DNA of 64,000 nucleotides from Pirellula sp. (GTDB lineage: Bacteria > Planctomycetota > Planctomycetia > Pirellulales > Pirellulaceae). The notes under the pieces are model-generated. The model was not told where the DNA came from, did no database searches, and saw only the letters and a list, made by a program, of their open reading frames with translations. Position 1 is the first letter of the stretch; every line of letters starts with the position of its first letter. Of this stretch, positions 1-64,000 are shown in pieces. Location of the stretch: contig JAJTID010000030.1 of the NCBI GenBank assembly GCA_021300155.1, forward strand, positions 1 to 64,000. Reading direction: 5' to 3'. The translations under genes and the position numbers were made by a program.

Positions 1-710
1 CCAACGGGTAATTCCAGGACTGCTTTGACAGCTTGCTTGGCTCGATCGATCGAGAGTTCGATTTGGCGAGCGAATCCGCCAAACTCTTGACCGAGTCTTA
101 ACGGCGTCGCATCCATCAAGTGCGTTCGACCGATCTTGATGACTCGATCCCAAGCCCTTGCCTTTTCCTTTAAGATTGCGTGAAATCGTACCAACTGCGG
201 AATGAGTGTCTTTTCAATTTCGACGGCTGTTGCGACATGAATGGCAGTCGGGAATGTGTCGTTGGTACTCTGTCCCATGTTTACATGGTCGTTCGGGTGA
301 ATGGCTTTCGACTTGGAAAATCGATCTCCGCCCATCAATTCGATGGCTCGATTGGAAATGACTTCATTCACGTTCATATTGCTTGACGTTCCAGAGCCAG
401 TTTGAAAGACATCGATTGGAAACTCGCCGTCCATTTTGCCATCAATGACTTCCTGGCATGCGGCCATCATTGCATCTACTTGAGCACTGCTGAGTGGGTT
501 TTTTCCGGAACCGGTGAGCTTGCCAAGATCGTTGTTGGCAACGGCGCAAGCGAGTTTTACTCGCCCCATGGATCGCAAGAGCGGCACGGGGAGTTGCCAT
601 CCGGAGATTGGGAAGTTCTCTACCGCACGTTGGGTTTGGGCGCTGTAATAGGCTTTTGCCGGAACGCGTACTTCGCCCATGGAATCAACTTCGACACGAT
701 AGTCTGACAT
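1..710 (-). CDS. fumC: Class II fumarate hydratase (N-terminal half, cut by the window edge)
   Basis: Cytosolic TCA-cycle enzyme interconverting fumarate and L-malate; the class II form is an iron-independent homotetramer. Only the first 236 codons lie here and the frame is open to base 1, so the gene continues to the left. Reading from the ATG at 708-710 the protein begins MSDYRVEVDSMGEVRVPAKA. The superfamily motifs are clear: TGSGTSSNMNVNEV (about residues 104-117), HPNDHVNMGQSTNDTFPTA (about 136-155) and KIGRTHLMDATPLRLGQE (about 190-207). GSGTSSNMN separates it from aspartase, which usually has GAGTSTNMN, although the two are close and the signature loop near the C-terminus is not visible. 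It diverges from transketolase across a 199-base gap that should hold both promoters. Confidence 0.93.
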   Translation of the reverse strand, partial: MSDYRVEVDSMGEVRVPAKAYYSAQTQRAVENFPISGWQLPVPLLRSMGRVKLACAVANNDLGKLTGSGKNPLSSAQVDAMMAACQEVIDGKMDGEFPIDVFQTGSGTSSNMNVNEVISNRAIELMGGDRFSKSKAIHPNDHVNMGQSTNDTFPTAIHVATAVEIEKTLIPQLVRFHAILKEKARAWDRVIKIGRTHLMDATPLRLGQEFGGFARQIELSIDRAKQAVKAVLELPV

Positions 711-909
711 TTTTTCGAACCGCAATGATGAAAGTAAGTGGGTAAAAACCTGATTCTATCAAACCGATTTTGGACAGCGAGCCTTCTTCCTTTGTGGCGT
801 GGATACGTGGCAGTATCATTGCGAAAACAGATAGAAGGCTGTATTCTTCCTCCCTTCAGAACGCAGAAGCCAAATCGACATCACATTCCCTAATGCTTAG
901 GTAATCCTT

Positions 910-2958
910 ATGAACTCACCCGTTCACAGTCCGGTCAAGATAGCCATTGATACCATTCGAACACTGAGTATGGATGGTGTTCAGGCAGCCAACAGCGGGC
1001 ATCCAGGAACACCCATGGCGTTGGCTCCTGTGGCATTTCAAATTTGGACCGATGCAATGACCTACGATCCTGCCAAGCCGCTTTGGCCGAATCGGGACCG
1101 GTTTGTTTTGTCGTGCGGTCATGCATCGATGCTTCTTTACTCAATGCTCCATTTGTCTGGTGTTCGAAGTGTCGATGCGCATGGTAATGTGACGAATGAA
1201 GAAGCCATATCTCTCGACAACATCAAGAAGTTTCGACAACTTCATAGTCCTTGTGCGGGACACCCAGAGTTTGGCTATGCGACGGGTATCGAAACCACGA
1301 CAGGCCCGCTTGGCCAAGGAGTCGGTAACTCGGTCGGGATGGCAATCGCATCAAAGCACCTGGGTACAAAATACAACAAGCCAGGATTCGAGCTGTTCGA
1401 TTTTGATGTTTATGCCCTTTGCGGCGATGGGGACTTGATGGAGGGAGTGGCTGCGGAAGCGGCTTCTCTCGCTGGGCATTTGAAGCTATCGAATCTTTGT
1501 TGGATCTATGATGACAATGGAATCACTATTGAGGGGCATACCGAATTGGCCTTTAGCGAGAATGTCGCGAAGAGGTTTCAGGGGCTTGGTTGGCACACAG
1601 TCGATGTAGCAGATGCGAACGACCTGGTTGAGTTGAAGGCAGCTTTCGATTCATTCAAAGCAACGACCGATAAACCAACGTTGATCATTGTGAAATCGGT
1701 GATTGGTTACGGTTCACCGAACAAGGCGGATTCGCACGGCGCTCACGGTGCGCCTCTCGGGGATGAAGAAATCAAATTGACGAAAAAGTTTTATGGTTGG
1801 CCAGAAGAAGAGAAGTTCTTCGTACCTGATGTCGCTAGAAAAGTGTTTGCCGACACCATTGGTGCAAAGGGAGCTAAAGCTTCGAGTGAATGGCAAGCCA
1901 AGTTCTCGGAGTACAAAGTCAAGTTTCCAAAAGAAGCAGTCGAACTTCAATCGATTATCGAGCACAAACTACCTGAAGGTTGGGATGCTGGATTGAAGCC
2001 TTTCGCCGCTGACCCTAAGGGGCTCGCGACACGCGTTAGTAGCGGAAAGGTGCTGAACATGCTTGCTCCTAACTTGCCAAGTTTGATTGGCGGTTCGGCC
2101 GATTTGGCACCATCCACCATGACATTGCTAGATGGCCAAGGGGATTTCGGTGTCGGAAGTTTTGCGAGCCGAAACATGCACTTTGGAATTCGCGAGCATG
2201 GGATGGCTGCGGCCTTGAACGGTATGAGCCTATGTGGATTGCGAGCCTACGGAGCAACATTCTTTGTCTTCACCGATTATATGCGTCCATCCATGCGATT
2301 GAGCAGCATTATGCATCAGCCCGTGCTTTATGTACTGACGCACGATTCTATCGGATTGGGCGAAGACGGGCCAACGCATCAGCCGGTAGAGCATTTGGCT
2401 GCGTGCCGCGCGATTCCTGGCATGTATGTGTTTCGACCTGCGGATGCGAACGAAGTACTCTTTGCTTATCGCGCTGCAATGAAGCTGACAAAGCATCCGT
2501 CTGCCATGGTACTCTCGCGGCAGAATGTTCCAACATTGGATCGAACAAAGATGGGTGATGCTTCGGGTACCGAGAAAGGTGGCTATGTGTTGAGCGACTG
2601 CCAAGGGGAACCGCAAGCGATCATCATGGGTACAGGAACGGAGATTCCTATTTGCCTGAAGGCACAAGAACTGTTGAATGCAAAGGGGATCAAGACCCGC
2701 GTAGTCAGCATGCCATGCATGGAGCTGTTCGAAGATCAAGACGACGCGTATCGAGCAAGCGTATTGCCTGGCACCGTCAAAGCGAGAGTCGCGTGCGAAG
2801 CAGGTATTCGCCAGGGATGGGATGCTTACATTGGCGCAGAAGGGAAGTTTGTCGGAATGAGTACCTTTGGTGCCTCCGCTCCGTTCAATCAGCTTTATGA
2901 CCATTTCAAGATTACGGCTGAGAACATTGCGAACCAAGTGCAGTTGATGGCTGGCTAA
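910..2958 (+). CDS. tkt: Transketolase
   Basis: Thiamine-diphosphate enzyme moving two-carbon ketol units between sugar phosphates in the non-oxidative pentose phosphate pathway; cytosolic homodimer. At 682 aa it is full length. Visible in order: SGHPGTPMALAPVAFQIW near residue 28, the ThDP/metal motif GDGDLMEGVAAEAASLAGH (about 175-193) followed by the DDNGITIEG segment, HGAHGAPLG (about 277-285), the catalytic-glutamate segment FGIREHGMAAALNGM, and the signature GEDGPTHQPVEH near residue 485, then the C-terminal domain. The ATG at 910 follows a weak AGG at 899-901. The SDR gene starts 66 bases after its stop on the same strand, so co-transcription is possible. Confidence 0.97.
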   Translation: MNSPVHSPVKIAIDTIRTLSMDGVQAANSGHPGTPMALAPVAFQIWTDAMTYDPAKPLWPNRDRFVLSCGHASMLLYSMLHLSGVRSVDAHGNVTNEEAISLDNIKKFRQLHSPCAGHPEFGYATGIETTTGPLGQGVGNSVGMAIASKHLGTKYNKPGFELFDFDVYALCGDGDLMEGVAAEAASLAGHLKLSNLCWIYDDNGITIEGHTELAFSENVAKRFQGLGWHTVDVADANDLVELKAAFDSFKATTDKPTLIIVKSVIGYGSPNKADSHGAHGAPLGDEEIKLTKKFYGWPEEEKFFVPDVARKVFADTIGAKGAKASSEWQAKFSEYKVKFPKEAVELQSIIEHKLPEGWDAGLKPFAADPKGLATRVSSGKVLNMLAPNLPSLIGGSADLAPSTMTLLDGQGDFGVGSFASRNMHFGIREHGMAAALNGMSLCGLRAYGATFFVFTDYMRPSMRLSSIMHQPVLYVLTHDSIGLGEDGPTHQPVEHLAACRAIPGMYVFRPADANEVLFAYRAAMKLTKHPSAMVLSRQNVPTLDRTKMGDASGTEKGGYVLSDCQGEPQAIIMGTGTEIPICLKAQELLNAKGIKTRVVSMPCMELFEDQDDAYRASVLPGTVKARVACEAGIRQGWDAYIGAEGKFVGMSTFGASAPFNQLYDHFKITAENIANQVQLMAG

Positions 2959-3024
2959 TGACCGATCTTCGGCTTGATGCTGTTTTTGGGAACAACTCAA
3001 TACTGGAACTTATTGGAGAAACGA

Positions 3025-3813
3025 ATGCACTACAACTTTGCGGGCAAGAACGCGTTGGTTACTGGTTCTTCGAAAGGGATCGGGCGAGCCGTTGCGATCG
3101 AACTAGCGCGAGGTGGTGCAAACGTCACAATCAATTGCAGTTCGAGTAGATCGTTAGCGGACGAGGTTGCTCGCGAAATAGAGTTGATCGGTACGCGAGC
3201 GATTGTTGTCGAATGCGACGTCTCAGAGCAGTCCGCGGTCGAAGACATGGTGAAGAAGACGGTCGATGAGTTCGGAAGTCTCGATGTCTTTGTCTCCAAT
3301 GCGGTATACAGCGATCGTCAATTGATGGTAGAAGCTGATATGAAGGGCTTCCGCAAGACGATCGACGTCAGCATGTGGGGCGCGTTTTATGGACTTCGAG
3401 CAGCAGCACAGCAGATGATCGATCAAGGCAAAGGTGGTGCGATAACGATTGTAAGTTCGCCTCATTCGCTCGTGCCGTTTCCAACTGCGATGGCCTACAA
3501 CATGGCAAAGGCAGCGATCGACCATATGGCGAGAACAGCTGCAATCGAGTTGATCAAGCATGGAATTCGCGTCAACATCTTCCATCCCGGTTGGATCGAT
3601 ACGCCAGGCGAACGCAAGTTTTTCTCTGAAAAGCAGCTAGAAGAAGGGGCGCGGGCACTTCCGATGGGACGGCTAGGGACATCTGAGGAAATGGCCCATG
3701 GCATCTGCTTTACGCTAAGCGAAGCTGCTTCCTACATGACTGGCACAACCATGACCATGGATGGCGGAGTCCAGTTACCTTGGTGGTCAAAGCGATCTGA
3801 AGGTGGGCAATAA
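3025..3813 (+). CDS. SDR family NAD(P)-dependent oxidoreductase
   Basis: Classical short-chain dehydrogenase/reductase of 262 aa, cytosolic. The Rossmann cofactor motif TGSSKGIGRA lies at about residues 14-23 and the catalytic pair is YNMAKAA (Y and K of YxxxK) near 162-168, preceded by the Ser-containing ITIVSSPHS strand. The usual NNAG is replaced by SNAVYSD. The C-terminal segment ending TMTMDGGVQLPWW resembles glucose 1-dehydrogenase and FabG-type reductases; the substrate cannot be read. The frame is open upstream to 2974, but the ATG at 3025 has a good Shine-Dalgarno (GGAG, 3015-3018) and the protein begins MHYNFAGKNALVTG as expected for the fold, so I place the start there. Confidence 0.9.
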   Translation: MHYNFAGKNALVTGSSKGIGRAVAIELARGGANVTINCSSSRSLADEVAREIELIGTRAIVVECDVSEQSAVEDMVKKTVDEFGSLDVFVSNAVYSDRQLMVEADMKGFRKTIDVSMWGAFYGLRAAAQQMIDQGKGGAITIVSSPHSLVPFPTAMAYNMAKAAIDHMARTAAIELIKHGIRVNIFHPGWIDTPGERKFFSEKQLEEGARALPMGRLGTSEEMAHGICFTLSEAASYMTGTTMTMDGGVQLPWWSKRSEGGQ

Positions 3814-4086
3814 GTATGTGTCGATAGGGTTTACTGGAGGGACGTTACGCACTTACTGAACAAGTACAGCTAATACCAAATGCCTTTGCCATGACTCGTA
3901 GCCGATTTTCGATAGAACGCTCGAACGGTTGTAGAGCGATACATTCGGCAGGACCGGAACTAGGCAGAACTTTAGCACCTGAAAAGGTGAAATTGAGAAT
4001 CTCCGGAAAGTAATGACTGGCTCGTGGCGTCTGTCTGCGTAAACTATTCCTATTCTGACCCGCTTCGAACTGGAATTGATAACACT

Positions 4087-6513
4087 ATGGACGCCATTCG
4101 TTCCCCCATTGAAACCAATATCCCTGCACCGGCCGCTCAGCCAGCAGCAGGTCCAGACTTGCTCAAGCTTCTTTGGCGTTGGAAATGGCTTCCAATTTTG
4201 GGTGCAGCAATCGGGATGACAATCAGTTATCTCGCGTACAGTCAAGCACTTCCTCAGTACCGGGCAACAGCTTTGGTGCAAGTGGAGACTCGCAAGAAGA
4301 ACATCCCCATGGAGAACAATAACGGCAACGGTCCCACAGATATGGGATCGCCGATTAACGATGAATTGGTTCTCATAAAGAGTCTTGCTGTCCTGCAAAG
4401 AGCGATCGATATAGGCAAATTTCATTCGCATCGACGATTGGCTTCGATGTCGCCCGAAAATCTTATCAAGTATCTCAAGAAGAACATTACGACGAAATTG
4501 GGATCAACCGATCCACAAACGACAGTAGTTTCGATTAGCGTAACAACTGACGAGGCTGAGTTGTCAGGCTTTATCTTGCAAGCTTTATTGGCGGGCTACA
4601 AAGATCATACTTCGATGAGGTTGAAAAGCTCCACGAGCGAAGTCCTCGGTGTCCTTGCAAAGTATCGAGACAATTACGAAGCAAAAAAAGAAGCTGTTGA
4701 AAAGGAATTGGCAAATTTAAGGAATCATTCCGATCTGCGTTGGGTCGAAGGAAAGCCCGTAGATCCTGCAAGTACAAAACTTATCAGCATCGAGAAGACT
4801 TTGCAGGAGCTTGAGTCAAAGAAGAAAAGCATTGAGTCACTTCTTGAACAAATTGCTATCGCTCGAGAAAACAATAGACCTCTTGACGAGTTGGTTCAGC
4901 TCATTACCTCTTCAACGGAAAATCAGAGCAAGCTAGAGGAGATAGGCTTGATGTCGGACCAAGCAGACCTTCGAGAGATGAGATCAGACCTAGCAAATTT
5001 CGAGTATATGGTTGTTACTCCCGTTCGTGTGGACTTAGCAAATGCAAAAGCTGCTCATGGAGATTTGCATCCGCAAGTGATTAGCAGTACTCGCAGGCTT
5101 GCCGGGCTTGAGGCAGAGCTCGCGGCCAAGCGTGCCGAGATTGAAAAACGTGAAGGGCGCACCGTCCCCGGTGAAAACTCGTCAGCGCAAAGAGATGTTC
5201 AAGCTATTGAGACTACTTACAGAACTTTTGTAAGTGCACTTGGTGATCAACTTCAAAAACTCGATAGAGAAATGCTTAAACATACCGAAGAGATAGAATC
5301 GCTACGCGCAACCATGCAGAGAAATGCATTTCTCATCGGTAATTTCACAGTTAAGCTTGCGGAGCTTGAGGCTATTGGCGAAACATCTACCGAGGTTACA
5401 GAGTCTTTAAGCCGCCTCAATCTAAGTATTGACTACAGTCAAAAAACGGTCACCGAGTTAGAAGCGTCCACCATAGGTGCATTTGTCGGCCCTCGAATTG
5501 AGTTGTTTCTCGGCATTGGAGGATTACTTGGTTGCGCTCTGTTCGGCGGGATTGCATACCTTCTTGAGTTGGCGGACCGTTCCTATCGCAGTCCGGATGA
5601 AATTGCTGCAGATTTGGGGATGCCCATCATCGGACACTTACCTCTGTCGAGTATGAGTCGAAATAAGCGAATTGATGACAAAGTAGATAATTCGATCGTA
5701 ACGTTGCATAAGTCTAGATCGTCTCTAAGTGAAGCGTTTCGTGGTATTCGAACCTCCGTATTCTTCGCGAGCCAGCAAGGTTCGGTGAAAGTGATTCAAG
5801 TAACGAGCCCTGTGCCGGGGGACGGCAAGTCGACGATAGCAGCGAACTTGGCCGTCTCGATTTCCCAGGCAGGCCGTCGCGTGTGCCTCGTCGACTGCGA
5901 CTTCCGTCGCCCGCGAGTAGCGAAGATTTTCGGACTTCGGGAGGATTTGGGGCTAGTGCAAGTCATCGGAGAGAAATCGACATTGGAAGATGCGATCCAA
6001 AAAACGACCATCGAGAACATGTGGGCTCTCACTTGCGGTCGCCGACCAGGCAATCCTGCAGAGTTGCTCGCTAGCCAGCAGTTTCAAACGATTTTAGGAG
6101 AATTACGAGAGAAGTTCGACTATGTGATCGTTGATACTCCCCCGATTTTGGTAGTCAGCGATCCCGCAGCCGTCGCGTCCCTTGTAGATGGTGTTGTCCT
6201 CACGATTCGACTTCGTCGAAACTTGAAGCCGATCGCGATTCGAGCTTCGCAAATGCTTCACTCGATGAATGCCAACATGCTGGGCGTTGTGGTGAATGGT
6301 ATCGGAGTTGGCGGCAACGGCTACGGTTATGGTGGATATCGCTATGACGCTTATTCGAGTGGCTACGGTGCAGGTTCGAATGGATACGGCAAATCCGGAT
6401 ATGGCGGCTACGGTTATGGTTCGACTTACCAATACGGCGGCTACTATGGCGGCTCCGTGATCGGCAAAGATTACTACGCCGACCAAGTGCCAAAACCTGT
6501 ATCCAAGGCATAA
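4087..6513 (+). CDS. Wzz-BY-kinase fusion: polysaccharide co-polymerase with tyrosine autokinase
   Basis: Inner-membrane protein of about 808 aa controlling chain length and export of extracellular polysaccharide. Layout: short cytoplasmic N-terminus, first membrane segment near residues 35-55 (LPILGAAIGMTISYLAY), a large periplasmic region with coiled coils (roughly 170-430), second membrane segment around 475-500 (IELFLGIGGLLGCALFGGIA), then a cytoplasmic BY-kinase with Walker A PVPGDGKSTIAANLA, Walker A-prime CLVDCDFRRP and Walker B YVIVDTPPIL. The tail is a Gly/Tyr-rich cluster (about 15 Tyr after residue 740), the expected autophosphorylation site. A GTG at 4024 would add 21 residues, but the ATG at 4087 gives a normal Wzz N-terminus. 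No Wzx/Wzy or glycosyltransferase genes are adjacent. Confidence 0.92.
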   Translation: MDAIRSPIETNIPAPAAQPAAGPDLLKLLWRWKWLPILGAAIGMTISYLAYSQALPQYRATALVQVETRKKNIPMENNNGNGPTDMGSPINDELVLIKSLAVLQRAIDIGKFHSHRRLASMSPENLIKYLKKNITTKLGSTDPQTTVVSISVTTDEAELSGFILQALLAGYKDHTSMRLKSSTSEVLGVLAKYRDNYEAKKEAVEKELANLRNHSDLRWVEGKPVDPASTKLISIEKTLQELESKKKSIESLLEQIAIARENNRPLDELVQLITSSTENQSKLEEIGLMSDQADLREMRSDLANFEYMVVTPVRVDLANAKAAHGDLHPQVISSTRRLAGLEAELAAKRAEIEKREGRTVPGENSSAQRDVQAIETTYRTFVSALGDQLQKLDREMLKHTEEIESLRATMQRNAFLIGNFTVKLAELEAIGETSTEVTESLSRLNLSIDYSQKTVTELEASTIGAFVGPRIELFLGIGGLLGCALFGGIAYLLELADRSYRSPDEIAADLGMPIIGHLPLSSMSRNKRIDDKVDNSIVTLHKSRSSLSEAFRGIRTSVFFASQQGSVKVIQVTSPVPGDGKSTIAANLAVSISQAGRRVCLVDCDFRRPRVAKIFGLREDLGLVQVIGEKSTLEDAIQKTTIENMWALTCGRRPGNPAELLASQQFQTILGELREKFDYVIVDTPPILVVSDPAAVASLVDGVVLTIRLRRNLKPIAIRASQMLHSMNANMLGVVVNGIGVGGNGYGYGGYRYDAYSSGYGAGSNGYGKSGYGGYGYGSTYQYGGYYGGSVIGKDYYADQVPKPVSKA

Positions 6514-6540
6514 GCATCCACACTCCCAGGACGGGCAACT

Positions 6541-7830
6541 TTGGTGGTCGAAAAGGTCAGCATAATCAACGTTGTTGGGCTAACGCCTGAATTGCTGCAA
6601 TTTGCTCCGAACATTGCAAAGCTTGGCCAAGCAAAGGCTTGGACGAGCCCCATCCCTGCGGTGACATGCACCGCACAAGCAACGATGTTGACAGGGCTAA
6701 ATCCCAGTCAACATGGAATCGTTGGCAACGGCTGGTATTTTCGTGAAACAGGCGAAATCCGGTTTTGGCAACAATCACGCAATCTGATCGATTCTGCGGA
6801 TCTGTTGTACGACGGTATCGAGACCGCCAAAATGTTTTGGTGGTTTAATCAACACGCACCAGTTCGATGGAGCGCCACCCCCAAACCGCACTATGGATCG
6901 GATGGATCCAAGGTGTTTGATATCCTCGACAATACAGGATGCGAACTCACGAAGCGACTTGGGCCTTTTCCTTTCTTTACTTTTTGGGGCCCCAACGCTG
7001 GGCTTCCATCGAGTCAGTGGATTGCCGACGCATCCGCGGTCGTGCTCCGTCAGAATAAACCTGAGCTGACTCTTACGTATTTACCGCATCTGGATTACGA
7101 CTTTCAGCGATTAAGTGTTCCGGATCCAGAGCGTGTAGCAGAAGTCGATCGCTGCGCTCAAAAAGTGATTGAAGCCGCGAACGAGATCGGCGCTCTGAGC
7201 ATTGTCGTGTCCGAATATGGATTGGTTCCTGTAACCAAAGCGATTGGAATCAACCGTGCACTTCGCGAGCATGGTTTTCTCATTGTTAGAGACGGCCCGT
7301 TCGGTGAGATGTTGATGGCAGGAGATTCACGTGCGTTTGCGGTTGTCGATCATCAAGTGGCACATGTGTATGTCCGTGATCCCATCGACCGCAGTTCAGT
7401 GCGGAACATCATTGAGTCCCTTGAAGGAGTAAGCGATGTTGTGCCTCCGGAAGATATCGGTCTTGGACATCCACGCAGTGGCACATGGATTGCTCTAGCA
7501 GAACCACACGCTTGGTTTCATTACTACTATTGGTTCGATGACAACCAAGCACCTGATTTTGCAAGGACGGTCGATATTCATCGAAAACCGGGATACGATC
7601 CGGTGGAATTGTTTATGAAGTCTAAGCTAAAAGCCCTTGCCAGAGTTGCCCAAAAGAAATTGGGCTTTCGATACCGCATGGATGTCATTCCTCTCGACCC
7701 GACGCTCGTCAAAGGAAGCCATGGTCTCATCAACCTACCGGACAAAGGACCCCTCATTATTGGCCCCAATGCGCCAGACAACATGCTCGAGTTTCGTGGC
7801 TATGTTCGAGGGCTTCTAGGGAAAAGATAA
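6541..7830 (+). CDS. Alkaline-phosphatase-superfamily phosphodiesterase / nucleotide pyrophosphatase
   Basis: Member of the type I phosphodiesterase/nucleotide pyrophosphatase family (429 aa); likely metal-dependent hydrolysis of a phosphodiester or pyrophosphate, substrate unknown. Near the N-terminus is INVVGLTPELL, then the nucleophile segment PAVTCTAQATMLTG (the Thr before the Ala-Gln), the GLNPSQHGIVGNGWYFRE turn, YLPHLDYDFQ for a later metal site, and GSHG near the C-terminus. The position that is usually the first Asp ligand (D in xxDGL) reads Asn here; I recall other members of this subfamily with INVVGLT, so it is probably a subfamily trait. The start is a TTG, 27 bases after the autokinase stop; no ATG lies near. 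No signal peptide, so probably cytosolic. The spacing suggests an operon with the autokinase. Confidence 0.85.
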   Translation: MVVEKVSIINVVGLTPELLQFAPNIAKLGQAKAWTSPIPAVTCTAQATMLTGLNPSQHGIVGNGWYFRETGEIRFWQQSRNLIDSADLLYDGIETAKMFWWFNQHAPVRWSATPKPHYGSDGSKVFDILDNTGCELTKRLGPFPFFTFWGPNAGLPSSQWIADASAVVLRQNKPELTLTYLPHLDYDFQRLSVPDPERVAEVDRCAQKVIEAANEIGALSIVVSEYGLVPVTKAIGINRALREHGFLIVRDGPFGEMLMAGDSRAFAVVDHQVAHVYVRDPIDRSSVRNIIESLEGVSDVVPPEDIGLGHPRSGTWIALAEPHAWFHYYYWFDDNQAPDFARTVDIHRKPGYDPVELFMKSKLKALARVAQKKLGFRYRMDVIPLDPTLVKGSHGLINLPDKGPLIIGPNAPDNMLEFRGYVRGLLGKR

Positions 7831-7938
7831 CGCAGGAATTGGTCAAAACCTGACAGCGGTGGCTTCGGTACTGGTGCCGAGAATCGCTTCAGGTTATCGT
7901 ACGGGAGCCTATGTTTCCGCTTTAAGAGGTACTCCGAC

Positions 7939-10900
7939 ATGAGATTCTATAGACCTTCGTTCGTGTTCTTCTCGCTAATCCTGCCTTTCGGTCTGCTCCA
8001 GCCCCTCGCTATCGGAGCTGATTCAGCGACAGTGGCTTCAAAGATTCTCGCCGAGTCTGGGGTGACTGGCGGATTCGTCGTTCATCTGGGAGTCGGAAAT
8101 GGCGAACTCACTTCGTTGTTGCGAGCGAGCGACTCGATCCAAGTCCAAGGTTTGGATCGAGATCCTATTCGAGTCAAGGCCGCGCGCGAAAAGATCCGAG
8201 CCTTCGGGAATTATGGAAACGTCGCGGTAGAGCGATTGGAGGGGAAGCAACTTCCGTATGTTGATAACCTCGTCAATCTCATGGTCATCGAAGATCTCGG
8301 CGATCTAGATTGGGAAGAAGTCATGCGTGTCTTGGTTCCTAATGGTGTTGCCTATCTCAAAGGTCCTGATGGGACTTGGAAAAAGTCCGTTAAGCCGCGA
8401 CCTAAGAACATTGATGAATGGTCGCACTATCTTCACGATGCCACAGGCAATTCGGTAGCCCACGACGAAGTGGTCGCGCCTCCGCGGCATTTGCAGTGGG
8501 TCGGCAGTCCTCGCTACTCGCGTCACCATGATCGCATGGCAAGCATGAGTGCCCTCGTTTCTACGGGTGGCAAGATGTTTTACATCATGGATGAAGGAAG
8601 CCGAATCTCCATCCAGCTACCATCGAAGTGGAAGCTCATTGCACGCGACGCATTCAATGGCACAATCCTTTGGAAGAGAGATATCGATACTTGGCAAAGC
8701 CATTTGTGGCCCCTCAAGAGCGGCCCGAGCCAACTTTCGCGACGGCTCGTATCGGATGATAAAACAGTTTATGCGCCACTAGGGTACGATGCCCCGCTGT
8801 CAGCTATCGATGCAAACACAGGAAAAACGATTCGAGTCTATGAAGGTACCGACGCAACGGAGGAGATCGTCAACACGCAGGGACGCCTTTTCCTCGTCGT
8901 GCGAAAGGGTGACGCGGAGTTGGCTAACTACGCACCCGTAAATGGTCGCGTAGGTGATCAAGCGTTAGCACGTGAAATGTTTTGGAATGAAGAGCCACGA
9001 TTGCTTATGGCTTTCGAAGCAAGTACTGGAAAACAACTTTGGGCCAAGCAAGCGAAGGTTTCACCCCTAACGCTTGCAGCCGATTCCGAGAATGCATACT
9101 TTCATGACGGGGAGAAACTCATCTGCCTCGATCAAAAGACTGGGGCTATGTTGTGGCAGTCAGAAAGTGTGAGTCGCCGCAATCAGTTCACGTTCAACTT
9201 TGGCCCTCGACTGGTGATTCACGACGATGTCGTGCTGTATGCGGGTGGCGATGGAAAAATGTTGAGTATCTCCAAACAAGATGGCAAGACATTATGGAAA
9301 TCAGAACATCCCAATTCAGGTTACCAATCCCCTCAGGATCTATTGGTGGTTGATGGGCTCGTATGGTGCGCCCCAACGACTTCTGGCAAGGATTCGGGAA
9401 TATACACAGGACGCGACCCTAAGACTGGTGAGGTCAAAAAGAGCTTCGCACCGGATGTCCAGACCTATTGGTTTCATCATCGATGTTACATTGCCAAGGC
9501 TACCGATAAATTCCTGATGCCCTCCCGCACGGGAATCGAGTTCGTAAGTCCTGAAAAAGAGCACTGGGACATCCATCACTGGGTGCGTGGTGGTTGTTTG
9601 TACGGAATCATGCCATGCAACGGATTGACGTACGCTCCTCCTCATAACTGTGCATGCTACCCGGAGGCAAAACTATTCGGCTTCAATGCATTAGCCCCTT
9701 TAGCACCAACGCGACCTATTCCAACAGAAGTATCCGAGGAAGGTCGCCTAGAAAAAGGCCCATCTTACGACGTCGCTCTTGAGGACGCTTCGGCGCAACT
9801 TGAAGGAGATTGGCCAACCTTTCGTCACGACCCTGCACGCAGCGGAGCGGCATCAACTGCGATTGACGCGAAAGTACAAAAGAAGTGGAGCATTCCATTG
9901 GGTGGGCGTTTGACTTCGCCGGTCATCGCAAACGGTAAAGTCTTTGTTGCCAAGATGGACGAACACACGCTATATGCTTTCGATGAAAAGGAAGGTAAAC
10001 AACTCTGGGCTCATACCATTGGCGCAAGAATCGATTCGCCACCCACCATCCACAAAGGCAAGGTTGTCTTTGGTGGCGCAGACGGTTGGATTTACTGCTT
10101 GCAATCTTCCGATGGATCGCTGGCGTGGAGGTATCGTGGCGCCCCGCTCGATCGTCGGACCATGGCTTATGAACAACTCGAATCACTATGGCCGGTGCAC
10201 GGAAGTGTTTTGATTCAGAATGATGTTGTCCATAGCGTTGCAGGACGTTCGGCATTTTTGGACGGCGGTCTTCGATTGATTCGCCAAGATCTCGCAACCG
10301 GCAAAAAACTCTCAGAGAGCCTGATGGATTCAACGAATCCAGAAACCGGTGGCGATCTTCAAGAACTGGTTAAGGTGCTACAAATGCCCGTCGGTCTGAC
10401 CGATATCTTGTCTTCCGATGGCAAGTATATCTTTATGAAGTCGCAGAAGTTTGACTTGGACGGTAAGCGACTGGATCTCGGACCTAACTCCGGTGACTTT
10501 GTCGGGCAAGCGTCGGTCCAACGAGGTGAGGGAGCTCACTTGTTTGCTCCTATGGGCTTCCTCGATGACTCCTGGTTCCATCGATCCTATTGGGTATTAG
10601 GAAAAAGCTTTGCCGGTGGGCACGGAGGATACTATCAGGCAGGCAGGTTCGCCCCCTCCGGTCGCCTCTTAGTGCAGGGGAATGGATATGTTTATGGCTA
10701 TGGTCGAAAGCCAGAATACTTGCGATGGACAACCACGATGGAGCATCAGCTTTTCAAAGCGGAGCCCAACGCACCAGAGCTACCCGAGGACTTTCAAAAA
10801 GCCGTCGGTGGGGCTTCATCAGGTGTCATGCCAGAGACGTTTGCTCAATTCCCCAAGTCTACAAGCCTCAATCCACTCGGTCAGCCGATTACTCTGGAAG

Positions 10901-11943
10901 CCTGGATAACGACAACAAAACCAAACGGGGTTGTTGCAGCCAGAGGTGGCCCCGCTGAAGGCTTCGCGCTTTCGATTGCCGAAGGGCATGCAGTGTTTAG
11001 TGTTCGATCAGGTGGAGATTTGTCATCCGTGAAGAGCCCGAATCGCGTAATCGGTGGGTGGCACCATTTGGTAGGTGTCCTTGCGCCGAACAAACAACTG
11101 CAACTATACGTCGACGGCGAACGCGTCGCAGAAGGGAAGTCCACAGGATTGTTGACCAAGGATCCAGCACAAGGGTTAGAGATCGGTGCTGATCTGGCAG
11201 GCGCTGTTGGCGAATATGAATCGCCCAACGCATTTACCGGGATTATCGACGAAGTACGACTCTATTTTGCAGAAACGTCCGCTGCAGCAGTGGCTGAACG
11301 ATTCAAGAATGGTTCGGAGTTGGGGAGAGATCCCCGATTAGTTTTGACCTTCGATGATGGCACGGCTAGAGACTTTTCCACTTACCGGAACAACGGAACC
11401 ATGGAGGGGGGCGTCTTGGTCGATGGACAGATCGGGAAAGCGATGCGTTTCACTTCCCAAGGAGGGAAGAAGGCCGGGACTGAAGCAAGCAATGGGAAAA
11501 AGAAAGGAGCTCGGGCTGCTGCAGCAGAATCCAATACGTCTGCTCCTACTCCACCGACTGCCAACCAAGCCGCTTCGAATCAAGCACAGGGCAATAGCTT
11601 TGTGAAGCCGAAGTGGACATCGGACGTTCCCATCTATGTTCGTGCGATGGTCCTTTCGGGCAATAAGCTATTCATCGCTGGCCCACTCGATATCATCGAC
11701 GAAGAAAAGACCTTCAAGCAACTATCGGAACGAGATCCAGAAGTTCAATCGCTCCTCGCGAAACAAGATGACGCGATGGAAGGAAAATTCAGTGGTAAGT
11801 TGTTGACGGTGGACTGCGATTCGAGCACCGTTGAAAATGAAATCGATTTGGGTACGCTCCCAGCTTGGGACGGTATGGCGGGCGCGAACGGAAGTCTCTA
11901 CTTATCTACAACAGATGGGCAATTGATATGTTTCGGCAAGTAA
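7939..11943 (+). CDS. Exported methyltransferase-like / PQQ beta-propeller / LamG-type protein
   Basis: A 1334-aa protein with an N-terminal signal peptide (hydrophobic core about residues 9-25, cleavage near AIGA-DS). Directly after it is a Rossmann-type domain of class I methyltransferase form (about 30-145): motif I VHLGVGNGELT, motif II GLDRDP and the late strand VLVPNGVAYLKG. Residues about 160-700 carry repeats of PQQ/quinoprotein propeller type (ASTGKQLWA, QKTGAMLWQS, KEGKQLWAHT, DGSLAWRYRG), with a conserved Cys segment PPHNCACYPEAKLFG inside. About 975-1110 is a LamG/concanavalin-like domain (ITLEAWI, GWHHLVGVL, LYVDGERVA, GIIDEVRLYF). A Lys/Ala/Pro linker and a last propeller-like strand end the chain. 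Function unknown: probably periplasmic or surface, carbohydrate or polymer binding is plausible. Its stop overlaps the next gene by 16 bases. Confidence 0.85.
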   Translation: MRFYRPSFVFFSLILPFGLLQPLAIGADSATVASKILAESGVTGGFVVHLGVGNGELTSLLRASDSIQVQGLDRDPIRVKAAREKIRAFGNYGNVAVERLEGKQLPYVDNLVNLMVIEDLGDLDWEEVMRVLVPNGVAYLKGPDGTWKKSVKPRPKNIDEWSHYLHDATGNSVAHDEVVAPPRHLQWVGSPRYSRHHDRMASMSALVSTGGKMFYIMDEGSRISIQLPSKWKLIARDAFNGTILWKRDIDTWQSHLWPLKSGPSQLSRRLVSDDKTVYAPLGYDAPLSAIDANTGKTIRVYEGTDATEEIVNTQGRLFLVVRKGDAELANYAPVNGRVGDQALAREMFWNEEPRLLMAFEASTGKQLWAKQAKVSPLTLAADSENAYFHDGEKLICLDQKTGAMLWQSESVSRRNQFTFNFGPRLVIHDDVVLYAGGDGKMLSISKQDGKTLWKSEHPNSGYQSPQDLLVVDGLVWCAPTTSGKDSGIYTGRDPKTGEVKKSFAPDVQTYWFHHRCYIAKATDKFLMPSRTGIEFVSPEKEHWDIHHWVRGGCLYGIMPCNGLTYAPPHNCACYPEAKLFGFNALAPLAPTRPIPTEVSEEGRLEKGPSYDVALEDASAQLEGDWPTFRHDPARSGAASTAIDAKVQKKWSIPLGGRLTSPVIANGKVFVAKMDEHTLYAFDEKEGKQLWAHTIGARIDSPPTIHKGKVVFGGADGWIYCLQSSDGSLAWRYRGAPLDRRTMAYEQLESLWPVHGSVLIQNDVVHSVAGRSAFLDGGLRLIRQDLATGKKLSESLMDSTNPETGGDLQELVKVLQMPVGLTDILSSDGKYIFMKSQKFDLDGKRLDLGPNSGDFVGQASVQRGEGAHLFAPMGFLDDSWFHRSYWVLGKSFAGGHGGYYQAGRFAPSGRLLVQGNGYVYGYGRKPEYLRWTTTMEHQLFKAEPNAPELPEDFQKAVGGASSGVMPETFAQFPKSTSLNPLGQPITLEAWITTTKPNGVVAARGGPAEGFALSIAEGHAVFSVRSGGDLSSVKSPNRVIGGWHHLVGVLAPNKQLQLYVDGERVAEGKSTGLLTKDPAQGLEIGADLAGAVGEYESPNAFTGIIDEVRLYFAETSAAAVAERFKNGSELGRDPRLVLTFDDGTARDFSTYRNNGTMEGGVLVDGQIGKAMRFTSQGGKKAGTEASNGKKKGARAAAAESNTSAPTPPTANQAASNQAQGNSFVKPKWTSDVPIYVRAMVLSGNKLFIAGPLDIIDEEKTFKQLSERDPEVQSLLAKQDDAMEGKFSGKLLTVDCDSSTVENEIDLGTLPAWDGMAGANGSLYLSTTDGQLICFGK

Positions 11944-12935
11944 CGAAATCGGCGAGTGTCTTCTGGTTGTTCCTTTTCGCATGGATTGCGAGTGATTCCT
12001 CGCGTTTGATAGCATGCAATATTCCAGTCTTTCGCTACGCGCTAGAGCGATGGAATCCTGACTCGACAAAGGTATTGATTTTCTACGATGGTTCGTTGCA
12101 GAATGATGACGAAGCGTTAGTCACTCGGTTCGAAATGGAAACGACAGCGCGCGGTGGCATGACGAACGCCGAAGTGATCCGAGTGAATGTCTCGGGTGCG
12201 ATGGGGGAACGAGAAAGATCGTGCTGGAACAAGATTCAGAATGATGCAAAGGCAAAGTTTCCGTACGTCGCCGTTCAGTTTTCGTTGAGCAATAACCGAG
12301 TGGTGACTCCATGGCATGGTCCCTTGAGCGAATCATCGCTTCAGCTCTTGCGAGAGTCTCCTTCTCGAAGCGAATTAGCTAAGCGTTTCCTCACGGGGCA
12401 TTCGGTTGTTTGGTTGTTGGTGAAATCCAATGACGACGCAAAGAATCGAATTGCGAAGGAAATGCTCGAAGCGGAATTGAGGATCCTCGAAAAGAAGATC
12501 AAGCTGCCGGACGGAATTGGTTTGCCTGGCTCAGAACTGTATTCTGAAGTACCGCTCTTGGTGAAGTTTTCCGTTTTGGAATTGGATCCCAAAGACCCGA
12601 AAGAAAAATTGCTGGTGAATTTGTTTCAAGGGTTCGAATCAACCCAATTGGACGAGCCTTTATTGGTTCCAGTATTCGGAAAAGGGCGTGCACTGGAAGT
12701 TCTTCCCGCATCGCAAGTGGATGCACCATTGATCGGCGACTTGACCATGTTTCTTTGTGGAGCGTGTTCATGTCAGGTCAAAGAAAGAAATCCTGGCTTT
12801 GATTTGTGGATGTCAGTCGACTGGAACCGAGAGTTGTTTGGCGAGTCTGGTGAAGTACCCGAGCCAGTCTCCACATTGGCAAGAAAGTCATCCACACCCA
12901 AAACGATAGTCATACCGCCGGGTAAGTCCAAGTAA
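11928..12935 (+). CDS. Conserved planctomycete secreted protein (CGACSCQVK family), possible lipoprotein
   Basis: A 335-aa protein starting at the ATG at 11928, inside the end of the preceding gene (16-base overlap), so translation is probably coupled. The N-terminus MFRQVTKSASVFWLFLFAWI is a membrane-targeting segment, and LIAC at about residues 29-32 fits a lipobox, followed by NIPVFRYALERWNPD. Further on are FLTGHSVVWLLVKS and a Cys cluster CGACSCQVKERNPGFDL near residue 285. I recall this combination (C-N-x-P-V-F-R-Y-A-L-E-R-W plus C-S-C-Q-V-K) in uncharacterised planctomycete proteins. No catalytic residues recognised. The longer frame from 11865 would add 21 residues without a signal sequence and is less likely. 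Confidence 0.75.
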   Translation: MFRQVTKSASVFWLFLFAWIASDSSRLIACNIPVFRYALERWNPDSTKVLIFYDGSLQNDDEALVTRFEMETTARGGMTNAEVIRVNVSGAMGERERSCWNKIQNDAKAKFPYVAVQFSLSNNRVVTPWHGPLSESSLQLLRESPSRSELAKRFLTGHSVVWLLVKSNDDAKNRIAKEMLEAELRILEKKIKLPDGIGLPGSELYSEVPLLVKFSVLELDPKDPKEKLLVNLFQGFESTQLDEPLLVPVFGKGRALEVLPASQVDAPLIGDLTMFLCGACSCQVKERNPGFDLWMSVDWNRELFGESGEVPEPVSTLARKSSTPKTIVIPPGKSK

Positions 12936-12960
12936 ACGGGCAAGTCCAAGGAACTCGACA

Positions 12961-13782
12961 TCAATTCTGCACTGTTATCCAAGTGTGCCACTCGAACGGA
13001 GTTGGCAATGGTTCAAGATTGCAGAGTTCGAGGTGGATGATTCTTCGATGTTGCATGCAGTTTGGTAAGCAGCCGATAGACGAGTGACTCAACAAAGGTC
13101 GCATCAACATTACACTACCTTGATTGCAGTAGATTGGTGTGCTGTCGTTTGCCGCATTGGCATCGGCCTCTTCTCGCAACTTCCCAAATCGATGACTCCC
13201 TGGTCGGACATGAAGCGGTCCATTCTCCGGACCCATCGCGTCGAGATGAACTCGGATCGTCAGCATGGATTCCAATAGTTCTCGCGGTGCTTCCACATGA
13301 CAAACTCCAGCTTTCGTCGTCGGTTTGCTAAACCAGTCGTTCCATTCGCTGTTCGTAGGAGCAATGGCATCATAGTGTTGCTTGATCGCTATGGTTAGAT
13401 CTTGATGCCACGGTAAAGCCCAACTGGCACCTGGCGGCTTATCAAAGTACAGTGCTCTCACGACACCGAGCTTTTCGCCAAGCACAGCTTTGCAAAGTTC
13501 GAAGACGAGCGGAGTCTTTACCAGTTCTACAATCCTCGGAAGTAAGGACAGCACATTTCTAGATCCATAAGTCTGCGTCGCTTGCTCCCTGCCTGTTCGA
13601 AGTGGACCGATCTCAGCGCGTGACAATCCATCGTCGACATAGCTGCACCATAGTTCGCACTCCGCAGGAGTCAGAGTGCGGTCCAAGACACAGAAGCCTT
13701 GTTCTTCAATCCTCGCTGCTGAGTGGTCTAGAGTCTGCAGTTGTTGATGGATGTTTCCAAGATCGCTTTCGCACCGAGACAC
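12961..13782 (-). CDS. Phytanoyl-CoA dioxygenase (PhyH) family protein
   Basis: Probable Fe(II)/2-oxoglutarate-dependent oxygenase of 273 aa, cytosolic. The double-stranded beta-helix metal ligands are visible: the HxD pair in LPWHQDLTIA near residues 120-130, and a distal His followed by Arg in MRPLLSHSSIG...HRRIIHLEL (about 228-252); GPENGPLHVRPGSHRFG (about 182-198) is the typical PhyH strand pair. Substrate unknown; such enzymes often hydroxylate acyl chains or small molecules. The only upstream ATG (13782) lies inside hisG, a 55-base overlap, suggesting it is the last gene of a hisE-hisG-phyH operon. A role in histidine synthesis is not implied. It ends 25 bases from the convergent secreted-protein gene. 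Confidence 0.85.
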   Translation of the reverse strand: MSRCESDLGNIHQQLQTLDHSAARIEEQGFCVLDRTLTPAECELWCSYVDDGLSRAEIGPLRTGREQATQTYGSRNVLSLLPRIVELVKTPLVFELCKAVLGEKLGVVRALYFDKPPGASWALPWHQDLTIAIKQHYDAIAPTNSEWNDWFSKPTTKAGVCHVEAPRELLESMLTIRVHLDAMGPENGPLHVRPGSHRFGKLREEADANAANDSTPIYCNQGSVMLMRPLLSHSSIGCLPNCMQHRRIIHLELCNLEPLPTPFEWHTWITVQN

Positions 13783-14591
13783 TCCAATTTCTCCATGATG
13801 CTAATGACATCTTTACTCTTCACCATCGCGCGCACCGCATACCATGCTGCATCTTCAAGGCTAGTAACGGTTGGCGATGTAAAGCCTGGCGTTACGGCTT
13901 CTGCATCTGCGAGCTTATCATGCGGAATGTTATATTCCAACAATGAATAGTCTCTTGCAATGACAACCCCTTCCAATCGGCGAACAATACGATCCGCCGT
14001 TTGCAAATCCCTACATGACGGGCTTTGAATCAATATAGTTTCATACGTTCCAATGTCAGTGAGGATACGAAGGTTATTCGCAGCCAGAGTACTACCCGTT
14101 TCGACCAGATCGACGATGGCATCGGCAATGCCGAGCGAAACCATAATCTCCACCGAACCATTCAACCGAACTAGATGAACGGACGTTTGATGCTGTTGGA
14201 GATATCGTTCCGTCACATTGGGAAAACTAGTAGCAATCCGCTTGCCCTTGAGATCGGCAGGAGAGTGGATCGCCGAGTCGATTGGAACGCACATCGAAAG
14301 TCGGCAACGGCCAACCCCGAGGTTCATTCGCCGAATGACATCTGCTCCAGCCTCTTCGACCAAGTCGCTACCGGTAATGCCCAGGTCGATCGCTCCCTCG
14401 GCGCAAAGTGTCGGAATATCATCTGTTCTGAGAAACGTGATGTCCGCGGGAATACTACTGACCCGCGCGAACAGCGAACGGTCTTGACGGCGAAAATTGA
14501 GCCCAGCCTGTAGAAGTAATTCTGTTGCTAGTTCACTGAGCCTCCCTTTGCTAGGGACGCCGATGCGAAGTTGATTGTTGGCAAATGTCAC
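13728..14591 (-). CDS. hisG: ATP phosphoribosyltransferase, long form
   Basis: First enzyme of histidine biosynthesis: ATP plus PRPP gives N1-(5-phosphoribosyl)-ATP. The 287-aa length and a C-terminal domain after about residue 215 make this the long form carrying its own histidine-binding regulatory domain, so no HisZ is needed. Visible: IGVPSKGRLSE at the N-terminus, DIGTYETILIQS before the C-terminal domain, LGITGSDLVEE near 75, and the PRPP-binding segment GIADAIVDLVETGSTLAANN (about 155-174), the HisG signature. Start is a GTG at 14591 overlapping the hisE stop (GTGA), giving a 4-base coupling. The 3' end overlaps the PhyH gene. Confidence 0.95.
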   Translation of the reverse strand: MTFANNQLRIGVPSKGRLSELATELLLQAGLNFRRQDRSLFARVSSIPADITFLRTDDIPTLCAEGAIDLGITGSDLVEEAGADVIRRMNLGVGRCRLSMCVPIDSAIHSPADLKGKRIATSFPNVTERYLQQHQTSVHLVRLNGSVEIMVSLGIADAIVDLVETGSTLAANNLRILTDIGTYETILIQSPSCRDLQTADRIVRRLEGVVIARDYSLLEYNIPHDKLADAEAVTPGFTSPTVTSLEDAAWYAVRAMVKSKDVISIMEKLECLGAKAILETSINNCRL

Positions 14592-14926
14592 GATGATACC
14601 TCCCGTCGGTTCCGTTTTTCTTCCAAGCCAGAGACACCTTCGCGGCGGAGCAGTTCGTTCCGAATGTCGTCAACGGTGATTCCGCGAGTGGCTAGCAACA
14701 CCCAAAGATGGTAAAGAACGTCAGCAGATTCTCGAATCGTATGGAGCTTTCCTGCTTCTTCGGGCTCTCCAGCCGCTTCGATTACCTCGTGCGCTTCTTC
14801 TAAGATTTTTTCCGCAATTTTCGGAATTCCACCTCGAACAAGTTTGGTCGTGTAAGATCCTTCGGGTAGATCAGAGACTCGCTGATGCAATTGTGACATC
14901 AGTCGGTCCAGAATATCGTCAGCCAT
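14588..14926 (-). CDS. hisE: Phosphoribosyl-ATP pyrophosphatase
   Basis: Second step of histidine biosynthesis: hydrolyses phosphoribosyl-ATP to phosphoribosyl-AMP and pyrophosphate. From the ATG at 14926 the protein is 112 aa, normal for a stand-alone HisE (not fused to HisI). The MazG-like metal-binding helices are readable: PEGSYTTKLVRGGIPKIAEK, then ILEEAHEVIEAA (EExxE type) and RESADVLYHLWVLLATRG (ExxD type). The frame is open to 15109, but that extension is unlike the family and crosses the likely promoter region shared with miaA. Upstream of hisG with a 4-base overlap; the remaining his genes are not in the window. Confidence 0.92.
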   Translation of the reverse strand: MADDILDRLMSQLHQRVSDLPEGSYTTKLVRGGIPKIAEKILEEAHEVIEAAGEPEEAGKLHTIRESADVLYHLWVLLATRGITVDDIRNELLRREGVSGLEEKRNRREVSS

Positions 14927-15079
14927 ACGTTGGAAAAATCGTTCGGAGAGTAAAAAGCGGAGGCAGGTCTGGCCCCTTCCCATGGAGATAAAGTACCATG
15001 GAGTCGGGAGATACGGGTGTCCCAACGAATGGCTCAATCCTAAATCCACACCTTCTTTTTGTCGATTCCTAGACGCCAA

Positions 15080-16051
15080 ATGAACCCTGGATTTACAAAC
15101 CAACAGCAACTTGAGTGGATTCGTCCTCCTTTGGAAGATGCGATTTACCTCACTGGACCAACGGCTTCGGGCAAGAGTTCGATGGCAATCGAGCTTGCCA
15201 AGCGGACTAACGCAGAGATTCTGTCAGTTGATTCTATGGCCGTTTATCGAGGTATGGATATTGGTACGGCCAAGCCATCCTCGGCCCAGCGGGAAGTAGT
15301 TCCGCACCATCTCATCGACTTGGTGGACCCGATTGAAGACTACAGCGTTTCTCAATTCGTGCTGGATGCACACGCCAAGGCCGCCGAGATCCGAAGCCGA
15401 GGCAAACGCGTTTTGCTCGTGGGAGGAACGCCTCTTTACCTGAAGAGTTTGTTCTGTGGCATGTTTCTGGGCCCGCCCGCCGATTGGGAGTTTCGTCAAC
15501 AGGTCGAAGAAGATGTACAGATTTTTGGAGTCGAGAGCCTGCGTAGACGTTTGGAGCAAGTGGATCCACTGTCCGCTCACAAGATACTGCCGAACGACGT
15601 GCGACGAATGACACGGTCTTTGGAAGTGGTTCGAGCGACCGGAATTCCATTAAGCCATTTGCAAACGCAATTCGAACGTCTGAAGATGCCTTCGAGTTGC
15701 AAGGCGTTCGTGTTGGCTTGGGATCGTTCTGCTTTGCACGCTCGCGTCAACGAGAGAGTGGAAACAATGTTTCAACTTGGGCTTCTCGACGAAGTACGAA
15801 GTTTGGTCAACAAGTTTGGGAAACTTGGGCGAACTGCATCGCAAGCGGTCGGCTATAAGGAGCCGTTGGAGTTCATGAATGGCAGCATCGGCGAAGCCAT
15901 GATGATCGACCAAGTGAAAGCGCACACGCGCCAGTTCGTGCGTCGACAAGAGATGTGGTTCCGTTCCATGCCCGACTTAGTTCGGCTACCCATTCGAGAT
16001 GTGAACGAACTATCTGCACTCGCTGAGTCTGTTGCAGCGACATGCGTCTGA
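15080..16051 (+). CDS. miaA: tRNA dimethylallyltransferase
   Basis: Transfers a dimethylallyl group to N6 of A37 in tRNAs reading UNN codons. About 323 aa, full length. Motifs: P-loop TGPTASGKSSMAIELAK near residues 25-41, SVDSMAVYRGMDIGTAKPS (about 50-68), HHLIDLVDP, VGGTPLYLKSLFCG near 117-130, PNDVRRMTRSLEVVRATG near 175-192, and the C-terminal tRNA-binding QVKAHTRQFVRRQEMWFRS. A TTG at 15059 would add seven residues; the ATG at 15080 is preferred although no strong Shine-Dalgarno precedes either. Divergent from hisE. Confidence 0.96.
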   Translation: MNPGFTNQQQLEWIRPPLEDAIYLTGPTASGKSSMAIELAKRTNAEILSVDSMAVYRGMDIGTAKPSSAQREVVPHHLIDLVDPIEDYSVSQFVLDAHAKAAEIRSRGKRVLLVGGTPLYLKSLFCGMFLGPPADWEFRQQVEEDVQIFGVESLRRRLEQVDPLSAHKILPNDVRRMTRSLEVVRATGIPLSHLQTQFERLKMPSSCKAFVLAWDRSALHARVNERVETMFQLGLLDEVRSLVNKFGKLGRTASQAVGYKEPLEFMNGSIGEAMMIDQVKAHTRQFVRRQEMWFRSMPDLVRLPIRDVNELSALAESVAATCV

Positions 16052-16537
16052 AAATTGGTGCATGAAATTGTCCCTTGATTCAGCCGGCATTATCTTCATT
16101 TACACTTCGTTCCATGGAAGCAACAGCATGTGGGCGGCGAGATACAGTGTTCCATAAGGTACCGTATTCTTGGGCAGGTTATACGCTTATTCATTACGAG
16201 TTTTTTCTTTATACAAGTTCCCATCCATCTTCAAGTGCCTCGCCGTTTGACCTTCCATCGTAGCGATTGAACGTCCCGCAGTACGGTGTTACTTGGAGTA
16301 CTATTGCTTGCAGAGTACTGTTGTTTGCATCGCAAGTAGTCGTTTCCAATTGGATTTGGGGAGTCGGTGTTACGAAACTGCTGGGTTCGCACGCCATAAT
16401 GCCTGTTGTGACCCAACCAAGCAACGTGCAACTGAAATGGACGCAACCATTTTGGTGAACGCATGCGTCGAATGGTGCGTATCCAAACTGGCAACGATCA
16501 TCGTTCAATCCGAAAACTTCTTGGGGTGACGCAAAAG
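16052..16537. other. Intergenic stretch without a convincing gene
   Basis: Nearly 490 bases between miaA and the DUF2459 gene. Short frames exist on both strands (for example 16209-16508 on the minus strand), but they overlap one another, lack ribosome binding sites and show no recognisable motif. No tRNA-like cloverleaf or strong hairpin terminator was seen. The right end should hold the promoter for the next gene. Confidence 0.5.
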
Positions 16538-17302
16538 ATGTTAGAACCTGCGCCCGAAAGTGCCTCCCCTGTTTCTACCTTGCACCCATCAAGGTTTAGA
16601 TTTCGTCGACGATTTATTCGTAGGCTTGCTAGGATCTTTCTAATGTTCGTTGGGGCGATTGCCTGCTATGCACTTTGCGTATGGGCCTTCGGAAGAGTTC
16701 CAGTCAATCGAGATTTCAAACATGCCGAGTCGAGTGGAGTCGATATATTGCTCATCAACAATGGAGTGCATGCGGACCTAGTAGTTCCCATCAACCACGC
16801 ATCGTTCCCGTTGAAGCAATACTTAGAAAATGGCAAGTTCACGGTTGCGCTAGATTCGTTTGATTATGCAATCATTGGTTGGGGGAGTCGCAGGTTTTAT
16901 TTGGAAACGGAAACATGGGATGATCTTCGAATAAGTACGGTTGGCTTCGCACTGTCCGGCCTAGACGAAACAACAGTCCATGTGCAATTACTTTCCGGAA
17001 TCGATTGGCCATCGGACGCATCCCGCAAAATACGAATACGTCCCGATCAGTTTGCCAACTTGGGAACGCACATCGTTTCGGCTTTTCGTTTGGACAGAAA
17101 CGGCAAGAGCATTCCAATCATTGGTGCGCGCTACCGCAACGACGATGCATTCTTCGAGGGACAGGGGAGTTACAACTTGTTTCGAACTTGCAATGTTTGG
17201 GTAGGTCAAGGTCTACAGAAAGCGGGTGTTCGCGTTGGAGTGTGGACAGTGACCCCCACGGCGTTGTTCGCATCCTTGCCTGCGGACATAAGGCAAGAGT
17301 GA
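16538..17302 (+). CDS. DUF2459 (TIGR02117) family membrane-anchored protein
   Basis: A 254-aa protein with a basic N-terminus (FRFRRRFIRRLAR) and one membrane segment near residues 35-55 (IFLMFVGAIACYALCVWAF); the rest is probably periplasmic. The body fits the DUF2459 family: LLINNGVHADLVVPI, AIIGWGSRRFYLETETW, then GSYNLFRTCNVWVGQGLQKAGVRVGVWTVTP near the end. The conserved Gly-Val-His, Gly-Trp-Gly and Thr-Cys-Asn residues could form an active site, but no activity is established to my knowledge; some relatives lie in urease regions and there is no urease here. The ATG at 16538 is preceded by GGGGTG (16522-16527). An upstream in-frame ATG at 16463 would only add an unlikely leader. Confidence 0.85.
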   Translation: MLEPAPESASPVSTLHPSRFRFRRRFIRRLARIFLMFVGAIACYALCVWAFGRVPVNRDFKHAESSGVDILLINNGVHADLVVPINHASFPLKQYLENGKFTVALDSFDYAIIGWGSRRFYLETETWDDLRISTVGFALSGLDETTVHVQLLSGIDWPSDASRKIRIRPDQFANLGTHIVSAFRLDRNGKSIPIIGARYRNDDAFFEGQGSYNLFRTCNVWVGQGLQKAGVRVGVWTVTPTALFASLPADIRQE

Positions 17303-17348
17303 ATGCCATAGCAAGCAAAAGAACATTTCCGTATCTATCCCAAAATGC

Positions 17349-17829
17349 ATGGATCTCCCCCGATTGGTCGGCATGAATCATCTAGCCAGCCAAGTTACGA
17401 ATCTACGAAAGGTCAACTCGTCCGTAAAACTCTTGGCTCTCAACGCAAAGATTGAGTCGGTTCGAGATGGCGAGGTTGGATTAGCTTTTTACATTTTCGC
17501 ACAAGAAATGATGGATTTTTCGTCGCGAACTGCAGGCATTTCGGATGATCTTGTTAATCGAACACGCTCGCACCAAGAAATAGGCATTCCAAACAGGGGA
17601 ATTCTCGGATTCAAAACGGTACTTTCTCGATGCGAGCGGACAGATTCTCGCTTCCGCAAACGCAACGGATTTAGGAAAAAGAGTATAGCAGCGTGATGGA
17701 ACTCTCCTTCAAAAGGAAACAGGCTTCGTATTCGACACGTGGGAAGAACGACCATCACTCATAGCGCAAGCGACCTCTCCGGGCTTCGAGACATATAGAA
17801 CAGGCTGTCATGCGGTTATCGTCGTTTAG
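17349..17829 (+). pseudogene. Decayed chemoreceptor-like gene (MCP hairpin piece plus Cache-like sensor piece)
   Basis: Two protein-like pieces in two frames. Frame one, from the ATG at 17349 to about 17580, reads VNSSVKLLALNAKIESVRDG and EVGLAFYIFAQEMMDFSSRT, matching the highly conserved MCP signalling hairpin (TNLLALNAAIEAARAGE-G-GF-VVA-E). The second frame, 17584-17829, reads SDSKRYFLDASGQILASANA, an in-frame TAG at 17686, then TGFVFDTWEERPSLIAQATS and PGFETYRTG, which looks like the end of a Cache/PAS-type sensor domain. Shift of frame near 17580-17600 plus an internal stop indicate an inactivated soluble receptor with a C-terminal sensor. Family assignment of the second piece is inference. 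No other chemotaxis genes lie nearby. Confidence 0.6.
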
Positions 17830-17929
17830 TAATTGAAACATTCTGTCGATCGTGCCCCCGATGCGAAACCAACATGGGCTTTTGCCCGAGAATGGTTGAA
17901 ATTGATTTGGCCAGTACGAGGAAGATTCG

Positions 17930-18547
17930 CTAGCTTCCAAGGTCATCAAATGGCAAGTCTTTAGCGGTCTTCTCGGCGAGTCCCTGCTTGAAGTGTTTGC
18001 GACAAACAGTAACGTAACGTTCGTTACCTCCGATCTGAATTTGTTCACCTTCTCGAACAGGTTTACCGGTCGAATCGATGCGCAACACCATGGTTGCTTT
18101 GCGTCCGCAATGGCAAATTGTCTTGATCTCATTCAGATTGTCAGCCCATGCCATCAAGTACTGACTCCCTTCGAATAGATTACCCTGGAAATCAGTTCGC
18201 AATCCATAAGCCAACACAGGAATCCCCAAATCGTCACAGACATCACCCAACTGACGCACTTGCATCTTCGTAAGGAACTGCGCTTCATCGACTAACACGC
18301 AATCGACTTTTTCCTTTTCATGCTCATGATGAATGCGGCGAAATAGATTTTCTGAGATTGAAAAGGCGATTGCTTCTGACTGTAGACCGATACGAGAGCT
18401 CACAACACCTGCTCCGAACCGATCGTCGATCTCGGGCGCAAATACCAACGTGCGCATACCTCTTTCTCTATAGTTGTAACTCGACTGGAGCAAGATTGTG
18501 GATTTGCCCGCATTCATAGTCGAGTAATAGAAGTACATTTTGGCCAT
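17930..18547 (-). CDS. tdk: Thymidine kinase (type II)
   Basis: Phosphorylates thymidine (and deoxyuridine) to the monophosphate in the dTTP salvage pathway; cytosolic. About 205 aa. The P-loop [13 protein letters not shown] is at about residues 9-21, the Walker B/catalytic segment is [18 protein letters not shown] near 87-104, the lasso-zinc region has [12 protein letters not shown] (near 150) and VCRKHF near 190, and [10 protein letters not shown] precedes the latter, very like the E. coli enzyme. The frame extends 13 codons upstream, but the ATG at 18547 gives [16 protein letters not shown] with a CGGAG ribosome site before it. It starts 39 bases after the ABC ATPase stop on the same strand, so the two may be co-transcribed. 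Confidence 0.96.
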
Positions 18548-18586
18548 TATTCGACTCCGATATGGATGGCACTGATGGAGAGGCAA

Positions 18587-19501
18587 CTAGAGGGCGGCTG
18601 GTTCTTTGACGCAACTAGCGATTTGAACAAAGATATCATGCAATGTCGGCTTGACCATTTCAAAGTGCTCAATCTCTCCAGCTTGCAGCAATGCTCGCAG
18701 GACTTCTTGTCTCTTGGATGAATCTGCCAGAACAAGTTCTACAAATCGTCCATGTTCCACTCGCTGCTGAACACCTGGAAGAAACTCTGGAACAGGCTGT
18801 CGATTGGCCAATGCAACTCTCAGCCTAGGCTCGCCGTAGTTGTCGAGTATCTGATCTAACGTACCATCGAGTACTTTCTTTCCTTGAAAGATCATACAGA
18901 CATTATCGCACATGCGTTCTGCCATCGCCATGTCGTGCGTGCTAAAGATGACCGTCGTCCCCAGATCGCGAAGCTCTAGCACTGCATCCCGAAGTACTTC
19001 CATGTTCACCGGATCTAAACCGCTAAACGGTTCATCAAGGATCAGCAGCTGTGGATTGGAAGCAACGGCTGCAACGAACTGGACTTTTTGTGCCATCCCT
19101 TTCGAAAGCTGATCAATTCTCTTTTTGTACCAATCGTTAGCATTGAGCTTTGTCATCCATCGATCGATATTCGCATCGGGATTGCGGCACCCCTTGATGC
19201 GAGCAAAATAGCGCAATACTCGGCGAACGGTCATACGTCGATAGAGCCCTCGTTCTTCGGGCAAGTAACCGACGCGATCGTCCGCACAGTTTCCGTCGGT
19301 GCCTCCGAGTACTTGGACGACCCCTGTATCTGGTTTGTAGATCCTTAGGATCATTCGCATGGTCGTGGTCTTGCCCGACCCATTTGGACCGATAAAACCA
19401 AAAATCTTGCCGCTTGGGATTTGAAGATCTATCGGGTAAACCGCTTGATGGTTCCCCAATTTCTTGGAAACCCCCGCCAACTCGACCGCGAAGCCCGCCA
19501 T
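18587..19501 (-). CDS. ABC transporter ATP-binding protein (NatA/DrrA-like), no permease alongside
   Basis: A 304-aa ATPase subunit of a probable exporter. Walker A GPNGSGKTTTMRMI near residue 38, Q-loop region YLPEERGLYRRM, signature QLSKGMAQKVQF (SKGM variant of LSGGQ, typical of the NatA subgroup), Walker B LLILDEPFSGLDPVN and H-loop STHDMAMAERMC. A C-terminal domain of about 80 residues (DUF4162-like) ends with TLHDIFVQ. The LPEERGLYRRM form is typical of Na+-export/YhaQ-type ATPases. The partner membrane subunit should be adjacent, but tdk follows and a divergent gene precedes, so it must be encoded elsewhere. Confidence 0.9.
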   Translation of the reverse strand: MAGFAVELAGVSKKLGNHQAVYPIDLQIPSGKIFGFIGPNGSGKTTTMRMILRIYKPDTGVVQVLGGTDGNCADDRVGYLPEERGLYRRMTVRRVLRYFARIKGCRNPDANIDRWMTKLNANDWYKKRIDQLSKGMAQKVQFVAAVASNPQLLILDEPFSGLDPVNMEVLRDAVLELRDLGTTVIFSTHDMAMAERMCDNVCMIFQGKKVLDGTLDQILDNYGEPRLRVALANRQPVPEFLPGVQQRVEHGRFVELVLADSSKRQEVLRALLQAGEIEHFEMVKPTLHDIFVQIASCVKEPAAL

Positions 19502-19625
19502 TTCAATTCGTTTTGTTTCTTCTGAAGTGCCAGTGCTCTGTAAGTCCCTGTGGCTACAACTGCCCCGAGGAGAGTATCATACGATGATCGATTGAACAGA
19601 TTAATGGCTTTTTCGAGGCACAATC

Positions 19626-20525
19626 ATGAAAAGTATCCTGAGACGCAGTTTTGTTACCGGCACCGCTGGATTGGCCAGCCTAACATTCCTTCAAGGACCG
19701 TCGGTCGCGATCGATCCCTTTCGTCGCACCGCGCCTGGTCGCATGCAATTGAGCTTGGCCGCCTACTCGCTCAGAGACAAGTTAACCAAAGGTGGCTGGG
19801 ACCTTTTCAAGTTCGTGGACTATTGTCACGAACAAGGATTAGCTGGAGCAGAGCTCACCAGTTATTACTTTCCTGCCGAAGTGACGACCGAATATTTGGT
19901 CGAACTCAAGCAGCATTGTCATCTTCGAGGAGTCACGATTTCAGGAGGTGCCATTCGAAACGACTTCTGTCAGACCGATGCGACCAAACTAGCTGCTGAC
20001 ATCGAACATACGAAAAAGTGGATCGACTATTATGCGATCTTGGGTGCTCCAGTGATTCGAATCTTCGCCGGCAATCAACCCAAAAATGACAACTGGGGAG
20101 ATACCGTGGCTCGTTGCGTGAAGGCTTGTGAAACCGTTTGCGAATATGCAAACAAAAAGGGCGTTTACCTGGGCCTCGAGAACCATGGCGGCGTCACTGC
20201 GAAAGCGGAAGGCTTGTTGGAGATCGTTTCGAAAGTTCAATCGAAGAGCTTCGGCATCAACTTTGACTCGGGGAATTTTTCATCCACAGATGATCCCTAT
20301 CGAGAACTGGAGCAGATTGCCCCCTATGCAGTCAATGCACAGCTCAAGGTTGAAATCACCACAAACGGCAAAAAAGGTGAAACGGACCTTAAGCGAGTCG
20401 TCGATATTCTTCGCAAGTCCGGGTATAGCGGATGGGTCGCATTGGAGTATGAAGCGAAAGAAGACCCGCTCGAAGCGATCCCTATGTGGTTGACAAAGCT
20501 CAGGTCGCTCGTTTTACCATCGTAG
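19626..20525 (+). CDS. Sugar phosphate isomerase/epimerase family protein with Tat-type signal
   Basis: A 299-aa AP-endonuclease-2/xylose-isomerase-like TIM barrel. The N-terminus MKSILRRSFVTGTAGLASLT is a twin-arginine type export signal ending near GPSVA, so it is expected in the periplasm, folded with its metal. Barrel landmarks: QLSLAAYSLRDKL, GLAGAELTSYY, GAPVIRIFAG, GVYLGLENHGG (metal-binding Glu), FGINFDSGNF, VNAQLKVEI and GWVALEYEAKE (last catalytic Glu). Planctomycetes carry many such exported paralogues; substrate and reaction cannot be read. The ATG has a GAGG at about 19613-19616. Divergent from the ABC ATPase. Confidence 0.85.
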   Translation: MKSILRRSFVTGTAGLASLTFLQGPSVAIDPFRRTAPGRMQLSLAAYSLRDKLTKGGWDLFKFVDYCHEQGLAGAELTSYYFPAEVTTEYLVELKQHCHLRGVTISGGAIRNDFCQTDATKLAADIEHTKKWIDYYAILGAPVIRIFAGNQPKNDNWGDTVARCVKACETVCEYANKKGVYLGLENHGGVTAKAEGLLEIVSKVQSKSFGINFDSGNFSSTDDPYRELEQIAPYAVNAQLKVEITTNGKKGETDLKRVVDILRKSGYSGWVALEYEAKEDPLEAIPMWLTKLRSLVLPS

Positions 20526-20647
20526 ATTCCTGGAACCGAGTTGACTACACAATCGTCCCAATAAGAATTTACTTGTTCGTTCTGTCTACTCTCGATTTCC
20601 CGCCGAAGACGGTGTGTTACTAATGCAATCACACGGTGAAGAATGCT

Positions 20648-21820
20648 CTACTTACCAAAACAAACAACCGACCCTTTTTCGGTAGCGATGATCAGTCGAT
20701 CCTCAGCAATTGCGGGAGACGCCAGAATCTGACCACTGAGTTGGTAGGACCAAGTTTCTTTTCCATCGAGACTAATCCCATAAACCATTCCGTCACTTGC
20801 ACCCAACCAAGCTCTCCCATCGCAGATGACAGGGGAAGCATCGGATCGTTTTTTCAAGACCACTTCCCACTTCAGCTTACCGGTTGCCGCATCGATTCCC
20901 AACAATCGCTTGTTCCGGCTAGGGACTACTACTATTCCTTCGATTTTTCCATTGGTGATAGTTGCCGACGTCGCGGAGGACGATCGAATGTCGGTATTCA
21001 TAGACGGTTCTGGGTTGTAGCTCCAAAGCGTCTCATTCGTGTCAAGTCGTATCGCAAAAACATTGCCCGGTTGTGTTGGTAAAATTGCGATGTCGCCAAT
21101 AATATTCGGAGTGCTCAATGTTGGTGACATCAGTGAATAGCCTTCCCCCAAAGCGACGCCTTTCTCCACGTCAATCTTGTGAAGCCGGCTATCGCAACCT
21201 CCTAGCAAGGCGACGTTTTTCCAAAGACTCGCACTTGATCGCAATTGATCACCTGTTTCGAAGTTCCATTTCTGTTTTCCTGTCTTGAGATCGAGCGCGA
21301 ACAATGTGCCTGAATCGCTCGACAACAAAACGTCATCTCCGATAAAGTTACCACCGTTGATCACTTGCTGCTCCGATTCGATTGCCCACACTTGCTCTCC
21401 ATCGGAGACACGGAAACAATAGATATTGCTGCTGAAGTCACCGATTACAAACATGCCATTCGAGACAGCCCCAGGGGCAGTGAAGCCCTCTTTCCCCTTC
21501 GCTTTCCAGATACTCTTTCCCGTTTGAAGATCGATGGCGTGTACATTTCCTTCGAAATCGCCAACAAGGACCTTTCCATCGGCAATGATAGGAGTCCCTT
21601 CAAAACCGGCTTTGTCGTCTCCCGTTTTGTACTCCCATAACACCCTCGGTTCTGCTGGGAGTTTGCCGACAGCCACACCTGTTCCACTGGCATCACCTCG
21701 AACCAACGGCCAATCAGATCCGGCGGCAGAAGCAATGAGCCCATGCATACAAACCAACAGGGAAGCGATCAACAACCTCGTTACGATGCATCTATGTAGT
21801 GATCGATTGATGCAATTCAT
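20648..21820 (-). CDS. Exported PQQ-like beta-propeller protein (BamB-like fold)
   Basis: A 390-aa protein with an N-terminal signal peptide (hydrophobic stretch LLIASLLVCMHGLIASAA, about residues 16-33) followed by a single beta-propeller. Repeating blades are visible: DWPLVRGDASGTGVA, HAIDLQTGKSIWKAKG, YCFRVSDGEQVWAIES, FALDLKTGKQKWNFET, GIDAATGKLKWEVV and YGISLDGKETWSYQ. These WDxxTG/W-type tryptophan-docking repeats are shared by PQQ dehydrogenases and BamB; catalytic PQQ ligands are not obvious, so it is more likely a binding or scaffold protein. Located 17 bases after the pyk stop on the same strand, probably in its transcript. Confidence 0.88.
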   Translation of the reverse strand: MNCINRSLHRCIVTRLLIASLLVCMHGLIASAAGSDWPLVRGDASGTGVAVGKLPAEPRVLWEYKTGDDKAGFEGTPIIADGKVLVGDFEGNVHAIDLQTGKSIWKAKGKEGFTAPGAVSNGMFVIGDFSSNIYCFRVSDGEQVWAIESEQQVINGGNFIGDDVLLSSDSGTLFALDLKTGKQKWNFETGDQLRSSASLWKNVALLGGCDSRLHKIDVEKGVALGEGYSLMSPTLSTPNIIGDIAILPTQPGNVFAIRLDTNETLWSYNPEPSMNTDIRSSSATSATITNGKIEGIVVVPSRNKRLLGIDAATGKLKWEVVLKKRSDASPVICDGRAWLGASDGMVYGISLDGKETWSYQLSGQILASPAIAEDRLIIATEKGSVVCFGK

Positions 21821-21837
21821 GGATACGAATTGGACTC

Positions 21838-23289
21838 CTAGTGTTTGATGGCCGGAACTTCATGAACAATAAGAAGATTATGCGTATTGTTCATTAGGCC
21901 CGTTCCGGTAACGTAAACAACACGATCCCCAGTACCAAGTATACCCTGAGATATCCCCCAAGCAGTTACTTCTTCCATTAGCTTTTCAGGCGTATCCAGA
22001 TGCAGAACTTTATGGGGCATGATTCCCCAGAACAGGCACATCCGCCTTAGCGTATGGTCCGAACTGCTGACTCCGAGCGTTGGAACGTAATTCCGTTGCT
22101 TGGATTTGACCCAAGCCGTTCCGCCGGAATAGCTCGCCACCACAACCATTTTTGCATTGATGGCTTCTGCAATGTTGGCCGCGTTGTGCGTGACGGCCGA
22201 GGTAACTGGATGCACCCGACTGAAAAACCGTGTCTTGCCGTCGGATGGTTGGGTTTTGAGAAGTTGCTCGGTGCTCAACATGATGCGATTCATGGTATCT
22301 ACGGCAATCACTGGAAAATCACCAATCGCAGTTTCACCGCTCAACATGCACGCATCGGCACCATCCAAAATGGCATTCGCTACGTCGCTCGCCTCAGCAC
22401 GCGTCGGTCGACGATTGTGGTGCATGCTTTCCAACATCTGAGTCGCGACGATGACGGGTTTGAGTTTTTCTCGGCAAACCTGAATGATTCGTTTTTGGGC
22501 AACTGGTGTATCCGCCACGTCGATCTCGACTCCAAGATCGCCACGGGCCACCATGACACCATCGGCTGCGTCAACGATTGCTTCGAGTTGTTCGAGAGCT
22601 TCGCGTTTCTCGATCTTGGCAATCACCAATGCAGTCGCATCCATTGATGCCAATAGATTCTTGAGTGACAACACGTCTTGCGCGGAACGCACGAACGAAA
22701 GACTGATGAAGTCCACGTGATTACGGGCCGCCCAAAGTGCATTGTCAACATCTTCCGGACGCATGGAGGAAACCGACAGAGATGTGCCAGGCAGATTGAT
22801 CCCTTGCTTGGATCGAATGGTACCTCGCACCGACACCGAGCACCGAACACTATCCTTTTTCTTCTCGACGACTTGCATCGAGATCATCCCATCGGCCAAC
22901 ATCACTCGATCGCCAAGACTGAGTTCGTCGACGAGTTTGGTGTAGTTGCTGGTCAATTCCCGTGCATTCGCTGGAGTGTCACCCCGAACAAAAGTGACCT
23001 CCGATCCAACGTCGACTTCGAGCGGTTGGTCCTCGAACAATTTGCCCAATCGAATTTTGGGGCCTGCCAAGTCCAAAAGGACAGCGACTGGAAAGCCGGT
23101 TGTTTCGCGCACTCGCTTGATTTTGTCGAGCACGCGAGCATAGTCAGTTTGCGTGCCGTGAGCCGCGTTGATTCTAAAGATATCGACGCCATGATTGACC
23201 AATTCTGCAAGGATCGATTCATCCTCACATGCTGGTCCAACGGTCGCGACAATCTTTGTGCGCGCTTCGCCGAGTGTATTGCGTGTCAT
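21838..23289 (-). CDS. pyk: Pyruvate kinase
   Basis: Last step of glycolysis, phosphoenolpyruvate plus ADP to pyruvate plus ATP; cytosolic, normally tetrameric. From the ATG at 23289 it is 483 aa, a normal length. Visible: RTKIVATVGPACEDES and FRINAAHG at the start, VLLDLAGPKIRLG, the catalytic Lys in LVIAKIEKREALE, the metal-binding VMVARGDLGVEID, then CMLSGETAIGDFPV, and a C-terminal allosteric-type domain ending TGLMNNTHNLLIVHEV. The usual FRLNFSHG reads FRINAAHG. The open frame extends 52 codons further but that segment is low quality and overlaps the end of the upstream gene. The start follows AGGAAATGG. Confidence 0.96.
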   Translation of the reverse strand: MTRNTLGEARTKIVATVGPACEDESILAELVNHGVDIFRINAAHGTQTDYARVLDKIKRVRETTGFPVAVLLDLAGPKIRLGKLFEDQPLEVDVGSEVTFVRGDTPANARELTSNYTKLVDELSLGDRVMLADGMISMQVVEKKKDSVRCSVSVRGTIRSKQGINLPGTSLSVSSMRPEDVDNALWAARNHVDFISLSFVRSAQDVLSLKNLLASMDATALVIAKIEKREALEQLEAIVDAADGVMVARGDLGVEIDVADTPVAQKRIIQVCREKLKPVIVATQMLESMHHNRRPTRAEASDVANAILDGADACMLSGETAIGDFPVIAVDTMNRIMLSTEQLLKTQPSDGKTRFFSRVHPVTSAVTHNAANIAEAINAKMVVVASYSGGTAWVKSKQRNYVPTLGVSSSDHTLRRMCLFWGIMPHKVLHLDTPEKLMEEVTAWGISQGILGTGDRVVYVTGTGLMNNTHNLLIVHEVPAIKH

Positions 23290-23303
23290 ATTGCATCCAT
23301 TTC

Positions 23304-24296
23304 CTATGGTTCGAGTACGATCTTTCCAGACAGCGTGTTTAGTTGTTGAACCGTGTTGGCTTCTTGTAATCGATGAGCTTCTGCAGATTGGGATAAAGGC
23401 AGTACTCGATCGATTTGTGCGCGAAGCTTTCCTGTTCGAAGCCAATGATTGATATCTGAGGCTGCTGTATTTTGCTGCTCTGGCGGTTCCTTGAACATCG
23501 CAAAACCATGGAGCGAACAGCCTTTGACATAAAATGGCCCGACCGGGAAGCTAGGTCTCGCATCCCGACCTGCCATTACCACCATACGCCCCCTCTCGGC
23601 CATCGAGGCAATCGCAAGATCAAAATCAGGCATGCGAAGCGTTTCCCAGAAAACGTCAACGCCATTTGGTGCCAGAACCTTTAGACGGTCCCCCACCGAT
23701 TCGTTGTTGTATTCGATCACATGGTCCGCACCCAAGTCTCGGCATCGAGTCGCTTTTTCTGGGCTGCCGGCCGTCGTGATGACCGATGCGCCTATAGCCT
23801 TTGCCATTTGCAATACCATCGCGCCGACCCCACCCGTCCCTCCTCGAACGAAAACGCTGTCATTTGGCTTCAGCTGAGCTCTCGAAAACAAACCGATATG
23901 GGCCGTGATACCCACCAAGGAGATGGCGGCTAACTCGCGGTCCGAAACGCTGTCCGGGGAGGGATAAAGCCACTGCGGGTCAATGCAAGCGTACTCGGAA
24001 AAAGTACCTTGCCGCCCCATCAGTCCTTGGTTCGTCCCCCAAACGCGTTGCCCGACATGCATCGAGCGCACTTCGCTTCCCAATTCAACAATGGTGCCTG
24101 CTACGTCGCAACCGATCACGTACGGCTTTGGAAGCGGCCAGTAATTTGCTCCGTTGCGAATGTAAGTGTCTATCGGATTGACCGACACGGCTCCCACACG
24201 AACTTTAACTTCGTTTGGACGGCAAATAGGTTCTGGGATATCACCATAGGTGATGACATCGGGAGGACCGGGGTTGAGAAAGAATGATGCCTTCAT
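23304..24296 (-). CDS. NADPH:quinone reductase-like MDR oxidoreductase
   Basis: Medium-chain dehydrogenase/reductase of 330 aa, zeta-crystallin/quinone oxidoreductase branch, cytosolic. N-terminal GroES-like domain: MKASFFLNPGPPDVITYGDI, RVGAVSVNPIDTYIRNG, YVIGCDVAGTIVELG. Rossmann motif VRGGTGGVGAMVLQMAKAIG (AxxGGVG type), then ITTAGSPEKATRCRDLGADH typical of NADPH binding. No zinc-ligand Cys pattern, which excludes alcohol dehydrogenase. Exact substrate unknown. The frame is open to 24428, but the ATG at 24296 gives the standard N-terminus. pyk begins 14 bases after its stop, so quinone reductase, pyk and the PQQ gene probably form one transcript. Confidence 0.9.
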   Translation of the reverse strand: MKASFFLNPGPPDVITYGDIPEPICRPNEVKVRVGAVSVNPIDTYIRNGANYWPLPKPYVIGCDVAGTIVELGSEVRSMHVGQRVWGTNQGLMGRQGTFSEYACIDPQWLYPSPDSVSDRELAAISLVGITAHIGLFSRAQLKPNDSVFVRGGTGGVGAMVLQMAKAIGASVITTAGSPEKATRCRDLGADHVIEYNNESVGDRLKVLAPNGVDVFWETLRMPDFDLAIASMAERGRMVVMAGRDARPSFPVGPFYVKGCSLHGFAMFKEPPEQQNTAASDINHWLRTGKLRAQIDRVLPLSQSAEAHRLQEANTVQQLNTLSGKIVLEP

Positions 24297-24328
24297 GGTC
24301 ACTTTGGGTGGCGAATATCGACTGTTCG

Positions 24329-24357
24329 TTCCTGACAAGTTCTGTTTTCGGTATACT
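24329..24357 (+). promoter_or_regulatory. Possible sigma-70-type promoter for the HtrA-like operon
   Basis: A good -10 match TATACT lies at 24352-24357, about 125 bases before the first gene of the operon, in the gap from the divergent quinone reductase. A -35 element is only loosely matched (TTCCTG at 17-base spacing or CTGACA at 14). Seen in sequence; promoter function is inference. Confidence 0.3.
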
Positions 24358-24481
24358 AACAGATATGACACAGCGATTGTGGCGGATGATTCAATAATTC
24401 TCTGTAGCCACAATCGAGTCCCAGGCAACTACCAACGTAGGCATCATCCTAGGCACCCGCCAACTTAGACACGTACCAATA

Positions 24482-25789
24482 GTGGATCGATTGTTGAACT
24501 CCAAACTCGTTTTCGTCCAATTCCCTCTGTGCAACCGCCCTTCGGCTATTGCAACATTGGCCACAACGGTCCTACTCGCCGGGTATCAACTATTTGCGGG
24601 GTTCGTCGTTGCCGGACTAGTCATTGGGGGCGCGTCGGTATCCTATGCGATCGATAACGTCCAAGTGCAAATGATCGGAGGCACTGTTCACTTGGGAAGC
24701 CTGACAAGCATCGATGAGCAAAATATCGTTTTGCAATCGGCAACTGGAGCCAAGCAGCTTTCAATCGCAGATACGAACGTGTTGACGTTCACTGGTTCGG
24801 TGCTCAAAGAGTCAGCTCCTGCACTAGAACTGACTCTATTGGACGGCTCGCGATTGCGAGGAAGCGGCTTTCGCGGCAAAGGGAACGAATGGCTGTTGGA
24901 ATCTTCATTGCTTCAAACCTCATCCATTCCACCGAAAGTCATTCGCTCCTTAACCTTTAAGCCTTTGGTCGAGAAACAGCTTGCAGGTTGGAATGATGCA
25001 CTCTCCGACCCGAGCCAAAACGACGGCCTGGTTGTAACGAGACCGAGCGGTGAAATTACGCGAGTCGGTGGAACCATTCTGGAAATCCGAAATGGCCAAG
25101 TCTCGTTCGAGTTTGACGATCAAAAACTAGAGATGCCTTCGGAGAAGCTTCTTGGATTGGTTTGGTTTCAGCCTAACGCCGATCGAAAATCACCTGCGAT
25201 TGAAGTCAGGACAGTTGACCAATCCCAGTTCCAAGCGGTTTCGTTGAAGGTGAACGGTAGCGATCTCGAATGCTTGTCTGCATCGGGGCTGGTTTCAAAG
25301 GTTCCCTTGAAGGGAGTCGTCGATATACGTTTTTCTGCATCCAATCTTCGATGGCTTGCAGAGGCAGAGAAAATCGAATCGTTCGAAGAGCAGCCGTCGA
25401 ATTGGAAGTTTTCTATCGATTTGGCGAAGCAAGCGTTTGCACCACGATTCGTCTCTGAGACTCGATCCACCGGAGAACAGGCAGCTTCCGATCTCGATCT
25501 TCTTTTCTCGAGCCCCGGAACATATTCCTTTCGAATGCCCGAAGGCTTCAGACGACTTGAGTCGAGAGTTCAAAGAAGTGAAAGCGGGAACGTTCAATCC
25601 AAACTCGTTATCCAAGTGTGGCAGGATTCGGAAAAAGTCTCTGAGTCCGTCCTAGAAGCAAATCAAGACCACATCGATATCAAAGCAACCTTAAAGCCAG
25701 AGAAAAAGATTCGGTTGGTCGTAACCTCATCAGATCCAATGCATTTGGGAACGGAAATCCAATGGAAACAACCAAGATTGCTTCGATAG
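24482..25789 (+). CDS. Uncharacterised exported protein, first gene of the HtrA-like operon
   Basis: A 435-aa protein starting at a GTG (no good ATG or ribosome site nearby, so the start is uncertain). Residues about 25-57 are hydrophobic (TTVLLAGYQLFAGFVVAGLV) and probably a signal or anchor, ending near SYAIDN. The mature part is all-beta in character: VQVQMIGGTVHLGSLTSIDE, then LELTLLDGSRLRGSGF, and a C-terminal half resembling NPCBM-like carbohydrate/ligand-binding folds (for example LDLLFSSPGTYSFRMPEGF). No catalytic residues recognised. Its 3' end overlaps the protease gene by 28 bases. Context suggests a periplasmic partner or substrate-binding protein of the protease cassette; that is inference. 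Confidence 0.7.
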   Translation: MDRLLNSKLVFVQFPLCNRPSAIATLATTVLLAGYQLFAGFVVAGLVIGGASVSYAIDNVQVQMIGGTVHLGSLTSIDEQNIVLQSATGAKQLSIADTNVLTFTGSVLKESAPALELTLLDGSRLRGSGFRGKGNEWLLESSLLQTSSIPPKVIRSLTFKPLVEKQLAGWNDALSDPSQNDGLVVTRPSGEITRVGGTILEIRNGQVSFEFDDQKLEMPSEKLLGLVWFQPNADRKSPAIEVRTVDQSQFQAVSLKVNGSDLECLSASGLVSKVPLKGVVDIRFSASNLRWLAEAEKIESFEEQPSNWKFSIDLAKQAFAPRFVSETRSTGEQAASDLDLLFSSPGTYSFRMPEGFRRLESRVQRSESGNVQSKLVIQVWQDSEKVSESVLEANQDHIDIKATLKPEKKIRLVVTSSDPMHLGTEIQWKQPRLLR

Positions 25790-27603
25790 TCGTCCGATCC
25801 GCAAGTCGCTTCGGAGAGTTGAAGCTCCAGAGAGTCTTTGCTGCATTGACTCTTTCCGTGCTTTCGAGCCTCTCTTCTTCCGGGCAAGAACCCAATACTT
25901 TGCCTCAACCGAATGCGAAAGTCATCGAGGCTCAGAACGAGCGCATCGCAGCGATGAAGAAGGCCGCACGCTCCACGGTATCAGTGCACGGGAGCGACGG
26001 CCAAGGGGGCGGCTCTGGGGTGTGTATCTCCAGCGATGGTTATGTACTAACCAACTTTCACGTTTCGAGCCCTTTCGGACATCGCATGCGATGTGGCATG
26101 AATGATGGCAAAATGTACGAAAGTGTCGTTGCTGGAATTGACCCCACGGGTGACTTAGCGGTCGTCAAGATGTTTGGCAGGGATGATTTTCCTGCGGCTG
26201 AATTGGGGGATAGCGACCTCGTTCGAGCTGGCCAATGGTGCTTTGCAGCAGGCAATCCTTTCGTCTTGGCTACGAATCTCCAACCCACCATCACATACGG
26301 ATTGGTCAGCGGTGTACGAAGATACCAATATCCGAGCGGGACCTTTCTGGAATATAGCGATTGCATTCAAACAGATGCAGCCATCAACCCAGGTAACTCG
26401 GGTGGCCCTCTCTTCAACATGAAAGGCCAACTGATCGGGATCAACGGTCGATGCTCATTCGAGAAAAGAGGAAGAGTCAATGTTGGCGTCGGGTACGCTA
26501 TATCGATCAAACAAGCGATGAACTTTTATTGGCAGCTACGTTCCGGCCGAGTTGTGGATCACGCGACACTAGGATTCACCGTCGCGACAGACACGAAAGG
26601 TCGAGTCAGTGTCAGCAACATTCTAGATAATAGCGATGCGTTTCGCCGAGGGATCCGGTTCGGAGACGAAATTCTACGTATCGGCGATAGAGACATTGCA
26701 ACGACCAACCAACTCAAAAACATCGTCGGTATCTATCCAGACCAGTGGCGAATTCCAATCCGTTTCCGTAATGAAGACGGCATCGTTGAGACACATATTC
26801 GACTACAAAGCTTGCATCTGGCGAGCGAGCTCGAGGAAATCATTGCTGGCGAAAACCAAAAACAAAAAGATGCACCCAAGAAAAAAGCGCCAAAAGAGGA
26901 AGGAGAAGTAGAGGAAGAAAAGACGAAGCCCACTCCCAAAGAGATTACCAAAGACGTTTTGGCAGACAAATTCGAGGAGAAGCTTGGTTACTCCAACTAT
27001 TTCTTCAATCGTTTGGAGCTTCAGAGAATCACGACGATGCAAGCATCCAATAAATTGCCAGCTACGGATAACTCACCGCAAACGTGGCGTTGGCAAGGAG
27101 ACTTGCCTGCCGAGAATCAAGGATTTTCCGGAGAATGGTCTAGTAACGGATTGACTATTCGATTTGGAGACCAAACCGATACCCTTCATCCAACACAAGG
27201 CTGGTTGCAAACGACAAAGAAGCAGTCCCCTGTAACGATTGGCATGGCCCTGCGAATTTGGCAATTGTGGCACTCGGTTGGCCCCTATGGAATCGGTGAA
27301 GCCGTTTACTTGGGCCGCAATCCAGTGCTCGGAGTTGCCGAATTGCAAGACTGTACCAAGCTCACGGTTGGGGAAGTAACGTGTCTCGTTTACACATCGC
27401 CAGAGAATGGCCAAATTAGAGTTGTCGAGTTCTTTCCTGATGGCCAATCGGAGCCCGCCGAGATTTACTTCGAAAAGTACACGACCGATAACGTTAGATC
27501 ACTACCCTCATTGATCAGGCTTCAGTTTGGACTGGAGACAAAGCTCATTGCCAAAATCGACAGCCATTCATTTCTCGATCGTCCCACAACAGAAGGGCTT
27601 TAG
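25762..27603 (+). CDS. HtrA/DegP-type trypsin-like serine protease with PDZ and C-terminal extension
   Basis: A 613-aa exported protease, S1C family. The catalytic triad is complete: His100 in GYVLTNFHV, Asp131 in DPTGDLAVVK and Ser213 in INPGNSGGPLFN. A PDZ domain follows (about residues 265-350, ATLGFTVATD to FRRGIRFGDEILRIGDRDI). About 357-405 is a Lys/Glu-rich linker, and 410-613 is an unrecognised domain not found in standard DegP. The N-terminal segment LKLQRVFAALTLSVLSSLSS is the probable signal. The ATG at 25762 overlaps the previous gene by 28 bases; a TTG at 25819 would put the signal peptide right at the start and is an alternative. Role: periplasmic quality control or regulated cleavage. 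Confidence 0.88.
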   Translation: METTKIASIVVRSASRFGELKLQRVFAALTLSVLSSLSSSGQEPNTLPQPNAKVIEAQNERIAAMKKAARSTVSVHGSDGQGGGSGVCISSDGYVLTNFHVSSPFGHRMRCGMNDGKMYESVVAGIDPTGDLAVVKMFGRDDFPAAELGDSDLVRAGQWCFAAGNPFVLATNLQPTITYGLVSGVRRYQYPSGTFLEYSDCIQTDAAINPGNSGGPLFNMKGQLIGINGRCSFEKRGRVNVGVGYAISIKQAMNFYWQLRSGRVVDHATLGFTVATDTKGRVSVSNILDNSDAFRRGIRFGDEILRIGDRDIATTNQLKNIVGIYPDQWRIPIRFRNEDGIVETHIRLQSLHLASELEEIIAGENQKQKDAPKKKAPKEEGEVEEEKTKPTPKEITKDVLADKFEEKLGYSNYFFNRLELQRITTMQASNKLPATDNSPQTWRWQGDLPAENQGFSGEWSSNGLTIRFGDQTDTLHPTQGWLQTTKKQSPVTIGMALRIWQLWHSVGPYGIGEAVYLGRNPVLGVAELQDCTKLTVGEVTCLVYTSPENGQIRVVEFFPDGQSEPAEIYFEKYTTDNVRSLPSLIRLQFGLETKLIAKIDSHSFLDRPTTEGL

Positions 27604-27606
27604 CAC

Positions 27607-28656
27607 ATGACACGACCAGCGAACTGTGTGTTCGTGCTTCTATGCCTTTGGGTCGGAATAGCATTGACCATCGAGAACAACTTGGTGTTCGGCGCACCGA
27701 TCGATCAGTCGAGTACGACGGTGTTGATGAGTCACGACACATTGGTGGACCGAGTTCAAGAAAAGGTTGTCAAATTGTTCGGTGCCGGCGGCGCGAAAGG
27801 ACTTGAGAGTTACCAAAGTGGCGTGCTCATCGGATCCGATGGGTACATCCTGACCAGTTGGAGCACGGTGCTCGATGTGACGAGCGTCAGGGTCGTTGCT
27901 TACGATGGTCGCCGGCTGAATGCGACCGTTGTTGGAGTGGACCCGCCGAACGAGATGGCACTCCTCAAAGTGGATGATGCAGGATTGAGTGGATTCGAGT
28001 TAGACACCAGCCTCGCAATTCGTCCAGGCCAACGCGTATTTGGTGTGAGCAATCTTTTTGGTATCGCGACGGGAAACGAGTATTGCAGTGTCCAAAAGGG
28101 TGTTGTCATGGCCGTTGCACCATTAACTCAGAGGCGAGGAAAGACGAAATCGCTTTATCAGGGGAAAGTCTATGTAATCGATGTGATGACCAATAATCCG
28201 GGGGCTGCTGGCGGAGCCTTGATCGACATGCAAGGACGGCTGATCGGAATTTTGGGGAAAGAAATTCGAGATGAACAGGCAGGAATTTGGTTGAACTATG
28301 CCCTTCCGCTCGATGTTGTCCAAGCATCGATGGATAGGATTCTCAAGGGAAATACATCCGTCGAATCAGAGTCGATTAAGACTGTTGATAAACCTCACCG
28401 TTTGGCAGATCTGGGGCTAACGTTGATACCGGACGTCTTGGCGAAAACGCCTGCCTTCGTCGATCAAATCCGAAAAGGATCGATTGCGGATCATTCTGGA
28501 ATCCAAACCAACGACTTGATCCTTTTAGCCAACGACCAACGCATTGATTCGAGAAAGTCGTTTGAGCGAGTCCTTAGTACATTGAATCGTGCAGACTCTT
28601 TTGAGTTGCTCGTACAACGGGGTCAGGAACTCATTCGAATTCAGGTTCGCCCATGA
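27607..28656 (+). CDS. HtrA-like pseudoprotease with PDZ domain (triad lost)
   Basis: A 349-aa protein with signal peptide (VFVLLCLWVGIALTI) and the same trypsin-plus-PDZ plan as its upstream neighbour. Aligning landmarks: SDGYILTSWST replaces SDGYVLTNFHV (His to Ser86), VDPPNEMALLKV replaces IDPTGDLAVVKM (Asp to Glu116), and NNPGAAGGALID replaces INPGNSGGPLFN (Ser to Ala201). All three catalytic residues are gone while the fold and the PDZ domain (about 263-349, DLGLTLIPDV to FELLVQRGQE) are kept. It should bind but not cleave. The ATG comes 3 bases after the protease stop. The reading frame is intact, so this is a conserved-looking gene rather than a decayed one. Confidence 0.85.
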   Translation: MTRPANCVFVLLCLWVGIALTIENNLVFGAPIDQSSTTVLMSHDTLVDRVQEKVVKLFGAGGAKGLESYQSGVLIGSDGYILTSWSTVLDVTSVRVVAYDGRRLNATVVGVDPPNEMALLKVDDAGLSGFELDTSLAIRPGQRVFGVSNLFGIATGNEYCSVQKGVVMAVAPLTQRRGKTKSLYQGKVYVIDVMTNNPGAAGGALIDMQGRLIGILGKEIRDEQAGIWLNYALPLDVVQASMDRILKGNTSVESESIKTVDKPHRLADLGLTLIPDVLAKTPAFVDQIRKGSIADHSGIQTNDLILLANDQRIDSRKSFERVLSTLNRADSFELLVQRGQELIRIQVRP

Positions 28657-30719
28657 TACTATTTTGTGCCTTTGGCCCGTTGAACCACATGCAACAAACT
28701 TTGCGTCGACCTACGAAGCTATTTCGATGCTTCCTACGTGCTCTTTTTCAAGTGACCTTCGTTCTACTCTCGTGCGTGGGAGGCTTTCGTGGAGAGCGGT
28801 TGCTATTGGGACAACAGACGCTGGATACGCTCGAAGAGGAGGCATTCCAAGCAGCCGGGGACTTTGCTCAAGGAGCGGTGGTTCAAGTCGAGACTTTTGG
28901 CGGAATGGAGTTCGTTAACAAACAAGCAGTTGCACCCGGGCCGTCCACAGGCACGATCTTGACCAGCGATGGCTGGATAGTGACCAGCATGTTTTTGTTT
29001 CGAAGCCAGCCCGCATCGATCACGGTCATTTTGCCGAATGAAGTTCGCAAGGCTGCCAAACTGGTCGCTCGGGACTACAGTCGCGAATTGGCAATTCTCA
29101 AAATTGAGCCCGATGCTCCGCTTCAGGCTGCCATTCCAAGCAATCCTGCAGATTGGAGTATCGGTCAATGGACGATTGCATTGGGCAAAACGTTTGATGG
29201 TCGCGTCGCCAGTCGCAGCATCGGTATCCTGAGCGCTACTGGGCGAATCTGGGATAAAGCTATTCAAACGGATTGCAAAATCTCTCCACAAAACTACGGT
29301 GGCCCTCTGGTTGATTTGCATGGAAGAGTGATGGGAATCCTAACCATCATGAACCCTGGAATTGCGACTGAAGGGGAGGTAGAGCAATGGTATGATTCGG
29401 GAATAGGCTTCGCGGTACCACTGGTAGATGTTTTGCAGCGACTTCCCATGTTGCAGTCTGGGCAAGATATCCACTCAGGAAAAGCGGGAGTACGTGTTCA
29501 AGGCCGGGATGAGTTTCTTGAGGGTTTGGTCCTGAGTGGTGTATCGCCAGGCTCGCCTGCGGCCAAGAGCGGTTTGATGGCCGGCGACAAAATCGTTCGC
29601 GCTGGCTCGTCAGCCACGGCATTGAAACCGGTTGCAACCCATTCCAATCTGAAGCATGTATTGGGGCCCATCGATGCGAATAGCAAACTCTTCGTGGAGG
29701 TAGAACGGCAGGGGACGACCAAACAGTTTGAGATCGTATTGCTGAAGGATCTGCCTGCCTATCGAGAGCCTTATTTGGGTGTCGTAACGATTCGCGATGC
29801 TGACTCTTCGGAACGCATAGTGCAGGTCGCGAAAGACTCGCCTGCTTCTCGCGCTGGGATAAACACAGGTGATGTCATTCATAGCGTTGAAGGAGTACCA
29901 TTGACAAAAGAAGCTGGGCTCGAAGAGAAAATCTTGTTTTTGGATTACCGAGACGAATTGAAAGTGGGTGTCAAGAAACAGAACGGAACGGACATAACCG
30001 TTACGATTCAGCCGACCCCGCGCCCTGATTCAGAGATCCTTTTGGATCGTATGGAACTTCCTAAAGGACCCGGTGGAGCTCAGGCGGATGCCTCCACCGG
30101 AATGGTTCAATTGCCGCTCGGAGACGTCAAGAACAAAGCGTTTGCTGTCGTACCTAGCACATATGAAAAGACCACTCCACACGGTTTGCTCATAGTCTAC
30201 GCCGAAGCTGGCCAACAAGATCCCAAGCGATGGACAAGTTTATGGGAACGCTTTGGAGAAGAACATCGCTGGATCATCGTTGTCGTCCAGTCTGCCGATG
30301 AGAAAGCATGGAGTTTTGAAGAGGTCGAGATCGGGAAACGCTTGAGATCTTATCTAAACACCAACTACACGATCGACCCTCGCCGAGTTTGCATTGGAGG
30401 TGTTGCAACGGGTGGCGTATTGGCCATCATCACCGCTGTTCAAAGCGAAGGCTTTGGCTCTGTCTGGCTTTGCGATTCCAAGGTTGGCGAGAGACTCAAA
30501 CTCCCCCCTGCTGAGCCAAAGAAGTCTTTTCGCTTCTTTGTAAACGGAAAGGACGAGAATTTAGAAGGATTTGCCAAACGCACGCGAGAGGCGGGATACA
30601 GTTTTCAATACCACCAAGAAGAACTTGCAAGTCTCAAGGGAGCCGACTCAGCTAAACTCCAAGAAGACTTAATTCTTGGCAAGCTACAACAATGGTTGCG
30701 ATCTCTCGAAGCTTACTGA
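28653..30719 (+). CDS. HtrA-like pseudoprotease with two PDZ domains and an alpha/beta-hydrolase-like tail lacking its nucleophile
   Basis: A 688-aa exported protein whose ATG overlaps the preceding stop (ATGA, 4 bases). The trypsin-like domain (about residues 70-250) again lacks the triad: TSMFLF (Phe114 in place of His), DYSRELAILK (Glu145 in place of Asp) and SPQNYGGPLVD (Tyr215 in place of Ser). Two PDZ domains follow (about 268-358, GLVLSGVSPGSPAAKSGLMA; and 370-450, IVQVAKDSPASRAGINTGDV). The last 170 residues look like an esterase/alpha-beta hydrolase fold (TPHGLLIVYAEAG...IDPRRVCIGG), but the nucleophile elbow GxSxG reads GVATG with Ala585. So both enzyme modules seem inactive and the protein is probably a binding or scaffold partner. 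Confidence 0.82.
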   Translation: MILFCAFGPLNHMQQTLRRPTKLFRCFLRALFQVTFVLLSCVGGFRGERLLLGQQTLDTLEEEAFQAAGDFAQGAVVQVETFGGMEFVNKQAVAPGPSTGTILTSDGWIVTSMFLFRSQPASITVILPNEVRKAAKLVARDYSRELAILKIEPDAPLQAAIPSNPADWSIGQWTIALGKTFDGRVASRSIGILSATGRIWDKAIQTDCKISPQNYGGPLVDLHGRVMGILTIMNPGIATEGEVEQWYDSGIGFAVPLVDVLQRLPMLQSGQDIHSGKAGVRVQGRDEFLEGLVLSGVSPGSPAAKSGLMAGDKIVRAGSSATALKPVATHSNLKHVLGPIDANSKLFVEVERQGTTKQFEIVLLKDLPAYREPYLGVVTIRDADSSERIVQVAKDSPASRAGINTGDVIHSVEGVPLTKEAGLEEKILFLDYRDELKVGVKKQNGTDITVTIQPTPRPDSEILLDRMELPKGPGGAQADASTGMVQLPLGDVKNKAFAVVPSTYEKTTPHGLLIVYAEAGQQDPKRWTSLWERFGEEHRWIIVVVQSADEKAWSFEEVEIGKRLRSYLNTNYTIDPRRVCIGGVATGGVLAIITAVQSEGFGSVWLCDSKVGERLKLPPAEPKKSFRFFVNGKDENLEGFAKRTREAGYSFQYHQEELASLKGADSAKLQEDLILGKLQQWLRSLEAY

Positions 30720-30747
30720 ATCATAGTTGATTTTTGGGTAAAGACTT

Positions 30748-31389
30748 TTACGGTCGTTGCGTATTGAACATTCGATCCCCGGCATCACCTAATCCTGGAA
30801 CGATGAATTTGTGATCGTTGAGATCAGGATCTACGGCAGCGACGAACACTTTGGCGTCCGGGAATTCTGAGTGAAGTGTTTGAATGCCTTGCTCTGATGC
30901 AATCACACTTAGAACGCGGATGTCCTTCACACCCCATCTTTTCAATGCGGTGATCGCCATACGAATGCTACCGCCCGTCGCAAGCATCGGGTCGAGAACC
31001 ATTCCAACGTCGGCGGGACGGTCTGCGGGGAGTTTGCAGTAGTACTCAACAGGGCGAGCCGTCGCTTCGTCTCGATACATTCCCAAGTGCCAAACTTCCG
31101 CGTTGGGCAACAATTGGAAGATAGGGTCTACCAACCCGAGCCCAGCTCTTAGGATTGGGACAATCGCGACTCGTTGCAATAATCGTTTTCCGATCATCGG
31201 GCAGATCGGCGTCTTTACTTCGACGTCTACTAACGCCAGATCCGCAGTCGCTTCGACAGCTAATAGCATGGCTAGTAGCTGAACTTGGGACCGAAAGAGA
31301 TGTGGCGGTGTATCGATATCTCTCAGGACAGAAAGGTGATGCGCAGCGAGTGGATGCTTCAGTTCAATCCTGTTGTTCATCGTGGTCAT
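30748..31389 (-). CDS. upp: Uracil phosphoribosyltransferase
   Basis: Pyrimidine salvage enzyme: uracil plus PRPP to UMP and pyrophosphate; cytosolic. 213 aa, standard length. Visible: LKHPLAAHHLSVLRD at the start, VPILRAGLGLVDPIF near 80-95, the PRPP-binding loop VLDPMLATGGSIRMAI near 135-150 and the uracil-binding PGLGDAGDRMFNT at the C-terminus. An ATG three codons further in (31380) is an alternative start. It lies 21 bases downstream of the surface-protein gene stop on the same strand, an unusual neighbour; whether the two share a transcript is unknown. Confidence 0.96.
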   Translation of the reverse strand: MTTMNNRIELKHPLAAHHLSVLRDIDTPPHLFRSQVQLLAMLLAVEATADLALVDVEVKTPICPMIGKRLLQRVAIVPILRAGLGLVDPIFQLLPNAEVWHLGMYRDEATARPVEYYCKLPADRPADVGMVLDPMLATGGSIRMAITALKRWGVKDIRVLSVIASEQGIQTLHSEFPDAKVFVAAVDPDLNDHKFIVPGLGDAGDRMFNTQRP

Positions 31390-31410
31390 TATCAGCGTAT
31401 GAATAGCCTA

Positions 31411-34400
31411 CTACCGTCGGGTGGAGGCCAGAAACAAGCGTTTCGACAATATGGCCACACCGGTATGACTGCTAGGATCAGTATCGGTCGCATCGATCAG
31501 ACCTGCAATATCAGCCCCATTCGTATCTACAGGGTTTCCCGTTACGGAAGCGATATTCGTGTAGAGCCCAGAGGTTACGATTCGAGTTGCAGAGTAAGTC
31601 CACGTTTCATTGGTATCTAATCGATTGTTGCCGTTAGTATCACCGCCTTGGAAGAGAGCGTTGAAGTCGTCGGCCGTTGCACCTGTTGTTCCGTTGTCGT
31701 CACGAACAACCACTGTTGCCAACGGGGTATTACCTGTGTTGGTAACAGTGTATGTGAACGTCGCGGTGCTACCAACATTTAGATTCTGACCTGGAGCGGT
31801 GTTCGAATCCTGCCCGTTGGTCGACTTCACTACGTTAATACCCGTCGTTACACCGAAGTGATTGCTCGGATCGGTATCGGTCACGGCAGCAGCTCCTGGG
31901 ATCGCAACTCCCTGCGAGTCAAACGGTGTCGCTGTGATACTCGCGATGTTGGTATGCTGTCCTGCGGTCACGACTCGGGTGGCTTGGTAAGTCCACGTTT
32001 CTGTTGTATCGAGTCGACCATTGCTGTTGGTATCACCACTTTGCAACGTTGGAGTTAGATCGTCCGTGGTCACGCTTGCCGTACCATTGTCGTCCCGTAG
32101 AACAACCGTCCCGAGCGCTGCTGAGCCTGTATTCGTTACAACGAAAGTAAACGTAGCGGTTGCTCCCACTGCGAGCAATGGGCCAGTCGCTGTATTCGCG
32201 TCCTCTCCATTGGTGGACTTTACTACATTGATACCAGCGGTCACACCGAAATAGTTTGCAGGGTCCGTGTCTGTCGCATCGGCGAGACCGGCAATATCCG
32301 CGCCGGTGCCATCGACTGGATTTCCCGTCACCGTCGCTATGTTCGAATACTGTCCTGCGACCACAGTACGCGTCGCGTTGTAGGTCCAAGTTTCTGTTGT
32401 TTCCATACGGCCGTTGTTATTCGTATCACCGCTTTGTAGCGTCGCATTGAAGTCGTCTGCCGTATTACCAGGAGATCCGTTATCATCGCGTACGACGAGG
32501 GTAGCTAAGGCTGTTCCACCTGTATTCGTCACAACATACGTAAAGGTCGCGGTACTACCAACGATCAAGGTTGGACCTGTGGTTGTGTTCGCGTCCTGAC
32601 CATTTACCGACTTTACGACGTTGACAGTTGCTGCCACTCCGAGGTAATTGGCTGGGTCCGTGTCGGTGACGTCTGCCAACGCCGCGATATCGGCACCTGT
32701 CGTGTCCACGGGATTACCGGTTGCTGTCGCGATATTGGTGTATTGACCAGCGACAACGGTTCGAGTCGCTTGATAGGTCCACGTCTCAGTGAGATCGAGT
32801 CGACTGTTGCTATTGGTATCTCCGCTCTGAAACGTTGCATTGAAATCGTCAGCGATGTTTCCGGGAGTTCCATTGTCGTCACGAACCAAGAGAGTTCCCA
32901 ATGGAACGTTGCCAGTTGTTGTCACAACGTAAGTAAAGGTTGCCGTTGTCCCCACGCCCAGGGTTGGCCCTGTTGTTGTATTTGCATCCTGACCGTTGAC
33001 AGACTTTACCACATTGATACTGGCTGTCGCACCAAAGTGGTTACTAGGATCCGTGTCCGTCGCATCTGCTATACCAGCGATGTCAGCACCGTTAACGTCC
33101 ACTGGATTACCTGTAACGGTACCGATGTTCGTATACTGCCCAGCTGTGACAACGCGGGTGGCTTGATAAGTCCACGTTTCCGTTGTGTCCAACCGTCCGT
33201 TACTGTTGGTATCACCAGCTTGCAAGACCGCGTTAAAGTCGTCTGCTGTATTTCCGGTTGTGCCATTGTCATCGCGGACAACCACGGTTCCCAGTGCAAT
33301 GTTACCGGTGTTGGTCACTGCGAAGGTAAAGGTCGCTGTGGATCCAACCGGCAGAATTGGGCCCGTTGCCGTGTTCGCATCTTGTCCATTGGTGGATTTG
33401 ACCAAGTTCACTCCAGCTTGTACACCAAAGTGATTGCTTGGGTCAGTATCGGTAACTTGGTTGTCTGACGGATCTAAAGCTGTGATGCTGGCGATATTGA
33501 CATACTGGCCCGCTGTGACAACACGAGTCGCAGAATACGTCCAGGTCTCTGTGGTTTCAAGTATTGCGTTCGAATTCGTATCACCGCCTTGTAGTGTCAG
33601 AGTGAAGTCATCCGCTGTATTACCCGACGTCCCATTATCATCTCGGAGTACGACAGTATCTAAAGGAGTTCCGCCTGTGTTCGTTACGACGTAGGTGAAG
33701 GTAGCTGTTGAACCAACTGCCAACAACGGTCCTGTTGCCGTATTCGCATCTTGTCCATTCGTCGACTTCACGACCTGAATACTGGCTGTCGAGTTCTGGA
33801 TATTGGTGGTAACAATGTTAGGCACAAGACTTTGAACAACGGTAACCGTAGAGTCCAATTCCGTTACACCATTGATCGTCACTTCGATGGCACCAACGGA
33901 ATTAAAGTTAGCTCCGGTGCCACCATCCGCAGTAAAAGACGCGAAACGAACAAATAGATCTTCTGGAGTAGCTTGCGCAGGAATATTGATGGTGGTCGTC
34001 GAGAAGTTCACCGCGGAGGAATAGATGCGCACTACGACCGTTCCGCCAGAATTATCCCCCCGTGTTGCAAGTTGGATTCCCGCATTCGTATTTGTGTTAT
34101 TGAGAGTTATACCTCCGAGTCCAGTAGCGTCGAGGTTTGCACCATTGCTAACGGAATTGTCAACTCCATCGTATTGGAGCCTAGCAGACCCAAGGACATT
34201 CAATCCAGACGTGAAAGCCAGTGTGCTTATTCCAGGAATAATTGCCAATTCCAGGTTTTGAGATCCACTGGTGAAGACAGCCCGAATATCGCGTTCTCCA
34301 CCCACTACTTCTGGCGCTAGAACGGAGCTATTCACGGTCGTTGCTCCACTATTGGCTGTTACCGTTTGAGCGGTTGAGTTAAACGGATCAATGACTTGCA

Positions 34401-34875
34401 CAGCAGTGCCAGCACGATTGGCATTCGTAATGGTGACCAGAGTTGGATTGGTCGGTGGGTTGAAGCTAGCGGTTGGCAACTGGCGAATGAAGTAACTGCC
34501 CGAAGTCAATGTGTTCGCTGCGAGAGTGCCACCTGCATTGACGCTTGCGAATGTATAGAGACCTGTCGTGCCGTTCGTGACAGTCGTTCCCTGAAGCGTA
34601 TCTGCGCCCGCGTCGAAAACGTTGTTTGTATTCGTATCTCGGAACAACTGCACTGTCGCACCTGGAACAATTGTATCCGTTCCCGACTGGAAGGTATTGT
34701 TTCCGTTGACGTCGACAAACGATGTACCAGAAATGACAGCTAAGTCTAGCGCCATCACGGATCGCTCTTCGAGGGATTCGATACGAAGAGATCGTCGTTT
34801 CTTGGCCCGCTCTAACTCTTTGGTTCGTTTGTTACTGGACAGGTTAGTTAGTATGCGTTGCAAGAGGCCTGCCAT
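31411..34875 (-). CDS. Surface protein with SdrD/SpaA-like domain and six DUF11-type repeats
   Basis: A 1154-aa extracellular protein. The basic N-terminus (LSSNKRTKELERAKKRRSLR) ending in IESLEERSVMAL is the planctomycete-type LExRxxx export motif. Residues about 47-130 form an SdrD B-like/Cna-B domain with ISGTSFVDVNGNNTFQSGTD and DxNxNxVFD-type calcium-binding segments. A beta-rich region follows (about 140-355). From about 360 to the end there are six repeats, each starting with VVKSTNGQDANTATGP or a close variant and containing TFTYVVTNTG, LRDDNGT and TWTYxATRVVTAGQYTNIA. The protein stops soon after the sixth repeat with no anchor, sorting or autotransporter domain. A ribosome site (GGAG) precedes the ATG. 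Likely role: stalk, adhesin or S-layer-like component. Confidence 0.85.
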   Translation of the reverse strand: MAGLLQRILTNLSSNKRTKELERAKKRRSLRIESLEERSVMALDLAVISGTSFVDVNGNNTFQSGTDTIVPGATVQLFRDTNTNNVFDAGADTLQGTTVTNGTTGLYTFASVNAGGTLAANTLTSGSYFIRQLPTASFNPPTNPTLVTITNANRAGTAVQVIDPFNSTAQTVTANSGATTVNSSVLAPEVVGGERDIRAVFTSGSQNLELAIIPGISTLAFTSGLNVLGSARLQYDGVDNSVSNGANLDATGLGGITLNNTNTNAGIQLATRGDNSGGTVVVRIYSSAVNFSTTTINIPAQATPEDLFVRFASFTADGGTGANFNSVGAIEVTINGVTELDSTVTVVQSLVPNIVTTNIQNSTASIQVVKSTNGQDANTATGPLLAVGSTATFTYVVTNTGGTPLDTVVLRDDNGTSGNTADDFTLTLQGGDTNSNAILETTETWTYSATRVVTAGQYVNIASITALDPSDNQVTDTDPSNHFGVQAGVNLVKSTNGQDANTATGPILPVGSTATFTFAVTNTGNIALGTVVVRDDNGTTGNTADDFNAVLQAGDTNSNGRLDTTETWTYQATRVVTAGQYTNIGTVTGNPVDVNGADIAGIADATDTDPSNHFGATASINVVKSVNGQDANTTTGPTLGVGTTATFTYVVTTTGNVPLGTLLVRDDNGTPGNIADDFNATFQSGDTNSNSRLDLTETWTYQATRTVVAGQYTNIATATGNPVDTTGADIAALADVTDTDPANYLGVAATVNVVKSVNGQDANTTTGPTLIVGSTATFTYVVTNTGGTALATLVVRDDNGSPGNTADDFNATLQSGDTNNNGRMETTETWTYNATRTVVAGQYSNIATVTGNPVDGTGADIAGLADATDTDPANYFGVTAGINVVKSTNGEDANTATGPLLAVGATATFTFVVTNTGSAALGTVVLRDDNGTASVTTDDLTPTLQSGDTNSNGRLDTTETWTYQATRVVTAGQHTNIASITATPFDSQGVAIPGAAAVTDTDPSNHFGVTTGINVVKSTNGQDSNTAPGQNLNVGSTATFTYTVTNTGNTPLATVVVRDDNGTTGATADDFNALFQGGDTNGNNRLDTNETWTYSATRIVTSGLYTNIASVTGNPVDTNGADIAGLIDATDTDPSSHTGVAILSKRLFLASTRR
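31440..33795 (-). repeat. Six tandem DUF11-type coding repeats
   Basis: The Gly-Gln/Glu-Asp motif segments fall near 33755, 33385, 32990, 32595, 32205 and 31810, so the unit is about 390-396 bases (about 130 codons) for repeats 2-6 and about 370 for the first. The units differ at many silent sites, so they are related by old duplication rather than being a recent tandem expansion. Confidence 0.8.
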
Positions 34876-35048
34876 CGCGTCTACTCCATGATTAGTATAG
34901 CTAAATCAAACTCGACAATCGTTTCTATCGAATTGATCGGTTGTCTGAGGCCAAAATCTTGGATGAACTATTCTGAACGGTACCGAAAATTCCTATCATG
35001 CCCATTTACTGCTGTTTCCTCAAAAGTAAAAATGCAATGCTATCAATA

Positions 35049-35077
35049 GAAAAAGGGCAGCTCATCGCTGCCCTTCA
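35049..35077 (-). terminator. Rho-independent terminator after the BBP7 gene
   Basis: On the minus strand GGGCAGC, a five-base loop and GCTGCCC form a seven-pair GC-rich stem followed by TTTTTC; it lies about 40 bases after the BBP7 stop. Confidence 0.75.
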
Positions 35078-35114
35078 ACCTCTTTTTGCTTTTTATTCGA
35101 GCCTCTTGATATTC

Positions 35115-36632
35115 TTACCAGCGGTAGTCACCACCCAAACTGAGGCCTTGAATGTAATAGTCTGAATCTTGGAAGGCGAATCGAGGATTCAAGAAAGCTG
35201 TCTGAATTGGATTCTCAGGTGGTAGCAAGTTTGGATTGATCGATGCATCGATTTGATCCCCAGGTCGAACAACATTGCTCCAGTAGATGAACGAGTAGCC
35301 CGCTGTTAGTCTGAGTCGCTCGGTCAGTTGATAACCGATTGTTGCACCTAATTCCGGTATGACTCCGAATTGATCTCGGGTGTACGATCCTATGTTTGTG
35401 CGTTGAGCAAGCAAACCACCGTTATTGGTCGTTGTCTGTCCGTTCTGGGTCGTTTGAGTATTACCTGCAATGGTTACCGTCTGTCTCGTATTACCCAGTC
35501 CTAATCGCATCAATGTATCTAGTGACCAATATCCGCGACGCCCTTGCCATTGAACTCCGAGCTCCACTCCGTTGAACTGATTCTTCGTTTGAAAGCTATC
35601 ATTGAGGATGAAGCTACCAGGATTCAATGTATCCAACGAAGTCAAGTCTTCTCGAACCGTGAGCCCTTCATCGAGTTGAAAATAGCGCCACCCTAATGTT
35701 GCGTCTGTCCGACTTTGCGATGGAACAGGTCCGCAAGAGATAGGGGATATGCCGCATCCGCTGCTGCAACACATCAATCGCTTGAATCGAACGGCTGCAC
35801 CGGTGAATTGCGACGTAACTTCCGATCGGACCCGTCCAGAGATGATATTGGGGAATGCTACGAGTTCAGAATCCTCCTGGCCGGTCAACACATTGTAAAA
35901 GGGTCGAGCCAAGATCGGATTTCCCGTCGAGTTGCGGTCAAAGCTCTCATTCTCTTGGGCCGTCCCCACATATTCGCCTTCGATTCCCAAGTTGGGGTGA
36001 TTGACAAACCACCAACCGAACCGAATTCGCATTCCATTAAGTCGTTCGGACATGATATCGTTGTTGCCACCAAACAGTGTGGTGGCCAAGGGAAGCACTC
36101 CCGCTGCCGCTTGGGCTGTTCCCGCCGGCGAAGTCGTCACGAGTGCTGGCGTTTCCATTCCCGATGCATACCACATCAAGTATTCAACACTTACCCAACC
36201 GTGCGATGGCAAGCAGAGGCAAAGCTGCCGTCCGTCAAAACCACCGGGATTGCAAAGGTCAAAGCTCCTGGGATTGCCACACGAGAGGCCGCACGTATCC
36301 GTCTGGCACGTGGCACATTCGGGGCCTGAACCCATGATGTCAGCCTCGTAATTTTCCCCAAGCACCATTGCTTCCGGTTCGTTTTCGTAGACATCAGTCT
36401 CCGGTGCGGGACCGGACTGCAGAATGCTTTGGTCCGCAATCATGCGAGCAGGAACCTTGCGTCCTACCATCGATGGCCGAGGTACTGCGCTAGACCTGGA
36501 AACAGCATTTTCTTGTGCAACCCGAACCGTTGGACTAGCGGTTCGACCCGTCCCTTGGCTCTGGCCCAGTGCAGTCCCACCTGCAATCGTCGCAACGATC
36601 AAGAGTGCGAGTAAGCGATTCACGACGTTCAC
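35115..36632 (-). CDS. BBP7 family outer-membrane beta-barrel protein
   Basis: A 505-aa exported protein with a signal peptide (NRLLALLIVATIAGGTALGQ), a low-complexity segment to about residue 100, a Cys-rich patch (CATCQTDTCGLSCG and CNPGG to CLCLP, about 105-142), then HGWVSVEYLMWYASGMETPA that opens a barrel. Alternating strands follow to the C-terminal YIQGLSLGGDYRW, ending in an aromatic residue as outer-membrane barrels do. A second Cys patch (CCSSGCG) occurs near 290. The family is planctomycete-specific as far as I recall, with function unknown. The start is GTG at 36632; its Shine-Dalgarno is weak. A terminator follows. Confidence 0.88.
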   Translation of the reverse strand: MNVVNRLLALLIVATIAGGTALGQSQGTGRTASPTVRVAQENAVSRSSAVPRPSMVGRKVPARMIADQSILQSGPAPETDVYENEPEAMVLGENYEADIMGSGPECATCQTDTCGLSCGNPRSFDLCNPGGFDGRQLCLCLPSHGWVSVEYLMWYASGMETPALVTTSPAGTAQAAAGVLPLATTLFGGNNDIMSERLNGMRIRFGWWFVNHPNLGIEGEYVGTAQENESFDRNSTGNPILARPFYNVLTGQEDSELVAFPNIISGRVRSEVTSQFTGAAVRFKRLMCCSSGCGISPISCGPVPSQSRTDATLGWRYFQLDEGLTVREDLTSLDTLNPGSFILNDSFQTKNQFNGVELGVQWQGRRGYWSLDTLMRLGLGNTRQTVTIAGNTQTTQNGQTTTNNGGLLAQRTNIGSYTRDQFGVIPELGATIGYQLTERLRLTAGYSFIYWSNVVRPGDQIDASINPNLLPPENPIQTAFLNPRFAFQDSDYYIQGLSLGGDYRW

Positions 36633-37119
36633 TTCCGTAGTAAGAGGTCATTCTGCGCAATTCGACAAAGTCAACGCAGACAGAATTGTCTACCCGACCG
36701 GTAAAGTCCGGCCGATAGTTTCGTATCGAAACTTCGCACGCCAAACTTAAGCTATTCCGTAAATTTCTCCTGACCGGAATAGTAGATGCAAACGCCGCAA
36801 ACAACCCAGACAACCACGACAACCCCGAACTACAGAATCGCAACCAATTTACTCAATCAAGTGATTGCATGCATTTGAGTTTGTTGTCAGCAAAGAAAGT
36901 GCGGGGCAACAAAAGCAAAAGGAAGAGTACCACAACGTGAGAGAGAATGCTGCAATAAGAGATAGCATCAAAATATGCCGCAGAAGATATGGCCTACAAC
37001 CTCGGCTAGTAGGACTATCGTCCTGGACGTTAGTAAGCTCGTTACAAGATCCATCCGCTCGGGACAATGGTCCCAAGCTACATTCTAAACCTGACTTGCA
37101 TCGGTCCAATAGCTCGAAA
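36633..37119. other. Intergenic stretch upstream of the BBP7 gene
   Basis: About 490 bases. It should carry the BBP7 promoter. A clean inverted repeat AGTTTCG-tat-CGAAACT lies at 36717-36733, about 85 bases before the start, and could be an operator or a small hairpin. Frames here (for example 36849-37109 minus) have no family features, and no RNA gene was recognised. Confidence 0.45.
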
Positions 37120-37614
37120 CTACGCGAGTGCTAGCTCTTTGCCAACTTGGCCTGGATGGTAAACCGTGTACAAGTAAATCGGGATATCGAGCTCACCCAA
37201 ATTCTCTTCGATCAACGGTTTAACCTCGCTCCACTTTAGCCCACCAACGCCTGTGGCCAAGGCAGGCAATGCGAGGCTCGTAATCCCCTCTTTCTCAATG
37301 GCATGCTTTAGCCGTCTCAGTGCATGATTGACATTTGGCAATGTCGCTTTACCTGGCCGATTCCCGTGCTTTATGTCACCGTCTTGCGTCATCAAATTGA
37401 AAATGCGCGCATTCCCAACCCCACCCCACATCCAAATCTCACCGGGCTTTGGATGGGCTTGGTGAGCGTAATGTCGGAAGTCCTTTGCCATGGAAGGCCA
37501 CTTTTCACGCAATGCCAACGCCAATCCGGAATCAAAGTGATCGTTTGGTGCAATTCCATGAGCGATCGCCTGTGCATTGCTCAACAAGATATCGCCAGAA
37601 ACTTCATACAACAT
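37120..37614 (-). CDS. Stand-alone macro domain protein
   Basis: A 164-aa single macro domain, the fold that binds ADP-ribose or its derivatives and in several bacterial groups hydrolyses ADP-ribosyl links. Seen: MLYEVSGDILLSNAQAIAHG at the start, GLALALREKWPSMAKDFRHY, the loop ALPALATGVGGLKWSEVKPL near 118-137 and a C-terminal strand PIYLYTVYHPG. It matches a widespread bacterial type (AHGIAPNDHFDSGLAL, ATGVGGL). The DarG antitoxin has a related macro domain, but that protein is longer and sits next to DarT; no DarT is adjacent here. Third in line after the Nudix gene and an unknown gene on the same strand. Confidence 0.85.
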   Translation of the reverse strand: MLYEVSGDILLSNAQAIAHGIAPNDHFDSGLALALREKWPSMAKDFRHYAHQAHPKPGEIWMWGGVGNARIFNLMTQDGDIKHGNRPGKATLPNVNHALRRLKHAIEKEGITSLALPALATGVGGLKWSEVKPLIEENLGELDIPIYLYTVYHPGQVGKELALA

Positions 37615-37907
37615 GCTTGCGCCTCGAGAACGGGATTAATGGAAGGCCGCACTTTCAAGAATGCGGTGCCTACTATTCATTCATAGCGAAGCACGTGCCA
37701 AACAGTTCATACACCGGGAGAACACCGTGGTGGACACGATCATTTCATTGAAACATCAACATTTGATCCTCAATACCCCAGCCACGAGATAGCTCCCTGC
37801 CTATCCATGGCTCAACAACTGTGCCAATCTGCGCCACCTGTAGCACGCTCCACGTGACAAAATAGCCACAGGCACAGGTTAGCGATAGTGCAGTGTTCTT
37901 TGCGGCC

Positions 37908-39257
37908 TCAGTCAACGACACAAATGGGCCATCGAGACAAATGCGAGATACGATTCGCCTCGTCGATCGAGGCGACAAAAACAGCTCCTTGAGAAAAGGG
38001 TAATTGATGCAGACGGACATCGTCAGCAACTCGCCATTCGCGCTCGACGCGCCAATCTCTTCCATTGCCTGTGTCGGAATAGACTTGCGCAAAAGTGGAT
38101 TCTTCAGTAGACAAACTCTGCATCTCGGCTTTCAGGCAATAACGGACTTGCTGGCAACTGAGCGAAGCGAGCCACTGGCTTGATATCATCAGTCCGTAGG
38201 GCTCCCAATCCCAGCGTGATAGATGGGACTCGAATCGGCGAGATGCCATCAGTTCAGCAAGCGAACATGCGGAAAAAGAAACCGTCGCTTGTGATCCTGG
38301 CTTCAAAGCTGAAGTGGCAACGAGCCGCTGCTTTTCCAAGATTCGCATCAACGAGTCCATCGCTGTAGGGGGACTCTTCCACGGCGTTTCAAATATCTCA
38401 TCATGAAATTGCTCGATGGACTGATCCGGCCAAGGCCCACGTCGAGCCCTAGTGCAATGGATCAAAAATTTCCCCTCGAGTGGCTGCCATTGACTCGCAA
38501 AGAATATAGGAACCGTCGTTGAAGGCCCATGAGAATGGCACGGCATTCGAAGCGTCGAGGTCGATGGTTCAACTTCCATGCCTGCATGAGATATCCATCC
38601 GATCACTCCTTGATCCAACCACCGCTTTGCAATTGTGTTGCCACTTTTCTTCGCAAGGTCTTTCTCATAACGAATACCGAGTATTACCGACCCAGGCGAG
38701 AATGCTGTATCTCGCAACCTCAAGTCGATTAGCTCAGCCATTTTTCCTTTTGAGCGAATTTCCAAAGCAAACAGATAACGGCTAAGTGATACTACAGCGC
38801 GATCATGAATTGGCAAATGCAGCAAGTCGGTTCGATCCGACGGGCGTTCCAACGCCAGTGATACGCGAACAAGACTTCCATTTTGTCGCAATGCTACATC
38901 TTCAATCTCAGGGGTGGCACGCGACAAGGTTCCTTGCTGATTCGAGACCAGCAGCTCGATTGCAGGTACTTGCAAACTGGTACAAGCCGTTCGAATGGCT
39001 AGAGAATAGGGAGTGTCTCTCGCGAATAGAACGCGGTACCCTTGCTGGCTCGCGAATCGGATCGCTGCCATCAACTTGGTTTGCCATTCAGAGGAAGCGA
39101 ATCCATTGAACTCTGAGTGAGAAGACACAATACCCAATGTTGGCAAATCCCAGTTGAGATTTGTCCTCGATACGAGGGTTCCCTGGCCGATCCAACGAGC
39201 CGAGCATTCTTCCGTAGGAAAAGAGAGCTCGTTGAGACGAATGGAAAACATTTCCAA
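37908..39257 (-). CDS. Protein of unknown function between Nudix and macro-domain genes
   Basis: A 449-aa soluble protein without signal peptide or membrane segment. I do not recognise the family. The N-terminal part has a Rossmann-like flavour (TLGIVSSHSEFNGFASSEWQ, then FASQQGYRVLFARDTPYSLA). A middle region has PIFFASQWQPLEGKFLIHCT with RARRGPWPDQS, and the C-terminal end reads VEREWRVADDVRLHQLPFSQ, an E-R-E-W-R element that I have seen near the end of several unrelated bacterial proteins of unknown role. It starts 14 bases after the Nudix stop, so the two are likely co-transcribed; 293 bases separate it from the macro-domain gene. A role in nucleotide or ADP-ribose chemistry is conjecture from context. 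Confidence 0.7.
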   Translation of the reverse strand: MEMFSIRLNELSFPTEECSARWIGQGTLVSRTNLNWDLPTLGIVSSHSEFNGFASSEWQTKLMAAIRFASQQGYRVLFARDTPYSLAIRTACTSLQVPAIELLVSNQQGTLSRATPEIEDVALRQNGSLVRVSLALERPSDRTDLLHLPIHDRAVVSLSRYLFALEIRSKGKMAELIDLRLRDTAFSPGSVILGIRYEKDLAKKSGNTIAKRWLDQGVIGWISHAGMEVEPSTSTLRMPCHSHGPSTTVPIFFASQWQPLEGKFLIHCTRARRGPWPDQSIEQFHDEIFETPWKSPPTAMDSLMRILEKQRLVATSALKPGSQATVSFSACSLAELMASRRFESHLSRWDWEPYGLMISSQWLASLSCQQVRYCLKAEMQSLSTEESTFAQVYSDTGNGRDWRVEREWRVADDVRLHQLPFSQGAVFVASIDEANRISHLSRWPICVVD

Positions 39258-39271
39258 TCAGAACACCACAT

Positions 39272-39994
39272 TCAAAGGAACCAAGGGGAACGTGGCTCGG
39301 CCTCCACTATCGAGCAAACCAATTGACGAAGCTCACCCAAAATCATCGCTGTCGCTCCCCACACCAAGTGATCGCCAACTCGGAACCCAGGTACATCAAA
39401 GAGACTCGACCCTCGTTGCATCGTACCCACAACGATCGCATCATCAGTAACAAGCGAATGTAGCGGAAAAAAGATAAGCTCAGCAACTTCGTCTGGATTC
39501 GGCTGAAACGTAGGGATGGAGGGACAAACACTAACCATCGGAACAACTTGATGACGGCTCGCATAGACATAGAGCGGCCGAAGCTCTCCGATGGGTTGCA
39601 GGTCATCCGTCGAACAACCTAATTCTTCGCCAAACTCTCGGCAGGCAGTCGTCCAAACCGATTCTCCAGTTTCGGCGCGGCCTCCAGGCAAAGAGATTTG
39701 CCCTGCATGATCCAACATCTGAGGCGGTCTAAGGGTTAAGGGTATCGACCAGCCACCTCGCCCATCCGGTACCAATGCAACAAGAACAGCAGCGGGGTGC
39801 GAATGCCTTGGCGCGGGACCGCGATGGCGTCCGTATGCGTACTGGGGAGCCAATCTCCTATAGGCATCGCTGCGGTATACGGTTCTATCCGACGCACCAC
39901 AATCGGATTCGCCATAGGACTTGTGGAAAGGGCGATCCGTAAGCAGCGATCGCAGCTTTTCAGGAATACTGGCTAGGTCTGTGGTCGTCGACAT
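39272..39994 (-). CDS. Nudix hydrolase, CoA pyrophosphatase-like
   Basis: About 240 aa, cytosolic. A complete Nudix box, GGRAETGESVWTTACREFGEELGC (shown: GGRAETGES then REFGEELGC), lies near residues 107-130; it hydrolyses a nucleoside diphosphate linked to another moiety. The preceding LRPPQMLDHAGQISLPGG resembles the extra signature of the CoA pyrophosphatase (NudL/YeaB) branch, which trims CoA to 4-phosphopantetheine and 3,5-ADP. The specificity is a family inference. The frame is open to a GTG at 40003; I chose the ATG at 39994, neither having a strong Shine-Dalgarno. Its 3' neighbour begins 14 bases on. Confidence 0.85.
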   Translation of the reverse strand: MSTTTDLASIPEKLRSLLTDRPFHKSYGESDCGASDRTVYRSDAYRRLAPQYAYGRHRGPAPRHSHPAAVLVALVPDGRGGWSIPLTLRPPQMLDHAGQISLPGGRAETGESVWTTACREFGEELGCSTDDLQPIGELRPLYVYASRHQVVPMVSVCPSIPTFQPNPDEVAELIFFPLHSLVTDDAIVVGTMQRGSSLFDVPGFRVGDHLVWGATAMILGELRQLVCSIVEAEPRSPWFL

Positions 39995-40173
39995 GGTTGT
40001 CACTGATGGGTGCGAAACCTTACTAGTATACGTTAATCATCCTGAGATGACGACGTGAATTTTGCCATTTCTACGATCATCTTTCTATGTTCATAGAATG
40101 CTCGATTTCGTCTTGTCAAAGGGCCACTTAATAGGGCACACTACAGGACTTGCTCACGGTTTACCCCCAATGG

Positions 40174-43100
40174 ATGGAACGACATCGAATGACGAACTTG
40201 GCACAACTGGACCCTCCCAAGGCGACCGGATTGATTGTCCATATTCTCCAAGCAATCGCCCAACTCGAAAAAAAAATTCGTCCACAACAACTGTTGATGG
40301 CTCGATACTATTCGACAAACGATTTACCGAGGCTTAAACGGACCGAATCAACCCTCCAATGGGATTTCGAGCTCCAAGGTGTTGCACCCGTCCGTGGCCA
40401 ATTCAATACAAGTATCCTTTTTGATCTGGACACGCGTCACTTGAATATATCCGTCGATGACCTTTCAGTCCGGGTCGTCAAGCAATTGAGCGCACAATGC
40501 TCCTGCTTCGAAGAAGTGAAGCCATGTGTGCATCAAATCTTTTGCTTGCATTATCTGCGCCGTCAATTGAGCCAGCGATCTACCGAAGATGCGATGCAAT
40601 GGATGGAGAGCTGCATCACCGATGGCCGTCATGCGGGCAAAAAGTTTGTGGAGTCGCTCGATTACCTAAAAACGCCAGACATTGTCGAGGATCCGGAAGA
40701 GCCTCAAGAGCGGGAACGGCTCATTCGTATTCAATGGCGGATCAGCTTTGCCCAACACTCCATCCGAATCAATCCATATTTGCAGTCGATGCGCAAACGC
40801 GGAGGCTGGAACAAAGGGCGGCTTGTCCGCGAATCGCTGGATACAGTGGATGAGACTTCGCTGAGTCATCCTTCCGATCGAATGCTCGTGCTATTGCTCC
40901 AAGCGGCCGAGGAATCGTATCGCGGCCAAACTCCACGGTTGATTCGCGAGTGCTTAAAGCTTCTCACCGATCATCCAAACGTCACTCTCGATGATGAACA
41001 ACAAACCCCAATTCGAATTCGCGAATGTCCCCTCGAGGTTCGGGTCGAGGAAGAATCCGAGACCTATCGTCCGAGCGTCTACCAAGGAGACTTTCAAATC
41101 GTGTCGACGAAAGACGGCACGAATTACTCGATCGGTTCAATCAACAATAATGAATCGGTCATGTTTCGATTGGATCGAGACCAACGTTGTATTCTCGTCA
41201 GTACGATGGATCAACGTGTGAAACGCCTTATCGATGATTTGCAATTGGCCGAACGACGCGAAGCGGTATTCGATCAAGAAACGGCAGAGCAATTTGCAGA
41301 TTTGATCGCACGCTCTGCAAATCCAGCCCAAGTGCAAATCAATCTTCCTGAACGGTTAGCCGGCCCCGAACAACCACTTGAGCCGAAGATCGAAGTGCAT
41401 CTTTCTCCGTTCGGTAAGGAAAGTTTGCAAGTAGCGCTTCGGGTTGCGTGTGATGTCGTGTCCGATCCACCCATTCCAGGGGCCGAGCCTGATCGATTGC
41501 GAGTCGCAACGGCAGCAGGCCGATTTCAATTGCTTCGCGTTTTGGATGAAGAGTCGATTCATGCCGACGAAATCGCTGGAATCCTCGAGCTTGGAAAACT
41601 TTCTTACGAAAGTACGTACACCTGGATTGCGGAAACGCCTGACGACTCGCTGGACCTAATTCAGCGAATACAACAATTGGGTGAAGCTGCTCCGACGGTT
41701 TGCTGGCCAAAGAGTCAGCCGATGCGCATCATCGGAGAGATCACTCCGCAGCGATTGCAAGTGAGATTGACGAGCCAACGCGACTGGTTTGGAGTCGAAG
41801 GCTTTGCAAAACTTGAAGGATTGGAAATTCCTTTGGCCGAACTATTGGCCGCATTGCGAGGTGGACGCCGATTCATTCCACTCGGAGATGGCCAGTTTGC
41901 CATGATCTCCGAGCAATTGCGTCAACGATTGAATAGCATTCAGGACGTGTCGCAAAGTGATAGTGGTCAGATCAAAGTGTCGAGAGCGGCGACCGCAGTT
42001 GTCGAAGAAGCTCTCGGGACGGATATTTCTTACGAATCCGATGCTTCGTGGCGCGATGCGTTAGACCGATTGGCTACGGCGAAGAACCTGAAGCCCGAAC
42101 TGCCGACAAACTTGATAGCCGATTTGAGAGACTACCAAAAATCTGGTTACGGTTGGCTTTGTCGACTAGCCCATTGGGGTATCGGCGGTTGTCTGGCGGA
42201 TGACATGGGTCTCGGAAAAACAGTGCAGACGCTCGGAGTATTGCTCGATAGAGCGAAGAAAGGGGCGGCACTGGTTATCGCTCCTACGAGCGTTGGGTCC
42301 AACTGGCAGCGTGAAACAGAAAAGTTTGCTCCTTCATTGAATGCGAAACTCTATCGGGAGCATGATCGACAAACGCTTATCGATAGCGCTGGACCTGGTG
42401 ACTTGATCATCACAAGCTATCAATTGTTGCAACGAGACGTTGACCGCTTTACCGCCAAGTCTTGGTACACACTCGTCTTGGATGAAGCACAGTTCATCAA
42501 GAACTTTCAAACAAAAACAGCGCAAGCAGTAAGGCAACTCGACGCGGATTGGCGGATTGCTTTGTCAGGTACTCCCCTGGAAAATCACTTGGGCGAGCTC
42601 TGGAGCTTGATGCGCACTGTGAGCCCTGGCTTATTGGGATCATGGGATCGATTCCGTAAGAATTTTGCGGAGCCGATCGAAAGACAGGGGAATCGAGAAC
42701 GATTGCAAGCCCTCGGTCGCGTGGTCCGGCCTTTCATTTTGCGAAGAACGAAAAAGGAAGTGCTTTCGGAACTTCCAGAGCGAACCGAAATCGTCCGTTA
42801 TGCCGAATTCTCTGATGAGGAGCGCAAAAAGTACGATGCCGCACGATTGGCTGCGATTAATGAAATCACCAAGCCAGATGGCGAAGAGCCGGAAGCTCAA
42901 ATGCGTATTCGGGTACTCGCGTGGTTAACACGATTACGTCAGCTTTCGTGCCACCCAGCATTGGTGGATAAACGCTGGACAGAGTCGTCCGCTAAACTAG
43001 ATCTGTTTATGGAGATTGTTAGCGAGTTGCAAGAAGGGGAGCACAGAGCTCTCGTCTTCAGTCAGTTTGTTCAGCATCTCTCGCTGCTTCGAGAAGCACT

Positions 43101-43512
43101 TGATAAAGCAGGTGTAACGTATCAGTACCTCGATGGCTCGACGCCAGCGGCAAAACGTCAAGAGGCCGTGGATCGATTCCAAGCCGGGGAAGGGGATTTG
43201 TTCTTGATCTCTCTCAAGGCGGGAGGTACGGGTTTGAATTTGACGGCAGCGGACTACGTTATCCATATGGATCCGTGGTGGAATCCTGCCGTTGAAGATC
43301 AAGCGACCGACCGAGCGCACCGTATCGGACAGCAACGCGCTGTTACTGTATATCGGTTGGTGGCCAAGGATACGATCGAACAACAAATATTGGCCTTGCA
43401 CGCAGACAAACGGGAACTCATCAGTGGCGTTCTGGATGGTGCTGATCGTGCCGGAAAGATGTCAACCGATGAGTTGGTCTCCTTGATCCGATTGAGTCAA
43501 GTAGCCACCTAG
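40174..43512 (+). CDS. SWIM zinc finger, SNF2-family helicase
   Basis: About 1112 aa. A SWIM zinc finger CSCFEEVKPCVH occurs at about residues 109-120, followed by a large region of unknown fold. The helicase core carries motif I DDMGLGKT near 676-683, motif II DEAQ near 770, motif III ALSGTPLENHLGELWSL, and the C-terminal RecA lobe with GTGLNLTAADYVIHMDPWWN and DQATDRAHRIGQQRAV. This is the HepA/RapA-like bacterial SNF2 class; such proteins act as ATP-driven dsDNA translocases, but the target is unknown. The frame is open from a TTG at 40150; the first in-frame ATG is 40174 and another follows at 40189, so the start is uncertain by a few residues. A terminator follows. Confidence 0.92.
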   Translation: MERHRMTNLAQLDPPKATGLIVHILQAIAQLEKKIRPQQLLMARYYSTNDLPRLKRTESTLQWDFELQGVAPVRGQFNTSILFDLDTRHLNISVDDLSVRVVKQLSAQCSCFEEVKPCVHQIFCLHYLRRQLSQRSTEDAMQWMESCITDGRHAGKKFVESLDYLKTPDIVEDPEEPQERERLIRIQWRISFAQHSIRINPYLQSMRKRGGWNKGRLVRESLDTVDETSLSHPSDRMLVLLLQAAEESYRGQTPRLIRECLKLLTDHPNVTLDDEQQTPIRIRECPLEVRVEEESETYRPSVYQGDFQIVSTKDGTNYSIGSINNNESVMFRLDRDQRCILVSTMDQRVKRLIDDLQLAERREAVFDQETAEQFADLIARSANPAQVQINLPERLAGPEQPLEPKIEVHLSPFGKESLQVALRVACDVVSDPPIPGAEPDRLRVATAAGRFQLLRVLDEESIHADEIAGILELGKLSYESTYTWIAETPDDSLDLIQRIQQLGEAAPTVCWPKSQPMRIIGEITPQRLQVRLTSQRDWFGVEGFAKLEGLEIPLAELLAALRGGRRFIPLGDGQFAMISEQLRQRLNSIQDVSQSDSGQIKVSRAATAVVEEALGTDISYESDASWRDALDRLATAKNLKPELPTNLIADLRDYQKSGYGWLCRLAHWGIGGCLADDMGLGKTVQTLGVLLDRAKKGAALVIAPTSVGSNWQRETEKFAPSLNAKLYREHDRQTLIDSAGPGDLIITSYQLLQRDVDRFTAKSWYTLVLDEAQFIKNFQTKTAQAVRQLDADWRIALSGTPLENHLGELWSLMRTVSPGLLGSWDRFRKNFAEPIERQGNRERLQALGRVVRPFILRRTKKEVLSELPERTEIVRYAEFSDEERKKYDAARLAAINEITKPDGEEPEAQMRIRVLAWLTRLRQLSCHPALVDKRWTESSAKLDLFMEIVSELQEGEHRALVFSQFVQHLSLLREALDKAGVTYQYLDGSTPAAKRQEAVDRFQAGEGDLFLISLKAGGTGLNLTAADYVIHMDPWWNPAVEDQATDRAHRIGQQRAVTVYRLVAKDTIEQQILALHADKRELISGVLDGADRAGKMSTDELVSLIRLSQVAT

Positions 43513-43532
43513 AGCTTCGGTATTTTGCTCCG

Positions 43533-43570
43533 TCGTTTCGCGCTAAGAGCGCGAGACGATTCGTCTTTTT
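43533..43570 (+). terminator. Rho-independent terminator after the SNF2 gene
   Basis: A 12-pair stem TCGTTTCGCGCT / AGCGCGAGACGA with one G-T wobble and a three-base loop (43533-43559), followed by TTCGTCTTTTT, 20 bases after the stop. Confidence 0.75.
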
Positions 43571-43749
43571 GGTGGATAGCAAGTTTTCATGAGTTTACAA
43601 GCCACGTTATATTGCAATCGATGCTTCGCGCAACCACTAAATCTTGATTTCGGTCGCCGAAGACAGGAACAGAGCTAGAATGATGGCTCTTAGGTGCTGT
43701 CGGAGAACAGCGCTTTCTACCTTTCCCAACACATCGGACTTCCTGACTA

Positions 43750-45219
43750 ATGGCCACTCAGCAAAAACGATTTCGCAAGGATGACGGAAACCGGAATCCG
43801 CCAAAAGAGGCTCCCAATGTTTTGGATCGATCTCCTCCGTTTGACCTAGCAGCGGAAACGGGAGTGATCGGGAGTCTGATGCTGAACCCCGACGTCGCCA
43901 ACGAACTTTCGTTGGTACTTCGTACTGACGATTTTTATGACGATGCAAATCGTAAACTCTATGCGGCCATGATGAGCATGTTCGATTCGGGGCGCAAATT
44001 CGATATCACTTTGTTAGTGAACGAATTGAAAGCCAGCGGCGATTTTGAACTCGTGGGTGGCATGGGCTACCTGGCGAAGATGGCCAATAGCGTCCCCAAT
44101 GCGGCGCACGCTGTTTATTACGCAGAAATCGTTCGTAAGAAAGCGACACTGCGACGATTGATTGATGCGTCAACCTCAATTCTCGCCGATGCCTACGATG
44201 AGTCCTTTGACGCCAAAGAACTCGTTTCGCAAGCGGAACAACGGATCTTTCAAATCCAAGACGAACGGAATGCGAACTCGGCTGCTTCGGTCGGTGAAGT
44301 CCTCAAGGCCGCTATGGACCGGATCGATCTTCGGATGCAAGGTCATCAATTGAACAGTGGGGTACTTACCCACTTCACCGACTTTGATTCGATGACAGGT
44401 GGCTTTCATGACGGCGAACTGTTGATCTTGGCAGCTCGTCCTAGTATGGGCAAAACAGCCTTTGCGATGAATATCGCAGAGCAAGTTGCCATGAAAGAGA
44501 ATGCACCCGTTCTCTTCGTCAGCTTGGAAATGAACTCGATCGAATTGGTCGATCGTCTCTTGTGCTCGGTTGCGAAAGTGAACGGCAAACGACTGCGTAC
44601 CGGTACGATTTCGCAAGACGATCAAAAGCGGTTGATATCCCATGCTGCTAAGATCGCGTTATCTCCTTTGTATATCGATGACGCACCTAGCCGAACAGTA
44701 AGTGAAGTGGCGGCGGTAGCGCGACGTATCACGCAACAGGAGCTTCGCAAACCGAACGGACGCAAGCTCGGGCTGATCGTCATCGACTATTTGCAATTGC
44801 TCGAACCAGACAACCCAAAAGATCCTCGACAAGAACAGGTCGCGAAAATCGCTCGTCGACTCAAAATGCTTGCTCGGGAACAGAAGGTTCCAATCCTATG
44901 CTTGTCCCAGCTCAATCGACAAGCGGAAGATAGCAAAGACCATAAACCAAAGTTGAGCCACCTTCGCGAATCAGGTGCGATCGAGCAGGATGCCGACGTC
45001 GTGATGTTCGTGCACCGTGAAGGCTACTATCATCGAGGTGAAGGGTCCGAACAGTACGAGGGACAAGCGGAAATCATTATCGCGAAACAGCGAAACGGTC
45101 CGGTCGGTGAAATCGAGCTAATCTGGGAAGGGGAGTTCACTCGATTCCTCAACAAAGCTCCCGAACGCCACGAAGAGTTTAGTAGCTACAGCGATTTCTC
45201 AACTCCAGGCGGATATTAA
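43750..45219 (+). CDS. dnaB: Replicative DNA helicase
   Basis: Hexameric replication-fork helicase, 489 aa. N-terminal helical domain: PFDLAAETGVIGSLMLNPDV and the AAMMSMFDSGRKFDITLL segment. C-terminal RecA-like domain with Walker A LAARPSMGKTAFAMNIAEQV near residues 232-251, sensor SLEMNSIELVDRLLCS, Walker B IVIDYLQLLEP, then LSQLNRQAE and LRESGAIEQDADVVMFVHRE. The C-terminus adds an unusual EFSSYSDFSTPGGY tail. No intein interrupts it. The start ATG at 43750 matches the family N-terminus; a helicase loader is not in the window. The next gene follows 140 bases later on the same strand. Confidence 0.97.
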   Translation: MATQQKRFRKDDGNRNPPKEAPNVLDRSPPFDLAAETGVIGSLMLNPDVANELSLVLRTDDFYDDANRKLYAAMMSMFDSGRKFDITLLVNELKASGDFELVGGMGYLAKMANSVPNAAHAVYYAEIVRKKATLRRLIDASTSILADAYDESFDAKELVSQAEQRIFQIQDERNANSAASVGEVLKAAMDRIDLRMQGHQLNSGVLTHFTDFDSMTGGFHDGELLILAARPSMGKTAFAMNIAEQVAMKENAPVLFVSLEMNSIELVDRLLCSVAKVNGKRLRTGTISQDDQKRLISHAAKIALSPLYIDDAPSRTVSEVAAVARRITQQELRKPNGRKLGLIVIDYLQLLEPDNPKDPRQEQVAKIARRLKMLAREQKVPILCLSQLNRQAEDSKDHKPKLSHLRESGAIEQDADVVMFVHREGYYHRGEGSEQYEGQAEIIIAKQRNGPVGEIELIWEGEFTRFLNKAPERHEEFSSYSDFSTPGGY

Positions 45220-45359
45220 GCCTACAAGCCGATCTTGACGCAGAAGCGTCTATTTGAGATGAACGAGGGTGGAACAATCGAATCCTCCCTCAATCAACAT
45301 CGCTCCCGTCATCGGAGCACGCAGGTGGGGTGCCCTCGGGTCCCATGAAGTGATTGACT

Positions 45360-47405
45360 ATGCCACTATCACGCAACCACCGCACAGACCGACGACGGCG
45401 AGTCATGCTCGACGCCATTGCGCATGATAGCGAACTGGCTGTAGAAAACGTACGAGCGAGAAAACGAAACCGTCGCGCTTCCGAGGCCGACGAAGAGTCC
45501 GAGTACGGGACGACTTATCGGGACCCCGGCTATAGCCAAGCTGTTCGCAGGGCTTGCCAACAACGGCTGGTTCAATTAATTCCTGTTCGGCGTGGCTCGG
45601 TCGCAGTGATGCTAACCGGCCTTTGGATCTTCTTTGGATTGATGCTATTCGCCCACTATTGGATTCACGTACGACCTACCGTCAAGAATAGCCTCAATCT
45701 TGCTCAATTGCCCATTAGTAGGTTATTCGATTTGCGTTCACCGCATGGGATAGGACATTGGCTAACCAGTCAACTTTGGTTGTTAACAGCCCTTGCGAGC
45801 TGGATGATCTTCAATCTGCGGCGGCATAAACTGGATGACTATCGAGCTCGGTATCGCATCTGGGTATTCATCGCCATTGCGGCCTTTTTCTCGAGCTTTG
45901 ATGCATCCACTTCGGTATTGCTACTTCTTGGGTACAGCATCGATGGATGGACACGCGCGGAGATTGGATACGGTGGATGGCCACTCGTACTCGCATCTTT
46001 TGGTTCCATGGTCGGCGTACTCGGGATTCGTCTCTGCAGTGAACTCAAAGCGGTACCATCGAGTGTGGTGAGTTGGATAGTCGGGTTGCTCGCTTGGGCA
46101 GCTTCTGCACTTCTCGGCACCGGATTGGTGCGAACCACGTGGACAGAAGGTCAACTCGGATTGATCGTGGGAGGGCTTTGGCTAGGTGGAATATTGGCCG
46201 TCTTTCAGTCCGCAGCGATGTATCTGCGAGCCACTTATATCCAAGCGCAAAAAAGATTCTTGCAACGAAGCGGCTGCGAACTAAATCCTATCCGATTGAA
46301 GGTCCCTAAAGTATCACTGGGAATCAGAGGCAGTCGCGAGCAACCTGACACAGAATCAACCGAGACTAACGAATCGAGTGAGCGTCCAATTCGATGGAAA
46401 ATGCCATGGAAACGACCTGCTAATCAAGACGAAATCGAAGAGTACGAAGAACAATCCGATCGAAAGCAATCCACCAAGCAATCGATGCAACGCGAATCAG
46501 ATCGAGAATCGATCGAATCGAATCGAAATGCGGAACGAGCCAAGGAATCAATCAAGGAATCCGCAAGAGATACGGGTGAAGCAAAACAAAACGGCAGGTT
46601 GTTCGGACTTATCCCGAACCGACAGCTTCGAAACGAGACACCTGAGTTTGAGCCCGTTCGAGAAGATGATGACATCGAAGTAGACATGGGCCTAACGAAG
46701 AAACGGGGATGGTTTGGCATCGGCGGCAACAAAGTCGACGAATCACCGCGTCTGCGCAAGACCCCGGTTCAGCTTGCAGCAGCTTCAGCCACCTCGAGCA
46801 GAACTGTATCAAGTTCGACTGACATCAGCGATTCTTCCACTGCCAAAACGAGAAGATCATGGTGGCCGGGTAGGAAAGCGAGGTCCTCAGCCGACGAACC
46901 ACAAACGCATACAAAATCCGATACGAAGACGCGAGTTACAGCATCATCGACGGAATCGTCAGGCCCAGCTCGAAAGGGTTGGTTGCCCAGCTTGAAACGC
47001 TCCAGTTCTAACCCGAAAAAGGAAGTTAGCGATCGACTTTCGAGCGATTCTGGTACAAAGAAATCCATGTTCGGGCTCCGGAAAGCGAAGAAGAATGTCG
47101 AGACTTCCGACGCTCCGGCAAAGGCATCCAAACCATCAGAAGGCGGATCGAGAGAGAAAAAGGAAAAGCGAAACTGGCTTGGTATGTTCGACGGATTCAA
47201 ACTGAAACCACCGTCAACAGACACTTCGAACCGATCCGAGACGTCTAGCAAACCCGCGGCAACGCCTATGCCCATTAAGCCCAATAGCTCGTTGCCATCG
47301 ACACAAGATTACGACGAGTACGACAACGAGAACGAGAATCGCCCAATGAGCAAGGCGGAACGAAAACGACTTCGACGCCAACAAGACGACCGCCGCGCGG
47401 CGTAG
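45360..47405 (+). CDS. Membrane protein with long charged tail bearing repeated basic-aromatic motifs
   Basis: About 681 aa, family not recognised. Residues 1-75 are basic and hydrophilic, then about six membrane segments between 80 and 290 (VAVMLTGLWIFFGLMLFAHY; WLTSQLWLLTALASWMIFNL; WVFIAIAAFFSSFDASTSVL; GGWPLVLASFGSMVGVLGIR; VSWIVGLLAWAASALLG; LIVGGLWLGGILAVFQSA). The remaining 380 residues are low-complexity, rich in Ser, Lys, Arg and Glu and probably disordered and cytoplasmic. Spaced through that tail are seven short motifs such as KKRGWFGIGG, RRSWWPGRK, RKGWLPSLKR and KRNWLGMFDG. A TTG two codons earlier (45354) is possible; the ATG at 45360 is preferred. Confidence 0.7.
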   Translation: MPLSRNHRTDRRRRVMLDAIAHDSELAVENVRARKRNRRASEADEESEYGTTYRDPGYSQAVRRACQQRLVQLIPVRRGSVAVMLTGLWIFFGLMLFAHYWIHVRPTVKNSLNLAQLPISRLFDLRSPHGIGHWLTSQLWLLTALASWMIFNLRRHKLDDYRARYRIWVFIAIAAFFSSFDASTSVLLLLGYSIDGWTRAEIGYGGWPLVLASFGSMVGVLGIRLCSELKAVPSSVVSWIVGLLAWAASALLGTGLVRTTWTEGQLGLIVGGLWLGGILAVFQSAAMYLRATYIQAQKRFLQRSGCELNPIRLKVPKVSLGIRGSREQPDTESTETNESSERPIRWKMPWKRPANQDEIEEYEEQSDRKQSTKQSMQRESDRESIESNRNAERAKESIKESARDTGEAKQNGRLFGLIPNRQLRNETPEFEPVREDDDIEVDMGLTKKRGWFGIGGNKVDESPRLRKTPVQLAAASATSSRTVSSSTDISDSSTAKTRRSWWPGRKARSSADEPQTHTKSDTKTRVTASSTESSGPARKGWLPSLKRSSSNPKKEVSDRLSSDSGTKKSMFGLRKAKKNVETSDAPAKASKPSEGGSREKKEKRNWLGMFDGFKLKPPSTDTSNRSETSSKPAATPMPIKPNSSLPSTQDYDEYDNENENRPMSKAERKRLRRQQDDRRAA

Positions 47406-47569
47406 GGGTAAGGATAACGACAGGTGGATCCGACAGGTGGATCGTTACGATTGTTCAACGCTTACGAGATGAGCAGTATTTCATTCTGAATAGAGAACTA
47501 CAATACGCCTGAGGGGTGCAGAGGAATAACTATACTGTTCCAACCCGAAACACGACTTGCTTCTTTCAT

Positions 47570-47624
47570 CCCAACCCGACGCGCCAGCGAGGGATTCTGC
47601 GTCCCTCGCTCACGCATCGGATGG
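47570..47624. repeat. REP-like inverted repeat element, copy A
   Basis: Contains ccaacccgacgcg, then gcgagggattctgcgtccctcgc, a palindromic core (GCGAGGGA / TCCCTCGC) around a seven-base centre, then tcacgcatcgg. It shares both halves with copy B at 49455-49534. I recall the same ccaacccga...gtgagcgaggg elements scattered in Pirellula-group genomes. An unrelated caacccgaa occurs at 47541-47549. It lies upstream of the SPOUT methyltransferase gene, whose frame runs open through it but probably starts after it. Confidence 0.75.
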
Positions 47625-47691
47625 TAATGTTTCCAACTGCTTTTTTCCTAATATCAACTCGCCAAATACCTCACAAAACTCTCGATCTACA

Positions 47692-48516
47692 TTGTTAAAG
47701 CCGCAACTCATCTCTAGCGTTCAGAATCCGCGAATCAAGTTTGCGTGTTCTCTTCGAAATGCCAAGGACAGGCGAAAGTCAGGTGCCTTTCTTATCGACG
47801 GGCTAGCACTGGTGCAAATCGCGATCGCGTGCGATGTTCAGATCGACCAATTGTTCGTAAACGACGAGTCGACGCTCACAAAACTCCCCAAGCTGATTTG
47901 GCAGCAACAACAAGCGCCTGGCACTTTTGTGTGCGATCAGCCCCCCATGGAGAAATTGCAATATGGCGGTCAGTCTCATTCGATGATTGCAGTTGCAAAG
48001 TCTTGGCCGATGGATCTCGATTGCTTGACCAGAAAGCTTCGGCCGAAATCATCGCATCCGTTGTATCTGGTGCTCGATCGAATGGAGAAACCAGGGAATC
48101 TGGGAGCGGCATTGAGAACCGCGGATGCGTCGGGAGTTGATGCCGTTCTGTTGAGCGATCCGATTTGCGATATCTTCAATCCAAATGCGATTCGATCGAG
48201 TCTAGGAGCGATCTTCACCGTTCCGACCGCGTTTGGAACGTGCCAAGCTGTGGCTGCATGGTTGCAACAACAACGATGTAGCGTCTTTACCGCGCGCGTC
48301 GAAGGCGCGATCCCGTACTCATCCGCTTCCTTTGACGGTCCTATAGCGATCGTCATTGGTAATGAAGCCGATGGGCTTCAAGATCGTTGGTCCCAATCAC
48401 GATTCCAAGGAGTCTCAATTCCAATGATGGGAAAGATCGACTCGCTCAATGCATCCGTCAGCACGGCAATATTGCTGTTTGAAGCGGTAAGGCAACGCAA
48501 TCTGAAGCCACATTGA
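47692..48516 (+). CDS. SPOUT (TrmH/SpoU) family RNA 2'-O-methyltransferase
   Basis: S-adenosylmethionine-dependent RNA ribose methyltransferase, about 274 aa, target rRNA or tRNA not determinable. N-terminal substrate-binding domain NPRIKFACSLRNAKDRRKSG (SpoU_sub_bind type). The SPOUT knot motifs are complete: motif 1 LDRMEKPGNLGAALRTADAS, motif 2 AIVIGNEADGLQD and motif 3 IPMMGKIDSLNASVSTAILL. The open frame begins at 47557, but the first 45 codons run through the repeat element and are not protein-like; I place the start at the TTG at 47692 (LKPQLISSVQNPR). No clear ribosome site, so the start may shift by a few residues. Confidence 0.9.
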   Translation: MLKPQLISSVQNPRIKFACSLRNAKDRRKSGAFLIDGLALVQIAIACDVQIDQLFVNDESTLTKLPKLIWQQQQAPGTFVCDQPPMEKLQYGGQSHSMIAVAKSWPMDLDCLTRKLRPKSSHPLYLVLDRMEKPGNLGAALRTADASGVDAVLLSDPICDIFNPNAIRSSLGAIFTVPTAFGTCQAVAAWLQQQRCSVFTARVEGAIPYSSASFDGPIAIVIGNEADGLQDRWSQSRFQGVSIPMMGKIDSLNASVSTAILLFEAVRQRNLKPH

Positions 48517-48689
48517 TTCGTCGAATGTCCTTCGGTTTCCAGCCAAACCATCTAGAGACAAGAACAATAAATGGTACGATGGCACCGCGATTCAAGTGTT
48601 ACAGTTGTTCGATTGTCTTCCCCCTTCAATCGGCTGATTCTGTACGAATCGTTCACGCGTAAAAACATGTACAACAACCTTACCTAGCG

Positions 48690-49322
48690 ATGGATTTTAT
48701 GGCAGTTTCAGATCTTCTATGGCGATATGCAGTCAAACAATTCGATCCCAGTCGAACGATTGATGCGGAGACATGGTCGCAGATCGAACAAAGCTTGGTC
48801 GTGACACCTAGCAGCTTCGGCCTGCAACCGTGGAAATTTTTCGTGATCAAATCGCCGGAGATGAAATCGAAGCTCTCGGCAATTTCTTGGAATCAATCGC
48901 AGCCCAGTGATTGCTCTCACATGGTAGCTTTGGCTGCTATGCATACCGTCAGCGAAGAGTACGTAAATCGCTTTATCCAGTCTGCATGCAAGGCTCGCAA
49001 TGCTCCTCCCGAATCAATGGATGGCTATCGTCAAGTGATCTTGGGATTCTTGAAGCAGAAAGAAGGGCAGCATTTGTCCTGGGCAACCAATCAAGTCTAT
49101 ATCGCCTTGGGACAATTGATGGCCACCGCAGCCTCACTGAAGGTTGACGCATGCCCGATGGAAGGAATCGTCGCGAGCGAATACGACAAACTACTGGGCC
49201 TGGAAAACACCGAGTATCGCGTCGTCGTCGGATGTGCTTTGGGATACCGTCATGCTGAAGACCAATACGCAAAGGCTCCAAAGGTTCGTTTCGAACCTAA
49301 CGAGATAATTCAATACATCTAA
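48690..49322 (+). CDS. Nitroreductase family protein (NfsB-like)
   Basis: Flavin-dependent NAD(P)H oxidoreductase, 210 aa. Family hallmarks: LLWRYAVKQFDPSRTID at the N-terminus (RxSxKxF/Y-type FMN loop), VVTPSSFGLQPWKFFVIKSP, MGxx-type YIALGQLMATAASLKVDACPMEG, and VVVGCALGYRHAEDQYAKAPKVR near the C-terminus. Member of the FMN-binding nitro/quinone reductase fold; physiological substrate unknown. Alternative ATG nine bases in (48699). No clear operon partners: the gene sits between two copies of the REP-like element. Confidence 0.88.
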   Translation: MDFMAVSDLLWRYAVKQFDPSRTIDAETWSQIEQSLVVTPSSFGLQPWKFFVIKSPEMKSKLSAISWNQSQPSDCSHMVALAAMHTVSEEYVNRFIQSACKARNAPPESMDGYRQVILGFLKQKEGQHLSWATNQVYIALGQLMATAASLKVDACPMEGIVASEYDKLLGLENTEYRVVVGCALGYRHAEDQYAKAPKVRFEPNEIIQYI

Positions 49323-49687
49323 GTGATACAATAGACCTAAACAACGAGAAAAGACATCTAGACAACGACAAAGGCAGCGGATGAAATCGAATCATCGCAA
49401 CCCGAATCATTACGGACTGTTGATTTCGTGGATTTGCCGCACAGCGAACGATTTGCCCCAACCCGACGCGTGAGCGAGGGAAGGGAAATCCCACCGAATC
49501 CCTCGCTCACGCTCTCACGCTTCGGGTTGGGATTAAAACAGCAGTCGGTCACGCTACAGGTAGGCATGTTTTCGAGGAAACCTCGCACTACCACAGCTGT
49601 TAACCGAAAACCACCAACTGAAGACTTTTTCTTCTAACAGACAACTGACAACCTCCATCATTCCCCCATCAATCTCTGGATACCAAA
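49323..49687. other. Intergenic stretch with one REP-like element
   Basis: Between the nitroreductase and acyltransferase genes. Apart from the inverted-repeat element at 49455-49534 nothing coding was seen; the frames here are short and lack motifs. Confidence 0.5.
49455..49534. repeat. REP-like inverted repeat element, copy B
   Basis: Contains ccaacccgacgcgtgagcga, a central spacer, then ccctcgctcacgc, tctcacgct and tcgggttggg, so it is a long imperfect inverted repeat with outer arms ccaacccga / tcgggttgg and inner arms gcgtgagcgaggg / ccctcgctcacgc. It shares both inner halves with copy A (47570-47624). Confidence 0.8.
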
Positions 49688-50494
49688 TTGAGTTCTGGCG
49701 TTGCTCATCCGAAATCGCAAAAGTGGTTGGTAGACGGATTCTGCTGGTACTCGAAGGGAATGATTCGCAAGTGTTTCACATCCTTTGGGATCTCCGGCAC
49801 GGAGCAACTTCGATCGATTGCCGAGACGCAGCCTTTGATTGTCTACGCAAATCATGCCAGTTGGTGGGACCCGATTGTTGCGATGCTCGCTCGCAAAGAG
49901 ACGGTGCCGACGCGGACGCTCTATGCCCCGATCGATTCGGATATGCTGGAGAATTATGCCGTATTGAAGAAGATGGGGTTCTATGGCGTTAAGCTAGAAT
50001 CCTATGCAGGGGCTCAACAGTTCCTGGTCAACAGCAAGGCAATTCTAGAGCGACCGAATGCTTCTCTCTGGATTACTCCAGAGGGAAAATTCTGCGATGT
50101 TCGCGACCACTCGCAATCACTTATGCCAGGCATGGCCCATTTAGCCACACGCGTTCCTGACATCGTTTGCGTTCCATTGGCCATCGAGTACCCTTTTTGG
50201 GAAGACAGTCGCCCTCATATTTTTTGCATGTTCGGTAAGCCTGTAGAGATAGGGCCAAAAGACGCCAAGGATAAAGAAGCATGGAGTAGGGGTTTGACAA
50301 AAGCCCTTCGTCAAACACAATCCGACTTGGCCTCCAACGTCATCCGGCGTGACCCGAAAGCGTTTGAATACATCGTGGAGAGTCGCGCCAAAAAATTGGG
50401 ATGGTATGATCATGCTCGAAGCATGACTGCGTGGATACGCGGAAAAGAGTTTGACCCTCGACACTCCCATGCGATGAAGAAACGACAGAAGTAA
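49688..50494 (+). CDS. 1-acyl-sn-glycerol-3-phosphate acyltransferase-like (PlsC family)
   Basis: A 268-aa acyltransferase of the PlsC fold. The catalytic motif HxxxxD is NHASWWD (about residues 55-61), the second motif is ITPEGKFCDV near 117 (in place of the usual EGTR/FPEG), and SYAGAQQFLVNSK lies between. PlsC relatives acylate lysophosphatidic acid; others act on glycolipids or carotenoid glycosides. No membrane segment visible. Start is TTG at 49688. The glycosyltransferase gene begins 5 bases after its stop, so the two are clearly a unit; a CrtO-like role in acylating a glycosylated terpenoid is possible but not shown. Confidence 0.85.
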   Translation: MSSGVAHPKSQKWLVDGFCWYSKGMIRKCFTSFGISGTEQLRSIAETQPLIVYANHASWWDPIVAMLARKETVPTRTLYAPIDSDMLENYAVLKKMGFYGVKLESYAGAQQFLVNSKAILERPNASLWITPEGKFCDVRDHSQSLMPGMAHLATRVPDIVCVPLAIEYPFWEDSRPHIFCMFGKPVEIGPKDAKDKEAWSRGLTKALRQTQSDLASNVIRRDPKAFEYIVESRAKKLGWYDHARSMTAWIRGKEFDPRHSHAMKKRQK

Positions 50495-50498
50495 TCCG

Positions 50499-51632
50499 AT
50501 GTTAGTAATTGTTTGCGTGGCAATAGCATTGTTGCTGACCGCTCTCCCAGTGGGGCTCTTTCTGAAGAACACGAAGCTCTTTATGACTTCTCCTGCAGAT
50601 ACCGAATCGCTACAGAAAGCCAAATCGATTCGATTGAGTGTTTGTATTCCAGCAAGAAACGAGGCCAAGAGTATCGGCAACTCGCTAAAGCACCTTGTCG
50701 AAAGCACGCACAGCGACTTTGAAATCTTGGTCATGGACGACAATTCAGAGGACAACACCGCCGCGATCGTAGAAGAGTGGATGGCACGATCGAATCGCAT
50801 TCGGCTACTGACATCTGCGCCGCTGCCGCCAGGCTGGAATGGCAAACAGTTTGCATGTTGGCAATTGGCAAAGGAAGCGAAAAACGAGTTGGTCATGTTC
50901 GTCGACGCGGATGTTCGAGTCAGTCCGGATGCGCTAACTCGTTGCATTGCTGAACAACAAAGCAAAGGAGCTCCACTGGTCAGCGGATTTCCTCGACAAA
51001 TCACTGGCACTTGGTCGGAGAAGCTTTTGATACCGATGATGCATTATGTGCTGTTGTGTTTCTTGCCAATCGATCGGATGCGAGCGAGTACCATGCCAGG
51101 CTTTGCCGCAGGCTGCGGGCAGTTGTTCCTTGCGAACCGCGAGACTTACATGACGATGGGCGGGCATTCAGCAATCGCGGGTTCGCGTCATGACGGTATT
51201 CAATTGCCGCGTGCGTTTCGTCGCCAGGGATTCGCGACAGACATCTTTGACGCCTCCGACATCGTGTCATGCAGAATGTATGAAAACTTCGCGCAAGTTC
51301 AACGCGGCTTGCTCAAGAATGCATACGAGGGGATTGCCAACCCGAGGCTCATCATTCCGTTCACAGTGTTGTTATTGGGCGGGACGCTGCTGCCCTTGCT
51401 GCTCGCCATGGTTGCCATATCCAAAGAATGGCCTATCGGGAGCATTGTAATCCTTGCGGTACTGTCTCTCGCATCATGGATTCCACGCCTGGTCGCAGCA
51501 AGTAAATTCAAGCAATCGTGGTTCGGGGCATGGTGCCATCCGATTGCTCTAGTTTGGTTCGTTGCACTTCAATGGATTGCTCTCATCCAAGGTTTGCTAG
51601 GAATCCAAGTGACATGGAGAGGCCGTCTGTAG
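50499..51632 (+). CDS. GT2 family glycosyltransferase (HpnB/CrtQ-like), membrane-bound
   Basis: About 377 aa. N-terminal hydrophobic segment (LVIVCVAIALLLTALPVGL), then a GT-A fold: LSVCIPARNEAKSIGNSLKH, DDNSEDNTAAIVEEW near 85-99, APLPPGWNGKQFACWQLAKE, and the metal-binding VMFVDADVRVSPDALTRC near 130. The acceptor region has GGHSAIAGSRHDGIQLPRAF and QVQRGLLKNAYEG. Two or three C-terminal membrane segments end the chain (LIIPFTVLLLGGTLLPLLLA; GSIVILAVLSLASWI). The LPPGWNGKxxA motif is typical of glycosyltransferases linked to hopanoid and carotenoid (staphyloxanthin CrtQ) pathways; which lipid it glycosylates is unknown. Confidence 0.85.
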   Translation: MLVIVCVAIALLLTALPVGLFLKNTKLFMTSPADTESLQKAKSIRLSVCIPARNEAKSIGNSLKHLVESTHSDFEILVMDDNSEDNTAAIVEEWMARSNRIRLLTSAPLPPGWNGKQFACWQLAKEAKNELVMFVDADVRVSPDALTRCIAEQQSKGAPLVSGFPRQITGTWSEKLLIPMMHYVLLCFLPIDRMRASTMPGFAAGCGQLFLANRETYMTMGGHSAIAGSRHDGIQLPRAFRRQGFATDIFDASDIVSCRMYENFAQVQRGLLKNAYEGIANPRLIIPFTVLLLGGTLLPLLLAMVAISKEWPIGSIVILAVLSLASWIPRLVAASKFKQSWFGAWCHPIALVWFVALQWIALIQGLLGIQVTWRGRL

Positions 51633-51673
51633 GGCCGCTCGACACAGCCGACAAAGTCACGTTCTGACTGTAA

Positions 51674-51693
51674 CTTGGGACCCTTGTCCCGAG
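51674..51693. terminator. Hairpin between convergent genes, possible terminator
   Basis: CTTGGGAC and GTCCCGAG pair over eight bases with one wobble around a CCTT loop. No T-tract follows on either strand, so termination is uncertain. Confidence 0.35.
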
Positions 51694-51807
51694 CGGATGG
51701 ATTTTCCAAGGAGTTGTTGACGGCCGGAACAATGATCCCAGCCTACTTTGACTTTTGTAAGTTCTGTCCCATGCGTAGAGCCGCAAGCACCACAAGCAGC
51801 TAGAGTA

Positions 51808-52335
51808 TCAGCTTTGGGTGGTGGCTGGACGAAGGCTCTTGAGATAGTCGACCGGAATGGGGATTCCTTTGAGCACTCCTTCGACAACAATATTTTTTTC
51901 GACGATGCCTTGGAAACGGCAGACGATAAGCCGCGGCTTTCGCACTTTGAGAAGTTCACACATAACGACCAATCGCGAGCCAGGTAGAACAGGGTCTCGG
52001 AATCTGACATCTTCCAATCCACCAAACCCCACCATGGATTCGCCGAGCAGTTTGTATTTGTGCGAGCAATAACAACAAACTTGCGCTACGGCTTCTAGCA
52101 TGACCACGCCGGGCATCAGCGGCATACCGGGCATGTGGCCACGAACCCAGAATTCGTTTTCCGAGATGTCTTTGTAACCAACACAGACAACTTTGACAGG
52201 ATCCTCATACACGATTGCCGTCAACTGCTCCATTTCGAAGCGTTGTGGGTTGTATTTACGGATCTCGTTCGTATCCGCAATTACATTGTTAAAATCGATA
52301 GAGTCCGGATCGACAATGTAGTCTTTTGCAACCAA
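51808..52335 (-). CDS. FabZ-like 3-hydroxyacyl-ACP dehydratase
   Basis: Hot-dog fold dehydratase of 175 aa. The active site is clear: GHMPGMPLMPGVVMLEAVAQ near residues 67-86, with the catalytic His of GHMPG and Glu of LEAVAQ. FabZ removes water from 3-hydroxyacyl-ACP in fatty-acid elongation; here the longer N-terminus (PDSIDFNNVIADTNEIRKYN) and the position away from other fab genes leave the exact substrate open. Start is a TTG with GAGG eight bases before it. Convergent with the glycosyltransferase; the tiny basic gene precedes it by 101 bases. Confidence 0.87.
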   Translation of the reverse strand: MVAKDYIVDPDSIDFNNVIADTNEIRKYNPQRFEMEQLTAIVYEDPVKVVCVGYKDISENEFWVRGHMPGMPLMPGVVMLEAVAQVCCYCSHKYKLLGESMVGFGGLEDVRFRDPVLPGSRLVVMCELLKVRKPRLIVCRFQGIVEKNIVVEGVLKGIPIPVDYLKSLRPATTQS

Positions 52336-52436
52336 CGGTCTTGCCTCGTCGTGGGAACCTGCGAACTTTGGTTAGTTTCGATAGGAACAGTCTAGGAAAA
52401 AAACGTACCGCATCGACAACTAGGTCTGATCGACGA

Positions 52437-52535
52437 CTAGGTACGGACTTTTCTTCTCTTGGATTTTCGAGCTTTGCTATTAGCGGCTCGCTGGCCGTGA
52501 TTTGCTTTTTTCAGCTTGCGGTGTGGCTTTGTCAT
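52437..52535 (-). CDS. 32-residue strongly basic protein
   Basis: A tiny frame from ATG (52533-52535) to TAG (52437-52439). It begins MTKPHRKLKKANHG, continues QRAANSKARKSKRRKVRT and holds 13 Lys/Arg in 32 residues. A strong Shine-Dalgarno AGAGAGG lies five bases before the ATG, which is the main reason to believe it. The composition resembles small ribosomal or nucleic-acid-binding proteins (for example the AURKAIP1-like bL38 type), but I cannot assign it. It is in front of the FabZ-like gene on the same strand. Confidence 0.6.
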   Translation of the reverse strand: MTKPHRKLKKANHGQRAANSKARKSKRRKVRT

Positions 52536-52784
52536 GACTGCCTCTCTATGTGTATGAATCTGCCGTTAGCGCGGCTGTTTTAATTCGCTGGCTTGGTTTC
52601 GCCCGCCCCTATTATCGAAGGGCCCAGTAGAATACCAGGAATGCTTTCTCATGGAAAGGCAAAATTGACTTGTCGGCAGCTACCCTCGGTGCGTATCATA
52701 GCCCTTAGTGATAAACCATTGATGGCTTGCGGTTACCGGCGAGCTTGGAAACATAAGTCAAATACATGTGATGTGAGGGAACAG

Positions 52785-53114
52785 ATGGCATTCAGTTTGT
52801 CAGAAGTTGCAGCCGAAGAGCTGAAAAAAGCTTACAACGAAGCTAGTTTTGGACCAGAAACGTTTGTAAGGATCGGAGTTATGGGAGGCGGATGTGCTGG
52901 TTTTCAGTACTCTCTCCAGTTCGATGACAAGTACGATGACGAGAAGGACAGCCGCTACGAACAGCACGGAGTCAGCTATGTCGTCGATAAGAAGAGTTCA
53001 CTGTTGCTCGACGGAGCGACGCTAGGCTATCACAAGAGCTTGGAGCGTCAGGGGTTCACGTTCGAGAACCCCAACGCCGTAAAGTCTTGCGGCTGTGGCA
53101 AGTCGTTCCAATAA
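52785..53114 (+). CDS. IscA/ErpA-type iron-sulfur cluster assembly protein
   Basis: A-type carrier that passes Fe-S clusters to target apoproteins; cytosolic. About 109 aa, standard length. Three conserved cysteines are visible: GGGCAGFQYSLQF near residues 32-44 and the terminal SCGCGKSF. The intermediate segment VVDKKSSLLLDGATLGYHKS is typical. The frame is open from 52593, but the ATG at 52785 with GAGGG six bases before it gives the right N-terminus (MAFSLSEVAAEELKKAYNEA). No isc or suf genes are adjacent. A terminator follows. Confidence 0.94.
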   Translation: MAFSLSEVAAEELKKAYNEASFGPETFVRIGVMGGGCAGFQYSLQFDDKYDDEKDSRYEQHGVSYVVDKKSSLLLDGATLGYHKSLERQGFTFENPNAVKSCGCGKSFQ

Positions 53115-53167
53115 GACCTTCTGATAGCTTCTTCCACGGAAGCCGGTCGGTGAAAATACTAGCCTAA

Positions 53168-53198
53168 TCAAAAAGGATCGCGAAAGCGGTCCTTTTTT
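53168..53198 (+). terminator. Rho-independent terminator after the IscA-type gene
   Basis: AAAAAGGATCGC-gaaa-GCGGTCCTTTTTTT: a seven-pair core with one wobble, GAAA loop, and A- and T-tracts that could work in both directions. Confidence 0.8.
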
Positions 53199-53312
53199 TG
53201 TGCAGCAGAGTCAACCGGACTGCGAATCACTAATTCTTCAACGGACGAAGATTCATTTCCACACGATCATTTACCACCAACCGAGTTGTTCATTGCTGCT
53301 GGAATGCCATTA

Positions 53313-53521
53313 CTATAAATAGCATGCGTTAAATAGCATGCGTTGATTCGGGGTCGCGTGCGATTTAAAGCCTGCCACCAACGACAAAGGGAAGGCGATC
53401 AGAACAAAGATCAATCGGAAGATGGCTAACATCAGTCCGCGGATTGCGCCCAAAAAATCAACAACACACCGAAAATAGACAAAACACCTAGGATAGCCCA
53501 TAGAATCAGCACTCCATGCAT
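53313..53521 (-). pseudogene. Possible frameshifted small hydrophobic protein (DUF1328-like)
   Basis: From the ATG at 53519-53521 the minus strand reads MHGVLILWAILGVLSIFGVL, then a TTTTTT run and a stop at 53432. In the shifted frame after the T-run it continues GAIRGLMLAIFRLIFVLIAF then PLSLVAG. Together these look like a DUF1328-type membrane protein (two hydrophobic stretches around an A/G-I-A-K-I-L-like centre) broken by a one-base change in the homopolymer. It could also be a sequencing error or a chance pattern. A 14-base tandem repeat at its 3' end is listed separately. Confidence 0.35.
53317..53344. repeat. 14-base perfect tandem duplication
   Basis: aaatagcatgcgtt occurs twice in a row, at 53317-53330 and 53331-53344, at the end of the candidate pseudogene, consistent with a short replication-slippage duplication. 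Confidence 0.9.
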
Positions 53522-53635
53522 ACTTCTGCAAAAACACCCCATTGGCAGATAGACTCCCTTTGAGTATTGACGAGGAAGCTTTATTGCGCATAATGGCCTC
53601 GCTTGTCACTCGTGAGAACGGAGTTCAATCACATC

Positions 53636-53872
53636 ATGGCGAAATCGATTCGGTTTACGCGGAGTTGCCCTTCTTGTGGCAAACCACTGCAGATTGCCAT
53701 CGAATTGCTTGGGAAAAACGTCGTTTGCAATGCTTGCGGAGCAGGCTTTCAAGCGTGCTCGGATGCGACCATCCCCAAACCCATCGATGAATTCGATTTG
53801 AGAGTCGCTCGCTTGATCCACGCTGCCGACATTCAGCTGGAGCACTACGACGCAGTCAAGTTAACGCAGTAG
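53636..53872 (+). CDS. Small zinc-ribbon protein
   Basis: About 78 aa. Two CxxC pairs, CPSCGKPLQIAIELLGKNVV then CNACGAGF, form a zinc ribbon in the N-terminal half, the short type seen as accessory modules in many planctomycete proteins. The C-terminal half is helical (FDLRVARLIHAADIQLEHYD). Role unknown, probably protein or nucleic-acid binding. I start at the ATG at 53636, where the protein begins MAKSIRFTRSCPSC; a frame open from 53603 would add 11 residues. GGAG is about 13 bases upstream, farther than ideal. Confidence 0.65.
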   Translation: MAKSIRFTRSCPSCGKPLQIAIELLGKNVVCNACGAGFQACSDATIPKPIDEFDLRVARLIHAADIQLEHYDAVKLTQ

Positions 53873-54126
53873 GGCCTGAAGCGACCGAAAAGATTCACTC
53901 TCATTACTCGGCTTTTTGCAAGAATGCTAACCCAAAGCGTTCGCTTGTTGGTTTCATCCATGGCCAAAGTCGCTCTCGGCAAGTATCGATTTCTATCTCC
54001 TTGGCTTAGAATGTTGAAAAGATGCATTTTGCATGCTGGTTGACCAGACGTGTCACGCAGTAGGACGAAACTGAATTTGGCTTGCACAAGCCATTTTCAC
54101 TTTGAGTGCAAGCAGGGAGGTAATGA

Positions 54127-57100
54127 ATGTCGGCTACAAAAATCCCGCATAAGCTTCGGCGGCCGCTGTTTGAACAGCAACAAAAAATTCAATTGCACTA
54201 TTTGGGATGGAATCAGCCCATCCTCCACGCGGCCACGGAGCACTTGCTCCAGCAATACTCGCGCGGTGCCAATTGGGACCTAGACCGATGTCTCGTCGTA
54301 TTGCCCGGCGCTTTGTCAGGGCGTCGATTGACGCAGCTTTTAGCGTTGCGAGCCCAGCAACAAGGGCTCGTCCTCCGTCCTCCTGAAGTCCTCACGATGG
54401 GACAATTGCCGGAGTACCTGTACACCGCTCGGCTTCCATTCGCGAGCGATTTGGAACAAACATTGGCCTGGACCAAAGTGCTGCGCAATGCAGAGCCTGA
54501 TTTTGTGCGCCCTCTGTTGCTGGAGTTGCCAGACCCGCAAGAGCTGCGTCCATGGATCGATCTTGCCAAAATGCTCAGCGGTTTGCATCGCGAACTCGCA
54601 TCAGATTTGGTCGATTTTGCAGACGTTGCCGATGAGATCAAAGAACCTCAAGAAGTAATTCGATGGAAGATTCTAGCCAAACTGCAGCGCGACTATTTGG
54701 ACGAACTGCATACGGCCGGTTTGTGGGATGTTCAGTCCGCTCGACGGTTTGCGATCGACAACAACGAAGTGGCCACCGATCGGGAGATCGTATTGATTGG
54801 TGCGGTCGATCTCAATCGAGCACAACGACGATTCTTAGGTGCAATATCCGATAGTGTTCATGTACTCGTGGGTGCACCCGCCAGTTATTCAAGCGGCTTT
54901 CATGTCGATGGAACGTTGATCCCGGAGTATTGGCAAGACCTTGAGATCCGCGTCGAGCCTTCGAGGATCCATGTCCGCTCCACGCCGACGGAAGCAGCCA
55001 AGGAGCTAGCGATCCAACTTTCCGAGTTGAGGGATGCGTATTCGGTTCAACACGTCACGATTGGTATCCCCGACCCGGAAGTGGTTCCGATTCTTCAAGA
55101 GTCGCTCGCTGCCAACAACCTACAGCTCCGATACGGCCCTGGGACTCCTGTGACGCAATCCCCTCCGATGCGATTGATCGAAATGTTGATCGACTACGTA
55201 TCGGGTGGATCGATCGAATCCTTCAATCAGCTTGTCCGAGTCCCGAGCATCCAACGGTGGCTGGCACTGCAAAGTTCCGTTGTCGAGTTGGACAAAGACG
55301 TTAGCGTCCGGCCGGAAAAGCTTTTGAGTAGTTTGGACGCCTATCAACAATCGACTCTCATTCGGACGATCAGCCAAGTCGAATGGCCGGAAGCAAAAGG
55401 ACGCGAAATTTTCCTCGCGACGTTAAGTGCGATCGACGGATGGTTGTCACCGCTCCGCGTTACCAAACAAACGCTCGGACAATGGTCGCAACCGATTCGC
55501 CAAGTTATTCTGGCTATCTATGAGAACGAAGAAGTACACACGGATGAAGCTCTGGGAAATCTTTACGCTCGTTCGAGCGCAGCGGTCAATGCTGTGATCG
55601 AAACGTTGCAATCAGTCCCGAGCACTTTAGACATCCCTGTTTCTCTAGCGGATGCATACACTTGGTTGGTGGGGCAGTTAGATTCTGTTCAGGTGCCACC
55701 CATCGTTCAAGATGATGCGATCGAGATGCTAGGTTGGCTTGACCTCGCGTTGGATGATGCCCCAGTTCTGATGCTGACGGGGATGCATGACGGCGTTGTG
55801 CCGGAATCGGTAAACGGAGATACGTTTCTTCCGAATCAGCTTCGCAGCATGCTCGGGTTGATGGACAACGCTCGGAGATTTGCTCGCGATTGCTACGCGA
55901 TGTTGACCATGCTCAACACTCGCGAACAAGTGCAAATCATCTTGAATCATCTGAGCTCGACCGGTGATCCGCAAACTCCTAGTCGATTGCTATTGGCGGT
56001 TCCTCCGGATGAGCTCGCTTCACGTGTGCGATGGCTGTTGGAACCGAAAGGCATACGCGATGTAGACGAAGTGCCATCGATTTGGGCACCGCGCGAAGGG
56101 CAGACGAATATCCCGATCCCTTACCCCGTGGTTACCAAGCCTGTTCGGGATATGGCCGTAACGGACTTTAAGAAGTACGACCAGTGCCCTTATCGGTTCT
56201 ATCTTGGCAGGGTCGAACGACTCAAAGCGTTCCAGCATGAGAAACTGGAGCTCGACGGTGGCGGGTTTGGTGATCTCGTCCATAAATGCCTCGAGTTTAT
56301 GGAAGATCCGGCAGTGGCGACTTCCACGAATCCGGACGTGATCAGTTCATTCTTGATTGAAAAGTTGAAACTTCTCGCGAGGACTCAGTTCGGTGTTCAA
56401 CCACCCCCAGCCCTTCAAATCCAATTGGAGCAAGCGGAACGACGCCTTCAAGCTTTTGCCATTCATCAGGCCGCACATGCTGAGCAAGGTTGGCGTATCA
56501 AGAAGATCGAGTTCAAGGTTGAAAAGACAGATGGGCTCAAGCTGGACCTGGGCGATGGCAAATCGATGGTGATTCATGGTCGAATCGATCGTATCGACTA
56601 CAACCCCAAGCTTGGGACGCATGCAGTTTGGGACTATAAAACAGGTGACCAAACGGCAAAGCCACGCGAGAACCACGTGCGACAAAACAAAACTTGGATC
56701 GATTGGCAATTGCCTCTCTATGGCAAACTGATCCAAACGCTCAAGATCGAAGATTTGTCCAAAGTGCAGTTTGGATACATCTTGTTGCCACGCAACCCGT
56801 TGGAGACGCAATTCATCAAGGCGGACTTTACCGAAGCAGAACATGCTGCCGCGATTGAATCGGCCAAAGGGATCGCGCTGCGCGTTTACGACAATCAGTT
56901 TTGGCCTCCTCGATACAAAGGTATCTATAGTCAAGATGAGTACAACGCGATCACGCAACATCCTGTTGCGCGGCGTTGGGACCGAGATGCTGCGGAGAAG
57001 GAAGCCGAGCAAGCGAAGTTACGCGAAGCTGCATCCAACATCCATCCTATGCCGGAACTGGACGCTCCTGTAATGACGGACTCGAATGGTGCCGATACGC

Positions 57101-60100
57101 GAAGCACCGCGAATAGACATACAGACGAAGGGTTCGATAGCCGATCGTTACCTCCGATGATGAGAATGGAAACGCCGAACAAACTTCATTTGGAAGAGCA
57201 TCTCGCCGTGGGTAAGCCCAACAGCGATTGGTTTTCTTCCAAGATGATTTTGGCCTCGGCTGGTACAGGCAAAACCTACAATCTAGCAACCCGCGCGTTG
57301 CGTCTTTTGTTTACCGACCAGCCTTTGGATTCGATACTGGCGACGACGTTTACACGCAAGGCCGCCGGTGAAATCCTGCATCGTGTTTTGTCATGGTTAG
57401 CAAACGCGATCGAAGAGGAGGCAAGCTTCGAATCGTTGGCGTCGATTCTTGCGCCGTTGAAGATCACTCGCGATACAGTGAAGTATCAATTGGGACGATT
57501 GTGTTCTCACCTCCATCGATTTCGAGTCAGCACACTAGATAGTTTTTATTCTCAGCTAGCTCGTTCGTTTGCCCTCGAATTAAAGCTTCCTCCTGGTTGG
57601 AGTCTCTCGGATCCTTTTCAATACGAACAACTCAAACAGGAGGCGATAAGCCGAATGTTTGAGCACATGGATCGCAGCTCGCTAAAGTCGTTGGTATCGC
57701 AGCTATCCAAAGGGGAAGCCACAAGAAGCATCCGTCGCGAGATCGAGAACGTTGTATCCAATGGATACGATTTGTTCCGACGAACCAACGAAGGAGCCTG
57801 GAATCAGCTCACGGTCCCGAAAGGCCCTCGTGACGAAGAAGTGCAACGAGCGTTGCATGTGTTTGCTCATTCGACGGTTGAGCACAAAGGGTACGCCAAG
57901 TCTCGCGATGCGGCGGTCGAGAAATTCAACGCACAGGAATGGGGCGAGTTCTTGTCGTTAACGCTCGTTCAGCGTTCGGACGACGATATTCCAACCTACT
58001 CGTCGAAAGAGTTAGATTCCGAAGCAGCCAGCGCGCTCCGCATTCTGGCCAAGAAAGCAGCAACAAACGAATTGTCGAGTCGCCGTGCACAGAACGAAGC
58101 CGCGTTTCGACTCTTGCAAAACTATCATACGCAGCTTCAGTCGGTGAAGACAAAGCACCGTACTGTTACCTTCGATGATATCGCTGAACGGCTTGCGAAT
58201 TGGCTGCGTCAAACAGTAGAAGAGCATCGCATCCAGCCTGCTAAGGAACCGCAACGCGATACGATGGATACGATTTCGCATCGATTGGACTGCCCTGTTC
58301 ATCATTTGTTGCTGGACGAATTTCAGGATACATCTCCCGTCCAATGGGAGATCGTCAAACCGTTTGCTGAAGCCATTATTCAGAACCAAGTTGATAAGAC
58401 TTCGTTCTTCTGTGTCGGCGACAGCAAGCAAGCGATCTACGGCTGGCGTGGTGGTGTAGCCGAGATCTTTGAATCCGTCGGCGAACAAATCAAGAATGTA
58501 CAACAGGAAAAACTCGTCAAGAGTTTCCGCAGTTCCCCGATTGTCATCAACTTTGTGAACTCCGTTTTTTCTCAATTGGACAAACATGAGTGCTACTACA
58601 ACGGCGATGAAGCCGACGTGGATGCAGGTGATTCCAAAGCGATCGTCGAATGGACGACCAAGCACTTTACGCAACATGAAACATCCAAAGGGAGTTTGCC
58701 AGGCTATGTCGAGTTTCGCAACGCAGACGTCGACAAGAGTCGCGATCCAGAAGGTGACGAGAGCGCGTACGGACTGTTTGATGAAGTCGCTGATCGAATC
58801 GCCGAACTGCACCGAACGAACAGCAGTGTAGAGATCGGTGTGTTATGTCGGACGAATCGAGATGTCGGGCAACTGATCACCTTGTTGCGAGAGCGCGGCG
58901 TCGAGGCCAGTCAAGAAGGTGGAAATCCACTCACCGATTCGGCGGCTGTGTTGCTACTGCTGAGCGTGATGCGAGTAGCGAACCATCCATCCGATTCATT
59001 GGCTCACTTTCATGTGGCTCATTCCCCATTGGCAGAGCACTTACGACCAGAAACACTCGAGAATGCAGACAAACTCTCGATGGACCTACGAGCGAGTATC
59101 GACGCATTGGGATTCGGTAGTACACTCGGGCAACTCGCCAAAGATTTGGCACCGGCGTGCAACGAACGAGATCAAGACAGACTGAAGCAACTGGTTCAAC
59201 TCGGTTATCGATACGATACGATGCGGGGCGATAGCATCTTTAGCTTCATCGAATTTGTAGAGCAACAAAAAGTCGCATTGCCGGGGGTGAGTCGAGTGCG
59301 AGTGATGACGATCCATCAATCCAAAGGATTGGAGTTTGATGCCGTCTTCTTGCCGACGCTCGATCAAACCATTATTTCCCGTCCGCCATCGTTTGTTGCG
59401 ATGTACGAGGACCGAACGAAGCCTGCGATCGGCGTTGTGCGATACATGAATCGGGATATCCAAAAGTTTCTCGATGATTCATGGAAGATTGCTTTCCGCG
59501 AATTTGCCAACCAGCAACTCGCGGAAGCCTTGTGCGTTTTTTATGTAGCGTTGACTCGAGCTCGCCAAGCTCTTTATCTGTACACGGCTCCGTCGTCGAG
59601 CAGCAAAAAACGCTGGGGTTCCGTTCTTCATTCGATCTTTGCAACCAAAGAACAGCGCGACACACGCGGGCTTTTGATCCATAGTTGGGGTGATCCCAAC
59701 TGGTTCGAATCCGTGGTTCGAGACGAAGTCGAACAGGAGGATGCGGTTGCGGTGGCATCTCAAGATCGAATTCGTCGTGCGATCCAACTTCAACGCGGCG
59801 GTTCTAGTCCACGACTGATGCCATGGCTACGGCCTAGCAATGCTGTTGCAGCCAAGACGATTCGGCTCGGTTCACGTTGGACAGCGGGTGACACTTCGGC
59901 TTCGATCGTTGGCAAGCTGGTGCATCGATGGTTTGAAGAGGTTCGCGGTTGGATCGAAGATTACAAACCGAACAAGAAGCGTTTGAAGGAGATCGCAGCA
60001 TCCTCATTGACACAAGAAGAAATGTCGCATGTCAAAGTAACAGAATGGGTAGACCGTTTCGTGCGGTTCTGCGAGATGCCATCGGTTTTGAAAGCGCTCA

Positions 60101-60480
60101 GTGCAGATCGCTATCGGGCGTGGCACCAACCTAGGATGTTGCACTTGGAGATTACCAACGAAAGACGGTTGCTTCAAGTAATCGACGGACAGATGCTGCG
60201 TGGGGTGATCGACCGATGTGTGTTGGGCTTTGATGGCGACCGAGTCGTGCGAGCGGAGATCTTGGACTTTAAGACGGACAAACGCCCAGATGGAATGGAC
60301 CTGTCGGAATGGGTGGACTGCCGTGTTGAGTATCATCGACCGCAACTAGAATGCTATCGACGTGTGTTGAGCGAACAGTTCGGGCTTCATCGTCGCGACA
60401 TTCATTTGACGTTACTTCTGTTGAGCGAAGACAAAGAAGTGACGCTGGACGAAGAGCTTCTTCTGTCAGACCAGCGGTAG
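54127..60480 (+). CDS. Single-chain AddB-AddA-like helicase-nuclease (double-strand break repair)
   Basis: A 2117-aa protein joining two halves. Residues 1-950 resemble AddB: an N-terminal helicase-like region whose Walker A seems lost (VVLPGALSGRRL), the Cys of DQCPYRFYL (C687), then a PD-(D/E)XK nuclease with HGRIDRIDYN near 817 and VWDYKTGD near 836. Residues about 1040-2117 resemble AddA/UvrD: Walker A ASAGTGKT (about 1043-1050), TTFTRKAAGEI, LLDEFQDTSP (D1397), GDSKQAIYGWRGG, KSFRSSPIVINFV, TIHQSKGLEFD and YVALTRAR, then a second nuclease with GVIDR (D2029) and LDFKTDKR (D2047). Only one Fe-S cysteine is seen where AddB normally has four. The linker near 960-1035 joins the halves. Strong ribosome site AGGGAGGT before the ATG. 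Confidence 0.88.
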   Translation: MSATKIPHKLRRPLFEQQQKIQLHYLGWNQPILHAATEHLLQQYSRGANWDLDRCLVVLPGALSGRRLTQLLALRAQQQGLVLRPPEVLTMGQLPEYLYTARLPFASDLEQTLAWTKVLRNAEPDFVRPLLLELPDPQELRPWIDLAKMLSGLHRELASDLVDFADVADEIKEPQEVIRWKILAKLQRDYLDELHTAGLWDVQSARRFAIDNNEVATDREIVLIGAVDLNRAQRRFLGAISDSVHVLVGAPASYSSGFHVDGTLIPEYWQDLEIRVEPSRIHVRSTPTEAAKELAIQLSELRDAYSVQHVTIGIPDPEVVPILQESLAANNLQLRYGPGTPVTQSPPMRLIEMLIDYVSGGSIESFNQLVRVPSIQRWLALQSSVVELDKDVSVRPEKLLSSLDAYQQSTLIRTISQVEWPEAKGREIFLATLSAIDGWLSPLRVTKQTLGQWSQPIRQVILAIYENEEVHTDEALGNLYARSSAAVNAVIETLQSVPSTLDIPVSLADAYTWLVGQLDSVQVPPIVQDDAIEMLGWLDLALDDAPVLMLTGMHDGVVPESVNGDTFLPNQLRSMLGLMDNARRFARDCYAMLTMLNTREQVQIILNHLSSTGDPQTPSRLLLAVPPDELASRVRWLLEPKGIRDVDEVPSIWAPREGQTNIPIPYPVVTKPVRDMAVTDFKKYDQCPYRFYLGRVERLKAFQHEKLELDGGGFGDLVHKCLEFMEDPAVATSTNPDVISSFLIEKLKLLARTQFGVQPPPALQIQLEQAERRLQAFAIHQAAHAEQGWRIKKIEFKVEKTDGLKLDLGDGKSMVIHGRIDRIDYNPKLGTHAVWDYKTGDQTAKPRENHVRQNKTWIDWQLPLYGKLIQTLKIEDLSKVQFGYILLPRNPLETQFIKADFTEAEHAAAIESAKGIALRVYDNQFWPPRYKGIYSQDEYNAITQHPVARRWDRDAAEKEAEQAKLREAASNIHPMPELDAPVMTDSNGADTRSTANRHTDEGFDSRSLPPMMRMETPNKLHLEEHLAVGKPNSDWFSSKMILASAGTGKTYNLATRALRLLFTDQPLDSILATTFTRKAAGEILHRVLSWLANAIEEEASFESLASILAPLKITRDTVKYQLGRLCSHLHRFRVSTLDSFYSQLARSFALELKLPPGWSLSDPFQYEQLKQEAISRMFEHMDRSSLKSLVSQLSKGEATRSIRREIENVVSNGYDLFRRTNEGAWNQLTVPKGPRDEEVQRALHVFAHSTVEHKGYAKSRDAAVEKFNAQEWGEFLSLTLVQRSDDDIPTYSSKELDSEAASALRILAKKAATNELSSRRAQNEAAFRLLQNYHTQLQSVKTKHRTVTFDDIAERLANWLRQTVEEHRIQPAKEPQRDTMDTISHRLDCPVHHLLLDEFQDTSPVQWEIVKPFAEAIIQNQVDKTSFFCVGDSKQAIYGWRGGVAEIFESVGEQIKNVQQEKLVKSFRSSPIVINFVNSVFSQLDKHECYYNGDEADVDAGDSKAIVEWTTKHFTQHETSKGSLPGYVEFRNADVDKSRDPEGDESAYGLFDEVADRIAELHRTNSSVEIGVLCRTNRDVGQLITLLRERGVEASQEGGNPLTDSAAVLLLLSVMRVANHPSDSLAHFHVAHSPLAEHLRPETLENADKLSMDLRASIDALGFGSTLGQLAKDLAPACNERDQDRLKQLVQLGYRYDTMRGDSIFSFIEFVEQQKVALPGVSRVRVMTIHQSKGLEFDAVFLPTLDQTIISRPPSFVAMYEDRTKPAIGVVRYMNRDIQKFLDDSWKIAFREFANQQLAEALCVFYVALTRARQALYLYTAPSSSSKKRWGSVLHSIFATKEQRDTRGLLIHSWGDPNWFESVVRDEVEQEDAVAVASQDRIRRAIQLQRGGSSPRLMPWLRPSNAVAAKTIRLGSRWTAGDTSASIVGKLVHRWFEEVRGWIEDYKPNKKRLKEIAASSLTQEEMSHVKVTEWVDRFVRFCEMPSVLKALSADRYRAWHQPRMLHLEITNERRLLQVIDGQMLRGVIDRCVLGFDGDRVVRAEILDFKTDKRPDGMDLSEWVDCRVEYHRPQLECYRRVLSEQFGLHRRDIHLTLLLLSEDKEVTLDEELLLSDQR

Positions 60481-61803
60481 GAACCAAGAACCAAGCAATA
60501 CAACCAAAAAACCTACGCAACCCATGAGCGTTAGCGCGGCCGAAAACGTCTTGAGCGTTTGTATTGCCGTCATACCTGTCATCGATGCGACCTGCCAGAA
60601 TCCGCTATCGTTCATCCAAGCGAGTGGCTTGGAACCACAGCCTATTGCTAACGCCAAATAAATGGGGTGATAGGTTAACTCCACTTTCGATACCAGCGAT
60701 TCCACGATCGCGACTGTCGTGGTCATAGCAACCGTCGCGGATCCTTGCGCTCCACGTATCAATGCGGTTGTTCCAAAGGCCATGACCAACAGACCTGTTG
60801 GCGTGAGAGTGCTGGGAAAGATTGTCACGATGGCATCACCTACTCCCAACTCCTTCAGTGCAACACCGAACCCACCGCCAGCGCAGGTCAAAAGCAAAAT
60901 AGTACCTGCATCCGCCACCGATCGTGTCATCACACTTTGGGTCGTCTTGGTATCTACTGTTATTTTCATCAACAATGTCCCAAGAAGACAAGCGACCAAG
61001 AGTGCAAAGATCGGATCACCAAGACATTGCCATGTAACACTTCGATCTGAGGCCTTGCCTCCGATGAAAATTTCGGCAGAGGCGATCATTGCAATTGGAA
61101 CGACCAAGGGCAAGATCGATAGCAAGATCGGAGGCGAAGTTCGATTGCGTTGCTCGTCGCTCTGAAGCGGAATACTCAACTCGATTCCTAACGAGCGGCT
61201 GCACCAAACTCCGTACAAAAACCCTACGGCCGAAGTAAATCCTCCGACGATACATCCTCCGAGCATCATCGTCCCTATCGAGATTCCTAGAGCATTTGCG
61301 ACCAACAGTGGACCGGGTGTTGGAGGAACGAGCGAGTGAGCCATCGTTGCGCCGACAATGATTGCCATGACCGACATGAGATAGTGCTTCGGCCGATCTC
61401 GCGCGACCGCTTTGGCCAATGGCAATAGCAGATAAAAGACCGTGTCAAAGTAGACCGGAATTGCCATGATAAAGGCACTCACCGACAATGCTGGGGCAAC
61501 GCGTTGGCTTCCAAAGAGACGGACGATGCCTGCCACGATACAATGCGCGGCACCGCTTTCCAGTAAACATCCGCCTACGATGGATGCAAAGACGATTGGT
61601 AAACCGATGTTCTTAAAAATACCGGTCATGCCAGAAGCCAACCGGCTCGCAACGCTAAGTTCCGATTGTCCCTGCGTGTAGAACAGAATGACCAGAGTCC
61701 CGAGCACTAGTCCGACGATGGGATGCAGACGAAGCAGAAGGATCGATGCAATGACGACGCATACCGCCGAAAATGCGACAATAAGACACTCTGTAACCTG
61801 CAT
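60466..61803 (-). CDS. GntP-type gluconate:H+ symporter family permease
   Basis: Inner-membrane transporter of about 445 aa with roughly 12 hydrophobic segments. GntP family features: LHPIVGLVLGTLVILFY near the N-terminus, GLPIVFASIVGGCLLESGAA, MAIPVYFDTVFYLLLPLAKA (FD in a pore helix), LVPPTPGPLLVANALGISIG and ALIRGAQGSATVAMTTTVA near the C-terminus. The family imports gluconate and related acids; the substrate here is uncertain. The frame is open to 61890; the ATG at 61803 gives MQVTECLIVAFSAV. Its 3' end overlaps the convergent helicase-nuclease gene by 15 bases. Divergent from the DUF885 gene. Confidence 0.88.
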   Translation of the reverse strand: MQVTECLIVAFSAVCVVIASILLLRLHPIVGLVLGTLVILFYTQGQSELSVASRLASGMTGIFKNIGLPIVFASIVGGCLLESGAAHCIVAGIVRLFGSQRVAPALSVSAFIMAIPVYFDTVFYLLLPLAKAVARDRPKHYLMSVMAIIVGATMAHSLVPPTPGPLLVANALGISIGTMMLGGCIVGGFTSAVGFLYGVWCSRSLGIELSIPLQSDEQRNRTSPPILLSILPLVVPIAMIASAEIFIGGKASDRSVTWQCLGDPIFALLVACLLGTLLMKITVDTKTTQSVMTRSVADAGTILLLTCAGGGFGVALKELGVGDAIVTIFPSTLTPTGLLVMAFGTTALIRGAQGSATVAMTTTVAIVESLVSKVELTYHPIYLALAIGCGSKPLAWMNDSGFWQVASMTGMTAIQTLKTFSAALTLMGCVGFLVVLLGSWFLPLV

Positions 61804-61956
61804 GGAGAACCGTGGTATTCGTGGTGGGAGAGGAAACGCTGTGCTACGATTGTAATCGACATTGCTAAGATCGACACAGTCGAGATCCACATTGTTCGAA
61901 CGGAAGCATCCCAGCGAATTGAACCCGGGAACAACCAGTCCAGAATCGAGTTTTAC

Positions 61957-63759
61957 ATGATTGAGTCGTTATTGCAAACCTTCCGTGCAGTCGTTTATGC
62001 ATTGTTTTGTTTATGCCTGATGGGAAGTGTTTCCGGCGAAGATTCAGTCGCTTCAAAAGCCATGCAGGACGTCTTTCGTTCATATCATGAGACGTATCTG
62101 ATCCTCTTTCCAATTGAAGCGACGAACTTCGGTGACAATCGCTACAACGATCGATTGATGATCGATATCGCTCCAGACTTCCTCGCCAAGGAGCGACAGT
62201 TCTATCGGTCTACGTTGGAGAAGCTTGCCACCGTTGATCAACGAGGTTGCACCGAAGTGGAGCAGCTTATGGCCAAGGTTTTGAAGTATGAAATGGAGAT
62301 CAGGCTGGAGGGGATGGCATTTCAGCACGAGCGAATTCCACTCCATCAGTTCGACGGTCTGCATTTGTTCTTTGGTCAACTCGGAAGCGGAGCGGGCAGC
62401 CAACCGTTCAAGTCGGTCAAAGATTACGAGTCCTGGCTTCAGCGTATCGATGGCTTCTGCATCTGGCTTCGAGCAGCCAAGGATCAGTTTCAAACTGGAA
62501 TCCGTGACGGGTATGTGTTGCCAAGATCCTTGGTGGTAAAGATGATTCCTCAGTTCTCAGACCCTTCGATCGCTTCCGAAAAAATCGAAGACTGTCTTTT
62601 TTGGGGACCTATCAAGAGCATGCCCGATTCCTTTTCCAAAGATGATCAGGATCGACTCAAGCGTGCGTTCGAAACAGCGTTGCAAGACAAATTGATCCCG
62701 GCTTACAAAGAGTTTGGCAAATTCTTAGAAGAGGAGTATCTCCCAAAGTCGAGAGCCACATCGGGTATCAGTTCTTTGCCCGGAGGTGAAGAACAGTATC
62801 GATACTGGGTGCGATACTGGACGACCACGTCGTTAACCCCTGATGAGATTTTCTCGATCGGCGAGTCGGAAGTCGCGAGAATCTTGGGCGAGATGAAAGC
62901 CACCCAAGAGAAGATGGGCTTTCAAGGTACACTCCCGGAGTTCTTTAGTGACCTGCGTTCGAATCCAGCCTTGATGCCATACACCGAAGCGAAACAAGTC
63001 CTAGCCGACTTTGCATCGATTCAAGCCAAGATCGAACCACAGCTCGATCGATTGTTCCTTAATAAACCCAAGACAAGATTCGAAATTCGACGTACCGAGG
63101 CGTTTCGAGAAGCGACCGCGAGTGCCGAGTATATGCCTGGTTCTGCCGATGGCCGCCGGCCAGGAATTTTTTATGTACCTATTCCTGAAGTCAGCAAATT
63201 CAACGTGACCAGTGGCATGGAGTCCCTGTTCCTCCACGAAGCGATTCCTGGCCATCATTATCAAGTGTCACTGCAACAGGAGAACGCATCCCTTCCAGAG
63301 TTTGCCAAGTTTCTTTGGTATGGAGCTTACGGTGAGGGTTGGGCTCTTTACTGTGAGACGTTGGGAGAAGAGTTAGGGCTTTACTCGGATCCGAAACAAA
63401 AGATCGGAGCATTAGGAGACGAGATGCATAGAGCTATTCGGTTGGTGGTCGATGTCGGTCTGCATGTTAAGGGATGGTCGAGAGAAAAAGCGATTGACTA
63501 CATGATGGCCAACGAGGCGATTTCCGAACAAGCGGCAGTCGCAGAGATAGAACGCTACATGGCCATGCCAGGTCAGGCGTTGTCCTACAAGATCGGTCAG
63601 TTGAAACTGCGGGAATTGCGTGCTCGCTATGAAAAGAGACTGAACGACAAATTCTCGTCAGCAGAGTTTCATCATCAGATCTTAAAGGATGGGGGGATGC
63701 CGCTAACAATACTTGAAGGTAGACTAGACAGTTGGGCTGAGAAACAAATGACCAAATAA
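61957..63759 (+). CDS. DUF885 family putative metallopeptidase, exported
   Basis: A 600-aa protein with an N-terminal signal (LLQTFRAVVYALFCLCLMGS, cleavage near VSG-EDS). Mostly helical (FRSYHETYLILFPIEATNFG at the start). The zinc site is FLHEAIPGHHYQVSL near residues 425-439 (HExxPGHH, H427) with the third-ligand Glu/Gly segment AYGEGWALYCETLGEELG about 30 residues later. Typical DUF885 ending: QALSYKIGQLKLRELRARYE. Probable periplasmic peptidase of the thermolysin-like gluzincin group; substrate unknown. The frame extends back to 61723 but the ATG at 61957 gives the signal sequence. Confidence 0.88.
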   Translation: MIESLLQTFRAVVYALFCLCLMGSVSGEDSVASKAMQDVFRSYHETYLILFPIEATNFGDNRYNDRLMIDIAPDFLAKERQFYRSTLEKLATVDQRGCTEVEQLMAKVLKYEMEIRLEGMAFQHERIPLHQFDGLHLFFGQLGSGAGSQPFKSVKDYESWLQRIDGFCIWLRAAKDQFQTGIRDGYVLPRSLVVKMIPQFSDPSIASEKIEDCLFWGPIKSMPDSFSKDDQDRLKRAFETALQDKLIPAYKEFGKFLEEEYLPKSRATSGISSLPGGEEQYRYWVRYWTTTSLTPDEIFSIGESEVARILGEMKATQEKMGFQGTLPEFFSDLRSNPALMPYTEAKQVLADFASIQAKIEPQLDRLFLNKPKTRFEIRRTEAFREATASAEYMPGSADGRRPGIFYVPIPEVSKFNVTSGMESLFLHEAIPGHHYQVSLQQENASLPEFAKFLWYGAYGEGWALYCETLGEELGLYSDPKQKIGALGDEMHRAIRLVVDVGLHVKGWSREKAIDYMMANEAISEQAAVAEIERYMAMPGQALSYKIGQLKLRELRARYEKRLNDKFSSAEFHHQILKDGGMPLTILEGRLDSWAEKQMTK

Positions 63760-63787
63760 CAACTGACTGAAAGAGAAAGAACGATTC

Positions 63788-64000
63788 ATGTCCTCAAGTA
63801 ATCCGTATTCTGCCACAGGTTCCTATGACCCGCTAACCGCGAATCTAAACGCACCTGGAGAACTTCCTTTAGCTTCTCAGATGCAGCGATTTTTGACGAG
63901 TATTATCGACAACATACTTCTCTACGTCGTCAACACGGGGGTCGGTATTGGGGTCGGGTTAATTGCCGCGATTGTTGGAGGTGGGCCACTTTCACGAGAG
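63788..64000 (+). CDS. RDD family membrane protein (start only, cut by the window edge)
   Basis: The ATG at 63788 opens a frame still open at base 64000: MSSSNPYSATGSYDPLTANL, then SQMQRFLTSIIDNILLYVVN and a hydrophobic GVGIGVGLIAAIVGGG. R-F-x-x-x-I-I-D is the RDD family signature with the conserved Arg and Asp. Ribosome site GAGAAAG is nearby. Starts 28 bases after the DUF885 stop, so it may be co-transcribed. Function unknown. Confidence 0.75.
   Translation, partial: MSSSNPYSATGSYDPLTANLNAPGELPLASQMQRFLTSIIDNILLYVVNTGVGIGVGLIAAIVGGGPLSRE

Follow-up and report, generated by a model that had tools for sequence, protein, structure and literature searches.

A conserved planctomycete gene block encoding an active-type HtrA protease and two HtrA pseudoproteases

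The window, a stretch of 64,000 nucleotides of Pirellula sp. DNA, contains four consecutive open reading frames on the plus strand, hereafter called P1 to P4, of which P2, P3 and P4 are the three HtrA-like ones. P1 (24482-25789) corresponds to 435 amino acids, starts with GTG and has a C-terminal NPCBM/NEW2-like domain. P2 (25762-27603, 613 amino acids) encodes an active-type HtrA protease with trypsin, PDZ and predicted LolA-like domains, P3 (27607-28656, 349 amino acids) an HtrA pseudoprotease with a PDZ domain, and P4 (28653-30719, 688 amino acids) an HtrA pseudoprotease with two PDZ domains and a predicted alpha/beta-hydrolase fold without its nucleophile. The tight coupling of the genes reported in the first-pass annotation agreed exactly with the ORF coordinates, with a 28-base overlap, a 3-base gap and an ATGA overlap at the successive junctions. 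The presumed promoter region is the 53-base stretch between divergent ORFs at 24429-24481 (no strand assigned); the upstream neighbour, an oxidoreductase ORF on the opposite strand, starts 53 bases away, its true start possibly lying farther off. Downstream, 28 bases separate the block from the end of a convergent gene for uracil phosphoribosyltransferase. With neighbours on the opposite strand on both sides, the four-gene block is isolated in the Pirellula sp. genome. New relative to the earlier reading of this locus are the domains at the C-termini of P2 and P4, and the larger operon found in relatives.

All three HtrA-like proteins retain the trypsin fold and PDZ domains, as had been proposed: the Pfam Trypsin_2 scores were 103.4 bits for P2, 79.2 bits for P3 and 65.1 bits for P4 (cut-off 27.6 bits), and Pfam PDZ matches were present once in P2, once in P3 and twice in P4. 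The Trypsin_2 domain of P2 (26011-26442, plus strand, as are all features below) contains His100 (codon 26059), Asp131 (codon 26152) and Ser213 (codon 26398), and is followed by the PDZ domain at 26560-26718 (residues 267-319; PF00595, 24.0 bits against a cut-off of 23.2). The degenerate trypsin domain of P3 (27817-28251) has Ser86, Glu116 and Ala201 at the triad positions, and its PDZ domain (PDZ_2, residues 282-347) lies at 28450-28647. In P4 the degenerate trypsin domain (28947-29339) has Phe114, Glu145 and Tyr215, the tyrosine (codon 29295) replacing the serine within an NYGG motif, and the two PDZ domains (residues 275-319 and 373-452) span 29475-30008. Residue alignment thus bore out the claim that the first HtrA-like protein has His/Asp/Ser and its two downstream paralogues lack all three. 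P2 reached no NCBIfam cut-off for the Do family or DegP/Q/S (TIGR02037, 206.8 bits against 416.2 bits); its profile matches place it in the HtrA superfamily, with no named equivalog.

Related loci were fetched by a match to P4 (80 loci) or to P3 (120 loci), the neighbouring genes being left free. Several loci are on the same contig (e.g. L138 and L047), so the 200 loci represent fewer genomes. The alignments A1-A5 comprised 34-39 of the 80 fetched loci plus the window, the structure alignments used 60 of 81 and 59 of 74 available rows, and in the residue and triad counts the spans of fused ORFs covered both halves (other than in L222). Clustering in relatives had been set beforehand as a test that could refute the proposal, and it held, P2, P3 and P4 occurring in this order in 193 of the 200 loci. 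Of 195 P2 rows, 191 had the full triad and four were gapped, and an intact triad was found in 0/193 rows of P3 and 0/196 rows of P4; the losses are common to all rows sampled, and private mutation in the window genome, the other outcome named in the first-pass annotation as speaking against it, was set aside. In a tree of 51 rows from 15 loci and seven other trypsin-like proteins of the genome (L222 and the long branches L006 and L007 left out), each of the three paralogues formed one clade with 100/99 support.

The comparison of selection on the three trypsin domains that had been suggested gave, for one species pair (the window and L127), dN/dS values of 0.022 for the trypsin and PDZ domains of P2, 0.049 for P3 and 0.042 for the trypsin and first PDZ domains of P4, indicating strong purifying selection on both pseudoproteases in that pair. 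Past L127 nearly every comparison was saturated, and the P2 row of L128 is a wrong, truncated match. These values bear on the idea that P3 and P4 are redundant HtrA paralogues in decay, kept in tandem by chance. The genome has 16 Trypsin_2 matches, 14 of them over the cut-off, and passages of a planctomycete study (PMC6411480) describe many HtrA and PDZ proteins in these bacteria, as such an explanation would have it. However, nine of the 11 other over-cut-off Trypsin_2 proteins of the genome keep H/D/S in the alignment and, on inspection by eye, the remaining two (L013 and L014) do as well, and decay fits poorly with the triad missing from every sampled P3 and P4 row and with a dN/dS of about 0.04-0.05 (one pair). 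Given the fixed triad loss and this low dN/dS, decay was set aside as extremely improbable.

The gene block is widespread. P4 was matched in 138 of 146 genomes of the order at E values up to 1e-20, the weakest matches possibly being other HtrA proteins, and among the best 80 of 489 matches in a contig search the titles were planctomycete or unclassified. The cluster is present in Blastopirellula marina DSM 3645 (L187), a cultured planctomycete. P3 was missing from 17/17 listed genomes of one family of the same class (29 further genomes with no match were outside the list), indicating that some planctomycetes can do without the module. Judged from these sequences, the triad loss and the gene block are ancient, spanning much of a class and deeper branches of the phylum.

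The residues that replace the triad are themselves constrained. Serine occupies the His site of P3 in 176 of 192 rows, and tyrosine the Ser site of P4 in 193 of 195 relatives. This conservation is what would be expected if the pseudoproteases bound a small ligand or metal, with the tyrosine of P4 and the near-fixed serine of P3 as ligand residues, and the degenerate HtrA-like protein MamO offers a precedent in that, in the MamO study (PMC4794232), metal is bound at another site of the fold. The metal ligands of MamO described there are surface histidines outside the triad positions, however, and ligand binding by the replacing residues is considered improbable. Unorthodox catalysis, through the tyrosine or, in a few P3 proteins, through serine with glutamate, is more doubtful still. 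Eight P3 rows do have serine at the nucleophile site (L128, L129, L130, L132, L134, L135, L137 and L149), and the oxyanion motif keeps its GG, but histidine was found at the His site in none of the sampled P3 rows, serine at the Ser site in no P4 row, and the only two P4 rows with histidine at the His site (L049 and L172) pair it with tyrosine; such activity is very improbable.

The C-terminal region of P2 (26938-27585) is predicted to have a LolA/LolB/RseB-like fold (AF2 and Foldseek). Its AF2 model had a pLDDT of 91.3 and a pTM of 0.86, and the best Foldseek match was 3buu of the LolA superfamily (E 1.5e-6, TM 0.50, rmsd 6.4, identity 12 %), RseB 2p4b being matched at E 7.4e-4 with TM 0.24. 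On this predicted model the tail is LolA-like by fold, a remote likeness and not family membership. Pfam LolA matched none of 39 P2-tail members and LolB one of the 39 (E 0.025), the window member matching neither; DUF4292 was found in 12/39 members at E values up to 1 (best 4.4e-4), the window tail not among them, and searching solved structures with the P2 tail returned chance matches only (best E 0.58). The P2 tails of deep lineages (19 of 24 rows aligned) show a remote relationship to it (hhalign E 4e-7). Of 20 genomes, 19 have a single copy of the tail; in the same 20/20 genomes, the window's own included, the Pfam models of LolA, RseB and DUF4292 matched nothing.

The C-terminal region of P4 (30063-30716) is predicted to adopt an alpha/beta-hydrolase fold (AF2 pLDDT 92.9, pTM 0.90), with a Foldseek match to EST2 1u4n (E 2.2e-9, TMq 0.69, rmsd 6.8) and weak Pfam matches to Abhydrolase_3 in 18 of 37 members at E values up to 1 (best 1.5e-5). 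The nucleophile column of the GxSxG motif has alanine in the window (Ala585, codon 30405) and serine in only 2 of 81 rows, five being gapped; because the nucleophile is lost in nearly all rows, the tail is unlikely to be a working esterase. The hydrolase part is missing in the short P4 proteins of one family (L122-L126) and in deep lineages. TAL-effector matches that topped the solved-structure search with this tail were rejected as repeat-driven, no stretch passing alone.

P1 precedes P2 in 162 of the 200 loci, contig ends being counted among the misses. The NPCBM match of the window P1 (Pfam, E 7.6e-4) scored 19.9 bits, under the cut-off of 23.9, and the domain was found by Pfam in 33 of 35 aligned P1 members at E values up to 0.1 (best 3.1e-29). 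The N-terminus of P1 is signal-like by eye; the first-pass annotation had described the protein as exported and beta-rich.

The description of the locus as a four-gene operon stood for the window genome, and did not extend to many relatives, in which the block forms the 3' end of a longer, 11-gene operon with the order MoxR-DUF58-BatA-VWA-(three unknown)-P1-P4, the upstream seven genes being MoxR-DUF58-BatA-g4-g5-c1-c2. MoxR, DUF58 and BatA head the operon in that order, according to Pfam matches of two operons and gene order. In 44 upstream regions chosen for contig room, two of which (L247 and L248) were also the source of the query genes, the upstream set was complete in 33, partial in eight and missing in three. 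From the gene order, the operon would be co-transcribed. The window genome contains all 11 genes in four pieces on four contigs, with MoxR, DUF58 and BatA on a separate contig (C223), so that a transcript shared with MoxR/BatA is not needed there. Elsewhere in this genome, at a second locus, BatA-like and g4-like genes are followed by one two-trypsin protein with an active-type part and a part that is degenerate by eye.

P2 and P3 form one ORF in eight loci (L100, L101, L103, L165, L222, L233, L235 and L239). Together with the strong purifying selection (one pair), these fusions make a functional partnership of P2 with P3 and P4 well supported. HtrA proteins can have chaperone roles that do not depend on catalysis, and P3 and P4 could act apart from P2 as envelope chaperones or scaffolds that bind substrates by PDZ or peptide groove, their genes being neighbours through a common pathway. 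It agrees with this that most of the 200 loci encode P3 and P4 as separate ORFs, and that both proteins carry PDZ domains of their own and, in 17 relatives, begin with a signal-like N-terminus. The fusions argue against independent action, as does the occurrence of P2, P3 and P4 together in deep lineages and also here, despite the scattered operon; we regard it as a serious but rather unlikely alternative.

The nearest known pair is MamE/MamO, in which likewise an active HtrA is encoded with a degenerate HtrA-like protein that is needed non-catalytically; in the MamO study, MamO activates MamE-dependent proteolysis without catalysis, contact between the two went undetected by its authors, and active/inactive HtrA pairs of magnetosomes are given several independent origins (PMC4794232). 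The planctomycete set differs in having two pseudoproteases, both with PDZ domains, in another phylum and another operon; the window P2 is without CXXCH, TauE had no Pfam match, and the scores against the NCBIfam MamE and MamO models were far below the 800-bit cut-off (P2 103.2 and 51.4, P3 45.8 and 41.9, P4 86.7 and 24.3 bits). DegS/AlgW with RseB/MucB, of the sigma-E type of envelope stress response, also combine an HtrA protease and a LolA-like domain in one pathway, the latter domain being a lipid sensor that shields the HtrA substrate (PMC7400510), whereas in planctomycetes a single polypeptide carries both and is accompanied by two pseudoproteases. Bat aerotolerance and stress operons, which with MoxR have a role in stress resistance (PMC11834572), share the MoxR-DUF58-BatA head; unlike them, the planctomycete operon runs on into g4, g5, c1, c2 and the HtrA block, and TPR and BatD had no Pfam match at E values up to 0.01 in the 15 proteins of two operons. 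Our search of the open-access literature found no report of an HtrA pseudoprotease in planctomycetes, of an HtrA connected with LolA or of an operon joining MoxR and HtrA, and the terms 'HtrA', 'DegP' and 'PDZ' were absent from the main text of a Planctopirus limnophila essentiality study (PMC10632474). The planctomycete set also differs in protease family and compartment from ClpP/ClpR and FtsH/FtsHi. In those systems an active protease has fixed inactive paralogue subunits as partners.

We put at about 0.55 the probability that the locus encodes an envelope quality-control module, coupled to a Bat-type AAA+/VWA system, in which two pseudoproteases regulate or position one lipid- or lipoprotein-sensing protease. 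P1 to P4, whose signal-like N-termini as read by eye point to export, would be the exported end of this quality-control or stress module, with P2 the sole member that has a competent triad. The LolA/LolB/RseB-like domain of P2 probably binds acyl chains, whether of a misplaced lipoprotein, of a lipid or of LPS, or else the substrate carrying them, and would thereby sense lipid. P3 and P4, as long-fixed pseudoproteases, are most likely non-catalytic subunits or adaptors that would bind substrate tails or signals and then switch or position P2, presumably in a physical complex with it. The nucleophile-less hydrolase fold of P4 and the sugar-binding-like NPCBM domain of P1 may be further binding modules. 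The module would belong with the MoxR-DUF58-BatA AAA+/VWA system, its operon partner in many relatives, and may share in a stress role. A broader reading, possible and put forward tentatively, is a so far unrecognised planctomycete-wide envelope machine that would combine three known principles in a single operon. These would be the Bat-type MoxR/VWA AAA+ system, a lipid-gated HtrA of the DegS/RseB type whose LolA-like sensor is part of the protease chain, in bacteria with no Pfam match to LolA or RseB, and a protease of mixed subunits, two of them inactive HtrA proteins, P4 being both pseudoprotease and pseudohydrolase.

An HtrA protein with its triad and two without it have been kept across much of a class, the replacing residues conserved too, and since the set is present in cultured, non-pathogenic planctomycetes such as B. 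marina DSM 3645, the long-standing question of pseudoprotease function is open to gene-by-gene testing. Linkage in the operon is a concrete lead on partners of the planctomycete Bat-type system, and the LolA-like domain of P2 a lead on lipoprotein handling where Pfam LolA matches nothing in the 20 genomes. One live protease with two dead copies, usually at the tail of a stress-type gene set, suggests a new multi-part protease of the cell envelope.

The ORF reading of the window confirmed exactly the coordinates and overlaps of the four tandem genes, P1 to P4, described in the first-pass annotation, as well as the catalytic triad it had read in P2 and its lack in P3 and P4. P1 (24482-25789, + strand) carries an NPCBM-like domain at its C-terminal end; the window protein itself scores under the Pfam cut-off for this domain, and 33 of 35 aligned members have matches with E ≤0.1. 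P2 (25762-27603, +) and P3 (27607-28656, +) each have Trypsin_2 and PDZ domains, and P4 (28653-30719, +) has Trypsin_2 and two PDZ domains (Pfam). Export of the proteins was read by eye from the N-termini of the window proteins and those of 17 relatives. The block is an isolated unit in the window, its neighbours on both sides pointing the other way: a divergent alcohol-dehydrogenase-like ORF lies 53 bases upstream of P1 and a convergent uracil phosphoribosyltransferase gene 28 bases downstream of P4. The genome is that of a Pirellula-like planctomycete, and P3 shares 96 % identity with that of an uncultured Pirellula (locus L127), the best named locus among the matches listed. Elsewhere in the window, a 2117-amino-acid ORF (54127-60480, +) has a PD-(D/E)XK nuclease domain followed by UvrD helicase domains, which we take to be possibly an AddB-AddA type fusion, and a 1154-amino-acid protein (31411-34875, -) is composed, as seen in its translation, of several repeat units of about 130 residues that resemble one another.

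Triad residues were counted in combined alignments that included the window. P2 has the His, Asp and Ser in 191 of 195 rows, the remaining four being gapped. The loss of the triad in P3 and P4 is not private to the window, as the three residues occur together in 0/193 P3 rows and 0/196 P4 rows. The His site of P3 is Ser in 176 of 192 relatives and the Ser site of P4 is Tyr in 193 of 195, with the surrounding motif otherwise retained; the replacements themselves are therefore conserved, beyond mere losses. The Ser site of P3 is mainly Ala in relatives, otherwise Thr, Pro, Gln, Tyr or others, and the His site of P4 is mainly Phe, Tyr or Trp, with His in two rows, both of which have Tyr at the Ser site. 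Eight loci from Pirellula-like genomes (L128, L129, L130, L132, L134, L135, L137 and L149) have Ser at the nucleophile site of P3. His is absent from the His site of every P3 row, these eight included. Elsewhere in the window's genome, all 11 remaining Trypsin_2 proteins above the cut-off retain the His, Asp and Ser, nine as judged from alignment and two by eye.

A survey of the order (146 genomes) gave P4 matches at E ≤1e-20 in 138, although the weakest of these may be other HtrA proteins. In the class, 149 of 198 genomes had a strong P3 match (E ≤1e-45); for the 177 with completeness of at least 90 % and contamination of at most 5 %, the figure was 147. At the same threshold, P3 occurred in 46 of 294 genomes sampled across the phylum (20/21 in the class, 26/273 elsewhere). 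Neighbourhoods were read with profiles built from the order at 200 loci, 80 of them fetched via P4 and 80 named and 40 more via P3, some contigs occurring twice. Clustering in relatives, the check named in the first-pass annotation, was borne out: the order P2-P3-P4 is kept in 193 of the 200 loci and P1 precedes P2 in 162. Several of the seven loci without this order (L048, L147, L148, L171, L210, L237 and L245) lie at contig ends. P2 and P3 are fused in a single ORF in eight loci (L100, L101, L103, L165, L222, L233, L235 and L239).

In a tree of 51 rows from 15 loci, P2, P3 and P4 formed one clade apiece (support 100/99), each containing both class members and deep members of the phylum, so the set of three is older than the split of the sampled lineages. 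P3 and P4 grouped as sisters (support 99/94), for which long branches are an alternative cause. By simple Nei-Gojobori counting on one pair (window and L127, dS 0.35-0.42; nearly every other comparison was saturated), dN/dS was 0.022 for the trypsin/PDZ part of P2, 0.049 for P3, 0.042 for the trypsin/first-PDZ part of P4, 0.068 and 0.095 for the C-terminal tails of P2 and P4, respectively, and 0.100 for P1.

Clustering of flanking ORFs at 120 loci placed two same-strand genes, c1 (95/120) and c2 (90/120), directly upstream of the block, and longer regions gave the gene order MoxR (AAA_3)-DUF58-BatA-g4-g5-c1-c2-P1-P2-P3-P4 (Pfam). The g4 product has a weak VWA match, clear Pfam matches are absent for g5, c1 and c2, and neither TPR nor BatD was matched in the scanned operons. 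Among 44 upstream regions, the window's genome excluded, MoxR to c2 was complete in 33, partial in eight, some perhaps clipped by region length, and absent in three (L274, L275 and L281). A strong P3 match was found in none of the 17 genomes listed for family f111 of the same class, and 29 further matchless genomes lay outside those listed; these 17 represent a natural P3 loss, with which the fate of MoxR to c2 can be compared. In the window's genome the 11 genes that make up one operon in relatives are split over four contigs, MoxR-DUF58-BatA-g4 on contig C223 (L296/L299), g5-c1 on C198 (L255), c2 on C80 (L254) and P1-P4 on C204; the break-up left P1-P4 undivided. At a second locus of this genome (L011, G000:C241:47372-50764), BatA-like and g4-like genes lie ahead of an ORF (1255-3189) for a 645-amino-acid protein. 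The protein has a Trypsin_2 domain with H, D and S and, as read by eye, a second, triad-less trypsin-like part around a PDZ. This is another active/dead trypsin pairing adjoining a VWA operon, paralogous to the block.

The P4 tail has a hydrolase fold without its nucleophile: the predicted structure (pLDDT 92.9) is an alpha/beta hydrolase matching EST2 (E 2.2e-9, TMq 0.69), and the nucleophile site is Ala in the window and Ser in 2 of 81 rows (five gapped). Short, tailless P4 proteins occur in L122-L126 and in deep lineages. For the P2 tail (pLDDT 91.3, pTM 0.86), the top structure match was in the LolA superfamily (3buu, E 1.5e-6, TM 0.50, rmsd 6.4), followed by LolA3, DUF1329, lipoprotein carrier, RseB and then LolB (E 2.2e-3), suggesting a LolA-like fold by remote likeness of the predicted model. 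Sequence hints are weak and agree with this: DUF4292 matched 12 of 39 members (E ≤1, best 4.4e-4) and LolB one, Pfam families that belong to the same clan; the window's own P2 tail matched neither DUF4292 nor LolB. Tails of P2 from deep lineages (19/24 rows aligned) show a distant relationship to this domain in hhalign (probability 92.8, E 4e-7). The domain was found in single copy in 19 of 20 genomes, the missing genome being 77 % complete. Pfam LolA, RseB and DUF4292 gave no matches in those 20 genomes, and the same models were positive in 6, 4 and 1 of 14 control genomes, respectively.

The published text on MamO describes it as promoting MamE-dependent proteolysis without catalysis, contact between the two not being detected in the experiments it covers (PMC4794232). 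The LolA-like domain of RseB/MucB is described as sensing lipid and shielding the substrate of an HtrA (PMC7400510), and Bat/MoxR operons are linked to stress resistance in other phyla in the account of PMC11834572. These are likenesses and not memberships: the block falls below the NCBIfam cut-offs for MamE/MamO and for the Do family, does not reach Pfam RseB or LolA, and the scanned planctomycete operons, unlike Bat/MoxR operons, lack TPR and BatD matches. By analogy with MamO/MamE and RseB/MucB, each half of the following mechanism is possible. Most likely, P3 and P4 would regulate, feed or anchor P2, and the LolA-like domain would render P2 responsive to lipid or lipoprotein. The data allow no stronger claim than this: the two fixed pseudoproteases and the one competent-looking HtrA are one unit in evolution, and that unit is tied to a MoxR/VWA operon of the Bat type.
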